Assembly: GCF_004005855.1 (NCBI RefSeq)
Contig: NZ_SACL01000006.1
Span: 1 to 64,000, forward strand
Reading direction: 5' to 3'
Source of the DNA: Rhodovarius crocodyli
GTDB taxonomy: Bacteria > Pseudomonadota > Alphaproteobacteria > Acetobacterales > Acetobacteraceae
DNA length: 64,000 nt
The notes below the pieces were generated by a model. It saw nothing but the letters and a program-made list of their open reading frames with translations. It searched no databases and had not been told where the DNA came from. Position numbers and translations under genes: made by a program. This document shows, piece by piece, positions 1-64,000 of the stretch (position 1 is its first letter; the number at the start of each line of letters is the position of its first letter).

Positions 1-92
1 ATCATCTCGGCGCGCGCCGCAGCAGTGTTCATTTTCTGCCGATGCATCTCGCGCACTGCACTGATTTTCTCGCGCGTCAAATAGCGATCCAT
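1..92 (-). CDS. Partial phage early protein, cut by window edge
   Basis: An ATG at 90-92 opens a frame that stays open to the window edge (about 30 codons, beginning MDRYLTREKISAVREM). It starts two bases after the stop of the preceding leftward gene, as elsewhere in this tightly packed operon. The visible part is basic and probably helical. Too little is present to assign a function. Confidence 0.5.
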   Translation of the reverse strand, partial: MDRYLTREKISAVREMHRQKMNTAAARAEM

Positions 93-94
93 GC

Positions 95-745
95 TCACCC
101 CTCCCCCTGCGCGCAGGGGGCGGTGGCTTCGGCGGGGAAGCCGTCGCCGACACGGGCGAGTGCTGCGTTCACGGCGTCGTCCACCAGCTGCGCCAGCTCA
201 GGGCGGTTCTGCTTCAGCCAGGCGCGCTGACCGCTGAACTTCCCGTCAGCGATGACGGCGTCCAGGGCGGCCGTGTCCTGCGCGGCAGCGAGACGCGCCA
301 CCAGGGCATCCGCGCCTGCCTTCGCCTTGTCCTCGGCGGCCTGCTTCGGCGCCACAGGCTTGAGCACCTGCACCTTGTAGGGCTCGCGCTTCGCCTTCGT
401 GACGGTCAGCGCCATCACTATGTCCCGGTCGATGTGGGACATGGCGCCGATCCGGATGCCGCCCACCTCCATGCCGCCGAACTTCACCTTGGGATCCCGG
501 TAGAGGGTCATGGAGCGCCCAACATATTGCGACGCATCCGCCCCCCATGCGGCCACCATCACTCGGCGCATCATCTTGCAGGGTTTGAAAGGCCGGTTCT
601 CGTCTCCCTCATAGTGGACAGAGACAGGCTGGTCGGCATTCCCGGTTCCCGAAACGTGGCTCACCGTGATGGTGCGCGGCCCTGAAATCAGATCATCCGC
701 GTTGGTCTGGTCGCTTTTGGGCGCCAGGAATTGGGACATATCCAT
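95..745 (-). CDS. Phage protein next to YqaJ exonuclease; possible recombination partner
   Basis: 216 aa with an AGGAGAGAG stretch just upstream of the ATG. The N-terminal 130 residues look like a compact beta-rich domain (segments such as RTITVSHVSGTG and YVGRSMTLYRDPKVKFGG). The C-terminal part is an Ala-rich helical region. It lies in the same leftward operon as the YqaJ-type exonuclease, separated only by a small AP2/HNH gene. By position it could be the ssDNA-binding or annealing partner of that exonuclease. I do not recognise a Bet, RecT, Erf or Rad52 signature, so the role is inference. Confidence 0.75.
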   Translation of the reverse strand: MDMSQFLAPKSDQTNADDLISGPRTITVSHVSGTGNADQPVSVHYEGDENRPFKPCKMMRRVMVAAWGADASQYVGRSMTLYRDPKVKFGGMEVGGIRIGAMSHIDRDIVMALTVTKAKREPYKVQVLKPVAPKQAAEDKAKAGADALVARLAAAQDTAALDAVIADGKFSGQRAWLKQNRPELAQLVDDAVNAALARVGDGFPAEATAPCAQGEG

Positions 746-754
746 TTCTCTCTC

Positions 755-1225
755 CTATGCGCGCATGATCTTCCCGGGCCGAAGCTCCAGACGACGCGCC
801 TCATAGGCCGCCGCCGCCTCTTCCTCGGTCAGGAATGCGCCGATGTAGATGTTCTTGTAATTGTGGGTGATTTGAGCCACCCACCGCCGGTTCGGGCCGT
901 GCCACGACACACCACGGAACCGGGATGAGCCCGCTTTATGGCGCGCGCAGTTCACCATGTTGTCGTGGTGGGTCACGGACCGCAGGTTCACCCGGCGATT
1001 GTCCAGACCGTTCCCGTTGATGTGGTCGGTCAGCAGCCCCACCGGCGTCTGATTGATGAGGCGGTGCATCCAGATTGTGACCCGCTTGCCGTCAATCTTC
1101 ACGTCGCGGGCCGCGTAATAGGTGCGCGGCTGCTTCAGGGCGTGCCACTTCCATTGGGACAGGATGGGGTAATCCTCGTCGTCAACGATGGCCTGCTGCC
1201 CGAGCGTGAGTTCGATCATCGCCAT
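755..1225 (-). CDS. HNH endonuclease with AP2 DNA-binding domain
   Basis: 156 aa. The N-terminal half has the phage HNH pattern: WKWHA, then WMHRLINQTP, then LLTDHINGNGLDNRRVNLR with the DH and N residues of the catalytic beta-beta-alpha fold. The C-terminal part is an AP2-type domain (RFRGVSWHGPNRRWVAQI, then YIGAFLTEEEAAAAYEA). These are typical free-standing homing-type nucleases of phages. The ATG at 1223-1225 overlaps the stop of the exonuclease gene, so translation is probably coupled. It separates the exonuclease from the next recombination-module gene. Confidence 0.88.
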   Translation of the reverse strand: MAMIELTLGQQAIVDDEDYPILSQWKWHALKQPRTYYAARDVKIDGKRVTIWMHRLINQTPVGLLTDHINGNGLDNRRVNLRSVTHHDNMVNCARHKAGSSRFRGVSWHGPNRRWVAQITHNYKNIYIGAFLTEEEAAAAYEARRLELRPGKIMRA

Positions 1226-1908
1226 CAGATCATGATCTCCTGCTCGACGCGCCGCTCCGTGGGCAGCCAACGCATGTCGTCGGCTTCCAGGTTGGCGCGA
1301 TAGGTTGCGATGTACTGGGCGGCGGCTTCCTCGAAGGCAGTCGCGGCCTCGATGATGGCGGCCTGGATGCGCGCGTCGGGGTAGACCCGGAGCGTCACCA
1401 TCGGCAGGCCGCCGGAATAGCTTACGAAGTCGCACCACGCCCGGCCGGTCACGAGCAGGCTGGTTTGCACCTGCATCACGTAATCGTCCGGCATCTGGCG
1501 CGCGCAGATCGTCGCCACCTGGAACTTCTGTCGGCGGCTCTTGATCTCGATCAGGCCATTATCGCCCACCAGCCCGTCAGGCGAGCAGCCGATCGTGAAG
1601 CCCCACTCGTCGTTGGTGACGAAGCCGCATTCGGTCACGGGCGCATAGGCCTCGGCATAGCGCTGCCGTGCCTCGAGCTCGTCATCCTGGCCGCGCAGCA
1701 TCTCGTCCCCGATGTAGGTAGGCTCGACGAAGCCGCTGATGCGCTGCGAGACCAGCTCGAACAGGTGCGCCCGCTGTTTGTCGTTGGCGGCCACTTTGAG
1801 CGTCGGCGTGACGATCAGCTTCATCTCGCTGGCCGTGAGCAGCCCGCACCGCAGCGCCAGCCACTCGTCGCTGCCCTGCACGACCTCGGGGTGGTAGATG
1901 ATGGTCAT
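1225..1908 (-). CDS. YqaJ-type viral recombinase / exonuclease
   Basis: 227 aa. Family motifs are visible: GSDEWLALRCGLLTASE near the N-terminus, and in the middle the catalytic block GCSPDGLVGDNGLIEIKSRR (PDG followed by E-x-K, metal-binding core of the lambda-exonuclease fold). It should degrade one strand of linear phage DNA to make recombination substrates. The ATG at 1906-1908 overlaps the stop of the upstream gene; an in-frame extension to 1998 is rejected because it would overlap that gene by about 90 bases. Confidence 0.9.
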   Translation of the reverse strand: MTIIYHPEVVQGSDEWLALRCGLLTASEMKLIVTPTLKVAANDKQRAHLFELVSQRISGFVEPTYIGDEMLRGQDDELEARQRYAEAYAPVTECGFVTNDEWGFTIGCSPDGLVGDNGLIEIKSRRQKFQVATICARQMPDDYVMQVQTSLLVTGRAWCDFVSYSGGLPMVTLRVYPDARIQAAIIEAATAFEEAAAQYIATYRANLEADDMRWLPTERRVEQEIMI

Positions 1909-2324
1909 GCCTGCCCCCGGGCCTTCTCTGCGGCGGCTATCTCCCTGACCAGCCATTCCCTCATTCGGCAAAAACGCTGTTCTGGGGTCTCTCTCCAAGA
2001 GCCCGCCTCATCGTTCATGAAGACGATTTCCCGCGCCATGGCAGGAGCGATCCCGAACGCGGTCGACACGCAATCTGCGTCTTCCGGGTCGATCCTCTCC
2101 ATGCTGACGCCGCGAGCGACACCGACCGCGCCTATGAGGCAGACCTCGCCCTTCGCGTGAAGGTGGTCGGAGATGAGGCGCTTGGTGGGCATAGCGTCCA
2201 AGGCCGCCAGAGCCTCTCGAAGGAATGCGATGCCTCGATTGCCCCGCATGGCGGCCTTCACCGCGCCGCGCCAGCGGATAAGAGCCCACCCTTCGCAGGC
2301 GTCGCTGTATTCGGACCGGCTCAC
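1905..2324 (-). CDS. Conserved-looking phage early protein, function unknown
   Basis: 139 aa, translationally coupled to both neighbours by ATGA overlaps. The sequence begins MSRSEYSDACEGWALIRW and has alternating helices with a segment MPTKRLISDHLHAKGEVCLIGA, reminiscent of many phage proteins encoded beside recombination genes. No catalytic motif is evident. Operon position suggests an accessory role in early phage DNA metabolism (inference). Confidence 0.75.
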   Translation of the reverse strand: MSRSEYSDACEGWALIRWRGAVKAAMRGNRGIAFLREALAALDAMPTKRLISDHLHAKGEVCLIGAVGVARGVSMERIDPEDADCVSTAFGIAPAMAREIVFMNDEAGSWRETPEQRFCRMREWLVREIAAAEKARGQA

Positions 2325-2620
2325 GGCTTCACCGCCTGCGCAGCCTGGCGGAACGCATGCGCCGCTGCCACGCGGTTGCCGTTGGCGAGGTCAGCGAACG
2401 CAGCCTGCGCCCACCACAGAGCCTCGGTTTCCTCGTCGGTGTGAACCTGGGCGGCGGCGTCTGCCGTAACGACGCTGAGCTTGCCCAGCACTGCGGCATC
2501 GGGCCAGCCGCAGCGCACGGGGCGAACCGGGCGTGTCGAGCTGGGGCGCCGGGGGAACTCCACATGCACCACCACAGGCGGCGGCACAGGCATCACGGGC
2601 GCGCTGGACGGGGCGGTCAT
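2321..2620 (-). CDS. Small phage early protein, unknown
   Basis: 99 aa with a Pro-rich N-terminus (VMPVPPPVVVHV) and a C-terminal helical segment ending AAHAFRQAAQAVKP. Start and stop overlap neighbouring genes by four bases, the pattern of the whole leftward operon. No recognised domain. Confidence 0.6.
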   Translation of the reverse strand: MTAPSSAPVMPVPPPVVVHVEFPRRPSSTRPVRPVRCGWPDAAVLGKLSVVTADAAAQVHTDEETEALWWAQAAFADLANGNRVAAAHAFRQAAQAVKP

Positions 2621-2838
2621 GCGGCCTCCCCGGCTGCCGCCGCGATGGATGCGACCACCGCCGCGTGAGATGAATAGAGAGCCACCCTTGCCGGGTCGTT
2701 TGACCAGTAGGCATGCTCATCAGGGCGGTACTGCGCCAAGGGCTCTCTTTGTGCATACAGTGCCTTGGCGGCCGCGAGATGAACCTCAGCGGACCGCAGC
2801 GCAGCAAGCATCTTGCGGGCTGTTTCTTGGCTAATCAT
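2617..2838 (-). CDS. Small phage early protein, unknown
   Basis: 73 aa from the ATG at 2836-2838, which overlaps the stop of the upstream gene. A longer frame reaching 3069 is rejected because it would lie antiphase over that gene. The protein is mainly helical and Ala-rich with a central aromatic segment (YRPDEHAYWSNDPARVALY). No function can be assigned. Confidence 0.6.
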   Translation of the reverse strand: MISQETARKMLAALRSAEVHLAAAKALYAQREPLAQYRPDEHAYWSNDPARVALYSSHAAVVASIAAAAGEAA

Positions 2839-3197
2839 GCGGACACTCCCAGGGCGGCAGCGGTCGCGCGGCCCTTCTCGGTGAGGGTGATCGTCAGCTT
2901 CCCCTCGGCGCGCGATTTCTCGGCCATGCCGCACAGGATCAGGTTCTTCAGGCCGCGACGGTTCTGGGGCTCGATCCCGAGTGCCGTGGCCTCCAGCAGC
3001 GTCGCCGCGTCCGTGGACATCCTGGCGCCGTCGATCTCGTAGAGGGCGCGGATACCCTGGCCCTGGCACCAGCGCCGGGCGTGCTGGAGGTCGAGGAAGT
3101 TCTCGATGCTCATCTGCACGCCGTGTTCGGTCAGGTGGCCGAAAAACCAGAAGCCACGCGGCGAGGGGACGATGATAGGCTGGCCGACGCTAGCCAT
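2835..3197 (-). CDS. Phage early protein, unknown
   Basis: 120 aa from the ATG at 3195-3197. Two halves are visible: an N-terminal segment around GFWFFGHLTEHGVQ, and a C-terminal basic segment (GKLTITLTEKGRATAAALG) that resembles the winged part of small helix-turn-helix proteins. DNA binding is possible but not established. Coupled by short overlaps to both neighbours. Confidence 0.65.
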   Translation of the reverse strand: MASVGQPIIVPSPRGFWFFGHLTEHGVQMSIENFLDLQHARRWCQGQGIRALYEIDGARMSTDAATLLEATALGIEPQNRRGLKNLILCGMAEKSRAEGKLTITLTEKGRATAAALGVSA

Positions 3198-3375
3198 GGG
3201 GCGCCTCCTGCTTGGCGGATGCGCGGGCAACATCGAGCTGGACGAGGGCCAGCCGGGCGCCCTCCATCGCTTCCCCATGAACACGGAAGCTATTGCCGTT
3301 CGGACGGGGCCATGCGTCATCGACCACCCTGCGCAACGCCTTCTCCAGCAGCGCTACCTGCTCGTCGGCGGTCAC
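3190..3375 (-). CDS. Small phage early protein, unknown
   Basis: 61 aa (starts MTADEQVALLEKALRRVV, ends RASAKQEAPHG). Overlaps the following gene by eight bases and the preceding one by four. Charged and probably helical; no recognised family. Confidence 0.55.
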   Translation of the reverse strand: MTADEQVALLEKALRRVVDDAWPRPNGNSFRVHGEAMEGARLALVQLDVARASAKQEAPHG

Positions 3376-3722
3376 AGCCGATACTCCCTGTCAGACTGGC
3401 GATAGGCCGCGCGGGCGTTGTCGAACGCGACGTGCGGCAGGCTATTCTGGGCCGCGCGTTCGCAGTCGCGCTCGATGTCCGAGACGATCCCGCTGGCCAG
3501 ATCGACCATCATGGCGCCCAAGCTCAGACCGTCCTCGGTCGTCTGCTGGTCCGTGGCCATGGCGTCCGCGACGGGATCAGCCGCTTCACAGAACATGCGC
3601 AGCTGATACAGCGCGGTCAGCTTGCGCTCGTAGAACGCCTCAGCGTCGGCGTCCGAGACGGCATCAACAGCGCGCCGGTGCATCGCGTCGATCTGCTCGG
3701 CGTAGGTGGCGAGGATGGACAT
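3372..3722 (-). CDS. Phage early protein, unknown
   Basis: 116 aa, strongly helical and acidic, starting MSILATYAEQIDAMHRR with a conserved-looking middle (YERKLTALYQLRMFCEAAD). Three bases separate its start from the stop of the first gene of the operon. No enzyme motif is visible. Confidence 0.65.
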   Translation of the reverse strand: MSILATYAEQIDAMHRRAVDAVSDADAEAFYERKLTALYQLRMFCEAADPVADAMATDQQTTEDGLSLGAMMVDLASGIVSDIERDCERAAQNSLPHVAFDNARAAYRQSDREYRL

Positions 3723-3725
3723 GGC

Positions 3726-4028
3726 TCAGCCCTCCCCACGCGAGGAGGCGATGGCGGTGGCCACCTTCTCCATGGCGAGGAACCGATCCGCGTCGGTCAT
3801 GTCGGCGGCGCAGAACACCGCCTCGCACGCCTCCAGCAGCGCCGGGGCCGCGGCGATCAGGCGGGCGTCAGCCTCCGGAGCGCCGAGCGGACCGCTTCCA
3901 ACCACAAAGGTGGTGTTCACCAAGGCGACATGGGCGCTGGGCTGTTCGATGGCAGGGTCTACCTGCTGCCAGATGCGCCAAGGCCCCGGAGTGTGGGCCG
4001 CCTTCTGCTCCGTCTTCGTCTCGCTCAT
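3726..4028 (-). CDS. First gene of the leftward phage operon; HTPGPW / LIAAAP family
   Basis: 100 aa. It shows two hallmarks of a very common phage protein family: HTPGPWRIWQQ near the N-terminus and ADARLIAAAPALLEACEA in the middle. Members are found in early operons of many proteobacterial phages; the molecular function is not known to me. An AGGAGCC ribosome site precedes the ATG. The gene is directly downstream of the proposed left promoter and two operator copies, so it should be repressed in the lysogen. Confidence 0.8.
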   Translation of the reverse strand: MSETKTEQKAAHTPGPWRIWQQVDPAIEQPSAHVALVNTTFVVGSGPLGAPEADARLIAAAPALLEACEAVFCAADMTDADRFLAMEKVATAIASSRGEG

Positions 4029-4068
4029 CTCAGGCTCCTCTTGGAGCCAGCGGCTCCGTGTGTGGAGC

Positions 4069-4099
4069 TTATGTGGCCATAGCGGCCTTATATCGTCAA
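4069..4099 (-). promoter_or_regulatory. Candidate left early promoter (PL-like)
   Basis: On the minus strand TTGACG (complement of 4094-4099) is followed, after 18 bp, by CACATA (complement of 4070-4075), or ACATAA one base on. A GGCC-N5-GGCC operator occupies the spacer. It points into the leftward operon beginning at 4028. The arrangement mirrors the cro promoter. Confidence 0.55.
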
Positions 4100-4112
4100 G
4101 GCCAAAGTGGCC
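4075..4112. promoter_or_regulatory. Left operator pair, two GGCC-N5-GGCC sites
   Basis: GGCCATAGCGGCC at 4075-4087 and GGCCAAAGTGGCC at 4100-4112, centres 25 bp apart. The same palindrome type occurs three times in the repressor/cro gap. One copy lies between the -35 and -10 of the proposed leftward promoter, the other just upstream of the -35. These are the best candidates for repressor or Cro binding. Confidence 0.65.
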
Positions 4113-4136
4113 ACACGATGGGCAAAAAAATACCTC

Positions 4137-4502
4137 CTATCTCGCTGGCGCGTTTGCGGCGCGAACGAACGTGGCTAAGGCTTGGCTGAAGCGCTCGGTT
4201 GGCCTGGATTGGCAGTAGTTTTCAACCCAATAAGAGACACCTTCATGATCCACGCTTTGAAGAATGTCGTTAATTCCAAAGAAAATAGTCGCCCCCGACA
4301 GATACCCATTCATCCAGCTTTCCACATGGAAAAAACGGTCTTGCTCCCGCGATCCCAACGTCCCTGCTCTGTATCCTGACCGCCAAGCCAACCATTGGCC
4401 ACAGGAAACAGACACTCCTGCGCCTCGAATTGTCACCTGCTGAGCCCCAGCGGGGAAAGACAGCGCTAACACCCCGAAAACCGCGCATAGCCACTTTTTC
4501 AT
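4137..4502 (-). CDS. Small exported protein co-translated with the phage repressor
   Basis: 121 aa from the ATG at 4500-4502, which overlaps the repressor stop codon. Residues 1-21 form a clear Sec signal peptide (MKKWLCAVFGVLALSFPAGA, cleavage expected after AGA). The mature part has two Cys residues and segments WMNGYLSGATIF and VSYWVENYCQSRPTERF. This pattern is loosely like small periplasmic HdeA or Rap1a/Tai-type proteins, but that resemblance is weak. Being in the repressor operon it should be made in the lysogen, consistent with a superinfection-exclusion or host-fitness role (inference). Confidence 0.75.
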   Translation of the reverse strand: MKKWLCAVFGVLALSFPAGAQQVTIRGAGVSVSCGQWLAWRSGYRAGTLGSREQDRFFHVESWMNGYLSGATIFFGINDILQSVDHEGVSYWVENYCQSRPTERFSQALATFVRAANAPAR

Positions 4503-5182
4503 AGTAGCTCCCTCCAATGCAGGGCACGCCACATCTCTTTGACGCGGGCGCGCTCTATCACCTTCTCGGTCTGCGGGTTGTATTGGCGCAGGGTGATGCG
4601 CTGATTGTCACCGCCGACGTATTCCTTGAGGTATGCCGCTGGCTGCTCGCCCTGGCCCATCTCCACCAGCACAACGGCGTAGCTCCCTGGTGTCACCGGG
4701 CGCTTCCGAGAGACGTACACCGTGTCCCCTGGCGCCCAGACCCCGGCCATGCTGTCACCCGCGACGAACAGCGCGAAGATGTCCGGTACACCCACCAGCT
4801 TCGCAGGAACGTCCACATATTCCAGGGGGCCATCCGTCAGGTTTACCTCGAACTGGCCATCCGTCCCGCAAGAGACCGTCCCCATAACTGGAACCTGCGC
4901 TGAAAGCGGTAGTCGGGCAGCCTCCATGGGCTGGCGCGTTGCAACAGGCTGCACGTCGCTTCCCGCGGCGAAAGGCTCCGCTGGGATGGGAGCCCCGGGC
5001 TTCGTAAGCAGATCCTCAGGACGGACAGTGAGCGGTGGGGCGAATTTTTCTGCCCAGTGCCGCCGCAGCTCTCTTGCGCCGCGCACGAGCTTGCTGACCG
5101 TGCTCGGGTCAGTGCCAGTGAGGCGAGCCAAATCAGCGGCCTGAAGGTGTCGCGCCGCAAGGACTTCAGCTAGACGGGTCAT
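4499..5182 (-). CDS. Phage repressor, HTH plus S24 (LexA/CI-like) peptidase
   Basis: 227 aa from the ATG at 5180-5182. N-terminal helix-turn-helix: LAARHLQAADLARLTGTDPSTVSKLVRGAR. The C-terminal S24 domain has the catalytic Ser in FVAGDSMAG (Ser144) and a candidate Lys in AAYLKEYVGGD (Lys186). A likely self-cleavage site is Cys105-Gly106 in MGTVSCGTDGQ. It would keep the prophage silent and be inactivated by RecA after DNA damage. An upstream in-frame extension to 5488 is rejected because it crosses the operators and the divergent cro-like gene. No ribosome site precedes the ATG. Confidence 0.92.
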   Translation of the reverse strand: MTRLAEVLAARHLQAADLARLTGTDPSTVSKLVRGARELRRHWAEKFAPPLTVRPEDLLTKPGAPIPAEPFAAGSDVQPVATRQPMEAARLPLSAQVPVMGTVSCGTDGQFEVNLTDGPLEYVDVPAKLVGVPDIFALFVAGDSMAGVWAPGDTVYVSRKRPVTPGSYAVVLVEMGQGEQPAAYLKEYVGGDNQRITLRQYNPQTEKVIERARVKEMWRALHWRELL

Positions 5183-5184
5183 CG

Positions 5185-5255
5185 GGCCGTTATGGCCAAA
5201 AATGTCTTGATGATCACCGGCCGAAATGGCCTTGACTGTTGAGGCCATAGTGGCC
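5185..5255. promoter_or_regulatory. Right operator region, three GGCC-N5-GGCC sites
   Basis: Copies GGCCGTTATGGCC (5185-5197), GGCCGAAATGGCC (5219-5231) and GGCCATAGTGGCC (5243-5255); centre spacings 34 and 24 bp. The first overlaps a possible -10 (CATAAC, complement of 5189-5194) of the leftward repressor promoter. The third fills the spacer of the rightward cro promoter. The layout fits a lambda-like OR with autoregulation of the repressor. Confidence 0.7.
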
Positions 5256-5260
5256 ACAAT
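5232..5260 (+). promoter_or_regulatory. Candidate right early promoter (PR-like)
   Basis: TTGACT at 5232-5237, a 17-bp spacer, then CACAAT at 5255-5260. The cro-like ATG is only six bases after the -10, so the transcript would begin at or within a base or two of the start codon. No Shine-Dalgarno sequence is present, which fits a leaderless mRNA. Confidence 0.65.
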
Positions 5261-5266
5261 TCGTCC

Positions 5267-5482
5267 ATGACCCTGGACGAGTACCGCGCCCGTGAGGGCC
5301 TCTCCTACGAGGCTTTGGCTGAGAGGCTTGGCTTTGCCGGCCCCAATGCCGCCAGGACCGTCCACCGCTATGCCGGCGGCGAGCGCATCCCGCGACCTGA
5401 CGCTATGCGCAGGATTATGGAAGCCACCGGCGGCAAGGTCACGCCTACCGACTTCTACGCCGCTGCCCGGGAAAGCGCGTGA
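5267..5482 (+). CDS. Cro-like helix-turn-helix protein
   Basis: 71 aa, divergent from the repressor. A helix-turn-helix is visible (LSYEALAERLGFAGPNAARTVHRYAGGERI), with a C-terminal MRRIMEATGGKVTPTDFY typical of short Cro/CI-type regulators. Probably opens the lytic programme by shutting off the repressor. The ATG appears leaderless. It overlaps the next small gene by one base. Confidence 0.8.
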   Translation: MTLDEYRAREGLSYEALAERLGFAGPNAARTVHRYAGGERIPRPDAMRRIMEATGGKVTPTDFYAAARESA

Positions 5483-5628
5483 TGTCATCGCCGCGCGCCC
5501 TCATCGGCAAAATCCTGCTGTGGTTCACGCGCGCCGCCGAACCCAAGCCCTTTGACTGGGCTGAGTTCGACCGCTGCCTCAAGGTCAATGAGCGCCGCCT
5601 GTGTGACCAGCTCCGGAAAAGCGTGTGA
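5482..5628 (+). CDS. Very small protein coupled to the cro-like gene
   Basis: 48 aa beginning MSSPRALIGKILLWFTRA, with TGATG overlap to the cro-like stop. A short N-terminal hydrophobic stretch is followed by charged residues (EFDRCLKVNERRLCDQLRKS). It may be a small phage regulator or membrane-associated peptide. Its end overlaps a convergent minus-strand gene by 44 bases. Confidence 0.45.
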   Translation: MSSPRALIGKILLWFTRAAEPKPFDWAEFDRCLKVNERRLCDQLRKSV

Positions 5629-5821
5629 TGTGCATGACCAGTTCATCCACGGCCGCCTCCATGTACGCGCCGTCTGGCGCCGTCGGTGCGGGGCGGTATT
5701 GCTCCAACGCTTCCATGATCCTGCCGCGCTGTGGACTTGCGGCGATCAGCGCCGCGACTGCGACGCGCAAGACCGCGATGGACGTGGTCGCCATCGCCAA
5801 GCGTTGCTGTTCTTCGTTCAT
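5585..5821 (-). CDS. Small phage protein, convergent with the cro operon
   Basis: 78 aa starting MNEEQQRLAMATTSIAVLR; a strong GGAGG site ends seven bases before the ATG at 5819-5821. Sequence is helical with a segment GRIMEALEQYRPAPTAPDG. The orientation opposes the early rightward operon. No known family; a lysogen-expressed or antisense-control role is possible but only inferred. Confidence 0.5.
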   Translation of the reverse strand: MNEEQQRLAMATTSIAVLRVAVAALIAASPQRGRIMEALEQYRPAPTAPDGAYMEAAVDELVMHITRFSGAGHTGGAH

Positions 5822-5854
5822 GACTATCCTCCATGTCGTCATTCCCCTGACCAT

Positions 5855-6157
5855 GGTGGATCACGGACCGGTTATTGCGCAATCGCGTAGGCCGGTCCGT
5901 GCTTCCTCTTCCCGCAGCGTCGCCAGCGGCTTCGGCCTGGCGCTCCGGGCAGCCGCGCGGGCCGGATATCCCCGCCTTGGGCCTCTCCTCCGTGTCTCGA
6001 CTGCGGGTGTCGCTGGCGCGCCCTGCGCATTTTCCAGGGAGGTGCCCGAACAGCGCGCCAACGCTGCCCGGGCGGTTACTGCGATCTGCCATGCCCCGTT
6101 TTTTGCATCGGAGAGCATGGAATGTCCTGGTCAAATTCTGACCGAAGTTTTCACAGC
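5855..6157. other. Gene-poor stretch with an inverted repeat
   Basis: No convincing gene. A minus-strand frame of 85 codons (5861-6118) has an AGGA upstream of its ATG, but its Arg/Ala/Pro-rich translation looks like noncoding read-through. A perfect 10-bp inverted repeat lies at 5862-5871 and 5892-5901. The stretch may hold control sequences for the rightward operon. Confidence 0.4.
5862..5901. repeat. Perfect 10-bp inverted repeat
   Basis: CACGGACCGG at 5862-5871 pairs with CCGGTCCGTG at 5892-5901; the 20-base loop contains the smaller palindrome TTGCGCAA. No T-run follows on the plus strand, so a simple terminator is not obvious. It may be a protein-binding site or an RNA hairpin. Confidence 0.5.
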
Positions 6158-6409
6158 ATGACCGCCGCAACCGCATCCCCTGGCGACCGGGTGATGGAGG
6201 CCCTGCGGCGTCTCTACGGCCCGCTGCGCCATGCCGAGAAGCTGCTCGGCCGGCGCGCCAATTCCACCCCCAGGGCGGCCCGAAACTGGCTCGACGACAA
6301 CTGCGCCATGAGCGTGGACAAGCTCGTCGAGCTGATGGCCGCCGATCCGAAATTCCATGCCGCGGTCAATGAGGTCGTCTCGACCCGCCGCGCCGAGAGG
6401 TCCCCCTGA
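6158..6409 (+). CDS. Phage early protein, probable helix-turn-helix
   Basis: 83 aa from the ATG at 6158 (an upstream in-frame ATG at 6122 is less likely). The middle, LRHAEKLLGRRANSTPRAARNWL, followed by VDKLVELMAADPKFHAAV, resembles small phage DNA-binding proteins in which an HTH is followed by LMA-type helices. Probably an early regulator. TGATG overlap with the next gene. Confidence 0.6.
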   Translation: MTAATASPGDRVMEALRRLYGPLRHAEKLLGRRANSTPRAARNWLDDNCAMSVDKLVELMAADPKFHAAVNEVVSTRRAERSP

Positions 6410-6573
6410 TGCGCAGAAGCATCATCTTCGTAATCGGCCTGCACGGCTTCGGGTTCGATCGAGGCGACGTGTTCCCCGAGCTGCGTCTCGGCCTGGTCTC
6501 CATCAGCTGGTGCAAGGGCCGCTGGATCGACGTCATCAACGAGGCCGCCAAGGCCAAGGCAGCGGCGGCATGA
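6409..6573 (+). CDS. Small phage protein, unknown
   Basis: 54 aa: hydrophobic start MRRSIIFVIGLHGFGFDRG, then FPELRLGLVSISWCKGRWIDV and an Ala/Lys-rich tail. Coupled by overlapping start and stop codons to both neighbours, which supports it as a real gene. Function unknown. Confidence 0.55.
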   Translation: MRRSIIFVIGLHGFGFDRGDVFPELRLGLVSISWCKGRWIDVINEAAKAKAAAA

Positions 6574-7004
6574 GCGGATACACCGGACGCCCGTGGTCTG
6601 GAGCAGATGACCAAGCGCTGATCGCCGCGTACTTCGCTGGCGATACTCGCCGCGCGATGGCCGAGCGCTTCGGCCGTTCCATGAATTCTGTTGCCACGCG
6701 CATCCTGCGCCTTCGCGAGTTGGCCGAACTGCCGACCGCGTTCGATATTGGGGCCTCGCGCCTTTCACCGGCCGCTGACCCGCCTGCCGGATCGCCCCAC
6801 CCTGCCGACGCCATCGCGCCCCCCACAAGCAACGCGCAGGCCAAGGTTAACCCGTGCGAGGGCCGCGAGAGCGGTGAGCATGCGGGAAGGGTGGGAGCGG
6901 GTCACATCCATGACCGGATCGTCATGAGCCTCACGGCGCGTGGCGTTCCGCTCCATCGCGCCATCCGTGAGGCCGAGCTGTATCGGCAGCGGAGGTCGGC
7001 ATGA
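6570..7004 (+). CDS. SANT/Myb-like or GcrA-like DNA-binding phage protein
   Basis: 144 aa from the ATG at 6570. The N-terminus, GRPWSGADDQALIAAYFAG followed by RRAMAERFGRSMNSVATRIL, is a helix-turn-helix of the SANT/GcrA type. A Pro-rich linker leads to a C-terminal helix (VPLHRAIREAELYRQRR). Likely a phage transcription factor for early or middle genes. It overlaps both adjacent genes by four bases. Confidence 0.7.
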   Translation: MSGYTGRPWSGADDQALIAAYFAGDTRRAMAERFGRSMNSVATRILRLRELAELPTAFDIGASRLSPAADPPAGSPHPADAIAPPTSNAQAKVNPCEGRESGEHAGRVGAGHIHDRIVMSLTARGVPLHRAIREAELYRQRRSA

Positions 7005-7117
7005 TCACCGCCATCCTGCAGGTTGCAGTCCTTCTGATCCTCGGCAGTGGCATCGCTCTCGTCGTCTGCGCCGGGTGCTGGATGCTCTTTGACGTGTGGA
7101 ATGGCGACGATGACTGA
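7001..7117 (+). CDS. Tiny membrane protein
   Basis: 38 aa with a single transmembrane helix covering most of the protein (ILQVAVLLILGSGIALVVCA), ending MLFDVWNGDDD. Overlapping start and stop codons with both neighbours support translation. Function unknown. Confidence 0.5.
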   Translation: MITAILQVAVLLILGSGIALVVCAGCWMLFDVWNGDDD

Positions 7118-7259
7118 GCCCGCCGCCGTGACCACGGACCAGATCACGACCGCCCAGGCGATGGCCCGCAGCGGCTGGACGGACTTCGACATCGCGGCCC
7201 GCACTGGCCTGCCGATCGAGCAGGTGCGTCGGCTGCTGCCGAAGGTGAAGCGCGCATGA
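7110..7259 (+). CDS. Small helix-turn-helix phage protein
   Basis: 49 aa (starts MTEPAAVTTDQITTAQAM). The sequence ARSGWTDFDIAARTGLPIEQVRRLLP reads as a short homeodomain-like HTH. It overlaps the helicase gene by four bases. Likely a small DNA-binding accessory protein. Confidence 0.6.
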   Translation: MTEPAAVTTDQITTAQAMARSGWTDFDIAARTGLPIEQVRRLLPKVKRA

Positions 7260-9679
7260 CGCTGACTCTCCGCCCCTATCAGGAAGAAGCTATCGAGGGC
7301 GTCCGCGACGCCTACCGCTCCGGTGCGCGTGCCCCGCTGCTGGTGGCTCCCACGGGCGCGGGCAAGTGCCTCGCGCGCGGTACGCCCGTCATCATGTTCG
7401 ATGGCCGCGTGGTGCCAGTCGAGGATGTCGTGGTCGGTGACCTTCTGATGGGGCCAGACAGCCGCGCGCGCCGGGTGACCTCGCTGGCGCGCGGCCGCGA
7501 AGAGATGTTCCGCATCACGCCCCTCCGAGGCGGCGATCCCTACACCGTCAACCGGTCGCACGTCCTTTCACTGCGAATGACCGGCGGCTCGCTGCACACT
7601 TGCGGCATTCCAGACGGCACAGTTGTTAACCTGTCCGTCGATGAATACCTGGCCCGTAACAAGACCTTCCGCCATTGCGCAAAGGGCTGGCGTGCGGCGG
7701 TCGACTTCCCCGAGCACGAGGAGCCCTTGCGGCTCGACCCGTATTACCTTGGCGTTTGGCTCGGCGACGGCAGCAGCCGGGGCGCCTCGATCACCACTGG
7801 TGATCCCGAGGTCCATGAAGCGGTCGAGGCTTGCGCAGCGTCCCATGGGCTGGCTTTGCGGGTGGAGCCCAACAGCGCGCACAGCGTGATGCTGTTCCCG
7901 ACGACCGGCAGGCGCGGCGTAGGTCGAGGTCATCGCACCAACGCCATCACCGGCGCGCTTCACCACTATGGCCTGCTGCAGAACAAGCATGTCCCGCATC
8001 GCTACCTGACGGGCTCACGCGCAGACCGCCTGGAACTGCTGGCTGGCTTTCTGGACGCTGACGGCTGCTGGACGGGTCGCGGCTTCGACGTGACCCTGAA
8101 GTGCGAACGCCTGTTGGACGGCATCATCTTTGTCGCTCGCTCGCTCGGGTTCGCCGCAAGGCGTCGCCCGGCTCGCAAGGTCTGCGGGAACAATGGGAAA
8201 GTGGGCGACTACTGGCGCTGCAACATCAATGGGCCGGTAGACGAAATTCCCTGTCGCGTGGCGAGGAAGCGCGCCGCGCCGCGCCGGCAGATCAAGAGCC
8301 AGTTGCTGACCGGCATCACCGTCGAAAGCGTCGGTCAAGGCGATTATTTCGGCTTCGAGATCGCTGGCCCGGATCGCCTGTTCCTGCTCGGCGACTTCAC
8401 CGTCACCCACAACACCGTCATGTTCGGCTTCGTCTCCGGCCAGACCGCCTCTCGCGGCAAGCGCGTGCTCGTCCTGGCCCATCGGCGCGAACTGATCCGC
8501 CAGGCGTCCCGCAAGCTGCATGAGGCAGGCGTGCACCACGGCGTCATCGCGCCCGGCCATGACCAGACCGCGCACCCCGTGCAGGTCGCCAGCGTGCAGA
8601 CCCTCACGCGCCGGCTCGACCGCCTGCAGCCACCGGACCTGATCGTCATCGACGAGGCGCACCACGCCATCGCTGGTCAGTGGGCCACCGTCATCGCCGC
8701 GTTCCCCTCTGCCCGGCTGCTCGGCGTCACCGCTACGCCTGAGCGTCTGGATGGCCGGGGCCTCGGCGTCGAGGTGGGTGGCTGCTTCGACGCGCTGGTC
8801 ATGGGGCCCCGTGTGGCCGACCTGATCGAGCAGGGCCACCTCACCGGCACCCGCGTATTCGCCCCTGCAGATGCGCCGGACCTGACCGGCGTGCGCACCA
8901 AGGGCGGTGACTATGAGCATGCGGCCCTGAACGCCGCCATGTCCAAGCCCAGCATCACCGGCGACGCCATCCTCCACTACAACCGCCATGCTGCAGGTCA
9001 GCCGGCGATCCTGTTCTCCCCCTCCGTCGAGCATGCCCGCGAGATGGCCGAGGCTTTCCGTGCTGCAGGCTGGCGGGCGGCCTCTGCCTCTGGCGCCACG
9101 CCCACCGCTGAGCGCGACGCCGCGATCGCAGGTCTGGCCACGGGTGAGGTTCAGATCCTCTGCAGCTGCGACCTGATCTCCGAGGGCCTGGACGTGCCGG
9201 CCGTCGGCTGCGTCATCCTGATGCGCCCCACCAAGTCGCTCGGCCTCTACCTGCAGCAAGTCGGCCGCGGTCTGCGCCCTGCTGCCGGCAAGGATCGGCT
9301 GATCGTCCTCGACCACGCGGCCAACACGCTCATGCACGGCCCCATCGAGGCTGACCGAGAGTGGAGCCTGCGCGGCCGCCCTAAGCGCCAGGCTGCATCG
9401 GCTCGCCAGTGCCCGACCTGTTATGCCGTGCACGCGCCAGCACCGACCTGCCCCGCCTGCGGCCATCGCTATGCCAGCGAGGGCGGCGACGGACGCCAGG
9501 GGCCTGAGGTGATCGCGGGAGAGTTGCAGGAGCTGACGGCGGCCAAGATGCAGCCCCTCCGCAACGTTCTGTGGAAGGCCAAGACCGAGGACGACCTGCG
9601 CGCCCTGGCTCGTGAGCGTGGCTACAAGCCGGGGTGGGTGCGGCACATCATGGCCCAGCGCGCTGCGAGGCACGCATGA
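7256..9679 (+). CDS. DEAD/DEAH-box helicase interrupted by an intein
   Basis: 807 aa precursor. N-extein residues 1-37 end in the P-loop (LLVAPTGAGK); intein residues 38-386; C-extein resumes with TVMFGFVSGQ and carries the DEAH box (LIVIDEAHHAI), motif III-like LLGVTATPERL, the helicase C domain (CDLISEGLDVP, QVGRGLRPAAGKDRLIVLD) and a C-terminal zinc ribbon (CPTCYAVHAPAPTCPACGH). Spliced helicase would be about 458 aa. It probably unwinds phage DNA during replication or recombination. Coupled by ATGA overlaps to the genes on both sides, including a VRR-NUC nuclease. Confidence 0.93.
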   Translation: MTLTLRPYQEEAIEGVRDAYRSGARAPLLVAPTGAGKCLARGTPVIMFDGRVVPVEDVVVGDLLMGPDSRARRVTSLARGREEMFRITPLRGGDPYTVNRSHVLSLRMTGGSLHTCGIPDGTVVNLSVDEYLARNKTFRHCAKGWRAAVDFPEHEEPLRLDPYYLGVWLGDGSSRGASITTGDPEVHEAVEACAASHGLALRVEPNSAHSVMLFPTTGRRGVGRGHRTNAITGALHHYGLLQNKHVPHRYLTGSRADRLELLAGFLDADGCWTGRGFDVTLKCERLLDGIIFVARSLGFAARRRPARKVCGNNGKVGDYWRCNINGPVDEIPCRVARKRAAPRRQIKSQLLTGITVESVGQGDYFGFEIAGPDRLFLLGDFTVTHNTVMFGFVSGQTASRGKRVLVLAHRRELIRQASRKLHEAGVHHGVIAPGHDQTAHPVQVASVQTLTRRLDRLQPPDLIVIDEAHHAIAGQWATVIAAFPSARLLGVTATPERLDGRGLGVEVGGCFDALVMGPRVADLIEQGHLTGTRVFAPADAPDLTGVRTKGGDYEHAALNAAMSKPSITGDAILHYNRHAAGQPAILFSPSVEHAREMAEAFRAAGWRAASASGATPTAERDAAIAGLATGEVQILCSCDLISEGLDVPAVGCVILMRPTKSLGLYLQQVGRGLRPAAGKDRLIVLDHAANTLMHGPIEADREWSLRGRPKRQAASARQCPTCYAVHAPAPTCPACGHRYASEGGDGRQGPEVIAGELQELTAAKMQPLRNVLWKAKTEDDLRALARERGYKPGWVRHIMAQRAARHA
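7367..8413 (+). mobile_element. LAGLIDADG intein inserted in the helicase Walker A motif
   Basis: In-frame insertion of 349 codons, first residue Cys38 (block A: CLARGTPVIMFDG), block B-like YTVNRSHVL, C-terminal block DYFGFEIAGPDRLFLL and GDFTVTHN, followed by extein Thr387. The endonuclease core has two LAGLIDADG-type helices: LDPYYLGVWLGDGS and LELLAGFLDADGCW. Removing it restores GAGKT. All splicing residues (Cys1, His-Asn at the end, Thr+1) are present, so it looks active. Confidence 0.93.
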
Positions 9680-10026
9680 TCGAAACCGAGATCCTGCAGA
9701 ACATCCGCCTCGCCCTGGGCACGACACCCGGTGTGACGCTCTGGCGGAACAACACTGGCGCGCTGCAGGACACGACCGGCCGCCTGGTCCGCTACGGCCT
9801 GTGCGAGGGTAGCGCCGATCTGATCGGCCTGCGCACCATCACCGTGACGCCCGACATGGTGGGCCAGCAGGTGGCCATCTTTGCCGCCGTCGAGGTCAAG
9901 AACGAACGCGGCCGCCCGACCGACAAGCAGGTCAATTTCCTGCAGCATGTCCGCACCGCCGGCGGCTTGGCTGGCGTCGCCCGCAGCCCCGAGCAGGCGC
10001 GCCTCATCCTGGGGCTGCCGACATGA
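9676..10026 (+). CDS. VRR-NUC domain endonuclease
   Basis: 116 aa, starting inside the helicase stop codon. Matches the phage VRR-NUC fold: ETEILQNIRLALG, then LWRNNTGALQD, GSADLIGL with the catalytic Asp, AAVEVKNERGRPTDKQVNFL with the E-x-K pair, and GGLAGVARSPEQA. A Holliday-junction or branched-DNA nuclease acting with the helicase is likely. Confidence 0.88.
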   Translation: MIETEILQNIRLALGTTPGVTLWRNNTGALQDTTGRLVRYGLCEGSADLIGLRTITVTPDMVGQQVAIFAAVEVKNERGRPTDKQVNFLQHVRTAGGLAGVARSPEQARLILGLPT

Positions 10027-10550
10027 GGACCCCTGACCGCAAGCCCTGCTGGGCCACCGTCAATGCCTGGGCCGTCAGGGAAGAAGGCTGCCTGCCCCGC
10101 GTGCTGGCTGCCATGGACGTGAGCTACGCCCGTTCGGAGCCTTGGGGCCAGTCCCCGGGCCGCTGGACGCCGCCCTATGCGCGCGCGCTCGACGCTGGCC
10201 AGCTTCCCGGCCCGCCGAACGACAATCACGCCCGCTTCGCCGCGACCTGCAGGGCTCGTGTGGCCGGCCCGAACCGCGCCATGCGCGATGCCCTGGTGCA
10301 TCTGCTGCGCATCGACGGCTGGCGGGCCCTGCTCGTCTCTGGCTACGACGGCTCCTGGCTCACCTACGACCGCGCCAACCGCGGCGATGACCTGATCACC
10401 CTGGGCATGTGGCGCTGGTCCTGCAGCTATGGGCGGGCCGGCAATCGCATCGCCCGCATCTGCGGCATCGAGGTGCCGACGTATCAGCCCCTGCAGCGCG
10501 GCACCTCCGCGTTCGCCGGCCTGTCCTTCCAAGCTCGGGAGGCAGCATGA
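10023..10550 (+). CDS. Phage protein between nuclease and VapE genes, unknown
   Basis: 175 aa, Trp- and Arg-rich, with segments WGQSPGRWTPPYARALDAG and LLVSGYDGSWLTYDRANRG. No catalytic motif recognised. Overlaps both neighbours by four bases, so it belongs to the replication operon. Confidence 0.65.
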   Translation: MRTPDRKPCWATVNAWAVREEGCLPRVLAAMDVSYARSEPWGQSPGRWTPPYARALDAGQLPGPPNDNHARFAATCRARVAGPNRAMRDALVHLLRIDGWRALLVSGYDGSWLTYDRANRGDDLITLGMWRWSCSYGRAGNRIARICGIEVPTYQPLQRGTSAFAGLSFQAREAA

Positions 10551-11839
10551 TGCCCGACGATTTCGCCAGCCAGTTCGAAGCCGCCAAGAAGCAGCTGCAG
10601 CCCGACACCAGCAACCCGCTCGGCATGCTGCAGGCGTCCCTTGGCACCAATGACAAGGGTGTGCCGCACAGCAACGTGGACAACGTGCTGCTGTGCCTGG
10701 CGCTGAACCCAGAGCTGCAGGGCTTGCTCGGCTTCAACGAGTTCCTGGAAGAGCCTCAGATACTCGCCCCGCCGCCGCGCATGCAGGTCACCGACCGGCC
10801 GGCACCGGGCCCGTATCCCCGCGCGATCCGCGCCGCCGACATCATCGCCATTCAGGCTTATGTCCAGCGCCAGCACCTCGCGCGCGTCACCCGCCAGACC
10901 GTCGAGGATGCCGTCTACACCGATGCGGAGCGCAACCGCTTCCATCCGGTGCGGCAATATCTCGATGGCCTGAGTTGGGATGGTAAGCCTCGCCTGGGTC
11001 ACTGGTTGCGCTGGTCGTTCGGCGCCGAGGACACGCCCTACACCCGCGAGGTGGGCGCGAAGATCCTGATCGCCGCCGTGCGCCGCATCCGCCAGCCTGG
11101 CTGCAAGTTCGACACCATGCTCATCCTCGAAGGCCTGCAGGGTGCTGGCAAGTCTCAGACCGTGCGCGCGCTGTTCGGGGATGCTTGGTTCACCGACGCT
11201 CTGCCGCCCAACCTGCTGTCCAAGGATGGCAGTCAGTCGCTGCTGGGCGTGTGGGGCGTCGAGTTCGCAGAGATCGAGCATCTGATCCGCACGGACACAG
11301 AGAGCCTCAAGGCCTTCCTTAGCCGCCCCACGGAGCGTTTCCGGCCGCCCTATGGCCGATCGTTTATCACCCGGGGCCGCGAGTGTGTGTTCATCGGCAC
11401 CACGAACCAGACGGACTATCTGCGCGACACCACGGGCAATCGGCGCTTCTGGCCCGTCGCCTGCCAGTTCGCGTCCCCCCAATGGGTGCGCGAGGTCCGC
11501 GACCAGCTCTGGGCCGAAGCCGCACACCGCGAGGCTGCAGGCGAGATCATCTGGCTGGAAGAGGAGGCACGGGAGCTGGCCATCGAGCAGCAGGCCGAGC
11601 GCCTGGCGGGCGATGTCTGGGAAGATCGCGTCCGCAAATGGCTGGACGAACAGCGCGGCCTTCGCATCGCCCATGTGACCGTGGGTGCCGTCCTCTCCGA
11701 TGGCCTGGGTATCGACGCAGCCCGGATGGGGAAGAAGGAAGAGATGCGCGCGGCCGGCATTCTGGCCAAGGAAGGCCTGGTGCGAAAGCAGGTCAGGGTG
11801 GATGGCAAGCCTCGGTGGATCTGGAAATGGCCCGAATAG
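10547..11839 (+). CDS. VapE-family replication ATPase/helicase
   Basis: 430 aa from the ATG at 10547, overlapping the previous stop. Family order is clear: NRFHPVRQYLDGLSWDGKPRL, Walker A LILEGLQGAGKSQTVRALFG, WFTDALPPNLLSKDG, an acidic Walker B region (GVEFAEIEHLI), then LKAFLSRPTERFRPPYGR and FIGTTNQTDYLRDTTGNRRFW. In many phages these proteins replace a DnaB/primase pair at replication initiation. The C-terminal 110 residues look like a winged-helix region (GRPRWIWKW-type end). The repeat field directly downstream is a candidate origin. Confidence 0.88.
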   Translation: MMPDDFASQFEAAKKQLQPDTSNPLGMLQASLGTNDKGVPHSNVDNVLLCLALNPELQGLLGFNEFLEEPQILAPPPRMQVTDRPAPGPYPRAIRAADIIAIQAYVQRQHLARVTRQTVEDAVYTDAERNRFHPVRQYLDGLSWDGKPRLGHWLRWSFGAEDTPYTREVGAKILIAAVRRIRQPGCKFDTMLILEGLQGAGKSQTVRALFGDAWFTDALPPNLLSKDGSQSLLGVWGVEFAEIEHLIRTDTESLKAFLSRPTERFRPPYGRSFITRGRECVFIGTTNQTDYLRDTTGNRRFWPVACQFASPQWVREVRDQLWAEAAHREAAGEIIWLEEEARELAIEQQAERLAGDVWEDRVRKWLDEQRGLRIAHVTVGAVLSDGLGIDAARMGKKEEMRAAGILAKEGLVRKQVRVDGKPRWIWKWPE

Positions 11840-11871
11840 CCGCGCCAGCGCACCAAACCAGACTGCAGATA

Positions 11872-12042
11872 GGTGGGTACGCAAAGGTGGGTACGCGCGC
11901 CCAGGTGGGTACGGGTGGGTACGCCTTTCTGCACAATATCAAGGCAAACACCCATACCCTAGGTGGTGACAGTGGTTACGGCGGGTACAGCATAACCCAC
12001 TGCAATCACTACCTAGTACCCACCGTAACTACCGTACCCACC
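11872..12042. repeat. Iteron-like GGTGGGTACG repeats, direct and inverted
   Basis: Four perfect direct copies of GGTGGGTACG at 11872-11881, 11886-11895, 11904-11913 and 11914-11923. Inverted copies follow at 12016-12024 (GTACCCACC) and 12033-12042 (CGTACCCACC). Such clusters beside a replication initiator often bind the initiator. Confidence 0.85.
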
Positions 12043-12120
12043 TATATGGGTAAGTATTATAGAGGGGGTGGTATTCATATAGGGGTTTGGAAAACGCCCC
12101 TAGGTGGTGACGTGGTTACG
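11957..12120. repeat. Direct repeat pair CCCTAGGTGGTGAC...GTGGTTACG
   Basis: Copy one spans 11957-11980 and copy two 12098-12120. Both read CCCTAGGTGGTGAC followed by GTGGTTACG, with one extra A in the first. They bracket the inverted iterons and are part of the same repeat field. Confidence 0.8.
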
Positions 12121-12224
12121 CGCCGCCCCATCCCCAGCAGCAGATATCGCAATCGACATGGAGAGGTGGCCCACAGCCGCCCCCCAAAAACACGCGCGCG
12201 CGCGCGGCCTGAAGGAGGTGTGAG

Positions 12225-12449
12225 GTGGATCGACTGACAACAGAACAGGCGGCGATCATCGGTGCTTTCACCGGCATCGCGTGCGGGCCGTTTTCCGATA
12301 TCCACAAGCTGGCCGAGCAACGGCTGGGGCGGCCGATCTGGACGCATGAATTCGCCATTGAAGGTGTGATCGTGCAGCTGAGGGAAGCTGTTCGCGAAGA
12401 CTTCCTGGCCATCTGCGCCACCCCCGCGCCCGAGGGGGACGGGGCGTGA
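12225..12449 (+). CDS. Phage protein of the AIIGAFTG..CGPF family
   Basis: 74 aa, GTG start at 12225 seven bases after a GGAGG ribosome site. The core LTTEQAAIIGAFTGIACGPF, then RPIWTHEFAIEGVIVQLRE and DFLAICA matches a short family seen in many phages (DUF7736-like). Function unknown. Confidence 0.8.
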   Translation: MDRLTTEQAAIIGAFTGIACGPFSDIHKLAEQRLGRPIWTHEFAIEGVIVQLREAVREDFLAICATPAPEGDGA

Positions 12450-12619
12450 AGGAAGCTCTGATCTACGCGGGCATCTGCCTCGTGTGCGCCATAGCCGCGC
12501 TTGCAGATGGGATGCCTTGGTTGGCGTGCGCGGCCTTCTGGGTCTGCGGGCTGTGGTCGGGCGATGTGATCAACATCACCAAGCGACGCATGGGGTATAC
12601 GAAGGGAGATACGCCATGA
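12446..12619 (+). CDS. Small membrane protein, two hydrophobic helices
   Basis: 57 aa from a GTG overlapping the previous stop (MKEALIYAGICLVCAIAALA, then WLACAAFWVCGLWSG), ending NITKRRMGYTKGDTP. Two short membrane helices are likely. Position among replication accessories gives no specific function. Confidence 0.55.
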   Translation: MKEALIYAGICLVCAIAALADGMPWLACAAFWVCGLWSGDVINITKRRMGYTKGDTP

Positions 12620-13134
12620 GCGCGCCCTGGGACGGCCGGCCGGAGCAGCCGGAGAAGGATGGGTGGCATTGGCTTGGCTCAGGGTGTGTCTATTGGGACG
12701 CAAAGAAGGGCGCTTGGTGGAATGGGGAGGAGCATCTCTTGCCTCGCTCTATGGCGTCCTGGCTAGGACTCTATCGAAGGACCTACCTCGGCCCCATCCC
12801 CCCGCCCTCCGAAACCGCCCGGCTGCGGGAGGCTTTGCTCGCTGTCCTGACCGACTGGGAGGTGTGCGGGGCCATGACGGACGGCACCAAGGCCCGCGTG
12901 CTGGCGGTGATCCCGGAGTGGCAGTTCGGCCCGATGCGCTCGGTCATGGAGAGCAGGCTACGGGAGGCTTTGCGGGAGTGTCTGACGGTCATGACCAGAG
13001 ATGACGTCATCACCGCCCTGTCTCCAGCTGTGGCGCCCAGCGCAGCCAAGGCCGTCGAATTGCTGCTGGCATACGGTCGCGCGACGGACCGAGCCCGCGC
13101 CCTGCTCGGCAAGAAGGAGGCGGAGGATGGTTGA
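12616..13134 (+). CDS. Phage accessory protein, unknown
   Basis: 172 aa starting at the ATG at 12616 (overlap with the previous stop). The N-terminal domain is Trp-rich (KDGWHWLGSGCVYWDAKKGA, WWNGEEHLL), resembling DUF551-like or other phage modules found beside small accessory genes. The C-terminal part is a series of helices (TARLREALLAVLTDW, SRLREALREC). Function unknown. Confidence 0.65.
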   Translation: MSAPWDGRPEQPEKDGWHWLGSGCVYWDAKKGAWWNGEEHLLPRSMASWLGLYRRTYLGPIPPPSETARLREALLAVLTDWEVCGAMTDGTKARVLAVIPEWQFGPMRSVMESRLREALRECLTVMTRDDVITALSPAVAPSAAKAVELLLAYGRATDRARALLGKKEAEDG

Positions 13135-13495
13135 CGAAATCTTCGTGTTCGGCAGCAATCTGGCCGGCCGCCACGGCAAAGGCGCTGCTCTCCATGCTCG
13201 ACTGCATTGCGGCGCGAAGTATGGGCAGGGCGAAGGATTGCAAGGCCGCAGCTATGCAATCCCGACCAAGGACGCCCGGCTGGCCACGCTGCATCTCAGC
13301 GAGATCGAGAGGCATGTGGCCCGCTTCCTGGCATTCGCTGTTGAGAACCCGGGTCTCACCTTCCGGCTGACGCCCATTGGCTGCGGTCTCGCCGGCTATA
13401 AGCCGCAGGATATCGCGCCGATGTTTGCCGGCGCGCCGGGCAACGTGCGGATGCCGGTCGAATTCCTCGACGCGCTGACTGGACCCACCCCATGA
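13127..13495 (+). CDS. A1S_2505-family phage non-structural protein
   Basis: 122 aa. The family signature is clear: EIFVFGSNLAGRHGKGAA, then GQGEGLQGRSYAIPTKD, TFRLTPIGCGLAGYKPQDIA and APMFAGAP. The fold is thought to be related to macro-like or NTP-binding domains, and members occur in many phages; the function is not established. Overlaps the upstream gene by eight bases and the next by four. Confidence 0.85.
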   Translation: MVDEIFVFGSNLAGRHGKGAALHARLHCGAKYGQGEGLQGRSYAIPTKDARLATLHLSEIERHVARFLAFAVENPGLTFRLTPIGCGLAGYKPQDIAPMFAGAPGNVRMPVEFLDALTGPTP

Positions 13496-13680
13496 CCCCG
13501 CCTGAGCCGCCGAAGCCGTGTCCGTTCTGCGGATCGACGTTTGTGCGCGTCATCCCTGACGGCCGCGCTGGTCCTGGCACCTATGTCACCTGCTGCGAGT
13601 GCCACGCCATGGGAGGAACCGGCGTCCGCGAGCGTGCCATCGCCGCCTGGAACCGCCGCGCCGAGGATGGGAGGGAGTGA
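13492..13680 (+). CDS. Lar-family restriction alleviation protein
   Basis: 62 aa zinc-binding protein: PKPCPFCGSTFVRV, then TYVTCCECHAMGG and RERAIAAWNRRAED, the classic Lar pattern of paired CxxC motifs followed by AxxxWNxR. Lar proteins reduce type I restriction of phage DNA by modulating the host enzyme. Probably an early anti-restriction function here. Confidence 0.85.
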   Translation: MTPPEPPKPCPFCGSTFVRVIPDGRAGPGTYVTCCECHAMGGTGVRERAIAAWNRRAEDGRE

Positions 13681-14003
13681 TGAAGCGTCGCAGTTTCTTC
13701 GGCCTGACAGCGGGCCTGTTCATGTCGCCGGGCATCGTCTCGGCCACCAGCATCATGCCGGTGAAGAGCGTCACGCCGGTCGCGGATATGATCGAGCGCC
13801 TTGCTCGCGCTGGCGCACCTTTGCCGCCGGGCTTCTGGATACCCGAGCGTCCGATGTTCTTCGAGCGTGGCCTATACTTGTTCGGGTCGCTGGATGATCG
13901 TGGCCGAGCCGTGGCCACGATCAGCTTCGAAAAGCTCAAGCCCGGGCAGTGCATGTTCAACATTTTGGGCGTTTTCGAACGCTGTGGTGACGACCATGCC
14001 TGA
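13680..14003 (+). CDS. Small exported protein with a Tat-like signal
   Basis: 107 aa beginning MKRRSFFGLTAGLFMSPGIV: twin Arg before a hydrophobic stretch, consistent with a Tat or Sec signal peptide ending near SATS. The mature part has a short domain (GFWIPERPMFFERGLYLFG, FEKLKPGQCMFNILGVFERC). Start overlaps the Lar stop. Function unknown; an exported protein in an early operon is unusual. Confidence 0.6.
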   Translation: MKRRSFFGLTAGLFMSPGIVSATSIMPVKSVTPVADMIERLARAGAPLPPGFWIPERPMFFERGLYLFGSLDDRGRAVATISFEKLKPGQCMFNILGVFERCGDDHA

Positions 14004-14772
14004 CCTCGCGGAGAAGCTGGAGCGGATCAGGGCGCGGCTGACCGATGAAGGGCGCCGCTTGCTGAACAATCCAATGCAAGAGTTGCTGCATGTTCACATC
14101 GGCACTCTGTACCAAGAAGTGGGCAACCTAATCGAAGCCCTCGCCGCCTCGCACCGGGAGTGCATGCATGCGCAACTACCCGGTAATTCCGGGGAGTTCG
14201 ACACCGCGCAACCGGCAACCTCAAGTACCTGTAATTGCTGCGAGAAATGCGGAAATAAGGCCTCCAACCGGCCACCCCCAGCACCGCCCTATCCCAAGCC
14301 CGAGGGAGGGGAGACGTATGTGGCGCGAGGTGATGTTCACGCCCCCACGCAGATCGTCACGCGCCGTGATGGCCGATGGTATCTCGGCACCGCTGGCTAC
14401 GGCGGCGTGTCCGAACAGCCCCTCTACACCGCCGCCCAGGTGCAGGAGCTGATCGAGGACGAGAACCGCAATCCGTGGAAGGCCGCCATCGCACAGGCCA
14501 TGCTCGACTGGCACATGGCACCTCAGTTCGACGAGACGCCAGCCGCCGCCCTTCGCCGCTACGTCGAGATGGACAACATCGCCGCTGCCGATCCTCAGGT
14601 TTCCGAGCGCGCCGCCAAAGCCGTCTCCGATGCTGTGGCGAAGGAGAGGGAGGCGTGGAAGAGCCGTGTCTGGCAGACCCAGTGCCGGATGCCACCCAAC
14701 TCAAGTGAGCGCCTTTTGCTCGAACTCATACTCGCATGGGACACAGCACGCTCGCGCGGCGGGGAGGGGTGA
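13996..14772 (+). CDS. Phage accessory protein, unknown
   Basis: 258 aa from the ATG at 13996. N-terminal helical region (LAEKLERIRARLTDEG), a Cys cluster (TCNCCEKCGNK), then a Pro-rich linker and a domain TQIVTRRDGRWYLGTAGYG and LYTAAQVQELIEDENRNPWK, the LYTAAQVQ motif seen in many phage accessory proteins. The C-terminal third is helical. Likely a modular phage protein of unknown role. Confidence 0.65.
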   Translation: MPDLAEKLERIRARLTDEGRRLLNNPMQELLHVHIGTLYQEVGNLIEALAASHRECMHAQLPGNSGEFDTAQPATSSTCNCCEKCGNKASNRPPPAPPYPKPEGGETYVARGDVHAPTQIVTRRDGRWYLGTAGYGGVSEQPLYTAAQVQELIEDENRNPWKAAIAQAMLDWHMAPQFDETPAAALRRYVEMDNIAAADPQVSERAAKAVSDAVAKEREAWKSRVWQTQCRMPPNSSERLLLELILAWDTARSRGGEG

Positions 14773-15164
14773 TGGAAGAGGAAGCCATCCACCCGGCGGT
14801 AATCGCCGATTACTTCGCGGTTCGGGCCGCGCTCATCGATACCTGCGCCAATCTGGTGAGGCTCGTAAAAGATGGGAGCGTCCTCGACGCGACGGGGGCT
14901 CTCCCGGCCCTGGAACATCTGGCTGCCCTAGCGAACGCGCCCCTGCCGAAGGAGCCGGGTCTTTACACCTTCTGGCAGGCCAAAGCCTTTTCGGAGCATG
15001 CGCTGTTCGACGGCATTGCTGCGGTCCGCGCCTGTGCCGACGCCCATGCAGGCAAGTTCGCGCTGATGGACTGCCGCGATGCCATCCGAGCCGCCTGCGA
15101 CGAGGCGGAACGCAAACTGCTCGCCATGCCTCCGCCGTTCCCGCCCCAGGAGCCCCGCCCATGA
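14772..15164 (+). CDS. Phage accessory protein, unknown
   Basis: 130 aa, helical and acidic at the start (MEEEAIHPAVIADYFAVRAAL), ending in a Pro-rich tail (MPPPFPPQEPRP). Overlaps both neighbours. No recognised domain. Confidence 0.6.
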   Translation: MEEEAIHPAVIADYFAVRAALIDTCANLVRLVKDGSVLDATGALPALEHLAALANAPLPKEPGLYTFWQAKAFSEHALFDGIAAVRACADAHAGKFALMDCRDAIRAACDEAERKLLAMPPPFPPQEPRP

Positions 15165-15706
15165 GCAACCGCAAGCGCACGCCCAAGGCGCGCTCCACCC
15201 TGCCGCCGCTCGACCACGGGCCCCGCGTGCAGCACCAGACTGGCAAGCTGGAGGTGGTGGAAGCCCCCGACCCCGACCGGCCGGCGCACAACGTCCGGCG
15301 CGCCCGGCGGGTCTATCACTACCACGCGGCGTGGCAGCGCGGATCGCTGACGGATGCCGAGCGGGAGGCGGCCGATCGCTACGCCATCACCTGCGAGATG
15401 GAGGAAGGGGCCAGGGACAAGCCGACGGGCGGGCCGCCGGTGCGCGTGCCGCCCTGGATGCAGGGGCAGCCGCTCATGACCCAGGTGCAGGCCGTGACGA
15501 GCCTGCGGTTCGCCCACCATGCTGTGGGCAAGGATGGCGCCGCCCTGCTGCGGCTCTATGTGCGGGACAACCTCAGCGCCGAGGTGATCGCATCGCGCCG
15601 CGGCCTGGACGGCGAGGGGCGCCAGCGTGAGACGAAGGACGTGACCATGGGCCGCATCCGTGCCGCGCTCGGTCGGCTGGCAGAGCACTGGGGGATGGTC
15701 GAGTGA
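15161..15706 (+). CDS. Possible late regulator upstream of terminase
   Basis: 181 aa. Basic N-terminus (MSNRKRTPKARSTLPP) and a C-terminal helical region with VTSLRFAHHAVGKDGAALLR, YVRDNLSAEVIASRRGLDG and VTMGRIRAALGRLAEHWG. The latter has the look of an HTH-containing RinA/antitermination-type protein, and the gene sits where late activators usually lie. This is inference from position and helix pattern only. Confidence 0.55.
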   Translation: MSNRKRTPKARSTLPPLDHGPRVQHQTGKLEVVEAPDPDRPAHNVRRARRVYHYHAAWQRGSLTDAEREAADRYAITCEMEEGARDKPTGGPPVRVPPWMQGQPLMTQVQAVTSLRFAHHAVGKDGAALLRLYVRDNLSAEVIASRRGLDGEGRQRETKDVTMGRIRAALGRLAEHWGMVE

Positions 15707-15933
15707 GCGATATGACCTGGACCCCGGACATGTCGCAGGCCCGAAAGGGCGAACGCCTGCTGGGTGTCGTGGAAGGTGAAGTCCGCGTCATCATGTGGAC
15801 CAAGACATCGCACGTGCCGATCTATGGCTGGTGTCTCGTGGATCAGGGGGGCGAGGACACGGACCTATGCAAGCCCACCCACTGGATGCCGCTTCCTAAA
15901 CCTCCATCTCAACACCCCGCGATAACCCCTTGA
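15703..15933 (+). CDS. DUF551-like small phage protein
   Basis: 76 aa from a GTG overlapping the previous stop. The C-terminal motif THWMPLPKPP and a preceding IYGWCLVDQGG match the short DUF551-like phage proteins. Function unknown. The stop codon lies inside the -35 of the candidate late promoter. Confidence 0.6.
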   Translation: MSDMTWTPDMSQARKGERLLGVVEGEVRVIMWTKTSHVPIYGWCLVDQGGEDTDLCKPTHWMPLPKPPSQHPAITP

Positions 15934-15958
15934 CACGACGCAGCGCATATCGTTAGGG
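15930..15958 (+). promoter_or_regulatory. Candidate late promoter upstream of terminase
   Basis: Perfect TTGACA at 15930-15935, 17-bp spacer, then TTAGGG at 15953-15958. It is followed by about 65 untranslated bases before the terminase small subunit start. A weak -10 with a perfect -35 is compatible with activator-dependent late transcription. Confidence 0.5.
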
Positions 15959-16024
15959 TTTCGTCAGGATTGAGAATTGCGCCTGGAGCCTAGCGGCCCC
16001 GGGCGTTTTGCGTTTGGGGGTATC

Positions 16025-16450
16025 GTGGCGAGCGGCAGGACGCCAGGGACGCGGCCCAAGGGGACGAACGGCGGGGCGAAGGGCGGGGGCGACAAGCCCG
16101 CCGGCGGTCTCGGAGCGGGTGACGCCAACGGCGAAGGCCACCGTGGCGCTGGGCCAGGTCGTCCCAAGGGCGTGGGCGACGGCGAGGGCAAGAAGGCCAC
16201 GTTCCGCAGCCTGCTTGCGCCCCATATCGAGAACACCGCGCGGCGCTGGCTGAAAATCATCAACGATCCCACGCACCCGCACCACCACACCATGATCCTC
16301 AAGCACGCCGAGCTGAACCGCGAGTTCAAGCAGGACCTGGACGTGACCCTTCGGGACGCGCCGCTAGAGGACCTGACGGACGAGGAACTTGCCGCCATCG
16401 TTGCACGAGGCCGCCGCGCATCTGCTGCTCCGGAGACGGGTCAGGGCTGA
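16025..16450 (+). CDS. Putative terminase small subunit
   Basis: 141 aa from GTG at 16025 with TTTGGGGG just upstream; a TTG at 15977 is an alternative. Gly/Lys-rich flexible N-terminus, then a helical domain (FRSLLAPHIENTARRWLKII, MILKHAELNREFKQDLDVTL). It overlaps the large subunit by about 60 bases and directly precedes it, the normal place for the DNA-recognition subunit. The assignment rests mainly on position. Confidence 0.65.
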   Translation: MASGRTPGTRPKGTNGGAKGGGDKPAGGLGAGDANGEGHRGAGPGRPKGVGDGEGKKATFRSLLAPHIENTARRWLKIINDPTHPHHHTMILKHAELNREFKQDLDVTLRDAPLEDLTDEELAAIVARGRRASAAPETGQG

Positions 16451-17810
16451 CCTGGGCGCCTGGGCCGAGCATGCCTTGGCCGGCCAGGGGTTCGCGCCGG
16501 CGACGCACCATCGCCTGCTGATCGACGAGTTAAGCGCCGTTGCCCGAGGCGAGAATGACCGCCTCATGGTGTTCATGCCGCCTGGCAGCGCGAAAAGCAC
16601 CTATTCGAGCGTCCTGTTCCCGGCGTGGTATCTGGCCCAGCGCCCGCGTCTAAACGTCATCGGGGCGAGCCACACCGCTACCCTGGCCGAGACCTTCTCG
16701 CGCCGCGTGCAGGGGCAAATCCGCGAGCACAGCCGCATGTTGGGCTATGGGTTGGCCACTGAGGCCGTGGAGCGGTGGGAGGCTACCAACCACGGCGAAT
16801 ACCGCGCGGTCGGTGTGGGCGGCCCGATTGCCGGCATCCGTGCGGACCTCGCGATTATCGATGACCCGGTGAAGTCTCGGGCGGATGCGGAAAGCGAGAC
16901 GCTACGCGAGCGGACCTGGAACTGGTTCAACGCGGACCTGCGCACCCGCCTGAAGCCTGGCGGCGCCATCGCGCTCATCATGACCCGCTGGCATGAGGAC
17001 GACCTTGCCGGACGGCTGTTGCAGGTCGAGCCCGAACGCTGGCGCGTCATCAAGCTGCCGGCCTTCGCGACGGCGAACGACGACCCGCTCGGCCGAGAGC
17101 TGGGCGCCCCGCTGTGGGGCGATGATGATTACGGCTACGGCGCCGAACTGGCCGAGAAGCGCGATACCTATGAGCGGTCAGGCGCCATGCGCGACTGGCA
17201 GGCGCTCTATCAGCAGGATCCCAGGCCCGGCGAGGGCTCGCTGTTCCGCATCTCGGCGATCGAGACCATGGAGGCAGAGCCAGCCGGGGGGCACACCGTC
17301 CGGGCCTGGGACCTTGCAGCGACGAAGCAGGCCGGCACGCGCGATCCGGACTGGACCGTGGGTGTGAAGCTGAAGCGGCTGCCGGATGGCCGGTTCGTGG
17401 TACTGGACGTGGTGCGAGACCGCGGCGGACCTGACGACGTGGAGCGCATGATCGTCAACACCGCCCAGCAGGACGGCCGAGGCGTGCGCATCTCGCTCCC
17501 GCAGGATCCGGGCCAGGCCGGCAAGACGCAGGTGCTCTACCTGACCCGCAAGCTGGCGGGCTTCACGGTCGAGAGCAGCCCGGAGACGGGCGACAAGGCA
17601 ACGCGGGCGGCCCCGGTGGCCAGTCAGGTGAACGTGGGGAACCTCAGCATCGTGCGCGGGGCGTGGAACCGGCCCTTCCTGGATGAGCTGGGTGGCTTCC
17701 CGTCAGCGACGAAGGACGATCAGGTGGACGCTCTTTCGCGCGCATTCATGGTGCTCGGCCTCAAGCCTGGCCCGCTCAACATCACCTCCGCCGTGCTGGA
17801 CGCGGTATGA
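16389..17810 (+). CDS. Terminase large subunit
   Basis: 473 aa if the TTG at 16389 is used (another TTG lies at 16401). ATPase: Walker A variant VFMPPGSAKSTYSSVLFP, adenine-region IGASHTATLAETFSRRVQ, Walker B LAIIDDPVKSRADAE, coupling motif LIMTRWHEDDLAGRL. Nuclease domain: VRAWDLAATKQAG with the first Asp, RFVVLDVVRDRGGPDD, and ATKDDQVDALSRAFMV with the last acidic pair. It pumps and cuts phage DNA at the portal. Stop overlaps the portal start. Confidence 0.95.
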   Translation: MPPSLHEAAAHLLLRRRVRADLGAWAEHALAGQGFAPATHHRLLIDELSAVARGENDRLMVFMPPGSAKSTYSSVLFPAWYLAQRPRLNVIGASHTATLAETFSRRVQGQIREHSRMLGYGLATEAVERWEATNHGEYRAVGVGGPIAGIRADLAIIDDPVKSRADAESETLRERTWNWFNADLRTRLKPGGAIALIMTRWHEDDLAGRLLQVEPERWRVIKLPAFATANDDPLGRELGAPLWGDDDYGYGAELAEKRDTYERSGAMRDWQALYQQDPRPGEGSLFRISAIETMEAEPAGGHTVRAWDLAATKQAGTRDPDWTVGVKLKRLPDGRFVVLDVVRDRGGPDDVERMIVNTAQQDGRGVRISLPQDPGQAGKTQVLYLTRKLAGFTVESSPETGDKATRAAPVASQVNVGNLSIVRGAWNRPFLDELGGFPSATKDDQVDALSRAFMVLGLKPGPLNITSAVLDAV

Positions 17811-19303
17811 AGTTCTCCTGGCCGTGGAGGCGGACGGCAGAGGAGCCCGCGCCGCCGGCGCCTCAGCCTGCTCCTAAGCGCTGGGCCGGCCTGGATGGGG
17901 CCGTGGCCGCCACTGCACCAGTGCCCGCTGAGCGCGCGTTCAAGCTGCCTACGCCCATGCCTGGCGTCCTGCCGGACGGCAACGACGGCATGGCGATGGA
18001 TGAGTGCATTCCGGGCGGCTATGGCTGGGCGGCGCAGCAGGTCAACCTGTACAGCGCGGTCGGCGGCTTCGTCGGCTATCAGTATCTGGCCGAGCTGGCG
18101 CAGCTTCCCGAGTACCGGCTGATCTCCGAAAAGATCGCCATGTCCATGACCCGCAACTGGATCAAGCTCCAGGCGACGGGCGACGGCAAGCAGGACAAGG
18201 GGAAGGCAGACAGACTGAGGAAGCTGGAAGCGGCGATGAAGCGCTTCCGGGTGCAGGAGAAGTTCCGCGAGGCGGCCGAGCAAGACGGCTTCTTCGGCAT
18301 GAGCCACATTTTCGTGGACACCGGGGCGGCTGGCGACGCACTGAGCCTGCCGCTGGTGATTGACAGCAAGACGATCCCCAAGGGCGGCCTGAAGGCGCTT
18401 CGGGTGATCGAGCCGGTCTGGACCTATCCGAACCAGTACAACAGCGTGAACCCAATGGCCGACGACTATTACCGGCCGTCGAACTGGTTCGTCATGGCGC
18501 AGGTGGTGCATTCCTCGCGCCTGCTGAACTTCGTCGGGCGCCAGGTGCCGGACATTCTGAAGCCCGCGTACAATTTCGGCGGCCTCTCGCTCACGCAGAT
18601 GGCCATGCCCTACGTCAACAACTGGATCCGCACTCGCACCAGCGTGGGCGATCTGGTGCACAACTACTCGGTCATGCAGCTGGCGACGGATATGTCGAAC
18701 ATGCTGCAACAGGGCGGTGCAGCCGATCTCATCAACCGTGCCCGGCTGTTCAATCAGACTCGCGACAACCGTGGCGTGATGATGACGGACAAGGCGACGG
18801 AAGAGATTTCCAACGTCTCGGTTCCGCTGGCCAACCTCGACAAGCTCCAGGCCCAGGCCCAGGAGCAGATCGCGTCCATTTCCAGCATCCCTCTCGTGGT
18901 GCTGCTGGGCACGACGCCGGCGGGGCTGAACACCTCGACCGACGGCGAAATCCGGGCGTTCTACGACTGGATCAGGGCCCGGCAGGAGCAGCTGTTCGCT
19001 GACAACCTGGAACGGGTCATCCAGATTATCCAACTGCACGAGTTCGGCGAGATCGACCCGGAGATCGGCTTCGTGTTCGAGCCGCTGTGGCAGATGGACG
19101 ACTTGCAGGCGGCCACGGTTCGCAAGACCGATGCCGACACGGCTGCGGTCTATATCACCGCCGGCGTGCTCGACCCGTCCGAGGAGCGCGAGCGCCTGGC
19201 GATGGCCGAGGACAGCATGTACCCGGCGCTGGACCTGGACGTGCTGCCGGATGTGCCGGATGAGGATGTGGGCGAGCCTGAAGGTGCGGCGGCGGAGGAG
19301 TAG
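17807..19303 (+). CDS. Portal protein, DUF1073 family
   Basis: 498 aa; start overlaps the terminase stop by four bases. Core features of the DUF1073 portal family: QVNLYSAVGGFVGYQYLAEL, RLISEKIAMSMTRNWIKL, FREAAEQDGFFGMSHIFVD, VVHSSRLLNFVGRQVPD, IASISSIPLVVLLGTTPAGL with NTSTDGEIRAFYDWI. It forms the dodecameric ring for DNA passage at the head vertex. Acidic C-terminal tail. Confidence 0.95.
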   Translation: MKFSWPWRRTAEEPAPPAPQPAPKRWAGLDGAVAATAPVPAERAFKLPTPMPGVLPDGNDGMAMDECIPGGYGWAAQQVNLYSAVGGFVGYQYLAELAQLPEYRLISEKIAMSMTRNWIKLQATGDGKQDKGKADRLRKLEAAMKRFRVQEKFREAAEQDGFFGMSHIFVDTGAAGDALSLPLVIDSKTIPKGGLKALRVIEPVWTYPNQYNSVNPMADDYYRPSNWFVMAQVVHSSRLLNFVGRQVPDILKPAYNFGGLSLTQMAMPYVNNWIRTRTSVGDLVHNYSVMQLATDMSNMLQQGGAADLINRARLFNQTRDNRGVMMTDKATEEISNVSVPLANLDKLQAQAQEQIASISSIPLVVLLGTTPAGLNTSTDGEIRAFYDWIRARQEQLFADNLERVIQIIQLHEFGEIDPEIGFVFEPLWQMDDLQAATVRKTDADTAAVYITAGVLDPSEERERLAMAEDSMYPALDLDVLPDVPDEDVGEPEGAAAEE

Positions 19304-19305
19304 CC

Positions 19306-20130
19306 ATGGCGCTCAACCGCCTGCTGCCTCGCAAGCCTCGGGATGTGGTGCTGCCGGCCGTGCGGCCTAACGCGGGCCTGACGGTCGCATTCCGGAAGAA
19401 GCTGGACGCCCTCGTGGCGCAGATGCACGCGGACATCGTGCGTAAGGTCACGGCGGCGTGGAAGGCCAAGACGCCCCGGCTGGCGCAGGACGACGACGGG
19501 CCGCAGGGCAAAAGCGCGGCCATGTATCTGCGCGACGAGATGAAGCGGCTCGGGCGCCGGTGGGAAAGCCGGTTCGATACGGCGGCCCCGGAATTGGCCG
19601 CGTGGTTCTCGAAGTCGGCGTTCGAGCGGTCGGATGCTGCCATGCGCCGCATTCTGGACGATGCCGGGTTCTCGGTGCGTTTCAGCCTGAGCCCGACCGC
19701 GAATGACGTGCTGCAAGCCACAATTGGTGAGCAGATCGACCTGATTTCGAACCTCGCGGCTGAGCATGTGACCCAGGTGCAGGGTGCCGTGATGCGGTCG
19801 GTGCAGTCCGGGCGGGACCTGGGCGCGCTGACAAAGGATCTGGAAGCCCGGCTGGGCATCACCCGCCGGCGCGCGGCCCTCATAGCCAGGGACCAGAATT
19901 CAAAGGCCACGGCCACCATCACGCGGGTGCGACAGCAGGAACTCGGGATCACCGAGGCCATCTGGCAGCACTCGCATGGTGGGAAGCACCCCCGCCCGTC
20001 GCACCTCGCGGCGGACGGCGAGAAGTACGACATCGCCAAGGGGATGTACCTCGACGGTGTTTGGACGTGGCCGGGGCGGGAAGTGAATTGCCGATGTGTG
20101 TCGCGCTCCGTGATCCCCGGCTTCGACTGA
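19306..20130 (+). CDS. Minor head protein, SPP1 gp7-like
   Basis: 274 aa, two bases after the portal stop. The C-terminal half is the head-morphogenesis domain: RAALIARDQNSKATATITRVRQ, GITEAIWQHSHGG, then HPRPSHLAADG and WPGREVNCRCVSRSV with the invariant Cys pair. Such proteins bind the portal inside the procapsid. The N-terminal half is helical and basic. Confidence 0.92.
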   Translation: MALNRLLPRKPRDVVLPAVRPNAGLTVAFRKKLDALVAQMHADIVRKVTAAWKAKTPRLAQDDDGPQGKSAAMYLRDEMKRLGRRWESRFDTAAPELAAWFSKSAFERSDAAMRRILDDAGFSVRFSLSPTANDVLQATIGEQIDLISNLAAEHVTQVQGAVMRSVQSGRDLGALTKDLEARLGITRRRAALIARDQNSKATATITRVRQQELGITEAIWQHSHGGKHPRPSHLAADGEKYDIAKGMYLDGVWTWPGREVNCRCVSRSVIPGFD

Positions 20131-20143
20131 CTTCGGAGACAGC

Positions 20144-20311
20144 ATGGCTCAGGTGACGATGCGCGTAAGGCGCTCGCGGTTCTTCTGGTTGCGCTTTGTG
20201 TTGCCTCTTTTCGTCAGTGCGACGTGGCGCGTGCTGCGAGGCCGCGACATGCACCGGGACGAGATGGTTATTCGGCTCCTGCGTGGCTACCGACTTGAGA
20301 TGACCCTATGA
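20144..20311 (+). CDS. Small basic phage protein
   Basis: 55 aa with a GGAGA site upstream; very Arg-rich with a hydrophobic centre (RRSRFFWLRFVLPLFVSATW), possibly one membrane helix. The stop overlaps the protease start by four bases. Function unknown. Confidence 0.5.
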   Translation: MAQVTMRVRRSRFFWLRFVLPLFVSATWRVLRGRDMHRDEMVIRLLRGYRLEMTL

Positions 20312-21468
20312 CGACCGTTGCAGACGCCGATATGGCGCTGGACCGCTCCGTGCGGGCCTTCGACAAGTCCGGCCACCTCATCGTGGAGATGGCGAACCTC
20401 TCCAAGGCGAATGTGGGTGGCTATCTGGGGCGTGAAATCCCCGGCTGGCGCGACCTCAGGCTGGATGCTGAACGGGTCTATCGCCTCTACCGCGATGCCG
20501 ATGCGCTTGCCGCCGCAGCGCCGTCCTTTACCGGCAAGCCTCTCATGCTGGTGCACCGGCCGCAGATGGCTGGCGACCATGACCGCGAGGTTGTGGTGGG
20601 CGCCGTCGGTGAGGCGGTATGGGATGCCCCCTTCGTGCGCGCGCCCCTGACCGTGTGGGACGGCGAGGGGATCGCGGTCATCGAGAGCGGGACGCAGCGA
20701 GAGCTGTCCTGCGGCTACTTCTACCGGGCGGATATGACGCCCGGCGAAATCGACGGCGAGGCCTATGACGGTCGCATGGTGGAGATCACCGGCAACCACG
20801 TCAGCCTCGTAACGACGGGGCGCGCCGGCCCCGAATGCATCGTCGGCGACCAACTCCCGAAGGAGATTTCCATGCCTACCCTGACCCGGAAGGCCGCTCT
20901 GGTGAAGGGCGCGCTCTCCGAATTCCTTCAGCCGCGCCTCGCGGCCGACGCCACCCTGGATGGCCTCGACGCCCTCCTGGCCAAGCACTTCCTCGCCGCC
21001 GATGAGGCGGATGAGAAAGAGAAGCCCAAGGCCGAGGATGAGGACGACGAGGACAAGTCCAAGGCCAGCGACAAGCCCAAGGGCGAAGACGAGGACGAGG
21101 AGGAGGAGAAGCGCGAGCAGGCGATGGATGCTGCCATCAACGCCCGCGTGAAGGCCGGCCTTTCTGCCGAGATTGCGGCCATCCGCGCCGAGCAGTCCGC
21201 CATCCGCGAGGCCGAGCGCGCCGTCCGCCCCTATGTGGGTGAGATCGCCGTGGCCATGGACAGCGCTGCCGAGGTCTACAAGTTCGCCCTCGACAAGCTG
21301 AACGTCGAGGTGGGCGCCGATGTGCCTGCCGCGGCCTACCCCCACATCCTCAAGGCGCAGCCCGTCCCCGGCGCCTTCCAGCCGCGCAAGCCCCTCGCCA
21401 TGGACGCCGCCGGCGCCAAGGGCCTGGCGGAGCGCATCCCGGGCGTCAACCGCCTGAAGAGCGCGTAA
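20308..21468 (+). CDS. DUF2213 prohead protease with C-terminal scaffold region
   Basis: 386 aa. Residues 1 to about 185 form the DUF2213 domain (GKPLMLVHRPQMAGDHDRE, RELSCGYFYRADMTPG, VEITGNHVSLVTTGRAGPEC), a serine-protease-like fold in which the His of GNHVSLV and a Ser of RELSCGY are candidate catalytic residues. The rest is a scaffold-like helical region with a long acidic/Lys stretch (about residues 230-272). An internal ATG with a strong ribosome site starts exactly at the domain border (separate entry). The enzyme would mature the capsid and clip scaffold. Confidence 0.9.
   Translation: MTTVADADMALDRSVRAFDKSGHLIVEMANLSKANVGGYLGREIPGWRDLRLDAERVYRLYRDADALAAAAPSFTGKPLMLVHRPQMAGDHDREVVVGAVGEAVWDAPFVRAPLTVWDGEGIAVIESGTQRELSCGYFYRADMTPGEIDGEAYDGRMVEITGNHVSLVTTGRAGPECIVGDQLPKEISMPTLTRKAALVKGALSEFLQPRLAADATLDGLDALLAKHFLAADEADEKEKPKAEDEDDEDKSKASDKPKGEDEDEEEEKREQAMDAAINARVKAGLSAEIAAIRAEQSAIREAERAVRPYVGEIAVAMDSAAEVYKFALDKLNVEVGADVPAAAYPHILKAQPVPGAFQPRKPLAMDAAGAKGLAERIPGVNRLKSA
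20860..21468 (+). CDS. Nested in-frame scaffold start within the protease gene
   Basis: AAGGAG at 20860-20865 followed six bases later by ATG at 20872, codon 189 of the protease gene. The product would be 198 aa (MPTLTRKAALVKGALSEF onward), containing only the acidic helical scaffold part. In lambda (C/Nu3) and other phages free scaffold is made this way. The internal ribosome site is stronger than most in this operon. Coordinates include the ribosome site. Confidence 0.6.
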   Translation, partial: KEISMPTLTRKAALVKGALSEFLQPRLAADATLDGLDALLAKHFLAADEADEKEKPKAEDEDDEDKSKASDKPKGEDEDEEEEKREQAMDAAINARVKAGLSAEIAAIRAEQSAIREAERAVRPYVGEIAVAMDSAAEVYKFALDKLNVEVGADVPAAAYPHILKAQPVPGAFQPRKPLAMDAAGAKGLAERIPGVNRLKSA

Positions 21469-21480
21469 GGAGCCACGCAC

Positions 21481-22392
21481 ATGCCTTTCCAGACCCAGGT
21501 CAACCTGACGCAGGCTCCGGCCGTCGAAGGTGACTTCGCTTCCGCCAACCCCCGCTTCACCTACAACGCTGGCGAAGGCCAGATCGTGGCCGGCCCTCTC
21601 GGCGTGACCGTCGGCCGCTTCGTGTGGGTGGACCCGAGCGGCACCACGGCCACCAACTACGGCTCCGGCCCCGTCGCGGGCTTCATCCATCGCGAGCAGC
21701 AGGGCCTCATCACCACCTTCCTGGCCGAGTCCTCCATGCTGATCCGCCCCGGCATGCCGGTGACGGTGATGACCGGCGGTGACTTCTGGGCGCGCTCGGC
21801 CACGGGCGGCATCATCGGCCAGAAGGTGTACGCGAACTACGCGACCGGCGTCATCACGACCGGCGCGACTGGCTCGCCGCCCTCCGGCGCGGTGACCACG
21901 GCGTCCATCGCCGCCGGCTCCGCCAGCGTCACGGCTTCCATCACCGACAACGTGATGACCGTGACCGCGGTGGGCTCCGGCACGCTGGTTCCGGGCGCGA
22001 TCCTGTCCGGCACCGGCGTCGTGACCGGCACGACCGTCGTGCGCCAGCTGACCGGCACGACCGGCGGTGTGGGCACCTATCAGGTGTCGATCTTCCAGAC
22101 GGTGGCCTCCACGACCGTCAGCGCCTCCTACGGCACCATGACCGTCACGGCCGTCGCTTCCGGCGCCCTCGCGGTGGGTGACGTGCTGAGCGGCACCAAC
22201 GTCACGGCCAACACCATCGTGACGGGCTTCGGCACCGGCACCGGCGGCACGGGCACCTACTACGTCAACCTCACGCAGACGGCTGCCTCCGCCACGGTGA
22301 ATGCCACCGGCGCGGTCGAGACCAAGTGGATCGTCGCGTCGAACAGCTTGCCCGGCGAGCTGCTCAAGATCTCCTCGCAGCCGCTGGGTTAA
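21481..22392 (+). CDS. Capsid decoration / cement protein with two repeat domains
   Basis: 303 aa between protease and major capsid genes. Residues 1-125 resemble phage structural cement proteins ([20 protein letters not shown]-type core, [13 protein letters not shown]). Inserted at 158-213 and 218-274 are two copies of a Gly/Thr/Val domain ending [12 protein letters not shown] and [12 protein letters not shown]. The C-terminal [11 protein letters not shown] closes the core domain. The inserts probably project from the capsid surface. The ribosome site is AAGGAG. Confidence 0.8.
21952..22302 (+). repeat. Two tandem copies of GTGTGGxGTY domain
   Basis: Copy A encoded at 21952-22119 and copy B at 22132-22302. 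Both read [MV]TVTAVxSGxL..G..LSGT..........GTGTGGxGTY.V (copy A has TGTTGG). The same module appears in two other proteins of this phage. Confidence 0.8.
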
Positions 22393-22403
22393 GGGAAACC
22401 GAC

Positions 22404-23456
22404 ATGCGCAACGCAGATTTCGCCGCCCTGGAAAGCCAGTGGGGCATTTTCATGCCGGAGGCGCGGGAGTACCTGCCCGACGCCTACCGCCACAATTTCG
22501 CCCTCGCCATGGACGCGCAGCCGACGCTGGTGACCACGGCGAACAGCGCCATCCCGGCCTATCTCACGCAGTGGGTGGACCCGGAGATCGTCAAGGTGAT
22601 CGTCGCGCCGATGAAGGCCGCCGAGATCATGGGCGAGGTCCGCAAGGGCACCTGGCTGGACACGACGGCCCTGTTCCCCGTCGTGGAGAACACCGGTGAG
22701 GTGAGCTCCTACGGCGACTACAACAACAACGGCCACGTCGGCGTGAACGCCAACTGGCCGCAGCGCCAGTCCTACCTTTACCAGACCATCACCGAATGGG
22801 GTGAACTGGAACTGGAGCGGGCCGACCTGGCGCGCCTGAACTGGGCGTCGCAGCAGAACCTGGCCTCCGTGCAGGTGCTGAACAAGTTCCAGAACAAGAC
22901 CTATTTCTTCGGCGTGGCCGGGCTGCAGAACTACGGCATCCTGAACGACCCGAGCCTGTCCGCGGCGCTCCAGCCCGGCCCCAAGGCCTATGGCTCTCAG
23001 GCGCACGGCCCGTGGGTGACGGCCGGCGTGGTGACGGCGACCGCCAACGAGATCTACAGCGACATCCAGTCGCTCTACATCCAGCTGGTGGCGCAGCAGG
23101 CGCAGGGCGCGATCGACATGGCCACGCCGATGAAGCTGTGCATGTCGCCGGGCTCGTCCATCGCGATGACCGCGACGAACTCGTTCAACGTGAACGTCGC
23201 CGACCTGCTGAAGAAGAACTTCCCGAACCTGCGCATCGAGACGGCGCCGGAATACGCGACCGCGGCCGGCAACGTCGTGCAGCTGATCGCGGATCAGGTG
23301 CAGGGTCAGGACACCGGCTACTGCGCCTTCAACGAGAAGCTGCGCGCCCATCCCGTGATCCGCGAGATGAGCGCCTTCAAGCAGAAGAAGACGCAGGGCA
23401 CCTGGGGCGCGATCATCAAGCAGCCCTTCGCCATCGCGCAGATGCTGGGGCTCTGA
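22404..23456 (+). CDS. Major capsid protein, DUF2184 family
   Basis: 350 aa from the ATG at 22404. HK97-type features: TTANSAIPAYLTQWVDPEIV, ARL-type N-arm, PVVENTGEVSSYGDYNNNG, YLYQTITEWGELELERADL, KFQNKTYFFGVAGLQNYGIL, and C-terminal GTWGAIIKQPFAIAQMLGL. DUF2184 proteins are the major capsid proteins of contractile phages with DUF1073 portals, as here. Confidence 0.93.
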   Translation: MRNADFAALESQWGIFMPEAREYLPDAYRHNFALAMDAQPTLVTTANSAIPAYLTQWVDPEIVKVIVAPMKAAEIMGEVRKGTWLDTTALFPVVENTGEVSSYGDYNNNGHVGVNANWPQRQSYLYQTITEWGELELERADLARLNWASQQNLASVQVLNKFQNKTYFFGVAGLQNYGILNDPSLSAALQPGPKAYGSQAHGPWVTAGVVTATANEIYSDIQSLYIQLVAQQAQGAIDMATPMKLCMSPGSSIAMTATNSFNVNVADLLKKNFPNLRIETAPEYATAAGNVVQLIADQVQGQDTGYCAFNEKLRAHPVIREMSAFKQKKTQGTWGAIIKQPFAIAQMLGL

Positions 23457-23459
23457 TCC

Positions 23460-23879
23460 ATGGCCGATACCGTGACCATCGCCAGCAAGCTGCCGCATGG
23501 CCTGCGCCTGGACCTGATGCCCGAGGTGGACACCCGCGCGAGCGGGCGCCCCGGCGAGACGGAGGCTGTCCAGCGGCCTCCCGTGGCCAGCGTGACCCTG
23601 CGCGGGTGCGCGCTTCCGGTGGGCGTTCCTCTGCCCGAGGACGCCCCCACCATCGCCGGCGGCTTCGCCCTGACGCCGGACGTGCCGGCCGACTTCTGGG
23701 CGAAGTGGCTGGAGCAGAACCGGGACTACGCCCCGGTGAAGGCTGGGCTGATCTTCGCGGCGTCCAAGGGCGCTTCCGTCGCCGCCGAGGCGCGCGAGAA
23801 GAAGGCGGTCCTGAGCGGCTTCGAGGGTATGAACCCCGACAAGCCGGCGCCCGGCATCCAGCCCGGTAAGGCCGCCTGA
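23460..23879 (+). CDS. Head-associated protein, unknown
   Basis: 139 aa between the major capsid and DUF4054 genes. Segment [21 protein letters not shown] resembles proteins annotated only as hypothetical in this capsid module. Pro-rich termini. Probably a minor head protein; evidence is positional. Confidence 0.7.
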
Positions 23880-23881
23880 CC

Positions 23882-24334
23882 ATGGCCGATGGCGTCGTCA
23901 CCTTCGACTATGCGGCTTGGGTGGCGCGCTATCCCGAGTTCTCCACGGTCACGCAGCCGCAGGCTGATGGCTTCTTCGCGGAAGCCTGCCTGTATCTGGA
24001 CAACACCGCGTCCAGCATCGTGTGCGATCTGGGGCAGCGCGCCACGCTGCTGAACATGCTCACGGCCCATCTGGCTGCGCTCTATGCCGGTGTGGGTGGC
24101 CAGCCCGCTTCGCCGCTGGTGGGGCGTGTTACGAACGCCACGCAAGGTTCGGTGAGCGTGGGCGTCGATGCCGGGCCGGTGACGGCCTCTCAGGCGTGGT
24201 TCGTACAGACCAAGTACGGCGCGGCCTACTGGCAGGCGACGGCGCGGTACCGGACCATGCGCTATGTGCCGGGCCCGGTGACGCCGATCCCGTTCGGCTG
24301 GCCCGTGGTCGGGCCTGATTGGGGGTTCCGATGA
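23882..24334 (+). CDS. Head-tail adaptor, DUF4054 family
   Basis: 150 aa. Typical features: [59 protein letters not shown] and [21 protein letters not shown]4054 proteins are connector components at the portal exit of contractile phages. Stop overlaps the next start. Confidence 0.88.
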
Positions 24335-24873
24335 ACGCCCTCTCCGGCGGCGCCAAGCTACAAGCCAAGCTGGCCGAGTTGTCGCAGCAGGTCAGCAAGA
24401 AGGCCGAGCTGCGGGTGGGGTTCCTGGAAGGCGCGACCTATGAGGACGGTAAGCCCGTCGCCATGATCGCGGCCATTCAGGAGTTCGGCGCGCCCAAGGC
24501 CGGCATCCCGCCGCGGCCCTACTTCCGCACCATGGTCTCGGAGAAGTCCTCCGAGTGGGGCGACAAGGTGGGCAAGGTGCTGGTTGCAGCTGAGTATGAC
24601 GTGGACCGTGCCATGGGTTTGATGGGCCAGGGTATCGCTGGGCAGCTGCGAGCCTCGATCATCAAGACCAACTCCCCGCCGCTCAGCGATGTGACCCTGC
24701 TGCTGCGCGAGCGGTTCGGCAACCGCCGCGACGAAATCACCGGCGCGGACGTGGCCCAGGCTCGACGCGACGTGGCCGCGGGCGTGAAGCCCAGCGTCAC
24801 CGGCACGCAGGCCAAACCCCTCGTGTGGACCGGCCACCTGCTGAACAGCGTGGACTATGAGGTGCGGTCGTGA
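24331..24873 (+). CDS. Neck / tail-completion protein, gp10-like
   Basis: 180 aa. The region [39 protein letters not shown] and C-terminal [16 protein letters not shown] matches the HK97 gp10-like neck proteins (PPRPxF and TGxLLNSxxYEV are family signatures). Acts at head-tail joining. Overlaps both neighbours. Confidence 0.85.
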
Positions 24874-25235
24874 ACCTGCATTCCATCGTCTATGGCGCCA
24901 TCGGCACGGTGAACCCGCATGTCCTGGCCACGCTGCAAGCCAGCCAGGGCTACACGACGCTGCCCGACGGCACGCAGGTGCCCAACTACGACGCGCCGCA
25001 GAACGTGATGGTGCAGGTCCAGGCGCTGTCCTTCGCTGACCTCAAGCAGATTGAGGGCCTGAACATCACCGGGGACGCGCGGGCCATTTACCTCGCCGGC
25101 GACTGGCGCGGTGTCGTGCGGCCCGGCCAGAATGGCGGCGACCTGATCACCATCGGGACGGACCGCTTCCTGGTCGCGCAGACGCTGGAACAGTGGCCTG
25201 ATTGGACGAAGCTGGTCGCGGTGCTGCAGGTCTGA
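24870..25235 (+). CDS. Head-tail joining protein, unknown subfamily
   Basis: 121 aa from a GTG overlapping the previous stop. Beta-rich; segments NYDAPQNVMVQVQALSFADL and YLAGDWRGVVRPGQNGGD, then FLVAQTLEQWPDWTKLVAVL. Similar small proteins follow gp10-like proteins in many phages and belong to the neck. Confidence 0.75.
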   Translation: MNLHSIVYGAIGTVNPHVLATLQASQGYTTLPDGTQVPNYDAPQNVMVQVQALSFADLKQIEGLNITGDARAIYLAGDWRGVVRPGQNGGDLITIGTDRFLVAQTLEQWPDWTKLVAVLQV

Positions 25236-25945
25236 TGCCCACCACCATCAGCCTAACGGAAACGCAGATCCTCACGGTTCTGCGGTCCTTCCTGCTCGCC
25301 GTGCTGCCGAGTGGCACAGAGGTCGTGCGGGGCCAGACGAACCGTGTGCCCGAGCCCATCGGGCCGGATTTCGTCGTCATGACGCCGATCATGCGCGAGC
25401 GGCTAGCGACCAACGAGACCAACTACCACGATGCGGCCCTGACCGGCAGCGCGACGGGTCAGACCTTGGACGTGACGGCCGTGGATTTCGGCGAGGTGGT
25501 CATCGGCGCCCCGCTTTATGGCCCCGGCATCCCCGCCGGCATCTACGTGTCCTCCTTCGGGACTGGCACGGGGGGCGTCGGGACATACAACCTGAATGCC
25601 CCCATCGCCCCCGTCTCTGGCGACCTGTTCGCGGGCACCGGGCAGGCCATGCAGGCCACGCGTGTGACGGTGCAGATCGACGTGCACGGCCCGCTCTCGG
25701 GCGACAACGCGCAGCTCATATCGACGCTGCTGCGCTCCGACTACGCCTGCCAGTTCTTCGCCGATCAGCGCAGCGATGTGGCGCCGCTCTATGCGAGCGA
25801 TCCCCGCCAGGCGCCGTTCCTCAACGGCGAGAAGCAGATCGAAACCCGCTGGACGCTGGATGCCGTCCTGCAAGCCAACCCGGTTGTCACCACGCCGCAG
25901 CAGTTCGCCGGCGAGGTGGTCATCGACTTGAACCCACTCCCGTAG
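25235..25945 (+). CDS. Neck terminator-like protein with inserted repeat domain
   Basis: 236 aa from the ATG at 25235. N- and C-terminal parts match the phage neck terminator / LIC_12616-like family: [33 protein letters not shown], then [20 protein letters not shown] and [17 protein letters not shown]. Residues 69-128 are an insertion of the GTGTGGxGTY domain also present in the decoration and baseplate proteins. It would cap the neck before sheath assembly. Confidence 0.82.
25439..25618 (+). repeat. GTGTGGxGTY domain copy in neck protein
   Basis: Residues 69-128: [20 protein letters not shown], then [18 protein letters not shown] and [12 protein letters not shown]. Same layout as copies in the decoration and BaseplateJ proteins, more diverged. 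Confidence 0.72.
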
Positions 25946-25958
25946 GAGCCCCGCCGCA

Positions 25959-27455
25959 ATGGCCACCATCCCCGTAAGCGCGATCGTCTCGGTCACGCCG
26001 CAGGTCGTCAGCGCCGGCGGCTCGGCCCTCGACCTGAACGGCCTGCTGCTGACCACCAGCACGCGCGTTCCCATCAACTCGGTGCTGTCCCTGTCCTCCG
26101 TGGCGGATGTGGAGAGCTACTTCGGCGCGTCCTCGACCGAGGCCGCCGCGGCGGCGATCTACTTCAACGGCTTCGACAACAGCAACGTGAAGCCCGGCGC
26201 CTTGCTGTTCGCGCAGTATCCGACCGCCTCGGTGGCCGGCTATCTGCGCGGAGGCAATGTAGGCGCCCTGGGCCTGGATGCCGTGAAGGCGCTGTCCGGC
26301 GTGCTGACGGTCTCCGTGGATGGCACGGCCAAGACCAGTTCCAGCATCAACCTCTCGACGGCCACCAGCTTCAGCAACGCTGCCTCGATCATCCTGGCGG
26401 CGTTCACCAGCCCCGGCTTCACGGTCACCTATGACAGCGTGAGCGGCGGGTTCCTGTTCACCAGCGCCACGACCGGCGCCAGCAGCTCCATGAGCTATGC
26501 CACCGGCACGCTCTCGGCAGGCCTGCTGCTCACCTCGGCCACGGGCGCGGTCACCTCCGCCGGCGCCGTGGCGGCTGTGCCGGGCACCTTCATGAGCGCG
26601 GTCGTGGCGCTGACCCAGAACTGGGTTTCCTTCACGCACCTGTTCGACCCGGATGTCAGCGGCAACACGAACAAGCTGGCCTTCGCTGCCTGGACCAACG
26701 GGCGCGGCAACCGCTTCTGGTATGTGCCCTGGGACACGGATGTGACCCCCACGCAGTCCACGGCGGCCACCGGCTCCCTGGGCTATCTGCTGGGCGCCAG
26801 CGACTACAGCGGCACCACGCCGGTCTATGCGCCGGACTACAAGCTGGCGGTGTTCTGCCTGGGCTACGCGGCCTCGCTCGACTTCGCGCAGACCGATGGC
26901 CGCGCCACGCTGGCGTTCAAGTCCCAGACCGGCATGACCGCGACGGTGACGAACCAGACGGCGGCGGACAACCTGATCGACAATGGCTACTCGTTCTACG
27001 GCGCCTATGCCACGGCGAACGACCAGTTCGTGTTCGCCTATCCGGGCAATGTCAGCGGGCCGTATCTGTGGGCGGACAGCTACATCAACCAGATTTGGCT
27101 GAACAATGGGCTGCAGCTCGCCATCATCAGCGGCCTGACCCAGGCCAAGAGCGTCCCCTACAATGCGCGGGGATACGCGCTGATCGAAGCGTGGTGCCTC
27201 GATCCGATCAATGCCGCGGTGAACTTCGGTGCGATCCAGCCCGGCGTCACCCTCTCTGCGGCGCAGATCGCTCAGGTGAACAGCGCGGCGGGCTTGAAGA
27301 TCGACACGATCCTCAGCACCCGTGGCTGGTATCTGCAAGTCAAGGATGCATCGCCGCAAGTACGGGCGGCTCGTGGCAGCCCGCCGGTCACGCTCTGGTA
27401 CATGGACGGGCAGTCCGTGCAGAGCCTGAACCTTGCTTCGATCATGGTCCAGTAA
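25959..27455 (+). CDS. Tail sheath-like protein, DUF3383
   Basis: 498 aa with an AGGAG site upstream. DUF3383 features: [47 protein letters not shown]-type motif ([18 protein letters not shown]), [20 protein letters not shown], and a C-terminal [20 protein letters not shown]. These proteins form the contractile sheath in phages with DUF2184 capsids. The middle (about 110-215) is a Ser/Thr-rich surface insertion. Confidence 0.9.
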
Positions 27456-27467
27456 GGAGAAGCTGAC

Positions 27468-27899
27468 ATGGCAACGATCACCTCCGCCAACAGCGAACTT
27501 CTGCTGGCGGTCAACGGCCTGTTCACGGTCCCTCAGGCCATCCAGGGCTATTCGACCGACGAGGCTTTCACGACCGACGCCGCGGAGCCGGCCGAGGTCA
27601 TGATGGGCGTGGACGGCAAGATGAGCGCCGGCTGGGTGCCGACGGTCACTGTGCAGAGCATCACCCTGCAGGCGGACAGCACGTCCAACGCCTTCTTCGA
27701 CCAGTGGGACGCCGCGGAGAAGGCCGCTCGCGAGGTCTATTTCGCCCAGGGCATCCTGCGGCTGCCCAGCGTGGGTGTCTCCTACGCCTTGCTGAACGGC
27801 GTGCTGACCAGCATCCCCCGCATGCTGAGCGCGCGGAAGGTGCTGCAACCTCGGCAGTTCCGCATCACCTGGGAAAGCGTAACGGTGGCGCCGGTCTGA
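27468..27899 (+). CDS. Tail tube protein
   Basis: 143 aa, AAGGAG upstream. Core ITSANSELLLAVNGLFTVPQ, IQGYSTDEAFTTDAAEPAEV, MMGVDGKMSAGWVPTVTVQ and LQPRQFRITWESVTVAPV matches the tube-like proteins always found just after DUF3383 sheath genes (some databases call them tail fibre). Stop overlaps the chaperone start. Confidence 0.87.
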   Translation: MATITSANSELLLAVNGLFTVPQAIQGYSTDEAFTTDAAEPAEVMMGVDGKMSAGWVPTVTVQSITLQADSTSNAFFDQWDAAEKAAREVYFAQGILRLPSVGVSYALLNGVLTSIPRMLSARKVLQPRQFRITWESVTVAPV

Positions 27900-28303
27900 T
27901 GGCACGGAAGGAACTGACCTACGTTGTCGAGGCCGAGGGGCGCGACAAGGGCAAGCACTTCTTCATCCGCGAGATGAGCGCCAGCCAGGCCGAGGAGTGG
28001 GCCATGCGGGCGCTGATGGCGCTGGCCAAGGCTGGCGTGGAGATGCCGGATGAGTTCGCCAACGCCGGGCTGGCGGGAATTGCGGCTGGGGGCTTCCAGG
28101 CGATGGGCCGCATGCATTTCAGCGACCTGAAGCCTCTGCTCGATGAGATGATGGCCTGCGTGCAGTTCATCCCCGACCCGAGCAAGCCGATGGTCAAGCG
28201 CCCGCTGATCGAGGATGACATCGAGGAGCCCTTTACCCGCCTGCGGCTCCGCAAGGAGGTGTTCGAGCTCATCACGGGTTTTTCGCTAGCCGCCGCCGCA
28301 TAG
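27899..28303 (+). CDS. Tail assembly chaperone (short form)
   Basis: 134 aa. Segments FFIREMSASQAEEWAMRALM, ALAKAGVEMPDEFANAGLAG and PMVKRPLIEDDIEEPFTRLR. Sits between tube and tape-measure genes, the site of lambda G/T-type chaperones. A GGGTTTT slippery heptamer lies eight codons before the stop and gives access to a longer -1 frame. Confidence 0.87.
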   Translation: MARKELTYVVEAEGRDKGKHFFIREMSASQAEEWAMRALMALAKAGVEMPDEFANAGLAGIAAGGFQAMGRMHFSDLKPLLDEMMACVQFIPDPSKPMVKRPLIEDDIEEPFTRLRLRKEVFELITGFSLAAAA

Positions 28304-28503
28304 ACCACCAGTCGGACGGCGGCGCTGGCCGCGCATTTGTCGAATACCCCAACGTGCCGCGCGTGATCGCCGCGGTCATTTCCAGCCGCCTCGCCACCCT
28401 GCGCGAGTTGCAGACGGTCTATGGGCCCGAAGACGCCTATGCGCTGCTGGAAATCCATGCGGTGGACCAGATAAACCGCAAGATAGCGAACGAGCCGAAG
28501 TAG
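27899..28503 (+). CDS. Tail assembly chaperone, -1 frameshift fusion
   Basis: After G-GGT-TTT at 28276-28282 the -1 frame continues for 73 codons to TAG at 28501-28503 (about 201 aa in all). The extension reads FASRRRIDHQSDGGAGRAFV, then YPNVPRVIAAVISSRLATLR, VYGPEDAYALLEIHAVDQIN. It has no plausible start of its own and is codon-biased like a real gene. In lambda and many tailed phages G and GT guide tape-measure assembly in a fixed ratio. Confidence 0.78.
28276..28282 (+). promoter_or_regulatory. -1 ribosomal frameshift site GGGTTTT
   Basis: Exact X-XXY-YYZ heptamer read as ACG GGT TTT in the zero frame. A -1 slip re-pairs GGG and TTT. It is near the end of the tail chaperone gene, where such sites are expected. 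Confidence 0.78.
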
Positions 28504-28506
28504 TTC

Positions 28507-28535
28507 TTGTTGAAGCCTTTCCGTAATTATAGTAT
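28507..28535 (+). promoter_or_regulatory. Candidate own promoter of the inserted HNH gene
   Basis: TTGTTG at 28507-28512, a 17-bp spacer and TAGTAT at 28530-28535, in a locally AT-rich stretch just after the chaperone frame. The ATG follows eight bases after the -10, so the RNA would be nearly leaderless. Confidence 0.4.
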
Positions 28536-28543
28536 TGTTTGTC

Positions 28544-29452
28544 ATGCCCAAAACGCCTCAGCACATTCTGGACCAGAATAAGGCGTGGCGAGAAGCGAAC
28601 AAAGACGCGGTAAAAGTCAGAAAGGCTGCGGCATACTTAGCCAATAAGGAAAGAATTTCTGCCGAAAGGAAGGCGGCGCGCGCCATAGGCCGTGAGGCCC
28701 TGAGCGTCGGCGACAAACTGTGCCGGCGTTGCGGCATAACAAGGCCGGCGGTTGAGTTCTCGCGCTGCGCCGATAACGCTGACGGTCGCTCCTATCGCTG
28801 CAAGGCGTGCGATAAGGAATACACAGCCGCCAACCGGGAGAAAGCTAAAGAGCACTCCCGCGCTTGGTATCTGGCTAATCGAGAGCGCCACAGAGAAAAT
28901 GGCATAAAATGGCGGTCAGATAACGCAGAGGCGGTCAAGGCTCAGCGAGCCAAGTATTACGCAGATAACGCTGAAATAATTAGGGCCAAAGCTAGAGCGG
29001 CGGCTTACAATTCTAAGCCTGGGCGGGCGGAGTATATCAAGGCTTGGGCCAGGGCCAACGCCGAAAAGAGGGCGCTCTCCTCCAAGCGATACCGCGCCAA
29101 GCACCCGATTTCGCCGGAGAAGAGGGCTGCTCTTAACCGCGCTTATCGAGCGGCAAACCCTGAGAAAATGCGGACCCTGGCCAGACTTAAGCGGGCTCGC
29201 AAGCGGCAGGCGGAAGGCACTCATTCAGCCGAAGAGGTCGCTTCACTATTCCGACTGCAGCGAGGACGCTGCGCAAATTCCGCATGCAGACTGCCCGTGA
29301 AGTCAGGCTTTCATGCAGACCACATAATTCCGCTAAGCCGAGGCGGATCGAACTACATACGAAATATACAACTGCTTTGCCCGTCGTGTAACCTTCGGAA
29401 GCACGCGAAATTGCCCGTGGAATGGGCTAAATCGAATGGGCTGTTGCTTTGA
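28544..29452 (+). CDS. HNH endonuclease inserted in the tail operon
   Basis: 302 aa from the ATG at 28544 (TTG at 28535 possible). N-terminal zinc element (KLCRRCGITRPAVEFSR, then YRCKACDKEYTA), a long basic helical middle with repeated NREKAKEHSRAWYLANRER-like units, and a C-terminal HNH: GRCANSACRLPVKSGFHADH, IIPLSRGGSNYIRNIQLLCP and SCNLRKHAKLP. Base composition is clearly more AT-rich than its neighbours. It separates chaperone from tape measure, which are normally adjacent, so it is probably a mobile homing-type gene. Confidence 0.9.
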   Translation: MPKTPQHILDQNKAWREANKDAVKVRKAAAYLANKERISAERKAARAIGREALSVGDKLCRRCGITRPAVEFSRCADNADGRSYRCKACDKEYTAANREKAKEHSRAWYLANRERHRENGIKWRSDNAEAVKAQRAKYYADNAEIIRAKARAAAYNSKPGRAEYIKAWARANAEKRALSSKRYRAKHPISPEKRAALNRAYRAANPEKMRTLARLKRARKRQAEGTHSAEEVASLFRLQRGRCANSACRLPVKSGFHADHIIPLSRGGSNYIRNIQLLCPSCNLRKHAKLPVEWAKSNGLLL

Positions 29453-29468
29453 TATTTAAGGAGTAACC

Positions 29469-31238
29469 ATGGCGAGCATTATCGATGCCTTAGTGGTTAC
29501 CTTAAATTTGGACCCCAAGGGCTTCAAGCAGGGCGAGCGCGAGGCCGGGCAGGCCCAGCGCCGCATGCGCGAGGACGCGACGCGCACCCAGAAAGAGATC
29601 GAGGAAGTCGGCAAGCGCGTCACGCAGTCGCTGAACACGGCGCGCAACGCGGCCATTGGCCTGTTCGCGGTGTTCATCGGTGGCCGCGGCATCTCCAGCT
29701 TCGTGCGCGAGACCAGCGAAGGCAGCGCGGCCCTGGGGCGCCTGTCGCGAGACCTGGGGATTACGACCGAGCGCCTGTCTGCCTGGGAGGGTGTGTCCCG
29801 GCGAGTGGGGAACACGGCGAACGAGGTCACTGGCGCGTTCCAGAACATTCAGGATCGCATCCAGCAAGCCCGGCTGCTGAACAACCCCGGCGCGGTTGCG
29901 GGCTTCATGAACGCCCGCATCGCCCTGGCGGATGGCCCCAATGGCGAGCGGCCGCGGACCACGGAAGCCATCTACGAGGATGTGCTGCGCTATATCGCGC
30001 GCGCCCCCCGTGCCGAGCGGCTGACCCGCGCGCAGTCTATGGGTTTCGGCCAGGAGACGGTGAACCTCGCCCTGGCGCCCAACCGCGCGCAGATGATGCG
30101 CGAGGAAGCGCCGAACCAGATCAGCCGGCAGCAGGTGGAGAACGCCACCCGGCTGCGCGAGGCTCTGATCCAGCTTGATCGGGCTGTCGCCAGCACGGCT
30201 CGGCAGATATTGGACGCGCTATCTCCGGCCATTACGGCGCTGCTGACCAAGGTGCGGGAGTTCGTGCAGTATCTGGGCGGGGATCAGTTCGTCCCCTATC
30301 TCAATCAGGCTCGCGACGGCATCAAGCGGTTCGCCGACTACCTGATGAGCGATGAGTTCTTCAACGACCTGAAGTCGCTCAAGGACAGCTTCGGCGAGCT
30401 GGCGCAGCTGATCGTCCGAGTGCTCCGCTTCCTGCGTCTCATCCCCGACCCAGACCTGACGCCGGAAGAACAGGCCGCCGAGGAAGCGCGCCTCCCGCGC
30501 GGCATCACCGGGCAGCTTCCTGGTGCGGCAGGCACGACAGCGCCGGCAGGTGCGCGCCCGGAGCCGCCCCGCCCTGGCGCCACGACCGATCGGCAGCGTC
30601 AGGCCTACGACTACTTCATCAGCCGCGGGTGGACCCCGGCGCAGGCGGCCGGGATCGTTGGCCACCTGACTGGCGAGAGCGGGGCAGACCTGGATACGAA
30701 CGCCTTCAACCCAGCCGGCGGAGGCCGCGGCGCCATGGGAATTGGCCAATGGCGCGGCCAACGCATCGCTGAGTTCGAGCGCCAGTATGGACGCACGCCG
30801 CAGGGTGCGCCGCTGGAAATGCAGTTGGCGTTTGTGGATTGGGAGCTCCGCAACACAGAGCGTGCGCAGGGGGACGCACTCCGTGCCACGACCGATCCGC
30901 GAGAGGCTGCGGACCTGATATTCCGGCGCTATGGGCGGCCGGGCGCCGAGGACCGCACCGGCCCGCGCCGCCAGTCGAACGCCCTGGGCATTTACCAGCA
31001 GTTCAACCGCCCGGTCGCGCCGCCGGTGCCTGACCCTGCACTGATGGACAGCACGCGCCCGGGGGCCGCAGTGCAGAACAAGATGTGGGGTGGCTCATCG
31101 GTCAGCAATGAGACCGCCATCAACGGACCGATCACGGTCAACACGCAGGCGACCGACGCGAACGGTATTGCTCGCGACATCGGGGCTGCCCTGAAGCGTC
31201 ACGCCTTCGTGGATCAGGTCACGCTGGGGCTGGCTTAG
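29469..31238 (+). CDS. Tape measure protein with tail-lysozyme domain
   Basis: 589 aa. N-terminal coiled-coil region (LDPKGFKQGEREAGQAQRRM, EIEEVGKRVTQSLNTARNAA), a TP901-like middle (SRDLGITTERLSAWEGVSRR), then a peptidoglycan-active phage_tail_lysozyme domain: YFISRGWTPAQAAGIVGHLT, GESGADLDTNAFNPAGGGRG, AMGIGQWRGQRIAEFERQYG. Sets tail length and probably opens the cell wall at infection. Small for a tape measure. Confidence 0.9.
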   Translation: MASIIDALVVTLNLDPKGFKQGEREAGQAQRRMREDATRTQKEIEEVGKRVTQSLNTARNAAIGLFAVFIGGRGISSFVRETSEGSAALGRLSRDLGITTERLSAWEGVSRRVGNTANEVTGAFQNIQDRIQQARLLNNPGAVAGFMNARIALADGPNGERPRTTEAIYEDVLRYIARAPRAERLTRAQSMGFGQETVNLALAPNRAQMMREEAPNQISRQQVENATRLREALIQLDRAVASTARQILDALSPAITALLTKVREFVQYLGGDQFVPYLNQARDGIKRFADYLMSDEFFNDLKSLKDSFGELAQLIVRVLRFLRLIPDPDLTPEEQAAEEARLPRGITGQLPGAAGTTAPAGARPEPPRPGATTDRQRQAYDYFISRGWTPAQAAGIVGHLTGESGADLDTNAFNPAGGGRGAMGIGQWRGQRIAEFERQYGRTPQGAPLEMQLAFVDWELRNTERAQGDALRATTDPREAADLIFRRYGRPGAEDRTGPRRQSNALGIYQQFNRPVAPPVPDPALMDSTRPGAAVQNKMWGGSSVSNETAINGPITVNTQATDANGIARDIGAALKRHAFVDQVTLGLA

Positions 31239-31242
31239 CGCC

Positions 31243-31542
31243 TTACCAGCCGTTGGAGCCCCGAGCGCACCAGTGCCACCGGTAGTTGGCAGCGATGTCA
31301 TCCGCCGCCCCATAGCAGAGCCCGAAGCGGCGCAGGCGGCGCGTGAGGTCGGTGCGGATGGCGCAGAAGTCGGGCTGCTGGGGATCAGACGAATAGCTGC
31401 CGCGGCACATATCCTCGGCCCGGCCCCATAGTTCGATCAGGTCTGCGGGCCAGAACCTCTCTCGCGGCGCCCGGTCCTGCCCAACCGCTGGCACGGCGAG
31501 GCAAAGCACAAAGACGGCGGCGGCAAGACGCATGGCTTTCAT
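31243..31542 (-). CDS. Reverse-strand small exported protein in the tail operon
   Basis: 99 aa from the ATG at 31540-31542. Signal peptide MKAMRLAAAVFVLCLAVPAV with cleavage expected near VGQ. The mature part has four Cys (EDMCRGSYSS, PDFCAIRTDLTRRLRRFGLC, YRWHWCARG), consistent with disulfides in the periplasm. It is antisense to the structural operon and fits snugly between tape measure and the next baseplate gene. Candidate moron (lysogenic conversion gene); function unknown. Confidence 0.65.
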   Translation of the reverse strand: MKAMRLAAAVFVLCLAVPAVGQDRAPRERFWPADLIELWGRAEDMCRGSYSSDPQQPDFCAIRTDLTRRLRRFGLCYGAADDIAANYRWHWCARGSNGW

Positions 31543-31598
31543 GCCGCCGAATGTGGCCCCAACCGCGCCGGCCGCGCAATCATCCATAGGAGGCATGA

Positions 31599-32315
31599 GT
31601 GGCCCTGACGCCCGTCGATGTGCCTCGCTACCCCAATGTCCCCCAGGCACCGGGCGTTCCTCCGTTACAGCGTGCCTCGCAGGTGCTGAACACGGTCTCG
31701 CTGCTGGTTTCGGACGTGCTGAACATCCTCGACATCTTCAGCGGGCCGCGCTGGGGCATCTTCGACGAGGAAGGCACGCCGCTCCTGACCGGGGATAGCG
31801 TGTTGAACGTGGACTACAAGCAGGAAGCCCGCATGTCGGACTTCCCGGTCGAGAAGGGCCAGTTCGCCACCTACAACAAGGTGCAGCCCCCCTTTGACGC
31901 CCGCATCGGCTTCACTGTGGGTGGCAATGATGACGACCGCGCCGAGTTCCTGGCGCGTGCACAGAAGCTGGTCCAGACCATCCAAATGGTCTCGCTGGTA
32001 ACGCCGGAAGTCACCTACGAGAGCTGCAACGTCATCCATTGCGACTATCGCCGGTCCTCTCGCAGCGGACCGACGCTCCTGACGGTCGAGCTCTGGTTGC
32101 AGGAGGTGCGCCAAGTCGCATCCTCGGCCTTCACCGAGAACACCCAGAATGAACCGACCGCGCCCACTGACACCACGGGCCCGGCGCCAACGACGCAGCA
32201 GCCCGAAGGCGCGGCGCCCAGCAGCGGCAGCGATGTGCGGCCGGCCACGCCAACGCCCGGGCAGACGACCGCGGCCGGCGCTCAGGCCAATCCATGGGGA
32301 GACGGTCCGCAATGA
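31599..32315 (+). CDS. Baseplate-associated protein
   Basis: 238 aa, GTG start at 31599 after AGGAGGC. Features: LVSDVLNILDIFSGPRWGIF, VLNVDYKQEARMSDFPVEKG, QFATYNKVQPPFDARI; the C-terminal third is Pro/Thr-rich and disordered. These are shared by proteins following the tape measure in sheath-type phages (tail needle / baseplate adaptor). Four-base overlap with the next gene. Confidence 0.82.
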   Translation: MALTPVDVPRYPNVPQAPGVPPLQRASQVLNTVSLLVSDVLNILDIFSGPRWGIFDEEGTPLLTGDSVLNVDYKQEARMSDFPVEKGQFATYNKVQPPFDARIGFTVGGNDDDRAEFLARAQKLVQTIQMVSLVTPEVTYESCNVIHCDYRRSSRSGPTLLTVELWLQEVRQVASSAFTENTQNEPTAPTDTTGPAPTTQQPEGAAPSSGSDVRPATPTPGQTTAAGAQANPWGDGPQ

Positions 32316-32638
32316 CGCTGACTGCGGTCGTCCCCACGAAGCCCGTGCCGGCCCAGGTGATCCAATGCACCCTGGCGAACCAGCGGGTGCGCATCCAGCT
32401 GCAGCAGCGGCCGACCGGCCTGTTCGCTGACGTGTATCTGGCCGACGTGCTGGTCATCGCCGGCATGCTCTGCCGTGTGGGGGTGAACCTGTTCCAGTCG
32501 GTCTACCAGGGCTTCACCGGCAATCTTGCCTTCTTCGACACCCAGTCCGAGACGCCCGGCCTGATCCCCGGCGCCGATACCGGGCGCGTCTCCTACCAGG
32601 GCCTCGGCGGACGCTACTTCCTGGGCTACCTGACGTGA
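32312..32638 (+). CDS. Baseplate plug protein (DUF6983-like)
   Basis: 108 aa from the ATG at 32312. Core QVIQCTLANQRVRIQLQQRP, GLFADVYLADVLVIAGMLCR and LAFFDTQ, with terminal GLGGRYFLGYLT, is the baseplate plug family. Sits between adaptor and hub genes. Confidence 0.85.
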   Translation: MTLTAVVPTKPVPAQVIQCTLANQRVRIQLQQRPTGLFADVYLADVLVIAGMLCRVGVNLFQSVYQGFTGNLAFFDTQSETPGLIPGADTGRVSYQGLGGRYFLGYLT

Positions 32639-33543
32639 GCCAGAGCCTTTCGCGGCGCCACCTTCAGGCGCACATTCTGCTCCGCCCGACCACCGACGCC
32701 GAGGGGCGCACGATCAATCCGCCATTCATCGAAGGTGGCCACGAGGTCACGCTTCGTGGCTACCGGATGGCGGCGGCGATCAAGAAGAACGGCGAGCTCT
32801 CCATGGGTGAGCTGCAGCTTCGCATCGCTGGCCTACCGCTGTCCTTGATGAACCAGTTGGCCACCCTCGGCCGCCTCCCGCTGGCTACCCGGCGCAACAT
32901 CGTCACCGTCAGCGCAGGTGACGACCAAAGCGGCCTGGGCGTCTGCTTCCAGGGCACCATTACCGGGGCCTGGGCCGACTTCAAGGGCGCGCCGGAGGTG
33001 GTGTTCTACATCACTGCCATGGCGGGGTTGGACGCGTCTCTGGCCATCATCCCGCCGAGCAGCTTCTCCGGCACCGCAGACGTGGCCACGATCATGGCCG
33101 GCCTGGCGCAGGTGATGGGCTACGGCTTCGAGAACAACGGCGTCACGGCGCAGCTCTCCAACCCCTATTTCCCCGGCACCGCCATGGCCCAGATGCGGGC
33201 CTGCGCCGAGGCCGCGGGCATCGAAATGACGGTCGAGAACCAGACGCTCATCATATCGCCTCGCGGCGTGGCGCGCGGCAGCCGCATCCCCCTGGTTTCG
33301 CCTTCCACGGGCATGATCGGCTACCCGTCCTTCACCAACACCGGCATCGCCGGCGCTACGCTCTACAATCCGAGCATCGGCTTCCACAGCCTCATCGAAA
33401 TCAAGAGCGACCTGCAGCCTGCCTGCGGGCGCTGGCGCATCACGTCGCTGACCCACGAGCTCGAAAGCGAGACGCCGGGCGGTTCCTGGTTCACCAACTT
33501 CATGGCTTCGGAGCCGCGGTATGTCCCAATCCGTGCAGGCTGA
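32635..33543 (+). CDS. Baseplate hub protein
   Basis: 302 aa, GTG start overlapping the previous stop. Beta-rich hub features: GGHEVTLRGYRMAAAIKKNG, MGELQLRIAGLPLSLMNQLA, IEMTVENQTLIISPRGVARG, and PLVSPSTGMIGYPSFTNTGI. Equivalent to phage Mu gp44 or P2 gpD-type hub proteins. Overlaps the spike gene by 23 bases. Confidence 0.85.
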   Translation: MSQSLSRRHLQAHILLRPTTDAEGRTINPPFIEGGHEVTLRGYRMAAAIKKNGELSMGELQLRIAGLPLSLMNQLATLGRLPLATRRNIVTVSAGDDQSGLGVCFQGTITGAWADFKGAPEVVFYITAMAGLDASLAIIPPSSFSGTADVATIMAGLAQVMGYGFENNGVTAQLSNPYFPGTAMAQMRACAEAAGIEMTVENQTLIISPRGVARGSRIPLVSPSTGMIGYPSFTNTGIAGATLYNPSIGFHSLIEIKSDLQPACGRWRITSLTHELESETPGGSWFTNFMASEPRYVPIRAG

Positions 33544-34135
33544 GCCGCTTCAGCGCATCTCGTCTGCCGAGGGCGACGCCAATGCGCAGCAGTTCCTGTT
33601 CCAGTCGCTCATGGCCGGCACCGCCACCTCTGCCCTTGTCCAGGTCAAGGCCGTCACCGGAGGGGGGCCGGGCCAGCCCTGCACGGTGGATGTGCAGCCG
33701 ATGGTCCATCAGGTTGACGGGGCGGGCAACACGGTGCCGCACGGCATCATCCACAGCCTTCCCTGCGCCCGCATCCAGGGTGGCGCCGCTGCGGTGATCG
33801 TGGATCCCGTGGTGGGGGACATCGGGGCCGCCATCTTCGCCAGCCGGGACATTTCGGCGGTCAAGGCCAGCCGGGTGCCGTCCCAGCCTGGCAGCCTGCG
33901 CCGCTTCGACATGGCGGACGGCATGTATTTCGGCACCCTGCTGGGCGGCGAGGTGACGGACTACGTGCGCGTGCAGGCTGGCGCGGTCGCGATCAAGACG
34001 ACGGCGGTCACCATCGAGGCTACCTCGGTCGCCATCACCAGCGACACGCTGACCCACAACGGCAAGGACATCGGCGCCACGCACAAGCATGGCGGGGTGA
34101 CGCCTGGCGGGGGCGAGACGGGAGTGCCGGTGTGA
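33521..34135 (+). CDS. Baseplate spike / assembly protein, Gp138-type
   Basis: 204 aa. N-terminal OB-like domain of the Gp138 family (ATSALVQVKAVTGGGPGQPC, TVDVQPMVHQVDGAGNTVPH, VDPVVGDIGAAIFASRDIS) and a C-terminal repeat region (TTAVTIEATSVAITSDTLTH) ending with a Gly/His-rich tip HKHGGVTPGGGETG. Forms the membrane-piercing spike. Confidence 0.88.
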   Translation: MSQSVQAEPLQRISSAEGDANAQQFLFQSLMAGTATSALVQVKAVTGGGPGQPCTVDVQPMVHQVDGAGNTVPHGIIHSLPCARIQGGAAAVIVDPVVGDIGAAIFASRDISAVKASRVPSQPGSLRRFDMADGMYFGTLLGGEVTDYVRVQAGAVAIKTTAVTIEATSVAITSDTLTHNGKDIGATHKHGGVTPGGGETGVPV

Positions 34136-34482
34136 AGACGCTGCTGCTCGATACCGAACGCTGGGACCTGGTGCTGGACGCCTCGGGCAACATCGCCCTC
34201 GCATCCGAGCCCTACGCCCTGGCGCAAGATGCGGCGAGCGCATGCAGGCTATTCCTGGGCGAGCTCTACTACGACACCAGCAAGGGCATCCCCTACTGGT
34301 CGGAAATCCTGGGCCATCAGCCGCCGCTCTCGCTCATCAAGGCGCGGCTGGTCGCTGCGGCGCTCCGGGTGCCGGGCGTGGTCGAGGCGCAGGTCTACAT
34401 CAGCTCCGTGGCGGGGCGGCAGGTTCGGGGCCAGGTTCAGGTCACCGACACCGCAGGCAATCTGACGGCAGCGGGGTTCTAA
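34132..34482 (+). CDS. gp25-like baseplate wedge protein
   Basis: 116 aa, GTG start overlapping the spike stop. Matches the gpW/gp25 family: [60 protein letters not shown]. Component that triggers sheath assembly on the baseplate. Confidence 0.9.
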
Positions 34483-34483
34483 A

Positions 34484-35899
34484 ATGAGTGGCACGACGAG
34501 TGTGCCCGGGCTGACCTTCGGCCCGGAAGGCTTCACTGCGCCTGCTGAACTGGCGGTCCTCGACGGCGTGATGGCCGACATGAGCGCGGCATTCGGGGGC
34601 GGGCTGAACCCGAACCTGGACACGCCGCAGGGCCAACTTGCCAGCAGCTTCACCGCGATCATCGGCGACAAGAACAGCCAGATGATCGAGGTCCAGAACA
34701 TGGTGGACCCGGCCACGTCCGAGGGGCGCTGGCAGGACGGCATTGGGCGCATCTACTTCATCGAGCGCAACCCGGCTGAACCGACGACGGTGACGGCAAC
34801 CTGCGTCGGCGCCGCCGGCACGGTCATCCCGGTCGGCGCGCTGGCGCAGGCGACGGACGGCAATCTCTACCGCTGCACCACGGCGGTGACGATCCCGAGC
34901 CTAGGCAGCGTGGACACCACCTTTGAGTGCACGGTGACCGGGCCGATTGCCTGCCCGGCAGGCTCGCTGAACCGCATCTATCAGACGATCCCGGGCTGGG
35001 ACACGATCACCAATGCCGGCGATGGCATCCCCGGTGCCGATGTCGAAACGGCCTCGGCCTTCGAGGCGCGCCGTGCCGCCTCCGTCGCGCTGAACGCCCA
35101 GGGCAGCCTGCCTTCGGTGCGCGCCGCGGTGCTGAACGTGCCGAACGTGCTGGATGTCTACACGGCGGAAAACACTACCTCGTCGCCGCTTTCCATCGGT
35201 GCGGTCGTCCTGGCGCCTCACTCGCTCTACGCGGCGGTCGTCGGCGGGGAAGGCCAGGCCATCGGTGAGGCCATCTGGGCGAAGAAAAGCCCCGGCTGTG
35301 ACACCAACGGCAACACTACGATCACGGTGCAGGACACCACCTACAGCCCGCCCTATCCGTCCTACACGGTGAAATTCGAGGTCCCGGACCCGGTGCCGGT
35401 GCTGTTCACGGTCCGGATCGCCAACAGCGCGACGGTGCCGAGCGATGCTCTGACCCAGATACAGGCGGCCATCGTCTCGGCCTTCTCGGGCGGTGATGGC
35501 CAGGCGCGGGAGCGGATCGGCGGCACGGTATATGCCAGCCGCTACTACAGCCCGGTGGCCGCGCTCGGCTCTTGGGCCCGCATCGTCTCCATCCAGATCG
35601 GCGCTGGCGCTGCGTCGGCCTTCACCGGGGCTATCGGTGGCTCGACGCTGACGGTCAGCGCCGTGGCCTCGGGCGCTCTGGCCGTGGGGCAGCGCGTCGA
35701 GGGCGCGGGCGTCACGCCTGGCACCCGCATCACTGCCCTGGGCACGGGGACGGGCGGAACAGGCACCTACACCATCACGCCGGCGCAGACGGCCAGCAGC
35801 ACCGCCATGACGGGCGTGGCGCTGGGCGACAGCGTGGCGGTCGAGATCGATGAAGTGCCGACCGTGGCCGCGGCGGACATCTCTCTGGTGCTGGTCTGA
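34484..35899 (+). CDS. Baseplate J-like protein with inserted repeat domain
   Basis: 471 aa. BaseplateJ domain: [80 protein letters not shown]. Close to the C-terminus residues 380-444 are an extra GTGTGGxGTY domain, followed by a short return to the core ([20 protein letters not shown]). The insertion splits the last J domain strand region. Confidence 0.92.
35621..35815 (+). repeat. GTGTGGxGTY domain copy in BaseplateJ protein
   Basis: Residues 380-444: [60 protein letters not shown]. Closest in sequence to copy B of the decoration protein. Confidence 0.8.
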
Positions 35900-36561
35900 T
35901 GCAGAACCCGGACGCGACCATCATCAGCCAGTACGCCAACAGCCCCACGCTGCGCCTGCTGATCGAGACCGCCAACCAGTGGATAGACCCCGGCGCGGAC
36001 ATCGACGCTTTCTACGATCTGGTTTGGAACGTCGATACCGCCCAGGGCTACGGCCTGGACGTGTGGGGGCGCATCGTTGGTGTCGGCCGGAACCTGACCA
36101 TCGGCAGCCCCCCGCCGTATTTCGGATACGAGACAGGCACAGCGAGCTTCCGCCCCTTCAACGAGGCCCCCTTCTGGAACGGCACGCCGGTCACGCAGAA
36201 CTATCGCCTGGCTGACGACGCCTATCGGGTGCTGATCCTGACCAAAGCGATGGCGAACATCGCAAGGACGGACATCCCCACCCTGAACCAGCTGCTGGGG
36301 CGCCTCTTTGCCGGGCGCGGCCGCGCCTACGTCAATGACCTTGGCGCCATGCAGATGCGCTTCACCTTCGAGTTCTACCTGGAGCCCTACGAGCTCGCGA
36401 TCATGACCCAATCGGGGGCGTTGCCGCGCCCGACCGGCGTTGACGCGACCATGATCCAGATCCCAGCCGGCGGCACCTTCGGGTTTGCTGAAGGCGGCGC
36501 GGGCTCCCCGTTCGGCTCCGGTACTTTCCTCTCTCAGGGAGCTATCGCCCATGTTGGCTAG
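35899..36561 (+). CDS. Baseplate protein, DUF2612
   Basis: 220 aa. DUF2612 features: NSPTLRLLIETANQWIDPGA, DAFYDLVWNVDTAQGYGLDV, WGRIVGVGRNL and YRVLILTKAMANIARTDIPT. The C-terminal Gly-rich tail (GGTFGFAEGGAGSPFGSG) probably attaches fibres. Overlaps the J stop. Confidence 0.9.
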   Translation: MQNPDATIISQYANSPTLRLLIETANQWIDPGADIDAFYDLVWNVDTAQGYGLDVWGRIVGVGRNLTIGSPPPYFGYETGTASFRPFNEAPFWNGTPVTQNYRLADDAYRVLILTKAMANIARTDIPTLNQLLGRLFAGRGRAYVNDLGAMQMRFTFEFYLEPYELAIMTQSGALPRPTGVDATMIQIPAGGTFGFAEGGAGSPFGSGTFLSQGAIAHVG

Positions 36562-37525
36562 CGGCATTCCTACCCGCGTGTCGGTTCCTTTCGCCAACAG
36601 TGGCGATCGGAACACCATCCCCGTTCCATCCCAGATCGGCGTCACCCCCGGCCTCGCCAGTTTCACCACTGGGTTCCCGCCGCTGACCATGACGCCGATC
36701 GAGGCGGGCGGCGTTCCTCCCTTCGGCCAGGATATGAACGGCATCCTGTATGCCATGTCGGCTTGGAACCGCTGGCAGGCAGCCGGCGCCCCGGTGGCCT
36801 ATGACGCGGCGTTCGCGACCGCGGTCGGGGGTTATCCGAGGGGGGCACGTCTCGCGTCCAGCGCCGCTGATGGCCGCGAATGGCTGAACCTGATCGACAA
36901 CAACACGACTGACCCGGACGCTGGCGGTGCGGGCTGGATGTCGCTCGGGGGCGGCAACGACAACTTCACCGCCAGCGCGACCCTGACGCTGCGCCAAGCC
37001 GGGCTGGTTTCCGTCACAGCGGCGGCGGGGAACGTGACACTGTCCCTGCCGGCTGCGACGGCGGCGGGCGGCCTGGCGTTCGGCTACGAGATCAAGCGCT
37101 ACGACGGCACCGGCAACAGTGTGACGATCTCGCCCGCTGGCTCCGACACCATCGACGGGGCGGCCAGCTTCATCTTGGCGCGCGGGAACAGCGTGACGCT
37201 GGTGAGCAATGGCGTGAACGGGTGGTTCACGCTGGCCGAGGCCGTGGTGGATCGCTCTCTGGCCGGTACGGGTTGGATGCAGCTTCCCGGTGGCCTGATC
37301 ATGCAGTGGGGAGACGCCAACGCATCCAATGCGAGCGATGTGTGGGTGACATTTCCCCTCACCTTTCCCACGGCCCTCTACTCGCTGACGGTCGGGCATC
37401 TGTCGAACAACACGTTCGGAGCGGTGGGCGCGAACACGGCCACAACGGCCGGCTTCTATTTGGCCTCCTACGGCCCGTCCGGACGGACCAATGCCGTCAC
37501 CAACTACATCGCTTTGGGGGCCTGA
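36551..37525 (+). CDS. Tail fibre / receptor-binding protein, gp53-like end
   Basis: 324 aa from the ATG at 36551. N-terminal fibre domain (PTRVSVPFANSGDRNTIPVP, GGVPPFGQDMNGILYAMSAW), a beta-rich shaft, and a C-terminal receptor-binding domain of the phage gp53-like type: GTGWMQLPGGLIMQWGDANA, VTFPLTFPTALYSLTVGHLS, NYIALGA. Recognises the host surface. Confidence 0.88.
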   Translation: MLASGIPTRVSVPFANSGDRNTIPVPSQIGVTPGLASFTTGFPPLTMTPIEAGGVPPFGQDMNGILYAMSAWNRWQAAGAPVAYDAAFATAVGGYPRGARLASSAADGREWLNLIDNNTTDPDAGGAGWMSLGGGNDNFTASATLTLRQAGLVSVTAAAGNVTLSLPAATAAGGLAFGYEIKRYDGTGNSVTISPAGSDTIDGAASFILARGNSVTLVSNGVNGWFTLAEAVVDRSLAGTGWMQLPGGLIMQWGDANASNASDVWVTFPLTFPTALYSLTVGHLSNNTFGAVGANTATTAGFYLASYGPSGRTNAVTNYIALGA

Positions 37526-37526
37526 C

Positions 37527-37895
37527 ATGGACGTCTTCTGGTCAGCCACCGCGCGCGGCTTTTTCCTGGCCGGCACACAACCCTCCGACGCCGTTGCGGT
37601 CACTCCCGAGCAGCATCGCCAGCTTCTGGCAGGACAAGCCGCAGGTCAGGAAATCGCAGCGAACGAAGATGGCGCCCCAGTACTGCGCGATCCAGTGCCG
37701 CCGGCCATGACGGCCGATGAAGCACGAGCGCAGCGTGATAGGCGGCTCGCGGCCTCCGACTGGACGCAGATCGCGGATAGCCCCCTGGCCGCCCCGGAGC
37801 GCGCCGCCTGGGCTACCTACCGCCAGGCGTTGCGGGATGTGCCGGAGCAAGAGGGCTTCCCGGCGGCCGTCACTTGGCCTGACCCGCCGGGCTGA
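37527..37895 (+). CDS. Tail fibre assembly protein
   Basis: 122 aa. C-terminal motif RRLAASDWTQIADSPLAAPE, RAAWATYRQALRDVPEQEGF and VTWPDPPG is the phage tail assembly chaperone-like (Phage_tail_APC) family. Follows the fibre gene and likely helps trimerise it. Confidence 0.85.
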   Translation: MDVFWSATARGFFLAGTQPSDAVAVTPEQHRQLLAGQAAGQEIAANEDGAPVLRDPVPPAMTADEARAQRDRRLAASDWTQIADSPLAAPERAAWATYRQALRDVPEQEGFPAAVTWPDPPG

Positions 37896-37901
37896 ACGCT
37901 C

Positions 37902-38327
37902 ATGCTCGGGATGACGTACTTCGACTGGCCGGTAACGGTCGGCGACAATGACGTGCGCCTATTCTTCGTCCCCGAGGGCGACACGTCCATGGATCTGACG
38001 GGTAGCACGCTGCGCCTGTCGATCACCTGGAGCGGGGGCGAGATCGTCCTGTCCAGCGCCTCGCCGGTCGTCATCGACGACCTGCAGTATGGCATCTGGC
38101 TGGAAGATCAGGCGAACCCCCTCACCACGGGCTTCTTCGGCGTGCGGCTGACGGTCGAGCAGACCGATATGTTGCCAAATGAGCCAAACTGGTTCGGCCG
38201 CGCCGGCACCTACAACCCGCCCCCGGAACGAGCGCGATACGAGGTGCAGTACGAGGTGGATGGCGCTTCGGCCGTCATCGTCGCGGGCACCGTCATCGCC
38301 ACGAAGTGGATCACCCCGAATGGTTGA
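37902..38327 (+). CDS. Fibre-region protein, unknown
   Basis: 141 aa, beta-rich: DWPVTVGDNDVRLFFVPEGD, LRLSITWSGGEIVLSSASPV, FFGVRLTVEQTDMLPN, ending VATKWIT-like. Similar beta proteins in fibre clusters are often small adaptors. Eight-base overlap with the next gene. Confidence 0.65.
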   Translation: MLGMTYFDWPVTVGDNDVRLFFVPEGDTSMDLTGSTLRLSITWSGGEIVLSSASPVVIDDLQYGIWLEDQANPLTTGFFGVRLTVEQTDMLPNEPNWFGRAGTYNPPPERARYEVQYEVDGASAVIVAGTVIATKWITPNG

Positions 38328-38601
38328 AATCTACGCGCCTGGCGAGAGCCGGGTGGCCGTTGCCGCGCGCGCAGCGCGGGATGAGGCCGTGCAGGCAAGT
38401 GCCGCGACGGAGCGGACCGCTATTGGGGCGACGGCCTATTCCGCCACGTTGGCGCCCCTGGTGCTGACTGAGGACCGGAACGGCGTGATGGTCACCACGA
38501 CCTTCGCGCCCGGCGTCATAACCGAGGTGTACGGCGCGCCCATCAACGAGACCTGGGTGACCACCATCACCGCCGGCAGCGTCGTAAAGGAACGGGTCTG
38601 A
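38320..38601 (+). CDS. Fibre-region protein, unknown
   Basis: 93 aa from the ATG at 38320. Ala-rich helix (AARAARDEAVQASAATERTA) then beta segments (NGVMVTTTFAPGVITEVYGA). Helix-plus-beta form could be a trimeric fibre tip or a short coiled coil. Unknown family. Confidence 0.6.
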   Translation: MVEIYAPGESRVAVAARAARDEAVQASAATERTAIGATAYSATLAPLVLTEDRNGVMVTTTFAPGVITEVYGAPINETWVTTITAGSVVKERV

Positions 38602-38975
38602 TGTCTGTTACGGTCTCGATCCCCACAGTCGGCGGCATGCCGGTCGAAGATGCCAACCCCCTGCCGGTGCTTCCCGCCCGCGTCGCCAATGTGGTGACCG
38701 GCGCGCTGACCTCCGGCGGCCTGACCGGCGACGCGTTCATCCCCCTGGCGCCCGACTTCAATATCTCGATCTGGGGCAACTGGACGGGCTCGATCGCGCT
38801 GGAGCGCAGCCTAGACGGCGGCGCGACTTGGCTTCCCTACACATACAGCGACGGCACTGCCGTGGCGTGGAGCCTCAACATCAGCACGTCCTGGGCGGAG
38901 CCGGAGGCGGCGATCCGCTACCGGCTTCGCGCCGGCAACATCACCGGCACCGCCAACTGGCGCCTGAGCCAGTAG
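38601..38975 (+). CDS. Fibre-region beta-rich protein
   Basis: 124 aa: TVGGMPVEDANPLPVLPARV, FIPLAPDFNISIWGNWTGSI, ALERSLDGGATWLPYTYSDG, ending RYRLRAGNITGTANWRLSQ. Pattern of a single beta-sandwich head domain found in many fibre clusters. Probably a virion surface protein. Confidence 0.65.
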   Translation: MSVTVSIPTVGGMPVEDANPLPVLPARVANVVTGALTSGGLTGDAFIPLAPDFNISIWGNWTGSIALERSLDGGATWLPYTYSDGTAVAWSLNISTSWAEPEAAIRYRLRAGNITGTANWRLSQ

Positions 38976-39166
38976 GAGACCCCACACATGGCAATCCTGA
39001 TGGCGCCGGGGCTCTCTCGTGGAGCCTCGCGCAGCTTGTCGCGCCTGTCCCTGCATCGCCACGGCCTGACCTAGGCCTCTCTCCAATCCGACCCGGCAAC
39101 CTGCCCCACGATGGGAGCGGGGCGCTTTCGTGCGCGTAGCGGCGCCGAACCAGAAGGCAAATCCCC
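38976..39166. other. Short gap with a possible 28-codon frame
   Basis: About 190 bases. A frame at 38988-39074 (starts MAILMAPGLSRGASRSLSRL) follows an AGGAG by ten bases but is very short. The second half has no obvious coding potential. Confidence 0.3.
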
Positions 39167-39442
39167 ATGAAAATCACGGTTGTGCCGCTGCCCGCAGGGG
39201 TGGTGACGCTGCTCTGCGCCGACGCGGTGCGGAATTACCTCACCGTCGTCAACATCGACGTGAACGACGCCTCGATGAGCGACAGCAGCAGCGTGACCGC
39301 CGGGAGCGGCTGGCCGCTGCCCGCCGCGTCGAACGCCGGCGGCCAGGGCGGTGGTTACGAATGGAGTGCCAGCCAGACCCCGCGCGGCGCGCTTTACGGC
39401 ATCAGCACCGTCGGCACGCGCATCTGCGTGATGGAGGGCTGA
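39167..39442 (+). CDS. Fibre-region small beta protein
   Basis: 91 aa: MKITVVPLPAGVVTLLCADA, RNYLTVVNIDVNDASMSDSS, ALYGISTVGTRICVMEG. Repeated beta strands; no family recognised. Directly upstream of the SGNH hydrolase gene, three bases apart. Confidence 0.6.
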   Translation: MKITVVPLPAGVVTLLCADAVRNYLTVVNIDVNDASMSDSSSVTAGSGWPLPAASNAGGQGGGYEWSASQTPRGALYGISTVGTRICVMEG

Positions 39443-39445
39443 TCC

Positions 39446-40681
39446 ATGGCGATCATCCAGCCGCCTGGGATCAATGCGCGGCGCGCCGTCGTCCTGAAAA
39501 CGCCACAGACACGTCGCGCCCAGCGTGTGCACATTCGTGGCTTCACTGGCATCACGGGCCGCACCAGCCACGTCACGGCCGCCATGGCCGGGGGCTATAC
39601 CTGGGTCCGCGCCTGGTTCGCTAATGACAGCGCGACACCGTTCACGGTGGACAAGCTGACGTTCGCGGCCACGGCCGTGGCGACGGACAGCAATCCGCGC
39701 GATGCTGGCGGAACCTCCATCGGCGGCTGGGTGCAAGGCTGGTTCGATGGCGCCGGGGTGGACACACTGCCGGGATCTACCGCACAGACCGCGGCCAGTA
39801 TCACGGTTCCGGCGGGGACCGCCGCCAATCCGTCCTATGTCTGCTCCGATTGGCTGCTGCTGGCGCCCATCGACCGTGCCGACGGCGACTGGCGACGCTA
39901 CCTGATGTGCCGCGCCTACACCTCCGGGGCGTCGCGCTGGGCCACGCGGCCGGACCTGACCTGGGACAGCCCCACCGTCAATCTCGGCCGCCTGTGGACG
40001 ATGTATGATGGCGCTGGCGACCAGACCACCACAGCCACACTGCTGACCGAGGGGCTGCGCGGCGCAACGCTGGCCCTGGAGGCGATCAGCGACCGCAGCG
40101 GTCATGTGTTCATGGCCGTCGGTGACAGCCTGACGCAGGGCCAGGGCAGCACCAGCGATTACGCGACCTGGGGGCATATCGCCAGCGCGGCCCTCTCCAC
40201 CTCGGCCCTGCCGATGAGCTTTGTCAACGCGGGCTGGTCAGGCCAGACGACCCTTCAGTTCTACGACCGGGGGCGTGGCGAAATCGCCCGGTTCCGTCCC
40301 ACGATCTGCGCCATCGCGCCGTGGTCGCCCAATGACACGCTCGACCTTGCCAACGCCCAGCGCGGCTACTCGCGTGCGATGGCCATGGCGCAACAGGTTC
40401 GGGACGGCGGCGGCATCCCGGTGTTCTGGACGCCGATGCCCACCGACCGCATCACCACGACCACGCAGGAGGATGCGCGGCTGTGGGTGGTCAACAAGCT
40501 GCGGGGCCTGCGGGACAGCGGCAACATCCTGCTCGCGGATTTCGACGTGCTGCTGACGGATGGCGCCTATCCGGCCCGCATCAAGGCATCGCTCACCGTG
40601 GACGGCACCCACCTCAATGACGCCGGATATGCGTTGTGCGGGGGAGCCATGCAGGCGGTTCTTCGGCTGGTGGCGGCGTGA
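39446..40681 (+). CDS. SGNH/GDSL-type hydrolase in the tail module
   Basis: 411 aa. N-terminal about 210 residues are a beta-rich domain; the C-terminal half has SGNH blocks: HVFMAVGDSLTQGQGS (catalytic Ser), FVNAGWSGQTTLQFYD (block II Gly), AIAPWSPNDTLDL (Asn block), and SLTVDGTHLNDAGYALCGG (Asp-x-x-His). Likely a carbohydrate esterase on the virion that deacetylates capsule or O-antigen during adsorption; alternatively it changes the lysogen surface. Four bases separate it from the preceding gene. Confidence 0.85.
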   Translation: MAIIQPPGINARRAVVLKTPQTRRAQRVHIRGFTGITGRTSHVTAAMAGGYTWVRAWFANDSATPFTVDKLTFAATAVATDSNPRDAGGTSIGGWVQGWFDGAGVDTLPGSTAQTAASITVPAGTAANPSYVCSDWLLLAPIDRADGDWRRYLMCRAYTSGASRWATRPDLTWDSPTVNLGRLWTMYDGAGDQTTTATLLTEGLRGATLALEAISDRSGHVFMAVGDSLTQGQGSTSDYATWGHIASAALSTSALPMSFVNAGWSGQTTLQFYDRGRGEIARFRPTICAIAPWSPNDTLDLANAQRGYSRAMAMAQQVRDGGGIPVFWTPMPTDRITTTTQEDARLWVVNKLRGLRDSGNILLADFDVLLTDGAYPARIKASLTVDGTHLNDAGYALCGGAMQAVLRLVAA

Positions 40682-40716
40682 CCGAGCGCGCCCTTGGCAA
40701 AGGGGACGGATAACTG

Positions 40717-41280
40717 ATGCCCCAGACCGCAGAGCTGGCCGAAATCAAAGATACCCTGCGCCAGTTGGCCGACAGCATGGCCAAGGCCGAGGAACACCGC
40801 ACTGCAAATCGACAGCAGCGAGACGCCTCCATCGTTGCGGCCATCGCTGAGGTGAAGGGCAAGGTTGAGGCCCCATGGAGCCGGTTCGTCGCCCCCGTTG
40901 GCACGATGATCGGCACCCTCATCCTGGTGGGCGGCCTGCTCATCGCCTACGGGCGCAATGACGCAGCGCTCGTCGCGCGTGTGATCGCGGTCGAGCAGTC
41001 GGTGCAGACCGCGGGCCGCCTTCGCGACCAGCAGCAGGAGGGAATGCGCGACAGGCTGCGCGCCCTGGAGCAATCGGATCAGGTCGCCAGCGAGCGCACA
41101 AACCAGATGCTCCAATCCCTCGCCACCATCACCGCCCAGCTCCAGGCACAGACCGTGCGGCTGGAGGAAGTGCTTCGGCGGCAGGACCGGCTGGAAAACC
41201 GCCTGGGCGCCAGGCCGGGCAGCGAGGCACCGGAGCGACCGACCGCCTTTGAGGCGCCGCTCACCGGGCGCGACATCTGA
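40717..41280 (+). CDS. Membrane-anchored coiled-coil protein
   Basis: 187 aa. Helical N-terminus, a transmembrane helix near residues 60-80 (MIGTLILVGGLLIAYGRN), and a long C-terminal coiled coil (LRDQQQEGMRDRLRALEQSD, VRLEEVLRRQDRLENRLGAR). It precedes the lysis genes. It may be a holin-like or superinfection-exclusion membrane protein; that is inference. Confidence 0.65.
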   Translation: MPQTAELAEIKDTLRQLADSMAKAEEHRTANRQQRDASIVAAIAEVKGKVEAPWSRFVAPVGTMIGTLILVGGLLIAYGRNDAALVARVIAVEQSVQTAGRLRDQQQEGMRDRLRALEQSDQVASERTNQMLQSLATITAQLQAQTVRLEEVLRRQDRLENRLGARPGSEAPERPTAFEAPLTGRDI

Positions 41281-41296
41281 ACCATAGGAGGCCGTG

Positions 41297-41974
41297 ATGG
41301 CTGACCCGAAAGCGAGCCGGGGGTTCAAGAACAAGAACCCCACCAATCTGCGCTTCATCCGTGACCCGAAGCGAGCATGGAACGGGCAGCTTGGCCTGGG
41401 TGATCAGTGGATGCCTGAGCATCTGCGCGGCATGGCCGAGTATGCGACCCACGCTCTCGGCATCCGCGCTGGCGTCGGCCAACTGGTGGTCAACCAGACG
41501 CGCAACGGGCTCGACACGATCTGGAAGCAGATCAATTCCTGGGCGCCGGAAAGCGACGGAAACGACCCCGTGGTCTATGCCCGCAGCGTCGCCACGGCGC
41601 TCGGGGTGGACATGCACGCCAAGATCGACGTGCGCCCTTATCGCGTGATGAAGATGGTGCTGGCCGCCATCATCAGCATGGAGTGCGGGGGCATGCCCTA
41701 CACCCAGGCTGAGATGGACGAGGGCATGGCGCTCTACGGCATCACGGAGTTCAGCCAGCCGGCGCCCGTCTCCACCATCCGCCAAGCCGCCACAACACCC
41801 AGCGGAACGGCGGTCGCGAAGGCGCTGGGCACCTTGACCCCGCTTGCTGCGTTGGCTCCTGTCGCCACGGCGGTGGGCGGCATCCCGTGGCAGACGCTGA
41901 GTGTGCTGCTGATTGCGGCCGGCATCGGCATCGCCGTGTGGCAGTGGCAGCAGCGCAAGGACAAGGCGGCGTGA
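41297..41974 (+). CDS. P5-like lytic enzyme with C-terminal membrane helix
   Basis: 225 aa, ATG at 41297 after AGGAGG. The N-terminal 150 residues match phage structural P5-like / endolysin proteins: GFKNKNPTNLRFIRDPKRAW, YATHALGIRAGVGQLVVNQT, INSWAPESDGNDPVVYARSV. The C-terminus has a hydrophobic helix (LSVLLIAAGIGIAVW) then a basic tail. Likely the cell-wall enzyme of the lysis group. Overlaps the spanin start. Confidence 0.75.
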   Translation: MADPKASRGFKNKNPTNLRFIRDPKRAWNGQLGLGDQWMPEHLRGMAEYATHALGIRAGVGQLVVNQTRNGLDTIWKQINSWAPESDGNDPVVYARSVATALGVDMHAKIDVRPYRVMKMVLAAIISMECGGMPYTQAEMDEGMALYGITEFSQPAPVSTIRQAATTPSGTAVAKALGTLTPLAALAPVATAVGGIPWQTLSVLLIAAGIGIAVWQWQQRKDKAA

Positions 41975-42210
41975 TTGCCCTCTTTGCCGGGCTGTGGAGC
42001 CGCATCCACGTCTACGTCGCCATCGCAGGCGCAGCGGTGGCCATCCTGACCGGCGCCTACATGATCGGCAAGCAGAGCGCGCGCACGGACGAGATACGCC
42101 GCTCGGCCGAGCGGATCGCAAACCAAGCCAGGGAGAGAGCGCATGTGGAGGTGGACGTGGCTCGCGAGCCTGATCCTGCTGAGCGGCTGCGGCGTGACTG
42201 GAGCCGTTGA
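41971..42210 (+). CDS. Inner-membrane spanin (Rz-like)
   Basis: 79 aa from a GTG overlapping the previous stop. One N-terminal membrane helix (HVYVAIAGAAVAILTGAYMI) followed by a charged helical periplasmic region (GKQSARTDEIRRSAERIANQ). A lipoprotein frame is embedded within its end, as in Rz/Rz1 pairs. Mediates outer-membrane disruption at lysis. Confidence 0.82.
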   Translation: MIALFAGLWSRIHVYVAIAGAAVAILTGAYMIGKQSARTDEIRRSAERIANQARERAHVEVDVAREPDPAERLRRDWSR

Positions 42211-42367
42211 TTGCTCGGCATGGCGCCCGATCCTGACGCACACGCCGCCACGCGATATGCCTCGCGCCCAGGCTGCTGAGGCAGGCTTCGACGTGCTGAC
42301 CGATGAAACCGTGCGTGCGCTCCTGGCCCACAACGAGACGGGACGCCGCCTCTGCGGGTGGGGATAG
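42143..42367 (+). CDS. Outer-membrane spanin (Rz1-like lipoprotein)
   Basis: 74 aa, ATG at 42143 inside the preceding frame in another phase. Signal peptide with lipobox LILLSGC (Cys16 acylated). Mature part CGVTGAVDCSAWRPILTHTP and FDVLTDETVRALLAHNETGR is typical of short spanin lipoproteins in alphaproteobacterial phages. Confidence 0.85.
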   Translation: MWRWTWLASLILLSGCGVTGAVDCSAWRPILTHTPPRDMPRAQAAEAGFDVLTDETVRALLAHNETGRRLCGWG

Positions 42368-42425
42368 CGCCCGTTTTATGCTCATGCGAGATTAGCCCGG
42401 TCGTTTCCCGTGCGCGGAGGGCTGG

Positions 42426-42992
42426 ATGCAAATCGTAGGCAAGGCAGCGCTGAACACTATCAAGGGGCACGCGGAAGGCCTCTGGGTGGAATTCAAGCAG
42501 AGTGGGTGCACTATTATTATTGGCGAGGGGTGCGACCTTAGCCAGCTGAAAATCCACTGCCACGCCCGCGATTGTACCGTTAAGATCGGCAGGAACTCCA
42601 TCATCAAGGGCGACATTTTTCTGAAATCACCGGGGCGATACGTGGTCATCGGAGATAACCTACGAGCCCGTAGCGCCACCTTCATGAACGTCACGGGTGG
42701 CGACATCACCATTGGCGACGACTGCCTGTTCGCGAGGGTGAAGTTACGCACGTCCGATAGCCATCACATCAGGGATGCGGCGAGCGGCGAAATCCTCAAC
42801 CCGCCTGGCGATATCAAGGTCGGCAACCGGGTCTGGCTTGCGGAGGATGTGCTGCTGCTGCGGCGCGCCGAAATCGGGGACGATTGTGCTATCGGCACAC
42901 GGGCAGTCGTCACGGGGAAAATCCCGCCCGGCTGCGTGGCAGCGGGCGCCCCGGCTAAGGTGCTGAGAGAGGGCATCCGCTGGGAGGAATGA
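42426..42992 (+). CDS. Hexapeptide-repeat acyltransferase
   Basis: 188 aa left-handed beta-helix: CTIIIGEGCDLSQLKIHCHA, VIGDNLRARSATFMNVTGGD, ITIGDDCLFARV, then KVGNRVWLAEDVLLLRRAEI and GDDCAIGTRAVVTGKIPPGC. Resembles O-acetyltransferases acting on surface polysaccharides. Preceded by GGAGGG. Base composition slightly lower in GC. Lying after the lysis genes near the attachment site, it is a likely lysogenic-conversion gene modifying host surface glycans. Confidence 0.85.
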   Translation: MQIVGKAALNTIKGHAEGLWVEFKQSGCTIIIGEGCDLSQLKIHCHARDCTVKIGRNSIIKGDIFLKSPGRYVVIGDNLRARSATFMNVTGGDITIGDDCLFARVKLRTSDSHHIRDAASGEILNPPGDIKVGNRVWLAEDVLLLRRAEIGDDCAIGTRAVVTGKIPPGCVAAGAPAKVLREGIRWEE

Positions 42993-43066
42993 TGAGTGTA
43001 TGTTCACTTTCCACGAAGCCGTTAGCCTGACAAACATAGCCAAGAAGCCAAGTAGGTAGAGGCCAC

Positions 43067-43321
43067 ATGATCGACGTGCCCGAGGGCGACATTGAAGGTA
43101 ATCTGGTGGTGAGCGGTCTGCGTCGCCTTGCGGATGCCATCGAGCGCGGAAATTTTGGCTTAGTGGAAACTGCGGTCCTCGTTATCAATGGCGAAAACGT
43201 AAACGTGTTCCCGCTGGGGGACAAAGCTGGGAAGGCGCACGCTGTGATGGCGTTGCAGCTAGGCTCACAGTTGTTGCTTGAGCCGCTGGTTCGTGCCGCC
43301 TCGCCCTTTGGCGAGGCATGA
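43067..43321 (+). CDS. Small protein at the prophage right end
   Basis: 84 aa, MIDVPEGDIEGNLVVSGLRR, VETAVLVINGENVNVFPLGD. Acidic, mixed alpha-beta. TAGAGG lies upstream of its ATG. Found last before the attachment region; function unknown. Confidence 0.5.
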   Translation: MIDVPEGDIEGNLVVSGLRRLADAIERGNFGLVETAVLVINGENVNVFPLGDKAGKAHAVMALQLGSQLLLEPLVRAASPFGEA

Positions 43322-43360
43322 AAGACAGCCCTTAGTCCATCGCTGCCGCAGATAGCAAAA

Positions 43361-43384
43361 CCGCCCGGAGTTGCCCCCGGGCGG
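43361..43384 (-). terminator. Strong hairpin with T-run on the minus strand
   Basis: CCGCCCGG at 43361-43368 pairs with CCGGGCGG at 43377-43384; the minus strand continues with TTTT. It could stop transcription of the tRNA-Thr running toward the prophage. Confidence 0.55.
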
Positions 43385-43686
43385 CTGATCCGTGTGCCGT
43401 AGCGACACGGGGTTCCGCCGGTAAACCGACGGCGCGGGTTCGACGGGCCTTCTGAGGCGATCCCCCATATCTCCCGCCCGGAGAGCGTGCCCGAGGCGTC
43501 CCCCAGTGCCGTGTTCCCCAAACTGAAACTGCGGCGGGTTCCCTACAGCGCCGGGCTACCGGATCGAACGGATGCCCCACACCCAACACCAGAGTAGCGC
43601 CTAGGCCTAGGTCGGCCAGCCGCCGCAGCCCCAGCATTCTAGCCGGGGCGGGGTGGGAAGTCGAGAACAGAACGTGATTCCCCACC

Positions 43687-43711
43687 TGCACGACTGCACG
43701 GATTTTGCACG
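43687..43711. repeat. Three TGCACG repeats near the prophage end
   Basis: TGCACG at 43687-43692, 43695-43700 and 43706-43711; the last two extend to TGCACGGAT. They lie about 95 bp from the tRNA 3' end. Integrase arm-type sites often look like this, but the assignment is tentative. Confidence 0.35.
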
Positions 43712-43804
43712 GATCGGAGCGCGTATTTGCGACTCTGGGCGCACTCTTGCGGACAATGCCGGGCCCGGATAACCTCGACGGACCAAGCAATATCAATGAG
43801 TTGA

Positions 43805-43879
<75 letters not shown>

Positions 43880-43898
43880 AGCGTTGCGGCGCCTTCTA

Positions 43899-43928
43899 AG
43901 GGGGTGCCTGCCGGTTGGCAAGCCCCCT
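43899..43928 (-). terminator. GC-rich hairpin between tRNA and PPOX gene
   Basis: AGGGGG at 43899-43904 pairs with CCCCCT at 43923-43928, with an inner TGCC-GGTT-GGCA hairpin. It follows the stop of the minus-strand oxidase-like gene. No long T-run, so confidence is low. Confidence 0.35.
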
Positions 43929-43948
43929 CCCGCACCGCAAATCCCCTC

Positions 43949-44401
43949 CTACTCGGCCGCGAGGCGCGAGATCAGCGGAACCTCGCCCTCCTCCTCGCCA
44001 TCCCAGTAATGCAGGCGCTCCGCACGCACCTTGATCAGCACGATGCCCGGCGTGTCGATGCCCTGCGGCCACCAGCGGTCCAGATCGCTCGTCCAGTGTT
44101 CGGCGAATCGCGCCTTGTCGCGGATCAGCGCCGCGCGGCCGCTGACGGAAAGGAAGAACGGCCGCATGCCCAGCAGGCCGGACGTGCCCTGGAAGCTCAG
44201 GTTCACATGCGGATCGGCGGTGATGTCGCTCACCATCAGGGCCGATTCCTCGGTGAAGAACCAGGAATCGCCGTCGTATTCGACATCGCGGTTGTTGCTC
44301 ATCGGCCGGGCCGCTACGGCGCCGCCCTTCGTGCGCGTCACCAGCATCGCATAGTCGATGTCGCGCATCTTCTCGGAAACCTGTTCGATCGTCATGGTCA
44401 T
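43949..44401 (-). CDS. Pyridoxamine 5'-phosphate oxidase-like (general stress) protein
   Basis: 150 aa from the ATG at 44399-44401 with AGGAGG upstream. FMN-binding split-barrel: IDYAMLVTRTKGGAVAARPM, WFFTEESALMVSDITADPHV, NLSFQGTSG, VSGRAALIRDK, FAEHWTSDLDRWWPQGIDTP. This is the stress-protein 26 subgroup, which binds flavin and is not a vitamin B6 enzyme. First chromosomal protein gene after the prophage. Confidence 0.88.
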   Translation of the reverse strand: MTMTIEQVSEKMRDIDYAMLVTRTKGGAVAARPMSNNRDVEYDGDSWFFTEESALMVSDITADPHVNLSFQGTSGLLGMRPFFLSVSGRAALIRDKARFAEHWTSDLDRWWPQGIDTPGIVLIKVRAERLHYWDGEEEGEVPLISRLAAE

Positions 44402-44502
44402 GGGCTTGGTCCTCCTTCCTGGGGGGAACGCCCCAGGGCCGCCCCGGTCACCCACCTATCCGCCACAGCAACGTTGACGGGGCGGGCCGGAAGAAGGCAT
44501 CC

Positions 44503-44691
44503 ATGCGCCCCATGAGCGCCCCTGACGCCCAAGCCGCGAAGACCCCCGCCCCCAAGGGCGGCGATGAGCGCGAGGCCCGCCTGGCCGCCGCCCTGCGCGA
44601 GAACCTGCGCCGCCGCAAGGCCCAGGCCCGCGCCCGTGCCGATTCCCCCGCCCCCGACCCCAGCCAAGCCGAAACGAAGCCCCAGACCTGA
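44503..44691 (+). CDS. Small Ala/Arg-rich protein upstream of dcd
   Basis: 62 aa, low complexity (DEREARLAAALRENLRRRKA, QARARADSPAPDP). Highly charged helix with disordered ends. A second ATG lies at 44512. Short proteins like this occur in alphaproteobacterial genomes but no role is known to me. Confidence 0.5.
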   Translation: MRPMSAPDAQAAKTPAPKGGDEREARLAAALRENLRRRKAQARARADSPAPDPSQAETKPQT

Positions 44692-44764
44692 TTTTCCCGC
44701 CATTGCCGCCCCCCGGGCAGTGGACTAGACCGTCGCAGCCCGAACCCTGAGGGGGAGTTCCGCC

Positions 44765-45319
44765 ATGCCCATCATGCCCGATACCTGGATCCGCCGGATG
44801 GCGGAGGAACATGGCATGATCGAGCCGTTCTCTCCCGCGCAGAAGCGGGAGGGCATCATCAGCTACGGCCTGTCCTCCTACGGCTATGACGCGCGCTCGG
44901 CCGATGAGTTCAAGATCTTCACCAATGTGGACAATGCGGTGGTGGACCCCAAATCCTTCTCGGATACGGGTTTCGTCAGCCGCAAGCAGGATGTCTGCAT
45001 CATCCCGCCCAATTCCTTCGTGCTGACGCATACGGTGGAATACTTCCGCATCCCGCGCGACGTGCTGGTGATCTGCCTCGGCAAATCCACCTATGCCCGC
45101 TGCGGGCTGATCGTGAACGTGACGCCGCTGGAACCCGAATGGGAGGGCCAGGTGACGATCGAGATCAGCAACACCACCCCCCTGCCCGCCAAGGTCTATG
45201 CCAATGAAGGCATCTGCCAGTTCATCTTCCTGAAGGGCGAAGGCGCGCCCGAGGTCAGCTACGCGGATCGTGCCGGCAAATACATGGGCCAGCGCGGCGT
45301 GGCCCTGCCGAGGCTCTGA
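44765..45319 (+). CDS. dcd: dCTP deaminase
   Basis: 184 aa, GGGGGAG upstream. Deaminates dCTP to dUTP for thymidylate supply. Family signatures: [40 protein letters not shown] and [20 protein letters not shown] with the catalytic Glu, and C-terminal [12 protein letters not shown]. Normal length. Starts an apparent run with murA and his genes. Confidence 0.96.
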
Positions 45320-45325
45320 AGCATC

Positions 45326-46585
45326 ATGGACCGTATCCGCATCCGCGGCGGCCGTTCGCTGAACGGCACCATCCCCGTCTCCGGCGCCAAGAACGCCGTC
45401 CTTGCCCTCATGCCGGCGGCCCTGCTGGCCGACAGCCCGCTGCACCTGTCCAACGTGCCGGATTTGGCCGACGTGGCCACCATGTCGGCCCTGCTGCGCC
45501 AGCTCGGCCTGTCCGTCGAGCATGACAAGGCCGCCAAGACCCTGGTCATGAACGGCAGCGCGACCTCGAACGAGGCCCCCTACGACATCGTGCGCAAGAT
45601 GCGCGCCTCCGTGCTCGTGCTGGGGCCGCTGGTGGCGCGCCACGGCATCGCGCGGGTTTCCCTGCCCGGCGGCTGCGCCATCGGCACCCGGCCCGTGGAC
45701 CTGCACCTCAAAGGTCTGGAGGCCATGGGGGCCACCATCACCGTCGAGGCAGGCTATATCGAGGCCCGCGCGCCCGAGGGCGGCCTGAAGGGCGCGCGCA
45801 TCATCTTCCCCGTGGTCAGCGTGGGCGCGACCGAGAACCTGATGCTGGCCGCGGCCCTCGCCGATGGCGAGACCGAGCTGGTCAATGCCGCGCGTGAGCC
45901 CGAGATCGAGGACCTGGCCCTGTGCCTGATGCGCATGGGCGCGCGCATCGAGGGCTTAGGCACCGGCCATCTGCGCATCCAGGGCAGCACCAGCCTGACC
46001 GGCGCGCAGCACCCCGTGCTGCCCGACCGCATCGAGGCCGGCAGCTTCGCCTGTGCGGCCGCCATCACCGGCGGTGAGGTGCTGCTGGCCGGCGCGCGGC
46101 TGGAGCATCTGGGCACCGTGGCCCGCGTGCTGCGCGAAGCAGGCGTGGGCGTGAACGAGGAACCGGCCGGCCTGCGCATCAGCCGCCTCAACGGCCTGCA
46201 CGGCGTCGATGTGGTGACCGAGCCCTTCCCCGGCTTCGCCACCGACATGCAGGCGCAGTTCATGTCCCTGATGTGCCTGGCCCAGGGCGCCAGCATGGTG
46301 ACGGAGACCATCTTCGAAAACCGCTTCATGCATGTGCCCGAGCTGAACCGCATGGGCGCGCGCATCAACGTCCATGGATCGAGCGCCATCGTGCGCGGCG
46401 TGCCCTCGCTGTCGGGCGCGCCGGTCATGGCGACCGACCTGCGCGCCTCCATCTCGCTGGTGCTGGCCGGGCTTGCCGCGCGCGGCGAGACCATCGTGAA
46501 CCGCGTCTATCACCTCGACCGCGGCTATGAGCAGCTGGAGCAGAAGCTGGCTGCCGTGGGCGCCGATATCGAACGACTGAGCTGA
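45326..46585 (+). CDS. murA: UDP-N-acetylglucosamine 1-carboxyvinyltransferase
   Basis: 419 aa. First committed step of peptidoglycan synthesis in the cytoplasm. The active-site Cys is present in [21 protein letters not shown]-terminal [20 protein letters not shown] and C-terminal [20 protein letters not shown] are typical. Fosfomycin should bind because the Cys is retained. Six bases after dcd and four before hisG. Confidence 0.97.
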
Positions 46586-46589
46586 TCCC

Positions 46590-47273
46590 ATGGACCTCCC
46601 CCTGTCTTCCCCCCAGATCGCGACGGTCACCGCCCCGCTCATCATGGCGCTGCCCAAGGGCCGCATCCTGAAGGAGCTGCTGCCGCTGCTGGAGCGCGCG
46701 GGCCTGGCCCCCGCGCCCGACTGCTATGAGGAGAGCAGCCGCCGCCTGCGCTTCGAGACGGCGGATGCGAATGTCGAGGTGATCCGCGTGCGCAGCTTCG
46801 ATGTCGCGACCTTCGTGGCCCATGGGGCCGCGCATCTGGGTGTCGCGGGCGGCGATGTGCTGGACGAGTTCGACTACAAGGAGCTGTACGCGCCGCTCGA
46901 CCTCGGCATCGGCCGCTGCCGCGTGTCGGTCGCGGAGCCGGTGGGCGCCGAGCCGCTGGACACCGCGCGCCTGTCGCGCATCTCGGTCGCCACCAAGTAT
47001 CCGAACATCGCCCGCCGCCATTACGCGGCCAAGGGCGTGCAGGCGGAGATCATCCACCTGAACGGCGCGATGGAGCTCGCCCCCTCCATGGGCCTGGCGC
47101 GCGTCATCGTGGACCTGGTGCAGACCGGCGGCACGCTGAAGGCCAACGGCCTGGCCGAGACCGAGGTGATTTCCGAGATCACCTCCAAGCTGATCGTCAA
47201 TCGCGGCGCGCTGAAGACCATGCCGGATGAGATGGGCGCGCTGCTCGCCCGCTTCCGGGGGGCCATCCAGTGA
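46590..47273 (+). CDS. hisG: ATP phosphoribosyltransferase, short form
   Basis: 227 aa, the short (HisGS) type lacking the regulatory domain, so it should need a HisZ partner elsewhere in the genome. Motifs: IMALPKGRILKELLPLLERA, GVAGGDVLDEFDYKELYAPL, ATKYPNIARRHYAAKGVQAE and VDLVQTGGTLKANGL (PRPP loop). First step of histidine synthesis. Its stop overlaps the hisD start. Confidence 0.96.
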   Translation: MDLPLSSPQIATVTAPLIMALPKGRILKELLPLLERAGLAPAPDCYEESSRRLRFETADANVEVIRVRSFDVATFVAHGAAHLGVAGGDVLDEFDYKELYAPLDLGIGRCRVSVAEPVGAEPLDTARLSRISVATKYPNIARRHYAAKGVQAEIIHLNGAMELAPSMGLARVIVDLVQTGGTLKANGLAETEVISEITSKLIVNRGALKTMPDEMGALLARFRGAIQ

Positions 47274-48565
47274 TCCGGCTTTCGACCACCGAGGCCGATT
47301 TCGAGCCGCGCTTCGCGGCGCTGATCGAGCAGGCGCGCGAGACCACCGCCAAGGTGGATGCCGCCGTCTCGGCCATCATCGCGGATGTGCGGGCCAACGG
47401 CGACGCGGCGCTGATCGACTACACCCAGCGCTTCGACCGCTGGAAGCCGGGCGCGCTGCGCATCACCGACGCCGAGCTGGCCGAGGCCGAGGCGAGCGTG
47501 GAGCCCGCCCTGCTGGAGGCGCTGGACCTGGCCGCCGCCCGCATCGAGGCCTTCCACCGCGCCCAGATGCCGGCCGACCTGGAGATGAAGGACGCGCAGG
47601 GCCTCACGCTCGGCATGCGCTGGGGCGCGCTGGATGCCGTGGGCCTCTATGTGCCGGGCGGCAAGGCGGCCTATCCGTCCTCCGTGCTGATGAACGCCAT
47701 TCCGGCGCGTGTCGCCGGCGTGGGCCGGGTGGTGATGTGCGTGCCGACGCCCGACGGCGTGACCAACCCCCTGGTGCTGGCCGCCGCCCGCCGCGCGGGC
47801 GTCTCTGAACTCTGGCGCGTCGGCGGGGCCCAGGCCATCGCCGCCATGGCCTGGGGCACCGAGAGCATCGCGCCCGTGGACCGCATCGCCGGCCCTGGCA
47901 ACGCCTATGTGGCCGAGGCCAAGCGCCAGGTGTTCGGGCGCGTCGGCATCGATTCGATCGCCGGGCCTTCCGAGGTCGTGGTGATCGCCGATGCCTCCAA
48001 CGACGCGGCCCATGTCGCGATGGACCTGATGGCCCAGGCCGAGCATGACGAGGCCGCCCAATCCATCCTGATCACCGATGACGCGGCCTTCGCCGAGGCG
48101 GTGGTGCAGGCGGTGGAACAGGCGCTGGCCACCCTGCCCCGTGCCGGTATCGCGGGCGAGAGCTGGCGCCGCCACGGCGCCGTGGTGCTGGTGCGCAACT
48201 GGGACGAGGCCTGCGAACTGACCAACCGCCTGGCGCCCGAGCATCTGCAGATCATGGTGGACGCGCCGCGCGCGCTGTTCAGCCGCATCCGCCATGCGGG
48301 TGCCGCGTTCCTGGGCCCCTGGTGCCCGGAGGCCGTGGGCGATTACGTGGCCGGTCCGAACCACGTGCTGCCCACCGGCCGCTCGGCCCGCTATGCCTCC
48401 GGCCTGTCGGTGTTCGACTTCCTGAAGCGGACCACCTGGGTCGAGGCCGACCGCGCCGCGCTGGAGGCCGTGGGCCCCGCCGCGGTGGCCCTCGCACGGG
48501 CCGAAGGCCTGACCGCGCATGCCGAAAGTGTGGCCCAGCGGCTGCGCCTCAATCGTCCGACTTGA
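47270..48565 (+). CDS. hisD: Histidinol dehydrogenase
   Basis: 431 aa, GTG start overlapping hisG. Catalyses the last two NAD-dependent oxidations to histidine. Zn-dependent fold with GLYVPGGKAAYPSSVLMNAI, VGGAQAIAAMAWGTESIAPV, DRIAGPGNAYVAEAKRQVFG, DLMAQAEHDEAAQSILITDD and PTGRSARYASGLSVFDF. Confidence 0.97.
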   Translation: MIRLSTTEADFEPRFAALIEQARETTAKVDAAVSAIIADVRANGDAALIDYTQRFDRWKPGALRITDAELAEAEASVEPALLEALDLAAARIEAFHRAQMPADLEMKDAQGLTLGMRWGALDAVGLYVPGGKAAYPSSVLMNAIPARVAGVGRVVMCVPTPDGVTNPLVLAAARRAGVSELWRVGGAQAIAAMAWGTESIAPVDRIAGPGNAYVAEAKRQVFGRVGIDSIAGPSEVVVIADASNDAAHVAMDLMAQAEHDEAAQSILITDDAAFAEAVVQAVEQALATLPRAGIAGESWRRHGAVVLVRNWDEACELTNRLAPEHLQIMVDAPRALFSRIRHAGAAFLGPWCPEAVGDYVAGPNHVLPTGRSARYASGLSVFDFLKRTTWVEADRAALEAVGPAAVALARAEGLTAHAESVAQRLRLNRPT

Positions 48566-48648
48566 CCTTGACGCGGTTGGGAACCATGTTCCGCGCCGCA
48601 AATCCCCTCAACTAACGCCCGAAAGGCGCATTCGAATGATCAATATGC

Positions 48649-48867
48649 ATGTCTAAGGAAGACATGATGGAGTTCAGCGGCCAGGTGGTTGAGCTTCTGC
48701 CCAACGCCATGTTCCGCGTGAAGCTGGACAACGACCACATGGTCCTCGCCCATACCTCGGGCAAGATGCGCAAGAACCGCATCCGCGTGCTGGCCGGTGA
48801 CCGGGTGAATGTCGAGATGACGCCCTATGACCTGACCAAGGGCCGCATCACCTTCCGCTTCAAGTAG
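48649..48867 (+). CDS. infA: Translation initiation factor IF-1
   Basis: 72 aa OB-fold: [68 protein letters not shown]. Occludes the ribosomal A site at initiation. Full length. Preceded by TAAGGA. Confidence 0.97.
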
Positions 48868-48892
48868 CTCGTACCAGGTGGAGACGGCGATC

Positions 48893-49480
48893 ATGCGCCC
48901 TCCCCTCATCCTGGCCTCCGCCAGTCCTCGCAGGCTGGAACTTCTGGCACGCATCGGGGTGACACCCGACGCGGTGCGGGCGGCTGACATCGACGAAACC
49001 CCCGGAAAGACCGAGTTGCCGCGCCAGCTGGCGCAGCGGCTGTCGGCCGGCAAGGCCATGGCTGCCGCGCAAGTGAGCGAAGACGGGGCGGGTGAACTGA
49101 TCCTGGCCGCCGACACAGTGGTGGGGGTGGGCCGGCGCATCCTGGGCAAGCCCAGGGACGCGGAGGAGGCCCGGGCATTCCTGGAACTGCTCTCGGGCCG
49201 CCGGCACCGGGTCTATACCGGGGTCGCATTGCTGTCGCCCGACGGCAAGCTGCGCACGCGGCTGGTCGAGTCCATCCTGGCCTTCCAGCGGCTGACGGCG
49301 CAGCAGATGGCGGCCTATGTCGATTCCGGCGAATGGCAGGGCAAGGCCGGCGGCTATGCCATCCAGGGCCAGGCCGAGATGTTCTGCCGCTTCATGTCGG
49401 GCTCCTGGTCCAACATCGTGGGGCTGCCGCTGTTCGAGACCGCGCAGCTGCTGCGCGGCATCGGCTGGCTAAAGCCGTGA
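48893..49480 (+). CDS. maf: Maf-family nucleotide pyrophosphatase
   Basis: 195 aa from the ATG at 48893 (GTG at 48878 possible). N-terminal SASPRRLELLARIG, central ILAADTVVGVGRRILGKPRD, and GYAIQGQAEMFCRFMSGSWS NIVGLPLFE are the Maf signature. Hydrolyses modified or noncanonical NTPs. Between infA and rng. Confidence 0.93.
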   Translation: MRPPLILASASPRRLELLARIGVTPDAVRAADIDETPGKTELPRQLAQRLSAGKAMAAAQVSEDGAGELILAADTVVGVGRRILGKPRDAEEARAFLELLSGRRHRVYTGVALLSPDGKLRTRLVESILAFQRLTAQQMAAYVDSGEWQGKAGGYAIQGQAEMFCRFMSGSWSNIVGLPLFETAQLLRGIGWLKP

Positions 49481-49502
49481 ACGATAACCACTGGCTGAAG
49501 CC

Positions 49503-50570
49503 GTGAGCATCGAGATCCGCGTCTCCCGCTCGCCGGGGGAAAGGCGGGTGGCCCTGCTGCGCGACGGCGTGCTGGCTGAGGCCTGGGTGGAGCGGCCCGC
49601 CCGCCCCGATGGGGTGGGCGATGTCGTGGCGGCGCGGGTGGCGACACTGGCACCCGCCATGGCCGGTGCCTTCATCCTGATGCCCGACGGCAGCACCGGC
49701 TTCCTTCCCGAATCCGAGGCCAGCCGCGACCGCCGCCCCTTGCGGGAGGCCGTGCAGGAAGGCCAGCTGGTGGTCTGTCGCGTGACCCGCGCGGCGCAAG
49801 GGCTGAAGGGCCCACGCCTGTCCGTGCGCCGCGCGCCCCCGCTGGCGGCCCGCGAGCCCGGCCTGCTGGAACGCGGCCCCGGTGCGGCCCAACGCCTGCG
49901 CGCCGCCTTCCCGGACGCGGCCTTCCTGGCCGACGACCGGCTGGAACCCGGCGCCACCTACACACCCCGCGCCTTCGACGACGCGCTGGAGGCCGAGTTC
50001 GACGCCCTGGCCCTGCCCGCTGCGCCCCTGCCCGGCGGCGGCACGCTGCGTATCGAAACCACCCACGCGCTGACCGCGCTGGACGTGGATGCCGGCAGCG
50101 CGGCCGGCAGCACGGACAGGCTGGCCCAGCGCCGCCTGAACGAGGCCGCGATCAGCGAGGCCGCGCGGCAGATCCGCCTGCGCAACCTGGCCGGCGCCAT
50201 CCTGCTGGACATCGCGGGCCTGCCCGCCAAGGAGCGCGCGCTGCTGGAGGAGCCCCTTCGCGCCGCCCTGCGCCCGGACACGCTGGCGGAGTTGCTGGGC
50301 ACCGGGCCGCTCGGCCTGTTCGAGATCAGGCGCGCGCGCATCCATCCGCCGCTGGCGGAGACCCTGCGCGGACCGCTGGCCCAGGGGCTGGCCCTGCTGC
50401 GCCAGGCCGCGCGCGAGGCCGCGGCCACGCCGCACCGCCGCCTGGTCCTGTCAGCCCCCGGCGCGACGCTGGACGCCCTGCGCGACCTGCCCGGCGCGCT
50501 GGAGGAGTTCCAGGCGGGCGCCGGCCATCCCATCACCCTCGCCGTCGGGGAGCCCGCGATCCATGACTGA
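49503..50570 (+). CDS. rng: Ribonuclease E/G family protein
   Basis: 355 aa, GTG start. Shorter than RNase E and lacking the large S1 insertion and C-terminal scaffold; a reduced S1-like N-terminus (GAFILMPDGSTGFLPESEAS, VCRVTRAAQGLKGPRLSV) is followed by the RNase-H-like catalytic core with Asp residues in ALTALDVDAGS and LAGAILLDIAGLPAKER. rRNA or mRNA processing. Overlaps yacG by eight bases. Confidence 0.88.
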   Translation: MSIEIRVSRSPGERRVALLRDGVLAEAWVERPARPDGVGDVVAARVATLAPAMAGAFILMPDGSTGFLPESEASRDRRPLREAVQEGQLVVCRVTRAAQGLKGPRLSVRRAPPLAAREPGLLERGPGAAQRLRAAFPDAAFLADDRLEPGATYTPRAFDDALEAEFDALALPAAPLPGGGTLRIETTHALTALDVDAGSAAGSTDRLAQRRLNEAAISEAARQIRLRNLAGAILLDIAGLPAKERALLEEPLRAALRPDTLAELLGTGPLGLFEIRRARIHPPLAETLRGPLAQGLALLRQAAREAAATPHRRLVLSAPGATLDALRDLPGALEEFQAGAGHPITLAVGEPAIHD

Positions 50571-50724
50571 TGCCAAGCCCTGCCCGATCTGCCAGAAGCC
50601 CGCGGTTCTGGCGTTCAAGCCCTTCTGCTCGGCGCGCTGCCGGCAGGTCGATCTGGGGAAGTGGCTGACCGAGAGCTACTCGGTGCCCGCGCAGCCGCCG
50701 GGTGAGGAAGACGACGGGGCCTAG
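50563..50724 (+). CDS. yacG: DNA gyrase inhibitor YacG
   Basis: 53 aa zinc protein: KPCPICQKPAVLAFKPFCSA, RCRQVDLGKWLTESYSVP. Four Cys in CxxC...CxxxC as in YacG, which binds GyrB. Overlaps the rng stop. Length is normal. Confidence 0.93.
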   Translation: MTDAKPCPICQKPAVLAFKPFCSARCRQVDLGKWLTESYSVPAQPPGEEDDGA

Positions 50725-51554
50725 CCCCAGAGCGCCTTCGCCGCCTCGGGCGCCATGCCCGCGTTGGAATGCGCCACGCCGGGCACGGTGCCTAGGCGCC
50801 AGCCGAAGGGCACGCCGAGCCGGGATGCGGCATCGCGCCCCGCCGCGAAAAAGGCCCGCCCGCGCGCGAGGCGATAAGCCCCCTGCGCATTGGCCTCCGG
50901 CGTCTGGCGCAACTGCGGGTGACGGGTGTCGGTATCGGCCTCGCCCAGCAGCACGGTCAGCGGGCGCGACAGGCCCGCGCGCAGGACCGCGGCATCGCCC
51001 ACCCCGCCCAGCCCATAGGGCCAGGCGATCTCCATGCTGGGAAAGCTGTAATAGCCCGCATTGGCGCAGACCATCCTGCCCGCGCCCGGCGCGCCGCACA
51101 GCAGCAGGAAGCGGTGCAGGAACTGCGAGCCCGCCGAATGGCCGTAGCAGTCGAAGGGCCGGTTGCCGGTATCGCCCTGCCCGGCCCGGACCGCCGCCAT
51201 CAGGCGCGGCAGGGCCAGATAGGCGGGCGGATGGCCCGGCACCCCGCCCTCATTATAGGCAGCGCCGCCCGGATAGGCCTGCCGCGAGAAATCCGGGCAG
51301 ACCAGCAGCGCCTGGGCGGCCTCGGCATGGGGGGCCCAGGTATCGCAATAGCCATCGGCGTTGCGGCTGGCGCCGTGCAGCACGGCCACCACCCGCCCGC
51401 CGGGCGCCCAGCCCGCCGGGCGATAGACCCAGGCGGACAGCACGCCGCCGCGCGCCGTCTCCTCCGGGGTATCGACCTTGAAACGTGCGGTCGGCGCGGC
51501 CGAGCAGGCAACGCCGGGCATGGCCAGGCCCAGCAGCGCCGTCCGGCGCGTCAG
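50721..51554 (-). CDS. Exported alpha/beta hydrolase, PHB-depolymerase-like
   Basis: About 277 aa; the start is uncertain. A Tat-like ELTRRTALLGLAMPGVACS signal begins at 51554 without a standard start codon; the nearest ATG is at 51521. The catalytic Ser is in CYGHSAGSQFLHRF, with LLGEADTDTRHPQL and PGVAHSN carrying candidate Asp and His. Oxyanion region VAVLHGASRNADGY. Probably an exported esterase or polyester depolymerase. Ends convergently with yacG (4-bp overlap). Confidence 0.78.
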   Translation of the reverse strand: MTRRTALLGLAMPGVACSAAPTARFKVDTPEETARGGVLSAWVYRPAGWAPGGRVVAVLHGASRNADGYCDTWAPHAEAAQALLVCPDFSRQAYPGGAAYNEGGVPGHPPAYLALPRLMAAVRAGQGDTGNRPFDCYGHSAGSQFLHRFLLLCGAPGAGRMVCANAGYYSFPSMEIAWPYGLGGVGDAAVLRAGLSRPLTVLLGEADTDTRHPQLRQTPEANAQGAYRLARGRAFFAAGRDAASRLGVPFGWRLGTVPGVAHSNAGMAPEAAKALWG

Positions 51555-51555
51555 C

Positions 51556-52545
51556 TCAGGAAACGTCCATCTGCAGGCCTTCGCGGCGGATGACACCACC
51601 CCACTTCTCCATCTCGGAACGCACGAAATTCCCGAAATCCTCGGGCGTGCCCGGCATCGGCACGCCGCCCATCTGGGCAAAGCGCGTCTTCGTCTCCTGC
51701 AGGCCCAGGAAGTAATTGATCTCGGCATTATACGCGAGAATGGCCTCACGCGGCATGTTCGCGTGGGCGAAAATGCCGAACCAGGTGTTCACGTCATAGG
51801 GCGCCAGTTCCGGCATCGTCTCGCGGATGGGCGGCAGTTCCGGCATCTGGGCGTTGCGGTCGGCGCTGGTCACGCCCAGCGCACGCACCTGGCCGCTGCG
51901 GATCTGCTGCACGCTGCTGGTCAGGTTGTCGAAGCTGAACTTCACGTTGCCGGCGATCAGGTCGACCATGAGCGGACCCGCGCCGCGGAACGGCACATGG
52001 GTGGCCTCGGTGCCCGTCAGCTGGGTGAACCACACGCCCGAGAGGTGCGGGGACTGGCCGACGCCCGAGGAACCATAGGGCAGGCCCGGATTCGCCTTCA
52101 GATAAGCCACGAATTCCGGCACCGTCCGGGCAGGGATCGAGGGATGCACCAGCAGCGCGTTCGGCCCGCGGATCATGTTGCCGACAGGCGCGAAGGAATC
52201 CGGCCGGTAAGGCAGGTTGCGGAACAGCGAATAGGCGATGGCATTCGGCCCGATGTTGCTGGACAGCAGCGTCGTGCCGTCAGGCGCGGTGCGGATGGCC
52301 TCGGCCGAGCCGATGGTGCCGCCGCCGCCCGAACGGTTGTCGGCCACGACCTGGATGTTCCAGCGCGTGCCCAGATGCTGGGCCAGCATGCGGCCCATGA
52401 TGTCCGTCGTGCCGCCCGGGGCCGCGTTGATGACGATGCGCACGGGGCCGGGCGGGCGCCAGCTCGGCGCCTGGGCGCGTGCGGATACGGAAAGCAGCGC
52501 GGGCGCTGCGAACGGCGCCAGAAGGGCCGTGCGGCGATCGATCAT
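51556..52545 (-). CDS. Tripartite tricarboxylate-type solute-binding protein (Bug family)
   Basis: 329 aa with a signal peptide (RRTALLAPFAAPALLSVSARA). Bug/TctC features: PVRIVINAAPGGTTDIMGRM, RWNIQVVADNRSGGGGTIGS, YGSSGVGQSPHLSGVWFTQL, VPFRGAGPLMVDLIAGNVKF. Periplasmic receptor of a carboxylate uptake system; no TctA/B genes nearby, common for Bug proteins. Ends just upstream of the hydrolase gene and probably shares its transcript. Confidence 0.92.
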   Translation of the reverse strand: MIDRRTALLAPFAAPALLSVSARAQAPSWRPPGPVRIVINAAPGGTTDIMGRMLAQHLGTRWNIQVVADNRSGGGGTIGSAEAIRTAPDGTTLLSSNIGPNAIAYSLFRNLPYRPDSFAPVGNMIRGPNALLVHPSIPARTVPEFVAYLKANPGLPYGSSGVGQSPHLSGVWFTQLTGTEATHVPFRGAGPLMVDLIAGNVKFSFDNLTSSVQQIRSGQVRALGVTSADRNAQMPELPPIRETMPELAPYDVNTWFGIFAHANMPREAILAYNAEINYFLGLQETKTRFAQMGGVPMPGTPEDFGNFVRSEMEKWGGVIRREGLQMDVS

Positions 52546-52631
52546 GGACAGGTTCCCCGTTATTCAAACGTTGCACCAACCATGGCACAGCGCCGGGGAA
52601 CGCGCCAGATTCCGTGAGCCGGCCCTACGGT

Positions 52632-55028
52632 TCAGCTTCTGGCCATGGCCAGCAGGAAACGCCCCTGCTCGCTGCCGGGAAAGCGGCGCATGATCGCCTC
52701 GGCCATCAGCTCGGCCGAGCCGCGCTCGCCCCGCGTGATCAGGCGGCCGAGTGCCAGGCCCGCGCGCGGCAGCTCATCCTCCGCCAGGCCCGATATCACC
52801 GCCTCGACCCAGTGGCTGTCGAGCGGCAGCGGCACGCTCTCCTCCTCGCGGCCGATGAGCTCGAGCGCGACGCGTGGGGCGCTGGGCGCGATCGCCAGCG
52901 CCTGGCGCAGCAGCATCAGCCCGGTCTCGCGGTCTCCGCGCTCGGTCACATGGTTGGCGGCCGCCACCAGCCCGTCGATGCCCAGAAGGCTCGAATGCGC
53001 GATCTCCCGCAGGCCGGGGTCGGGGTTCACATGCAGGCTCCAATAGCCCTCGCCCCGGCGCTCGGCAGCGGCGAAATGCGCCTCCAGGCCGAAGCGCACC
53101 GCCATGCGGAGCGCCGGCGGCACGGTCTCGAGCGCGTGGCGGTCGACGCGCTGGAAGCCGTCATACAGGTTCTTGCGGGTCTGCCTGCGGGAGTTGCTGG
53201 TGTTCCACACCCGGTAGGCGAACAGGATCTCGGGCAGGCATTCCAGGTGATACCCGGCAAGCCCCGCCCGCATCAGGAACTCCCAATCCTCGTTGCCGGT
53301 GCGGTCCTCGGAGAAGCCGCCCAGCGTGTTCCACACCGAACGCCGCAGCAGCATGTTCAGGTCACCCAGGCAGTTCTCCATCATGCCGAGAGACAGGTTG
53401 GGCCCGATGGGCATCCAGCCGAGCGGGAAGCGCGCCACGTCCTTGGGCGGTTCGCCCCCGCCGCTGAAGGGCTGCGGCTGGCAGGTCACGATGTCCGCAC
53501 CCGAGGCCTGGGCCGCGCGCACCAGCGTCTCGACCTCATGCGGGAAGGCCGCGTTGTCGTCGTCCATCAGCAGCACGAAGTCGCCGGTGGCGGCCGAGAC
53601 CGCGCGGTTGCGGGTGCGGCCGGTATAGCGGTTGGTCTCATTGCGCAGCAGCTTCCAGCCGCGCGCGGCGAAATCCGCTTCGAGGCTGCGCAGATAGGCC
53701 TGGGCCTCCGGCAGCGGGCTCGCGTCATCGACCAGCACCACCTCGATGCGCGGATAGCTCTGCGCCTCGATGCTGCGCAGCGCCTGGGCCAGCTGCACGG
53801 GCCGGTTATGGGTGGCCATGCAGATGGAGACGAGCGGCGTGGCGGCGGTCACTGCCGGGGCGGCCACCGGCCGGGGCGTCAGGCCCGCATGCCATTCGGC
53901 CCAACGCGCCCGGTTCTCGGCCAGGCCGATGGCCGGGCGGGCGCGCACCGCGCCCTCGGTCAGGGCGCGCTGCATCGCATCGGCCATGGAGGCGGCGTTG
54001 AGCGCATAGACGGTCGCGGGCTGGTCATCGACATGCACCAGTTCCCGCACCCCGCCCACGTCGGAGGCGATGAAGGCCTGGCCCGCCGCCAGGCATTCGA
54101 GCACGGTATAGGGCGAGTTCTCGACCAGCGAGGCGATGACCGCGAGCCGCCCGGGCTGGGAGAGGAACTGCTTGGCGCCGTCCGTATCCAGGTTGTTGCG
54201 CACCATCCAGGGCACGCCCCAGCCGGCCGAGGCCTCGGTGATATGGGCCAGCGCGTTGCCGCCGGCGACCTCGCCGATCTTGCCCAGGAAGGCGATGCGC
54301 CGCGGCTTCACGCCGCGCGCGATCAGGCGCGTGACGGCCGCGCAGAATATTTCGAGCCCCTTGCGGGTCTCCAGGCGCCCGAAGAAGACCAGCTCCTGCA
54401 CCGGCACGCGCCCGCCATCGGCTTCCTGCCCGGCGATGAAGCTGTTGGGCAGCAGGTTGGGGGTGACGAAGCGCCGCTCCGGCAGCTGCCAGCCGCGTTC
54501 GCGCATGTAGTCGATGAAATACGCGCTGGGCGAGTAGAGGACATCCGCGCCCTCGACGCTGCGCTGCTCCGTCCAGTCGATCTCGAGCTCGGCCGGGTCG
54601 CTCATGAACTGGCCCGAATGCTCCAGGTGCCAGAAGCTCTGGCCATGGGCCTGGCAGACCAGGGTGGTGTTCTGAAAGGCGAGGCCGCAGCGCTTGGCGA
54701 CCGTCAGCCAGTAACCGGGGCCCTTCCAGTCGTGATAATGGATGACGTCGAACTGCCGGGTCTTGAGCCACTGATAGGCGGCATAGGCGTGCAGCTTGGC
54801 CGGCCCCTCCACGAACAGCGACACCATCTCGACCCCGCGCGCCCGCCAATGGTCGATCCAGTGGGAGACAGGCAGGTTCTCGGTATAGGCCGACGGATAG
54901 AGGACGGTGACCTGGTGCCCCGCTGAAACCAGTTCCTCGGCCAGGGCCCGGAAGGCGGTGCCGATGCCGCCATTGCCGATGGGCCCAGGGAAATCAAAGG
55001 TGCACAGGCATACCTTCTGGACGTTCAT
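52632..55028 (-). CDS. Fused glycosyltransferase, GT4 then GT2
   Basis: 798 aa from the ATG at 55026-55028. Residues 1 to about 390: GT4 fold (PIGNGGIGTAFRALAEELVS, ELVFFGRLETRKGLEIFCAA, ENSPYTVLECLAAGQAFIAS). From about 396: GT2 fold (VSICMATHNRPVQLAQALRS, VVLVDDASPLPEA, DFVLLMDDDNAAFPHEVE with the DxD). The last 130 residues are helical. Two sugar transfers by one polypeptide in surface polysaccharide or glycolipid synthesis is likely. The start overlaps the previous gene by four bases. Confidence 0.92.
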   Translation of the reverse strand: MNVQKVCLCTFDFPGPIGNGGIGTAFRALAEELVSAGHQVTVLYPSAYTENLPVSHWIDHWRARGVEMVSLFVEGPAKLHAYAAYQWLKTRQFDVIHYHDWKGPGYWLTVAKRCGLAFQNTTLVCQAHGQSFWHLEHSGQFMSDPAELEIDWTEQRSVEGADVLYSPSAYFIDYMRERGWQLPERRFVTPNLLPNSFIAGQEADGGRVPVQELVFFGRLETRKGLEIFCAAVTRLIARGVKPRRIAFLGKIGEVAGGNALAHITEASAGWGVPWMVRNNLDTDGAKQFLSQPGRLAVIASLVENSPYTVLECLAAGQAFIASDVGGVRELVHVDDQPATVYALNAASMADAMQRALTEGAVRARPAIGLAENRARWAEWHAGLTPRPVAAPAVTAATPLVSICMATHNRPVQLAQALRSIEAQSYPRIEVVLVDDASPLPEAQAYLRSLEADFAARGWKLLRNETNRYTGRTRNRAVSAATGDFVLLMDDDNAAFPHEVETLVRAAQASGADIVTCQPQPFSGGGEPPKDVARFPLGWMPIGPNLSLGMMENCLGDLNMLLRRSVWNTLGGFSEDRTGNEDWEFLMRAGLAGYHLECLPEILFAYRVWNTSNSRRQTRKNLYDGFQRVDRHALETVPPALRMAVRFGLEAHFAAAERRGEGYWSLHVNPDPGLREIAHSSLLGIDGLVAAANHVTERGDRETGLMLLRQALAIAPSAPRVALELIGREEESVPLPLDSHWVEAVISGLAEDELPRAGLALGRLITRGERGSAELMAEAIMRRFPGSEQGRFLLAMARS

Positions 55029-55849
55029 GCCCGACGCTCCGCAACGAAAATGGCGGACCTTCCGCCCCAACAGGGTTCGACGGCGACCACCTCGTAACCC
55101 ACTTCGGCGAGCATCCGCCGGACGGCGCCATGGCCCATGAACCACCACCAGGGCGCACCGCCCGCGGCGCGGAAGGCCTGCACGCTGCCGCCACGGGGCA
55201 GCAGGCGGAACTGGTCGGGCAGCGGCTGCTTCGCTTGCCAATAGGCCGCCATGGCCTCGCACTGATCGGGCGTCATGGCCGCGGCGAACCAGGCGCTGTC
55301 GGTGCTGAAGCCGCTCTGCGGCGGCATCGCCTCGGCCTCGACGATCACGGTGTCGATCACGAGGGTGGAGGCGCCCAGCGCCGCGAGCCGGTGCAGCCTG
55401 CGCCGGACATCGAATTCGTGGAAAAGCGTGCCGATGTCGACCACGACATCCGGCAGGCCGAGCCTGCCGCGCAGATCCGGCAGATCGAGCGGCGCGCGGA
55501 CGAACCAGCAATGCGCCGTGTCCGTGTCCAGATATTCGCCACGGGGCCCGCTGTCGGCCTCATTGGAGTGGCGCGACAGGAAGTCACGCGCCAGGGCCTC
55601 TACCTCGGGGCCTGCCTCGGCGGCGGCCTGGAGCAGCTGCCCGTCCAGCTCGGCGGGCCGCTCGGGGCCCACGGCAGCCACCCCGGTCGCACCGGCATCC
55701 AGCCCCACGAGAACTCCGCTCAGGATACGGGTCATCGCCCATCCCGAGAACACGACGACCTTTCCGGGCGCACGCTGGTGGACGATGGGCATCAGTTCAT
55801 CCGCGAACAGGACGGCTGTCCTGGGCGGGGCAGCCTGCGGGCTTTGCAT
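55025..55849 (-). CDS. Methyltransferase-like protein paired with the glycosyltransferase
   Basis: 274 aa from the ATG at 55847-55849; translation coupled to the downstream glycosyltransferase. The central LPDVVVDIGTLFHEFDVRRR, LHRLAALGASTLVIDTVIVE matches class I methyltransferases after the SAM site (DV...G.L.H......L....R....ll.dT). The usual GxGxG motif I is not obvious, so SAM binding needs checking. C-terminal GHGAVRRMLAEVGYEVVAVE also fits. Probably sugar methylation. Confidence 0.6.
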   Translation of the reverse strand: MQSPQAAPPRTAVLFADELMPIVHQRAPGKVVVFSGWAMTRILSGVLVGLDAGATGVAAVGPERPAELDGQLLQAAAEAGPEVEALARDFLSRHSNEADSGPRGEYLDTDTAHCWFVRAPLDLPDLRGRLGLPDVVVDIGTLFHEFDVRRRLHRLAALGASTLVIDTVIVEAEAMPPQSGFSTDSAWFAAAMTPDQCEAMAAYWQAKQPLPDQFRLLPRGGSVQAFRAAGGAPWWWFMGHGAVRRMLAEVGYEVVAVEPCWGGRSAIFVAERRA

Positions 55850-56137
55850 GGGTTTAACCTTCAACTCGGAAGCCCACATCTCATGACGTTGGCCATCATG
55901 ATCGGCGGCTGTGGCGGAAACGCTATCCGTGAGAACGCGGCAGTAAACAGAACGTGTCCCTGGCTTCAGCAGCCAGTCACGCATCCGTGCCATGTGACCC
56001 ATGTCGCAAGGGCATGCCTGACCGCCGGAGGGCTGACAAGCTAAAGTTTTGCAATGACATGTCCGGATTTTGCGGGTCAGCCCCACCGAATTGGGATTTG
56101 ATAACCCACGGCAGGACTTCTAAGGAAACGCGCCGTC
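55850..56137. other. Divergent intergenic region, about 290 bp
   Basis: Between the methyltransferase-like gene and the DUF3052-like gene. No gene or RNA recognised. It must contain promoters for both directions; I see no strong sigma-70 match. Confidence 0.45.
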
Positions 56138-56626
56138 ATGATGCCGACACGAAAAACCATGCCCACAACAAGCCCCACCGACGCACGCCCCCAGGGCAAC
56201 CGCGCCGGAAAGACGGGCCCCGTCGCCGCCAACCAGGATGATCCGATCTCGGTGCCGCAGAAGCTGGGTTTCAAGCCCGGCATGGTCTGCTCGGTGCTGG
56301 ATGTTCCGAACGGTTTCCGGCACGGCCTTCCGGCCACCAGTGCCGCCGAACCCGAGCTGATCCTCGCCTTCGCGACCGATCGCGCCTCGCTCGGCCGCGT
56401 CGCCGCGCGCGCGCTGGATCTGTACGGGGTGGGTGGCCGCCTGTGGTTCGCCTATCCGAAGAAGGGCGGGCCGATTCGCTCCGACCTGGACCGCGACCAT
56501 GGCTGGGAGCCGCTGACCCAGGCCGGCCTGCTGCCCGTCACGCAGGTCGCGCTGGACGGCACCTGGTCCGCGCTGCGCTTCCGCCTGCGCGAGGAAGTAC
56601 CGACGCTGACCCGCAAGGGCGGCTGA
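56138..56626 (+). CDS. DUF3052-like protein
   Basis: 162 aa with AAGGAA upstream. Disordered first 40 residues, then KLGFKPGMVCSVLDVPNGF, LILAFATDRASLGRVAARAL, GRLWFAYPKKGGPIRSDLDR, and GWEPLTQAGLLPVTQVALDG. DUF3052 members are uncharacterised; the WxAYPKKxxxIRSDLxR block is the family hallmark. Followed by a strong terminator. Confidence 0.8.
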   Translation: MMPTRKTMPTTSPTDARPQGNRAGKTGPVAANQDDPISVPQKLGFKPGMVCSVLDVPNGFRHGLPATSAAEPELILAFATDRASLGRVAARALDLYGVGGRLWFAYPKKGGPIRSDLDRDHGWEPLTQAGLLPVTQVALDGTWSALRFRLREEVPTLTRKGG

Positions 56627-56651
56627 TCTTTTTCAGGTTTTTTTCGGAACA

Positions 56652-56690
56652 CGGCGGGCCGGGATGGAAACATCCCGGCCCTCGCCGTTT
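56652..56690. terminator. Strong bidirectional terminator
   Basis: Stem GGGCCGGGATG (56656-56666), GAAA tetraloop, CATCCCGGCCC (56671-56681), extended by CGGCG/CGCCG and followed by TTT. Located between convergent genes (DUF3052-like and merR). Confidence 0.85.
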
Positions 56691-56725
56691 CTGGACCCCG
56701 TGATGACGATGCCTGGCGGCGCCGT

Positions 56726-57127
56726 TCAGCCCGCGCGCTTCAGCAGGTCACGCAGTTCCGCCGCCACGGCCTCCAGCGAGGCCATGGCCGCATCCACGCC
56801 TTGGGCGGGCGTGTCGGCCGCGGGGGCGGTATCGTCGCTCAGCAGGCGCTGCACGCCCTTGATGGTGTAGCCCTGGCTGTAGAGCAGCCCCGCGATGCGG
56901 CGCAGCAGGGCGATGTCCTCGGGCCGGTAGTAGCGCCGCCCGCCGCCGCGCTTCAGCGGCTTCAGCTGCGGGAACTTGCCTTCCCAGAAACGCAGGACGT
57001 GCTGGGGCACGTTGAGGTCCTCAGCGACCTCACTGATCGTACGATAGGCCTGCGCGCCCTTGCGCACGCGGGCCTCGGCCGTATCGGCCGTCGCATCCAG
57101 TCCGAGAATGGCTTCCTGTCCTCTCAC
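56726..57127 (-). CDS. MerR-family transcriptional regulator
   Basis: 133 aa, GTG start overlapping ihfA. Mer[74 protein letters not shown]. The C-terminus lacks Cys ligands and is a short helix, so it is not a classic metal sensor. Found downstream of ihfA in many alphaproteobacteria. Confidence 0.92.
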
Positions 57128-57441
57128 GAATCCTCGTCCATGGCGCTGCCCACGGGCTCATTGTTGATCCGCGCCTTCAGCACCTGGCTGGGGCGGAAGC
57201 TCAGGACCTTCCGCGGCATGATCGGCACCTCGACCCCGGTCTTGGGGTTGCGGCCGATGCGCTGGGACTTCTGGCGCACCGCGAAGGTGCCGAAGGCCGA
57301 GATCTTCACCGACTCGCCCTTGCCCAGCGACGTGGCCATCCGGTTCAGGACCGATTCGAGCAGCGCCGCCGATTCATTCCGCGACAGCCCGACCTGCGCA
57401 TAGATCGCTTCCACGAGCTGCGCGCGCGTCAGTGTTTCCAT
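57124..57441 (-). CDS. ihfA: Integration host factor alpha subunit
   Basis: 105 aa: [83 protein letters not shown]-bending protein working with IhfB; also needed by many phage integrases, including possibly the one of this prophage. Confidence 0.95.
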
Positions 57442-57511
57442 GGGTGAACGAAGCCTCGCAAGATGCTGTGTCTCAACAAAAGCCGTTCCAGGGGGGGCAC
57501 GTCAACCGTGC

Positions 57512-58765
57512 TCATCCCGCGGCAACCCCATTCCAGTGGATCGAAAGTGCCGTGCCGCAGGAATCGCAGCGCGGGCTCCAGTGGGCATGGTCGGTTCCGC
57601 AATGACCGCAACGCCAGCCTGGAGCCTCGGGGGCGGCCTGCGCCGCGGCCTCCGCGCGCGCCAGGGCCATGTGGCCGGCGTCGCCCTGCTCCAGCCGTTC
57701 CAGCGCGGCCAGCGCCTCGAACACACGGCGATCCGCGCCCGACATGGCGGCGGCCGTCTGCAGCTCGGCGCGCGAACGCCCCGTGAGGCCGGCGCGCAGC
57801 GCGGCCTCGCCCACCATCAGCCGGCTTTCGAGATGATCAGGGTTGCGGCGCGCGAGCGCCTCGGCGGCCTTCACGCGCTCCAGCGGCTCGGGCGGGGCCA
57901 GGTCCAGCCAGGCGCGGGCGATATCGGGGTGCGGCGCCACCTGCCAGCCCTGTTCCAGTACCTGCCTTGCGCGGCGGTGGCTGCCCTCGGCCTCAAGCCG
58001 GGCGGCATGGGCCAGCACGGCGGGCGCGAAGGCAGGGTCCGCGATGAAGGCCTGGCGTTCCAGCTCCGCGGCCTTGAGGGGGTCCGTCTCCTCACGCGCG
58101 GCGGCGAGCGAGAGCGCCGCGCGCGGCGCGGTGGCAGGCGCCAGGGACAGCGCCTCGCGCCAGGCGGCGGTGGCCAGCGCCATCTCGGCCCGTTCCTGGC
58201 GCAGCCAGGCCGCGCCGGGCTCTGCCTTCTCGGCCTGCTCGGCCAATTGGCGCGCACCCTCGAAGTCACGCTGCGCCACGGCCTGGCGCAGCAGGCCGCG
58301 CAGGCCCAGGAAGCGCGAGTCCTCCCGCGCGGCCAGGGCCCGGAAATGCCCGGCGGCCGCTTCCTCGCGGCCCGCCTGGCGCTCGGCCTCGGCGGCCAGC
58401 AGCAGCAGCTGGGGGTTGTCGCCCAGCAGGCGGCGGGCGCGGCCGAGTTCCAGCAGCGCCTGTTCCGGCGCGCCGGCCGCAAGCCGCACCAGGGCGCGCG
58501 TCACGGCACCCTCGGCCTGCTCATGGGCCGAAAGGCGCAGGCGCAGGCGGCGCCGCGCGGGCCAGCCGCGCAGCCAGCCGATGGTGCGCAGCACCAGGTG
58601 CAGCACGGCGAACAGCACCGCGAGCAGCACCAGCGTCACCGCCAGCGGGGCCGCGATCAGCCAGTCGCCCAGCCGCAATTCCACCGTCCCGCCCAGGCCC
58701 GTCAGCCACAGGGCGGCGGCGATCGCCAGTGCGGCCAGCACCAGCAGCTTGATGGCGCGCTTCAT
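57512..58765 (-). CDS. hemY: HemY-type membrane protein
   Basis: 417 aa. Two N-terminal membrane helices (LLVLAALAIAAALWLTGLGG, APLAVTLVLLAVLFAVLHLV), the HemY_N domain, and TPR-like repeats (LELGRARRLLGDNPQLLLLA, AREDSRFLGLRGLLRQAVAQ). C-terminal zinc-ribbon-like CGHCGTDHAHWSPRCDSCGT as in alphaproteobacterial members. Last gene of the hemC-hemD operon; its role in haem synthesis is indirect. Confidence 0.9.
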   Translation of the reverse strand: MKRAIKLLVLAALAIAAALWLTGLGGTVELRLGDWLIAAPLAVTLVLLAVLFAVLHLVLRTIGWLRGWPARRRLRLRLSAHEQAEGAVTRALVRLAAGAPEQALLELGRARRLLGDNPQLLLLAAEAERQAGREEAAAGHFRALAAREDSRFLGLRGLLRQAVAQRDFEGARQLAEQAEKAEPGAAWLRQERAEMALATAAWREALSLAPATAPRAALSLAAAREETDPLKAAELERQAFIADPAFAPAVLAHAARLEAEGSHRRARQVLEQGWQVAPHPDIARAWLDLAPPEPLERVKAAEALARRNPDHLESRLMVGEAALRAGLTGRSRAELQTAAAMSGADRRVFEALAALERLEQGDAGHMALARAEAAAQAAPEAPGWRCGHCGTDHAHWSPRCDSCGTALSIHWNGVAAG

Positions 58766-58768
58766 GGT

Positions 58769-59827
58769 TCAGCCCGCCAGCAGGCTGGAGATGGCGGCGC
58801 GCGCTTCCTGCAACTGCCGGGCGCGCGCGATCCAGGGGGCCATCGCCTCCTTGGCGGCGGGGTGCAGCGGCTCCAGCGCGGCCAGGGTCGCGTCGATCTC
58901 GCCCGCGGCGAGCGCACGGCGCGCGCGTTCCAGATGCGCCTCGGTCTCCTCGCCCCAGACCACCTGTTCACCACGGCGGATGGTGACCAGCCCGCCCAGC
59001 CGCGCCAGCGCCGATTCGGCCAGGCTGCCGCGCGGGGTGGCATCCTGCGCCGCGCGGGCGGCGCGGGCGGCTTCCTCGAACTCCAGCCGCAGCCGGGCCT
59101 CGGTGGGCGCGCCGGTGGCGGCGAAGCGGGACAGCGCCTCGGGCTGGCTGCCGAGGGCGGCCAGATGCGGGCCGAGCGGACGGCCGGCCTCAAGCGCCGT
59201 CGCGACACCGACCACGGCGGTCAGGGTGCGGGCGCGGGTTTCCAGCGCGGTCAGCGCCGTGCGGCTCGCGCTCTCCTGGCGGGCCAGCGCCTCGTTCACG
59301 CCGCGCTCCAGCGTGGAGAGCCGGCCTTCCAGCCGGGACTGCGCCTCGGTCAGCCCCGCCTCGAGGCGGCCGCGCAGGGCCTCCGCGCGCTGGGCGTCGG
59401 CGGCCTCGACGGAACGGGTGGCGGCGACGGCGGCGTCCAGGCGCTCACCCAGACGGTCCAGGCGGCCCTGCAGCCCCTCGATCTGCGTCACGCGGGCGGC
59501 GAGCGGGGCGATGTCCGGCATGCTGGGCGCGGGGCGCGCCTCCAGACCGGCCAGGCGGCGTTCCAATGCCTCGATGGTCGCCGTGTGGTCGGGCGGCAGC
59601 GCGACCTGCGGGGCGGGCGCCGGCGGGGCGTCCGGTGCATCGGGCTTCTGCAGCGCCAGGAAGCCCAGCGCCGCCAGCAGCACCACCCCCGCCAGGCCCA
59701 GCATCACCGCGGGTGCCAGCGCGCGCTGCGCGGGCGCGGCCGGGGCGGCAGTCGCCGGGGCCGGCGTGGGTGCCGGTGCCGGTGCGGCCGCTTGGGCAGA
59801 AGGTGTTTCAGAGACGGTTTCGGTCAT
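58769..59827 (-). CDS. COG4223/mitofilin-like membrane protein
   Basis: 352 aa. Ala/Pro-rich N-terminus, one membrane helix (AVMLGLAGVVLLAALGFLAL), long coiled coil (VTQIEGLQGRLDRLGERLDA, LTEAQSRLEGRLSTLERGVN), and a C-terminal helical domain (EEAARAARAAQDATPRGSLA). Alphaproteobacterial relatives are related to mitochondrial mitofilin and form part of the hem operon. Start overlaps the hemD stop. Confidence 0.85.
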   Translation of the reverse strand: MTETVSETPSAQAAAPAPAPTPAPATAAPAAPAQRALAPAVMLGLAGVVLLAALGFLALQKPDAPDAPPAPAPQVALPPDHTATIEALERRLAGLEARPAPSMPDIAPLAARVTQIEGLQGRLDRLGERLDAAVAATRSVEAADAQRAEALRGRLEAGLTEAQSRLEGRLSTLERGVNEALARQESASRTALTALETRARTLTAVVGVATALEAGRPLGPHLAALGSQPEALSRFAATGAPTEARLRLEFEEAARAARAAQDATPRGSLAESALARLGGLVTIRRGEQVVWGEETEAHLERARRALAAGEIDATLAALEPLHPAAKEAMAPWIARARQLQEARAAISSLLAG

Positions 59828-60525
59828 CGTGCTTCGCCCAGGGCTTCCATCATCGACAAATGGTCCGGCCGCGTGGCGGTTGCCACCTCGGCCCAGGGAA
59901 GTACCGCGAGAGTGTCCGTCACGCGGCGGCTGATCGCCACGGCACGGATGGTGCGCGCGGCCTCGGCAAGCCCCGCCGCGCGGATCAGGGCCATGCTGGC
60001 CCTGGCCGTGCGCGGCGAGAAAAACAGCGCGGCCCCTACCCTGCCCTGCCTCAGCGCCTCCAGCGCCGGGGCCGGAAGATGCCGGGCCGCATGGGCGGCA
60101 TAAGCCACCCGGCGCTGCACCGCAAACCCCGATGCCCTGAGTGCCGCCGCGAGCTCCCGGCCATAGCCCTCGCCGATCGCCAGCAGCAGCGGGCCGTCGG
60201 CCGGCTGAAGGGTGTTGCGGACGAGCGCGGCCAGGGCCTCGGCATCGCCCTCGGCGGCGGTGACGTCGGGGTGGCCGCACAGCCGGGCCTCGGCGGCCGT
60301 GGCCTCGCCCACCGCCAGCACCGGCAGGCCGAGCGGCGGAACCGCCCGCGCCGCGGCGCGGCTGGTCAGCAGCAGCGCCTGCGCGCGCGGCGGGGTGAAG
60401 GGCTTGGGCAGCAGCTCAAGGCCCGGGGCCGCGATGGGCCGCCAGCCGAGCGCCGCCACTGTCCGCATCGTCTCGGCCAATCCCGGCTCGGGCCGGGTGA
60501 CCAGCACGGCGTCAGCCAAAGACAT
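59824..60525 (-). CDS. hemD: Uroporphyrinogen-III synthase
   Basis: 233 aa from the ATG at 60523-60525, which lies inside the end of hemC. HemD fold: VLVTRPEPGLAETMRTVAAL, ALLLTSRAAARAVPPLGLPV, LAVGEATAAEARLCG, ALFFSPRTARASMALIRAAG, RAVAISRRVTDTL. Closes the tetrapyrrole ring. Confidence 0.92.
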   Translation of the reverse strand: MSLADAVLVTRPEPGLAETMRTVAALGWRPIAAPGLELLPKPFTPPRAQALLLTSRAAARAVPPLGLPVLAVGEATAAEARLCGHPDVTAAEGDAEALAALVRNTLQPADGPLLLAIGEGYGRELAAALRASGFAVQRRVAYAAHAARHLPAPALEALRQGRVGAALFFSPRTARASMALIRAAGLAEAARTIRAVAISRRVTDTLAVLPWAEVATATRPDHLSMMEALGEAR

Positions 60526-61510
60526 CCGCCGGGGTGTCGCGGCGCAGGGCATCGCCCAGCTCACGCCCGATGGCCACCGCATCGGCGGCGGCACCCTCGA
60601 TGGCCCGGCGCAGCAGGAAGGTGCCGTCGGCGCGCGCGGTCATGCCCACCAGCCGCAGGCGCCCGTCCTCCAGGAAGCGGGCATGGCCGCCGATGGGGGT
60701 GCGGCAATTGCCGTCCAGGGCCGCCAGCAGCGCGCGCTCGGCCTGGCTCACCGCCTTGGCCTCGGGGTCCTCGATGCCGGAGAGCAGCTCCAGCAGCTCC
60801 GTATCGGCCGCGCGCACCGTGATGCCGATGATGCCCTGGCAGGCGGCCGGCAGCATGATCTCGGGCGAGAGCACGGCGGCGGCCTCGCTCTCCATGCCCA
60901 TGCGCTTCAGGCCCGCCAGCGCCAGCAGGCTGGCCACCATCTCGCCGCCCCGCACCTTGGAAAGCCGCGTCTGCACATTGCCCCGGATCGGCACCACCTG
61001 CAGGTCGGGGCGGGAGGCCAGGAGCTGCGCCTGCCGGCGCAGGCTCGCGGTGCCTACCACCGCGCCCTGGGGCAGCACGGCATAGGGGTCGGCGATGTCG
61101 GCCGTGCCCTCGGGGTCGGCCAGGATCAGCGCCTCACGCGCATCCTCGCGCTTCAGGGTGCAGGCCAGGACGATGCCGGCGGGCAGCTCCGTCTCCAGGT
61201 CCTTGAGCGAATGCACGGCGAAATCCACGCGCCGGTCCAGCAGCGCCTCATGGATTTCCTTGGCAAACAGGCCCTTGCCGCCGATGTCGGCCAGCCTGCG
61301 GTTCTGCACCGCGTCGCCGGTCGTGATGATGTGGTGTTCCTCGAACGCATCCATGAACTTCAGCACCGGGCAGAAGCGGATCAGCTGTTCGAGGAAGAAG
61401 CGCGTCTGCCACAGCGCCAGCGGGCTGGCCCGGGTGCCGACTCGCAACGGCAGGCCAGGCATGGCGGCATGCGGGCGCGCGGGCGGCGTCAGGGGAGCAT
61501 TCTGCGGCAT
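60512..61510 (-). CDS. hemC: Hydroxymethylbilane synthase
   Basis: 332 aa from the ATG at 61508-61510. Dipyrromethane Cys in ALDGNCRTPIGGHA; RVGTRASPLALWQTRFFLEQ, ADIGGKGLFAKEIHEALLDR, AVHSLKDLETELPAGIVLAC and GTASLRRQAQLLASRPDLQV are typical. Tetramer of porphobilinogen for haem and cobalamin. Divergent from tsaD. Confidence 0.96.
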   Translation of the reverse strand: MPQNAPLTPPARPHAAMPGLPLRVGTRASPLALWQTRFFLEQLIRFCPVLKFMDAFEEHHIITTGDAVQNRRLADIGGKGLFAKEIHEALLDRRVDFAVHSLKDLETELPAGIVLACTLKREDAREALILADPEGTADIADPYAVLPQGAVVGTASLRRQAQLLASRPDLQVVPIRGNVQTRLSKVRGGEMVASLLALAGLKRMGMESEAAAVLSPEIMLPAACQGIIGITVRAADTELLELLSGIEDPEAKAVSQAERALLAALDGNCRTPIGGHARFLEDGRLRLVGMTARADGTFLLRRAIEGAAADAVAIGRELGDALRRDTPADVFG

Positions 61511-61616
61511 TGCGGGGCTATAGTCCGCCCAGCCGCGCAACGGAAGTGCTTGGCGCATGGCGGAGGAGCGGAGGCAGCGCGTTCCCGCGCCGGCCATTCT
61601 GCTGTAATCGGCCCGC

Positions 61617-62633
61617 ATGTCCGTAAACGGCCCCATCCTGGGCATCGAAGCCTCCTGCGACGAAACCGCGGCTGCGGTGCTGGCCCCCGACGGGCGCATC
61701 CTGTCCGAGGTGGTGCATTCCCAGCTGCAGGAACACGCGCGCTTCGGCGGTGTGGTGCCTGAGGTCGCGGCGCGCGCCCATCTGCAGCGCCTGCCCGAGC
61801 TGACGTCGCGCGCGATGCGCGAAGCGGGCGTGGAGTACCGGGACCTGGCCGGGGTGGCCGCCACTTCCGGCCCCGGGCTGATCGGCGGGCTGGTGGTGGG
61901 CGCCTGTTTCGGCAAGGGCATCGCGCTGGCGCACGACCTGCCCTTCGTGGCCGTGAACCACCTGGAGGGCCATGCGCTGACCGTGCGCCTGACCCATCCG
62001 GGCACCGAATTTCCCTATCTGCTGCTGCTGCTGTCGGGCGGGCATTGCCAGTGCGTGGCCGTCGAGAGGCTGGGCCGGTATCGCCGCCTGGGTTCCACCC
62101 TGGACGATGCGGTGGGCGAGGCCTTCGACAAATCCGCCAAGCTGATGGGCCTGCCCTGGCCGGGCGGGCCTTATCTGGAACGCCTGGCCCAGGAGGGCGA
62201 CGCGCGCCGCGTCACCCTGCCCCGCCCGCTGGTGGGGCGCGAGGGCTGCGACTTCTCCTTCTCCGGCCTCAAGACCGCCGTGGCGCGGGCGCTGGCGCAG
62301 GGGGCGGAGAAGGCCGATGTGGCGGCGGCCTTCCAGGTCTCGGTGGCGGCGGTGCTGGCCGACCGGGCGCGGCATGCGCTGGCGATGCTGCCGGGCGCGC
62401 GGGCGCTGGTGGTGGCCGGCGGTGTCGCCGCCAACCAGGCCGTGCGCGGGGCGCTGGAGAAGGTGGCGACAGGCGCCGGCATCCCGCTGATCGCGCCGCC
62501 CATCAGGCTGTGCACGGACAATGCCGTGATGATCGCCTGGGCCGGGCTGCTGCGCTTGCAGGCGGGGGCGGCCGATGCGCTGGATCATGCGCCGCGGCCG
62601 AGATGGCCCCTGGATGAAATGGCGTTGAATTGA
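61617..62633 (+). CDS. tsaD: tRNA threonylcarbamoyladenosine transferase TsaD
   Basis: 338 aa ASKHA fold: [37 protein letters not shown] (metal His pair HLEGH), [55 protein letters not shown]. Installs t6A37 in ANN-decoding tRNAs (including tRNA-Thr). Confidence 0.96.
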
Positions 62634-62634
62634 C

Positions 62635-62712
62635 GTTCTTTTTTGGAAAAAAGAACCAAAAAACTTTTATCTGATAAAAGTCTTTTTGCTTCTTTTTCTA
62701 CAGAAAAAGAAG
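62635..62712. repeat. Three AT-rich perfect inverted repeats between convergent genes
   Basis: Repeat 1: GTTCTTTTTT (62635-62644) with AAAAAAGAAC (62647-62656). Repeat 2: ACTTTTAT (62663-62670) with ATAAAAGT (62674-62681), then CTTTTT. Repeat 3: CTTCTTTTTCT (62689-62699) with AGAAAAAGAAG (62702-62712). Strongly AT-rich within GC-rich flanks. Repeat 2 looks like a Rho-independent terminator for tsaD; repeats 1 and 3 could serve both directions. Confidence 0.85.
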
Positions 62713-62717
62713 AATTC

Positions 62718-63527
62718 TTATAGCATCTTCTCCAGCGCCTTATTGAAGGCTTCGGGCGTCTCATACATCACCCAGTGCCCCGAGCCCTCGATCACTGCTT
62801 CACGCAGTTCCGGCCGTTGCTCGCGGATTACCTGCAGCCGCTCCGCGATATGCGGATAGGCCACCACATCCCGCCCGCCCCAGATCGCGCGCACCGGCGC
62901 CACGATCTTCGGCAGCTGGTCCTTCAGCGAGGTGCCGGAGGCAAGGCCCTTGCTGACCAGGCGGGCATGCACCGTGTTCCATTCCTGGATGTCCAGCGCC
63001 TCATCGTCGATCAGCGCGGGATCGTGGAACATCAGCCGCTCCAGATTGGTGCGGTTCGCCTCGCGGCGTTCCTCGCCCTGCTTGTTGCGCACCTTCACCA
63101 GCTCCGTCGGCTGGCGCGGCAGGCCAAGCGAGGGTGCGCCCACGATGGTCAGGCTGCGCACATGCGCGCCCTCGATCGCGGCCAGATGCGCGGCGCAATT
63201 CGCCCCGAAGGAAAAGCCCGCCAGGTCGTAGGAGCGATCGGCCCCCAGGATCTGCGCCAGCCCCGCCGCCATCACCACCGCGATGCCGGAGGGATGGGCC
63301 TCACCGGGCGGGCGCTCGCTCTCGCCCAGGCCGGGGGTGTCGGCCGCGATCACCGTATGGGTCTTCGCGAAATGCCCGATGTTGCGCGCCCAATGCTTCC
63401 ACGACCCACTGCCGCCATGCAGCAGCACCAGCACGGGCCCGGCACCCCAGCGGCGCCAGACCATCTCGCCCTCCCCGCACGGCGTGGTCAGGCGTTCGGC
63501 GGAGGCTTCGAGTGCGGCGACGCTCAT
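62718..63527 (-). CDS. Alpha/beta-hydrolase
   Basis: 269 aa. VLLHGGSGSWKHWARNIGHF (oxyanion HGG), nucleophile in DLAGFSFGANCAAHLAAIEG (GxSxG variant GFSFG), acid likely in IWGGRDVVAY, and His in IEGSGHWVMYETPEAF. Soluble esterase/peroxidase-like enzyme with unknown substrate. It overlaps the transporter gene by four bases. Confidence 0.9.
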   Translation of the reverse strand: MSVAALEASAERLTTPCGEGEMVWRRWGAGPVLVLLHGGSGSWKHWARNIGHFAKTHTVIAADTPGLGESERPPGEAHPSGIAVVMAAGLAQILGADRSYDLAGFSFGANCAAHLAAIEGAHVRSLTIVGAPSLGLPRQPTELVKVRNKQGEERREANRTNLERLMFHDPALIDDEALDIQEWNTVHARLVSKGLASGTSLKDQLPKIVAPVRAIWGGRDVVAYPHIAERLQVIREQRPELREAVIEGSGHWVMYETPEAFNKALEKML

Positions 63528-64000
63528 GCGGCTTGCTTGCCTTTCTGCTTGGCGGCGCGCGCCTCGCTGCGCGCGATCCAGGTGGTGGCGACGAAAATGA
63601 CGGCGGCCCCCATCAGCGTGGTGGTGCTGGGAACCTCATGGAACAGCAGGAAGCCCCAGCTGGCGGCCCAGATCAAATCCAGGAACTTCAGCGGCTGGCT
63701 GGCGGAAATATCGGCCAGGGCGAAGGCGCGGGTCAGAAAGAAGTGCCCGGCGCTGCCCAGCAGGCCGCAGCCCAGCAGCAGGAACCAGATCCAGGGGCTC
63801 GGCCAGCTCCATCCCGGAATGGCGAAGGGGATGGTGAAGATCGTGACCGTCAGGGCCTGCCACACCACGATCACCTGCGGCGAGTCGCGCTTGGTCAGCG
63901 CCTTGGTGATGAGGAAGCTCGCGGCGAACAGCGGCGAGGACGCCAGCATCACGAAATTGTAGACCCCGCCCGAGGCCGAGAACCCTGGCGCCACCACCAC
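63524..64000 (-). CDS. DMT/EamA-family transporter, partial at right edge
   Basis: The last 158 codons are visible; the frame continues past the window. Repeated membrane helices: VYNFVMLASSPLFAASFLIT, VVWQALTVTIFTIPFAIPGW, WIWFLLLGCGLLGSAGHFFL, DLIWAASWGFLLFHEVPSTT, LMGAAVIFVATTWIARSEAR. C-terminal EamA repeat, including the HFFLTRAFALADISASQPLKF segment. Metabolite or drug exporter; no substrate can be inferred. Confidence 0.88.
   Translation of the reverse strand: MVVAPGFSASGGVYNFVMLASSPLFAASFLITKALTKRDSPQVIVVWQALTVTIFTIPFAIPGWSWPSPWIWFLLLGCGLLGSAGHFFLTRAFALADISASQPLKFLDLIWAASWGFLLFHEVPSTTTLMGAAVIFVATTWIARSEARAAKQKGKQAA

Follow-up and report, generated by a model that had tools for sequence, protein, structure and literature searches.

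The helicase gene and its prophage

The window, by which we mean the whole stretch of DNA analysed in this study (64,000 nucleotides of Rhodovarius crocodyli, positions 1 to 64,000 of contig NZ_SACL01000006.1), carries an SF2 helicase gene whose reading frame contains an intein, and the features of the locus are listed in Table 1. The gene neighbourhood of the intein is a prophage, in which PHROGs and Pfam searches recognized genes for a RecE-like exonuclease, an HNH endonuclease, an endonuclease (phrog_93) and a DNA helicase/primase, as well as for terminase, portal, head protease, tape measure and tail fibre. It is probably a temperate phage. Base 1 of the window is also the first base of the contig and falls within the prophage, and the same prophage is present in IMG/VR as UViG 2882837327_000006 (43,319 bp, 100% identical over the intein), a provirus that would span approximately bases 3-43321 of the window if colinear with it. 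No integrase was found among the 20 ORFs of the surroundings compared with PHROGs and the 10 compared with Pfam. A comparison of window positions 1-7000 with 38000-47000 for attachment repeats gave no common exact 16-mer, the best blastn match being 20 bp long (95%, E 0.037).

Table 1. Coordinates of the intein, its host gene and neighbouring features in the window
Feature	Position	Strand	Remarks
HNH endonuclease-like and RecE-like exonuclease genes	755-1438 and 1225-1998	-	near contig end
Repressor	4499-5488	-	phrog_4
SF2 helicase ORF including intein	7256-9679	+	807 aa, ATG start
N-extein, helicase aa 1-37, ends ...VAPTGAGK (Walker A through Lys)	7256..7366	+	
Intein, 349 aa, Cys1 to Asn349; splicing domain and LAGLIDADG homing endonuclease	7367..8413	+	
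N-terminal splicing (Hint) region, aa 1-70, Cys1 and block-B His65	7367..7576	+	PF05203 match aa 1-70
First LAGLIDADG helix, aa 125-134, ends LGVWLGD, Asp134	7739..7768	+	predicted helix; PI-SceI D218 alignment
Second LAGLIDADG helix, aa 218-232, ends LLAGFLDAD, Asp232	8018..8062	+	predicted helix; PF05204 aa 221-266; PI-SceI D326 alignment
C-terminal splicing region, aa 317-349, ends FTVTHN	8315..8413	+	
C-extein, from Walker A Thr+1; DEAH motif, ResIII, Helicase_C	8414..9679	+	stop codon 9677-9679
tRNA-Thr	43805-43879		
Bacterial EPSP-synthase-family (MurA-like) gene	45326		

Residues 1-37 and 387-807 of the precursor make up the helicase and residues 38-386 the intein, so that the exteins together come to 458 aa (807-349), in agreement with the length that an earlier note on this DNA had given for the spliced product. 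The C-extein matched PF04851 (ResIII, 1.2e-21) and PF00271 (Helicase_C, 7.4e-17) above their cut-offs, and the helicase matched phrog_16, DNA helicase, at 1.7e-95. ResIII, Helicase_C and a DEAH motif II (VIDEAHHA) are thus all present, as in SF2 helicases of the RadD/ResIII-like kind. The RadD equivalog model NF053632 scored only 140.8 bits against a curated cut-off of 720, and by its sequence the helicase is RadD-like and is not classed as RadD.

Anatomy of the intein

The intein lies in frame as 349 codons with no frameshift or stop. Two Pfam families were matched above the gathering cut-off, Hom_end_hint (PF05203, 8e-15) and Hom_end (PF05204, 4.3e-7), and a match to LAGLIDADG_3 fell below its cut-off. 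Among PDB sequences, the yeast VMA1 intein PI-SceI matched best (6.3e-20), in two stretches covering residues 1-51 and 124-349. An AlphaFold2 model built from an alignment of 40 rows reached a mean pLDDT of 94.5 and a pTM of 0.92; its best fold match was again PI-SceI (Foldseek 3.3e-26, TMq 0.80), and Prp8 inteins were matched as well. Asp134 and Asp232, each the terminal residue of one of the two predicted LAGLIDADG helices, align with D218 and D326 of PI-SceI, which we take to be catalytic residues, and the endonuclease active site was judged by these two residues alone.

Conservation was assessed in 176 full-length intein rows, of which 163 are distinct and among which the window's own sequence is present three times; of at least 478 relatives in genome contigs the best 80 were retained, and of 520 in viral contigs 80. 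His65, His348, Asn349 and Asp232 were each kept in 176/176 rows, Asp134 in 175/176 and Cys1 in 175/176 (a gap in the remaining one); position 310 is variable, with Lys in 116 of the 176. The patterns used to search genome contigs included the second LAGLIDADG and C-terminal THN motifs, so that these counts are partly built in; the viral-contig loci were found with other patterns. With the intein as sole query genome contigs gave no relative; the at least 478 mentioned above were retrieved with an alignment.

Cys1, the block-B His65, His348-Asn349 and Thr+1, together with a Hint fold (PF05203, and a model that matches PI-SceI and Prp8 inteins) and an in-frame insert that is missing at the exact codon in intein-free relatives (L011-L015 and L215-L217), are the marks of a class 1 intein. 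From its sequence the intein is apparently complete and capable of self-splicing. The earlier note had described a complete 349-codon in-frame intein within Walker A, with Cys1, a terminal His-Asn, Thr+1 and two LAGLIDADG helices; its coordinates and junctions were confirmed here, and both helices were recovered by prediction, with the agreement of the PI-SceI alignment and, for the second, of Pfam. The correspondence goes far beyond what chance would give.

Insertion site and intein-free alleles

The insert divides the Walker A motif between Lys and Thr, the junction residues being VAPTGAGK↓CLARG...FTVTHN↓TVMFGF (here and below, ↓ marks the insertion point). When viral contigs were searched by the C-extein, eight loci were obtained, namely the window's own prophage with its intein and seven loci without any (L215-L221). 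Three of the latter (L215, L216 and L217), with 66-67% identity in the C-extein, have GK and T contiguous at the insertion codon. L216 reads VAPTGAGK-TVMFGFV, in which the residues at the junction are identical to those of the window's exteins, and its DNA agrees with that of the window at 28/30 core junction bases and at 97/120 over +/-60. Further intein-free relatives, 56-60% identical, occur in five genomes of the same bacterial family (L011-L015). An empty allele of the same phage was not among the eight loci of the C-extein search. At the codon level the insertion, as read from these sequences, is clean. The split of a prophage SF2/DEAH helicase at its P-loop, as the earlier note had proposed, thus agrees with the sequence, the predicted fold, the junction and the empty alleles, and the intein-free alleles with the same junction for which it had advised a search do exist.

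That the insert is an artefact of assembly or reading, or a domain native to the helicase and taken for an insert, has practically no probability, and no observation spoke for it. Artefact, pseudo-insert and helicase-native domain are ruled out by the junction in eight phage records (see below), by the IMG/VR copy and by the intein-free alleles at the exact codon.

The GC content of the intein (65.4%) is lower than that of the exteins (70.3 and 70.5%), which is weakly consistent with a separate history, but GC at third codon positions is alike in the intein (79.1%) and the N-extein (78.4%) and so gives no pointer to a recent arrival. Recent homing is likewise unsupported, since the nearest intein among the rows listed, the window's own prophage aside, is 62% identical and the nearest empty alleles are the three at 66-67% in the C-extein.

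Distribution in the bacterial family and in phages

Among 150 sampled genomes of the same family, its own included, the intein was matched in 8 and a full-length relative was found in 5; the C-extein was matched in 23/150 at 1e-20. Only the window's intein, out of these five, is inserted at Lys↓Thr. Those of the remaining genomes, G005, G015, G021 and G097, split Walker A three residues further upstream (G↓(S/T)GK), and their helicases have 34-35% identity to the window's C-extein. One intein is identical in genome G015 and in an uncultured Rhodospirillales contig (L004 = L127). The distribution is patchy, the closest helicases of the same family (L011-L015) being those without an intein.

In four genomes of the family (G020, G047, G127 and G015; loci L006-L009) a divergent element was observed in a different protein, where a KGAQVG motif precedes it; its match to the intein is confined to about 240 residues at the C-terminal end. 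It ends in THN↓TE(S/C)GN and is possibly a terminase intein.

Among 50,697 phage records, 590 matched the intein, 234 of them over at least 80% of its length. All eight records that were fetched (Touem01, Vibrio 1.009.O, PS65A.1 and 489E54-1, Klebsiella MEW1, Escherichia Bas95, Salmonella Jerseyvirus and ctsTn925) have the GK↓T junction in common. Some Salmonella phage records carry the annotation 'intein containing helicase precursor', and that of Escherichia phage Bas95 has a 'similar to intein' feature. The earlier note's remark that such inteins are not common in temperate phages of this bacterial group stands only narrowly, for the family (5/150 genomes with a full-length relative, one of them at Lys↓Thr); in phages at large the kind is frequent.

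The own genome holds one copy of the intein, and no relative returned, the IMG/VR copy of the prophage aside, exceeds 60-62% identity, so that nothing points to a recent spread. A decayed element, with its endonuclease inactive and the intein kept only because it is hard to lose, would fit these two observations; we nevertheless consider it unlikely, since the endonuclease domain is intact throughout, with its two LAGLIDADG Asp residues in place and a model of high confidence, and the intein frame is unbroken.

Hosts, insertion registers and phylogeny of related inteins

Host genes of the related inteins were labelled DnaB, SF2 or other by motif patterns, and part of the labels were compared with Pfam. 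Ten of the 29 'other' hosts were examined, giving AAA_5, AAA, AAA_3, AAA_24, GpA terminase, DnaB_C and SNF2-type matches; L157 and L184 proved to be ordinary SF2 helicases overlooked by the pattern, L202 is SNF2-like (also SF2) and L190 had no Pfam match. In ten further hosts the DnaB labels held in 4/4 cases and the SF2 labels in 4/4, while Pfam identified L152 as GpA terminase and gave nothing for L196. The host families at Lys↓(Thr/Ser) accordingly include SF2 helicases, DnaB, GpA terminase and several AAA families, the viral-contig inteins L137, L147, L152, L171, L174, L193 and L195 at this site having AAA_5, GpA terminase (two), AAA_3, AAA, AAA_24 and DnaB_C hosts. In homologous SF2 helicases related inteins also occupy a second register of Walker A, G↓(S/T/C)GK, which precedes the window's site by three residues, and inteins starting with Cys-His were found there in L002, L003, L004 and L005 (same family), L048 (phiHSIC), L053 (YX3973), L073, L078, L079, L100, L103 and L127.

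A tree of the 163 distinct intein sequences was built by a quick method, with SH-aLRT as the only support. The window's intein groups with viral SF2-helicase inteins, including that of phage Touem01 (forks 88-95). The 59 pattern-labelled DnaB rows are set apart by a branch of support 100, and L096 (no N-flank) is placed with them; L195, DnaB_C by Pfam, is placed elsewhere in the tree, which argues against a single DnaB origin. The 17 upstream-site inteins form one side of a weakly supported branch (66), and L196, a Lys↓(Thr/Ser) intein, shares an 18-row group with them (support 93). The GpA-terminase inteins L147 and L152 group with the ResIII-helicase intein L144 (support 94; L147 and L144 are 59% identical). 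This last grouping, with the variety of hosts found by Pfam, indicates that the family moved from one family of P-loop ATPases to another while keeping to a single codon site.

In the flanking DNA of 145 site-a inteins, third codon positions carried 0.01-0.11 bits at 11/13 positions, the exceptions being 0.39 bits at -7 and 1.00 at -1 (A or G). Such low information could reflect either loose recognition or recognition specific to each lineage.

Comparison with known inteins

The closest known counterparts are the inteins of phage SF2 helicases (Touem01, MEW1, 1.009.O), which share with the window's the insertion codon, the splicing and endonuclease domains and the kind of host gene; they are 46-52% identical to it (tblastn) and occur in phage isolates, whereas the window's lies in a prophage. 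Salmonella Jerseyvirus inteins, within the same range of identity, have the same insertion codon and domains in a more distant, SNF2-like helicase (by Pfam on the like protein L202). Bacterial DnaB P-loop inteins (59 rows by Walker A pattern, 4/4 tested being Pfam DnaB_C) belong to the same intein family and occupy the same Lys↓(Thr/Ser) site, but they reside in DnaB-type helicases and form a separate tree group (one change, support 100). PI-SceI shares the fold along its length, the splicing ends and the LAGLIDADG Asp residues, but it is only about 20% identical, has 454 aa against 349 and is hosted by VMA1. The mycobacteriophage TerL1-a inteins (Kelley et al. 2016, PMC5050341) have a terminase host; in that paper insertion between Lys and Thr is termed 'classic' and two TerL1 P-loop sites are one residue apart. 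No paper on the window's helicase intein was found in the literature search, nor one on the inteins of phiHSIC or Jedunavirus or on the Salmonella helicase-precursor inteins.

Discussion

Taken together, the evidence makes us highly confident that the Walker A Lys↓Thr site of an SF2 prophage helicase in the window is occupied by a full-length intein of class-1 type, complete with a LAGLIDADG homing endonuclease, and that this intein, which is predicted to splice and home, is mainly a selfish passenger. After translation, acyl shifts by Cys1 and Thr+1 would be followed by cyclisation of Asn349, releasing the 458-aa helicase with its GAGKT P-loop rejoined. Where two phages meet in one cell, the endonuclease would cut the intein-less site and repair would copy the intein into it. 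The P-loop would be a protected site because imprecise loss of the intein would destroy the helicase.

It is improbable, in our view, that the intein acts, as the earlier note had suggested for its splicing, as a regulatory switch whose conditional splicing (in response to redox state, ssDNA, metal or temperature) gates the helicase and so phage replication; the analysis yielded no evidence for this, and no sensor feature came to notice. A precursor with a split Walker A motif should lack ATP hydrolysis, and P-loop inteins with conditional splicing are reported for RadA (PMC5790916) and for mycobacterial DnaB (PMC6195587, which also states that the RadA intein disrupts ATPase function). The RadA and DnaBi1 examples are however mini-inteins without an endonuclease, while the window's keeps its endonuclease domain whole and so is built like a mobile element, and homologous helicases do without any intein (L011-L015 and L215-L221).

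The window's intein is one more example of a well-known, widespread kind and no new system; taken by itself it is of small consequence, a further entry in a group that already has many members, from a prophage already in IMG/VR. P-loop inteins of DnaB, PcrA, UvrD, RecA and RadA are covered in a review (PMC5874633) that raises the question of why inteins occupy P-loops, and the preference of inteins for conserved sites is shown in PMC2814812. The occurrence of a single intein family at one Walker A codon in different ATPase families, with a related group three residues upstream, offers a set for testing this P-loop preference, for which the alternatives are a loose recognition of P-loop codons by the endonucleases and survival at protected sites only. 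The shared Lys↓(Thr/Ser) site across ATPase families and the related inteins upstream suggest a family of P-loop parasites. We tentatively propose, as a possibility somewhat short of even, that these inteins are largely phage-borne, that their endonucleases tolerate codon variation and jump between ATPase families at the Walker A Lys↓(Thr/Ser), that in homologous helicases their register moved three residues, to G↓(S/T)GK, and that their niche may be the P-loop and not the host gene.
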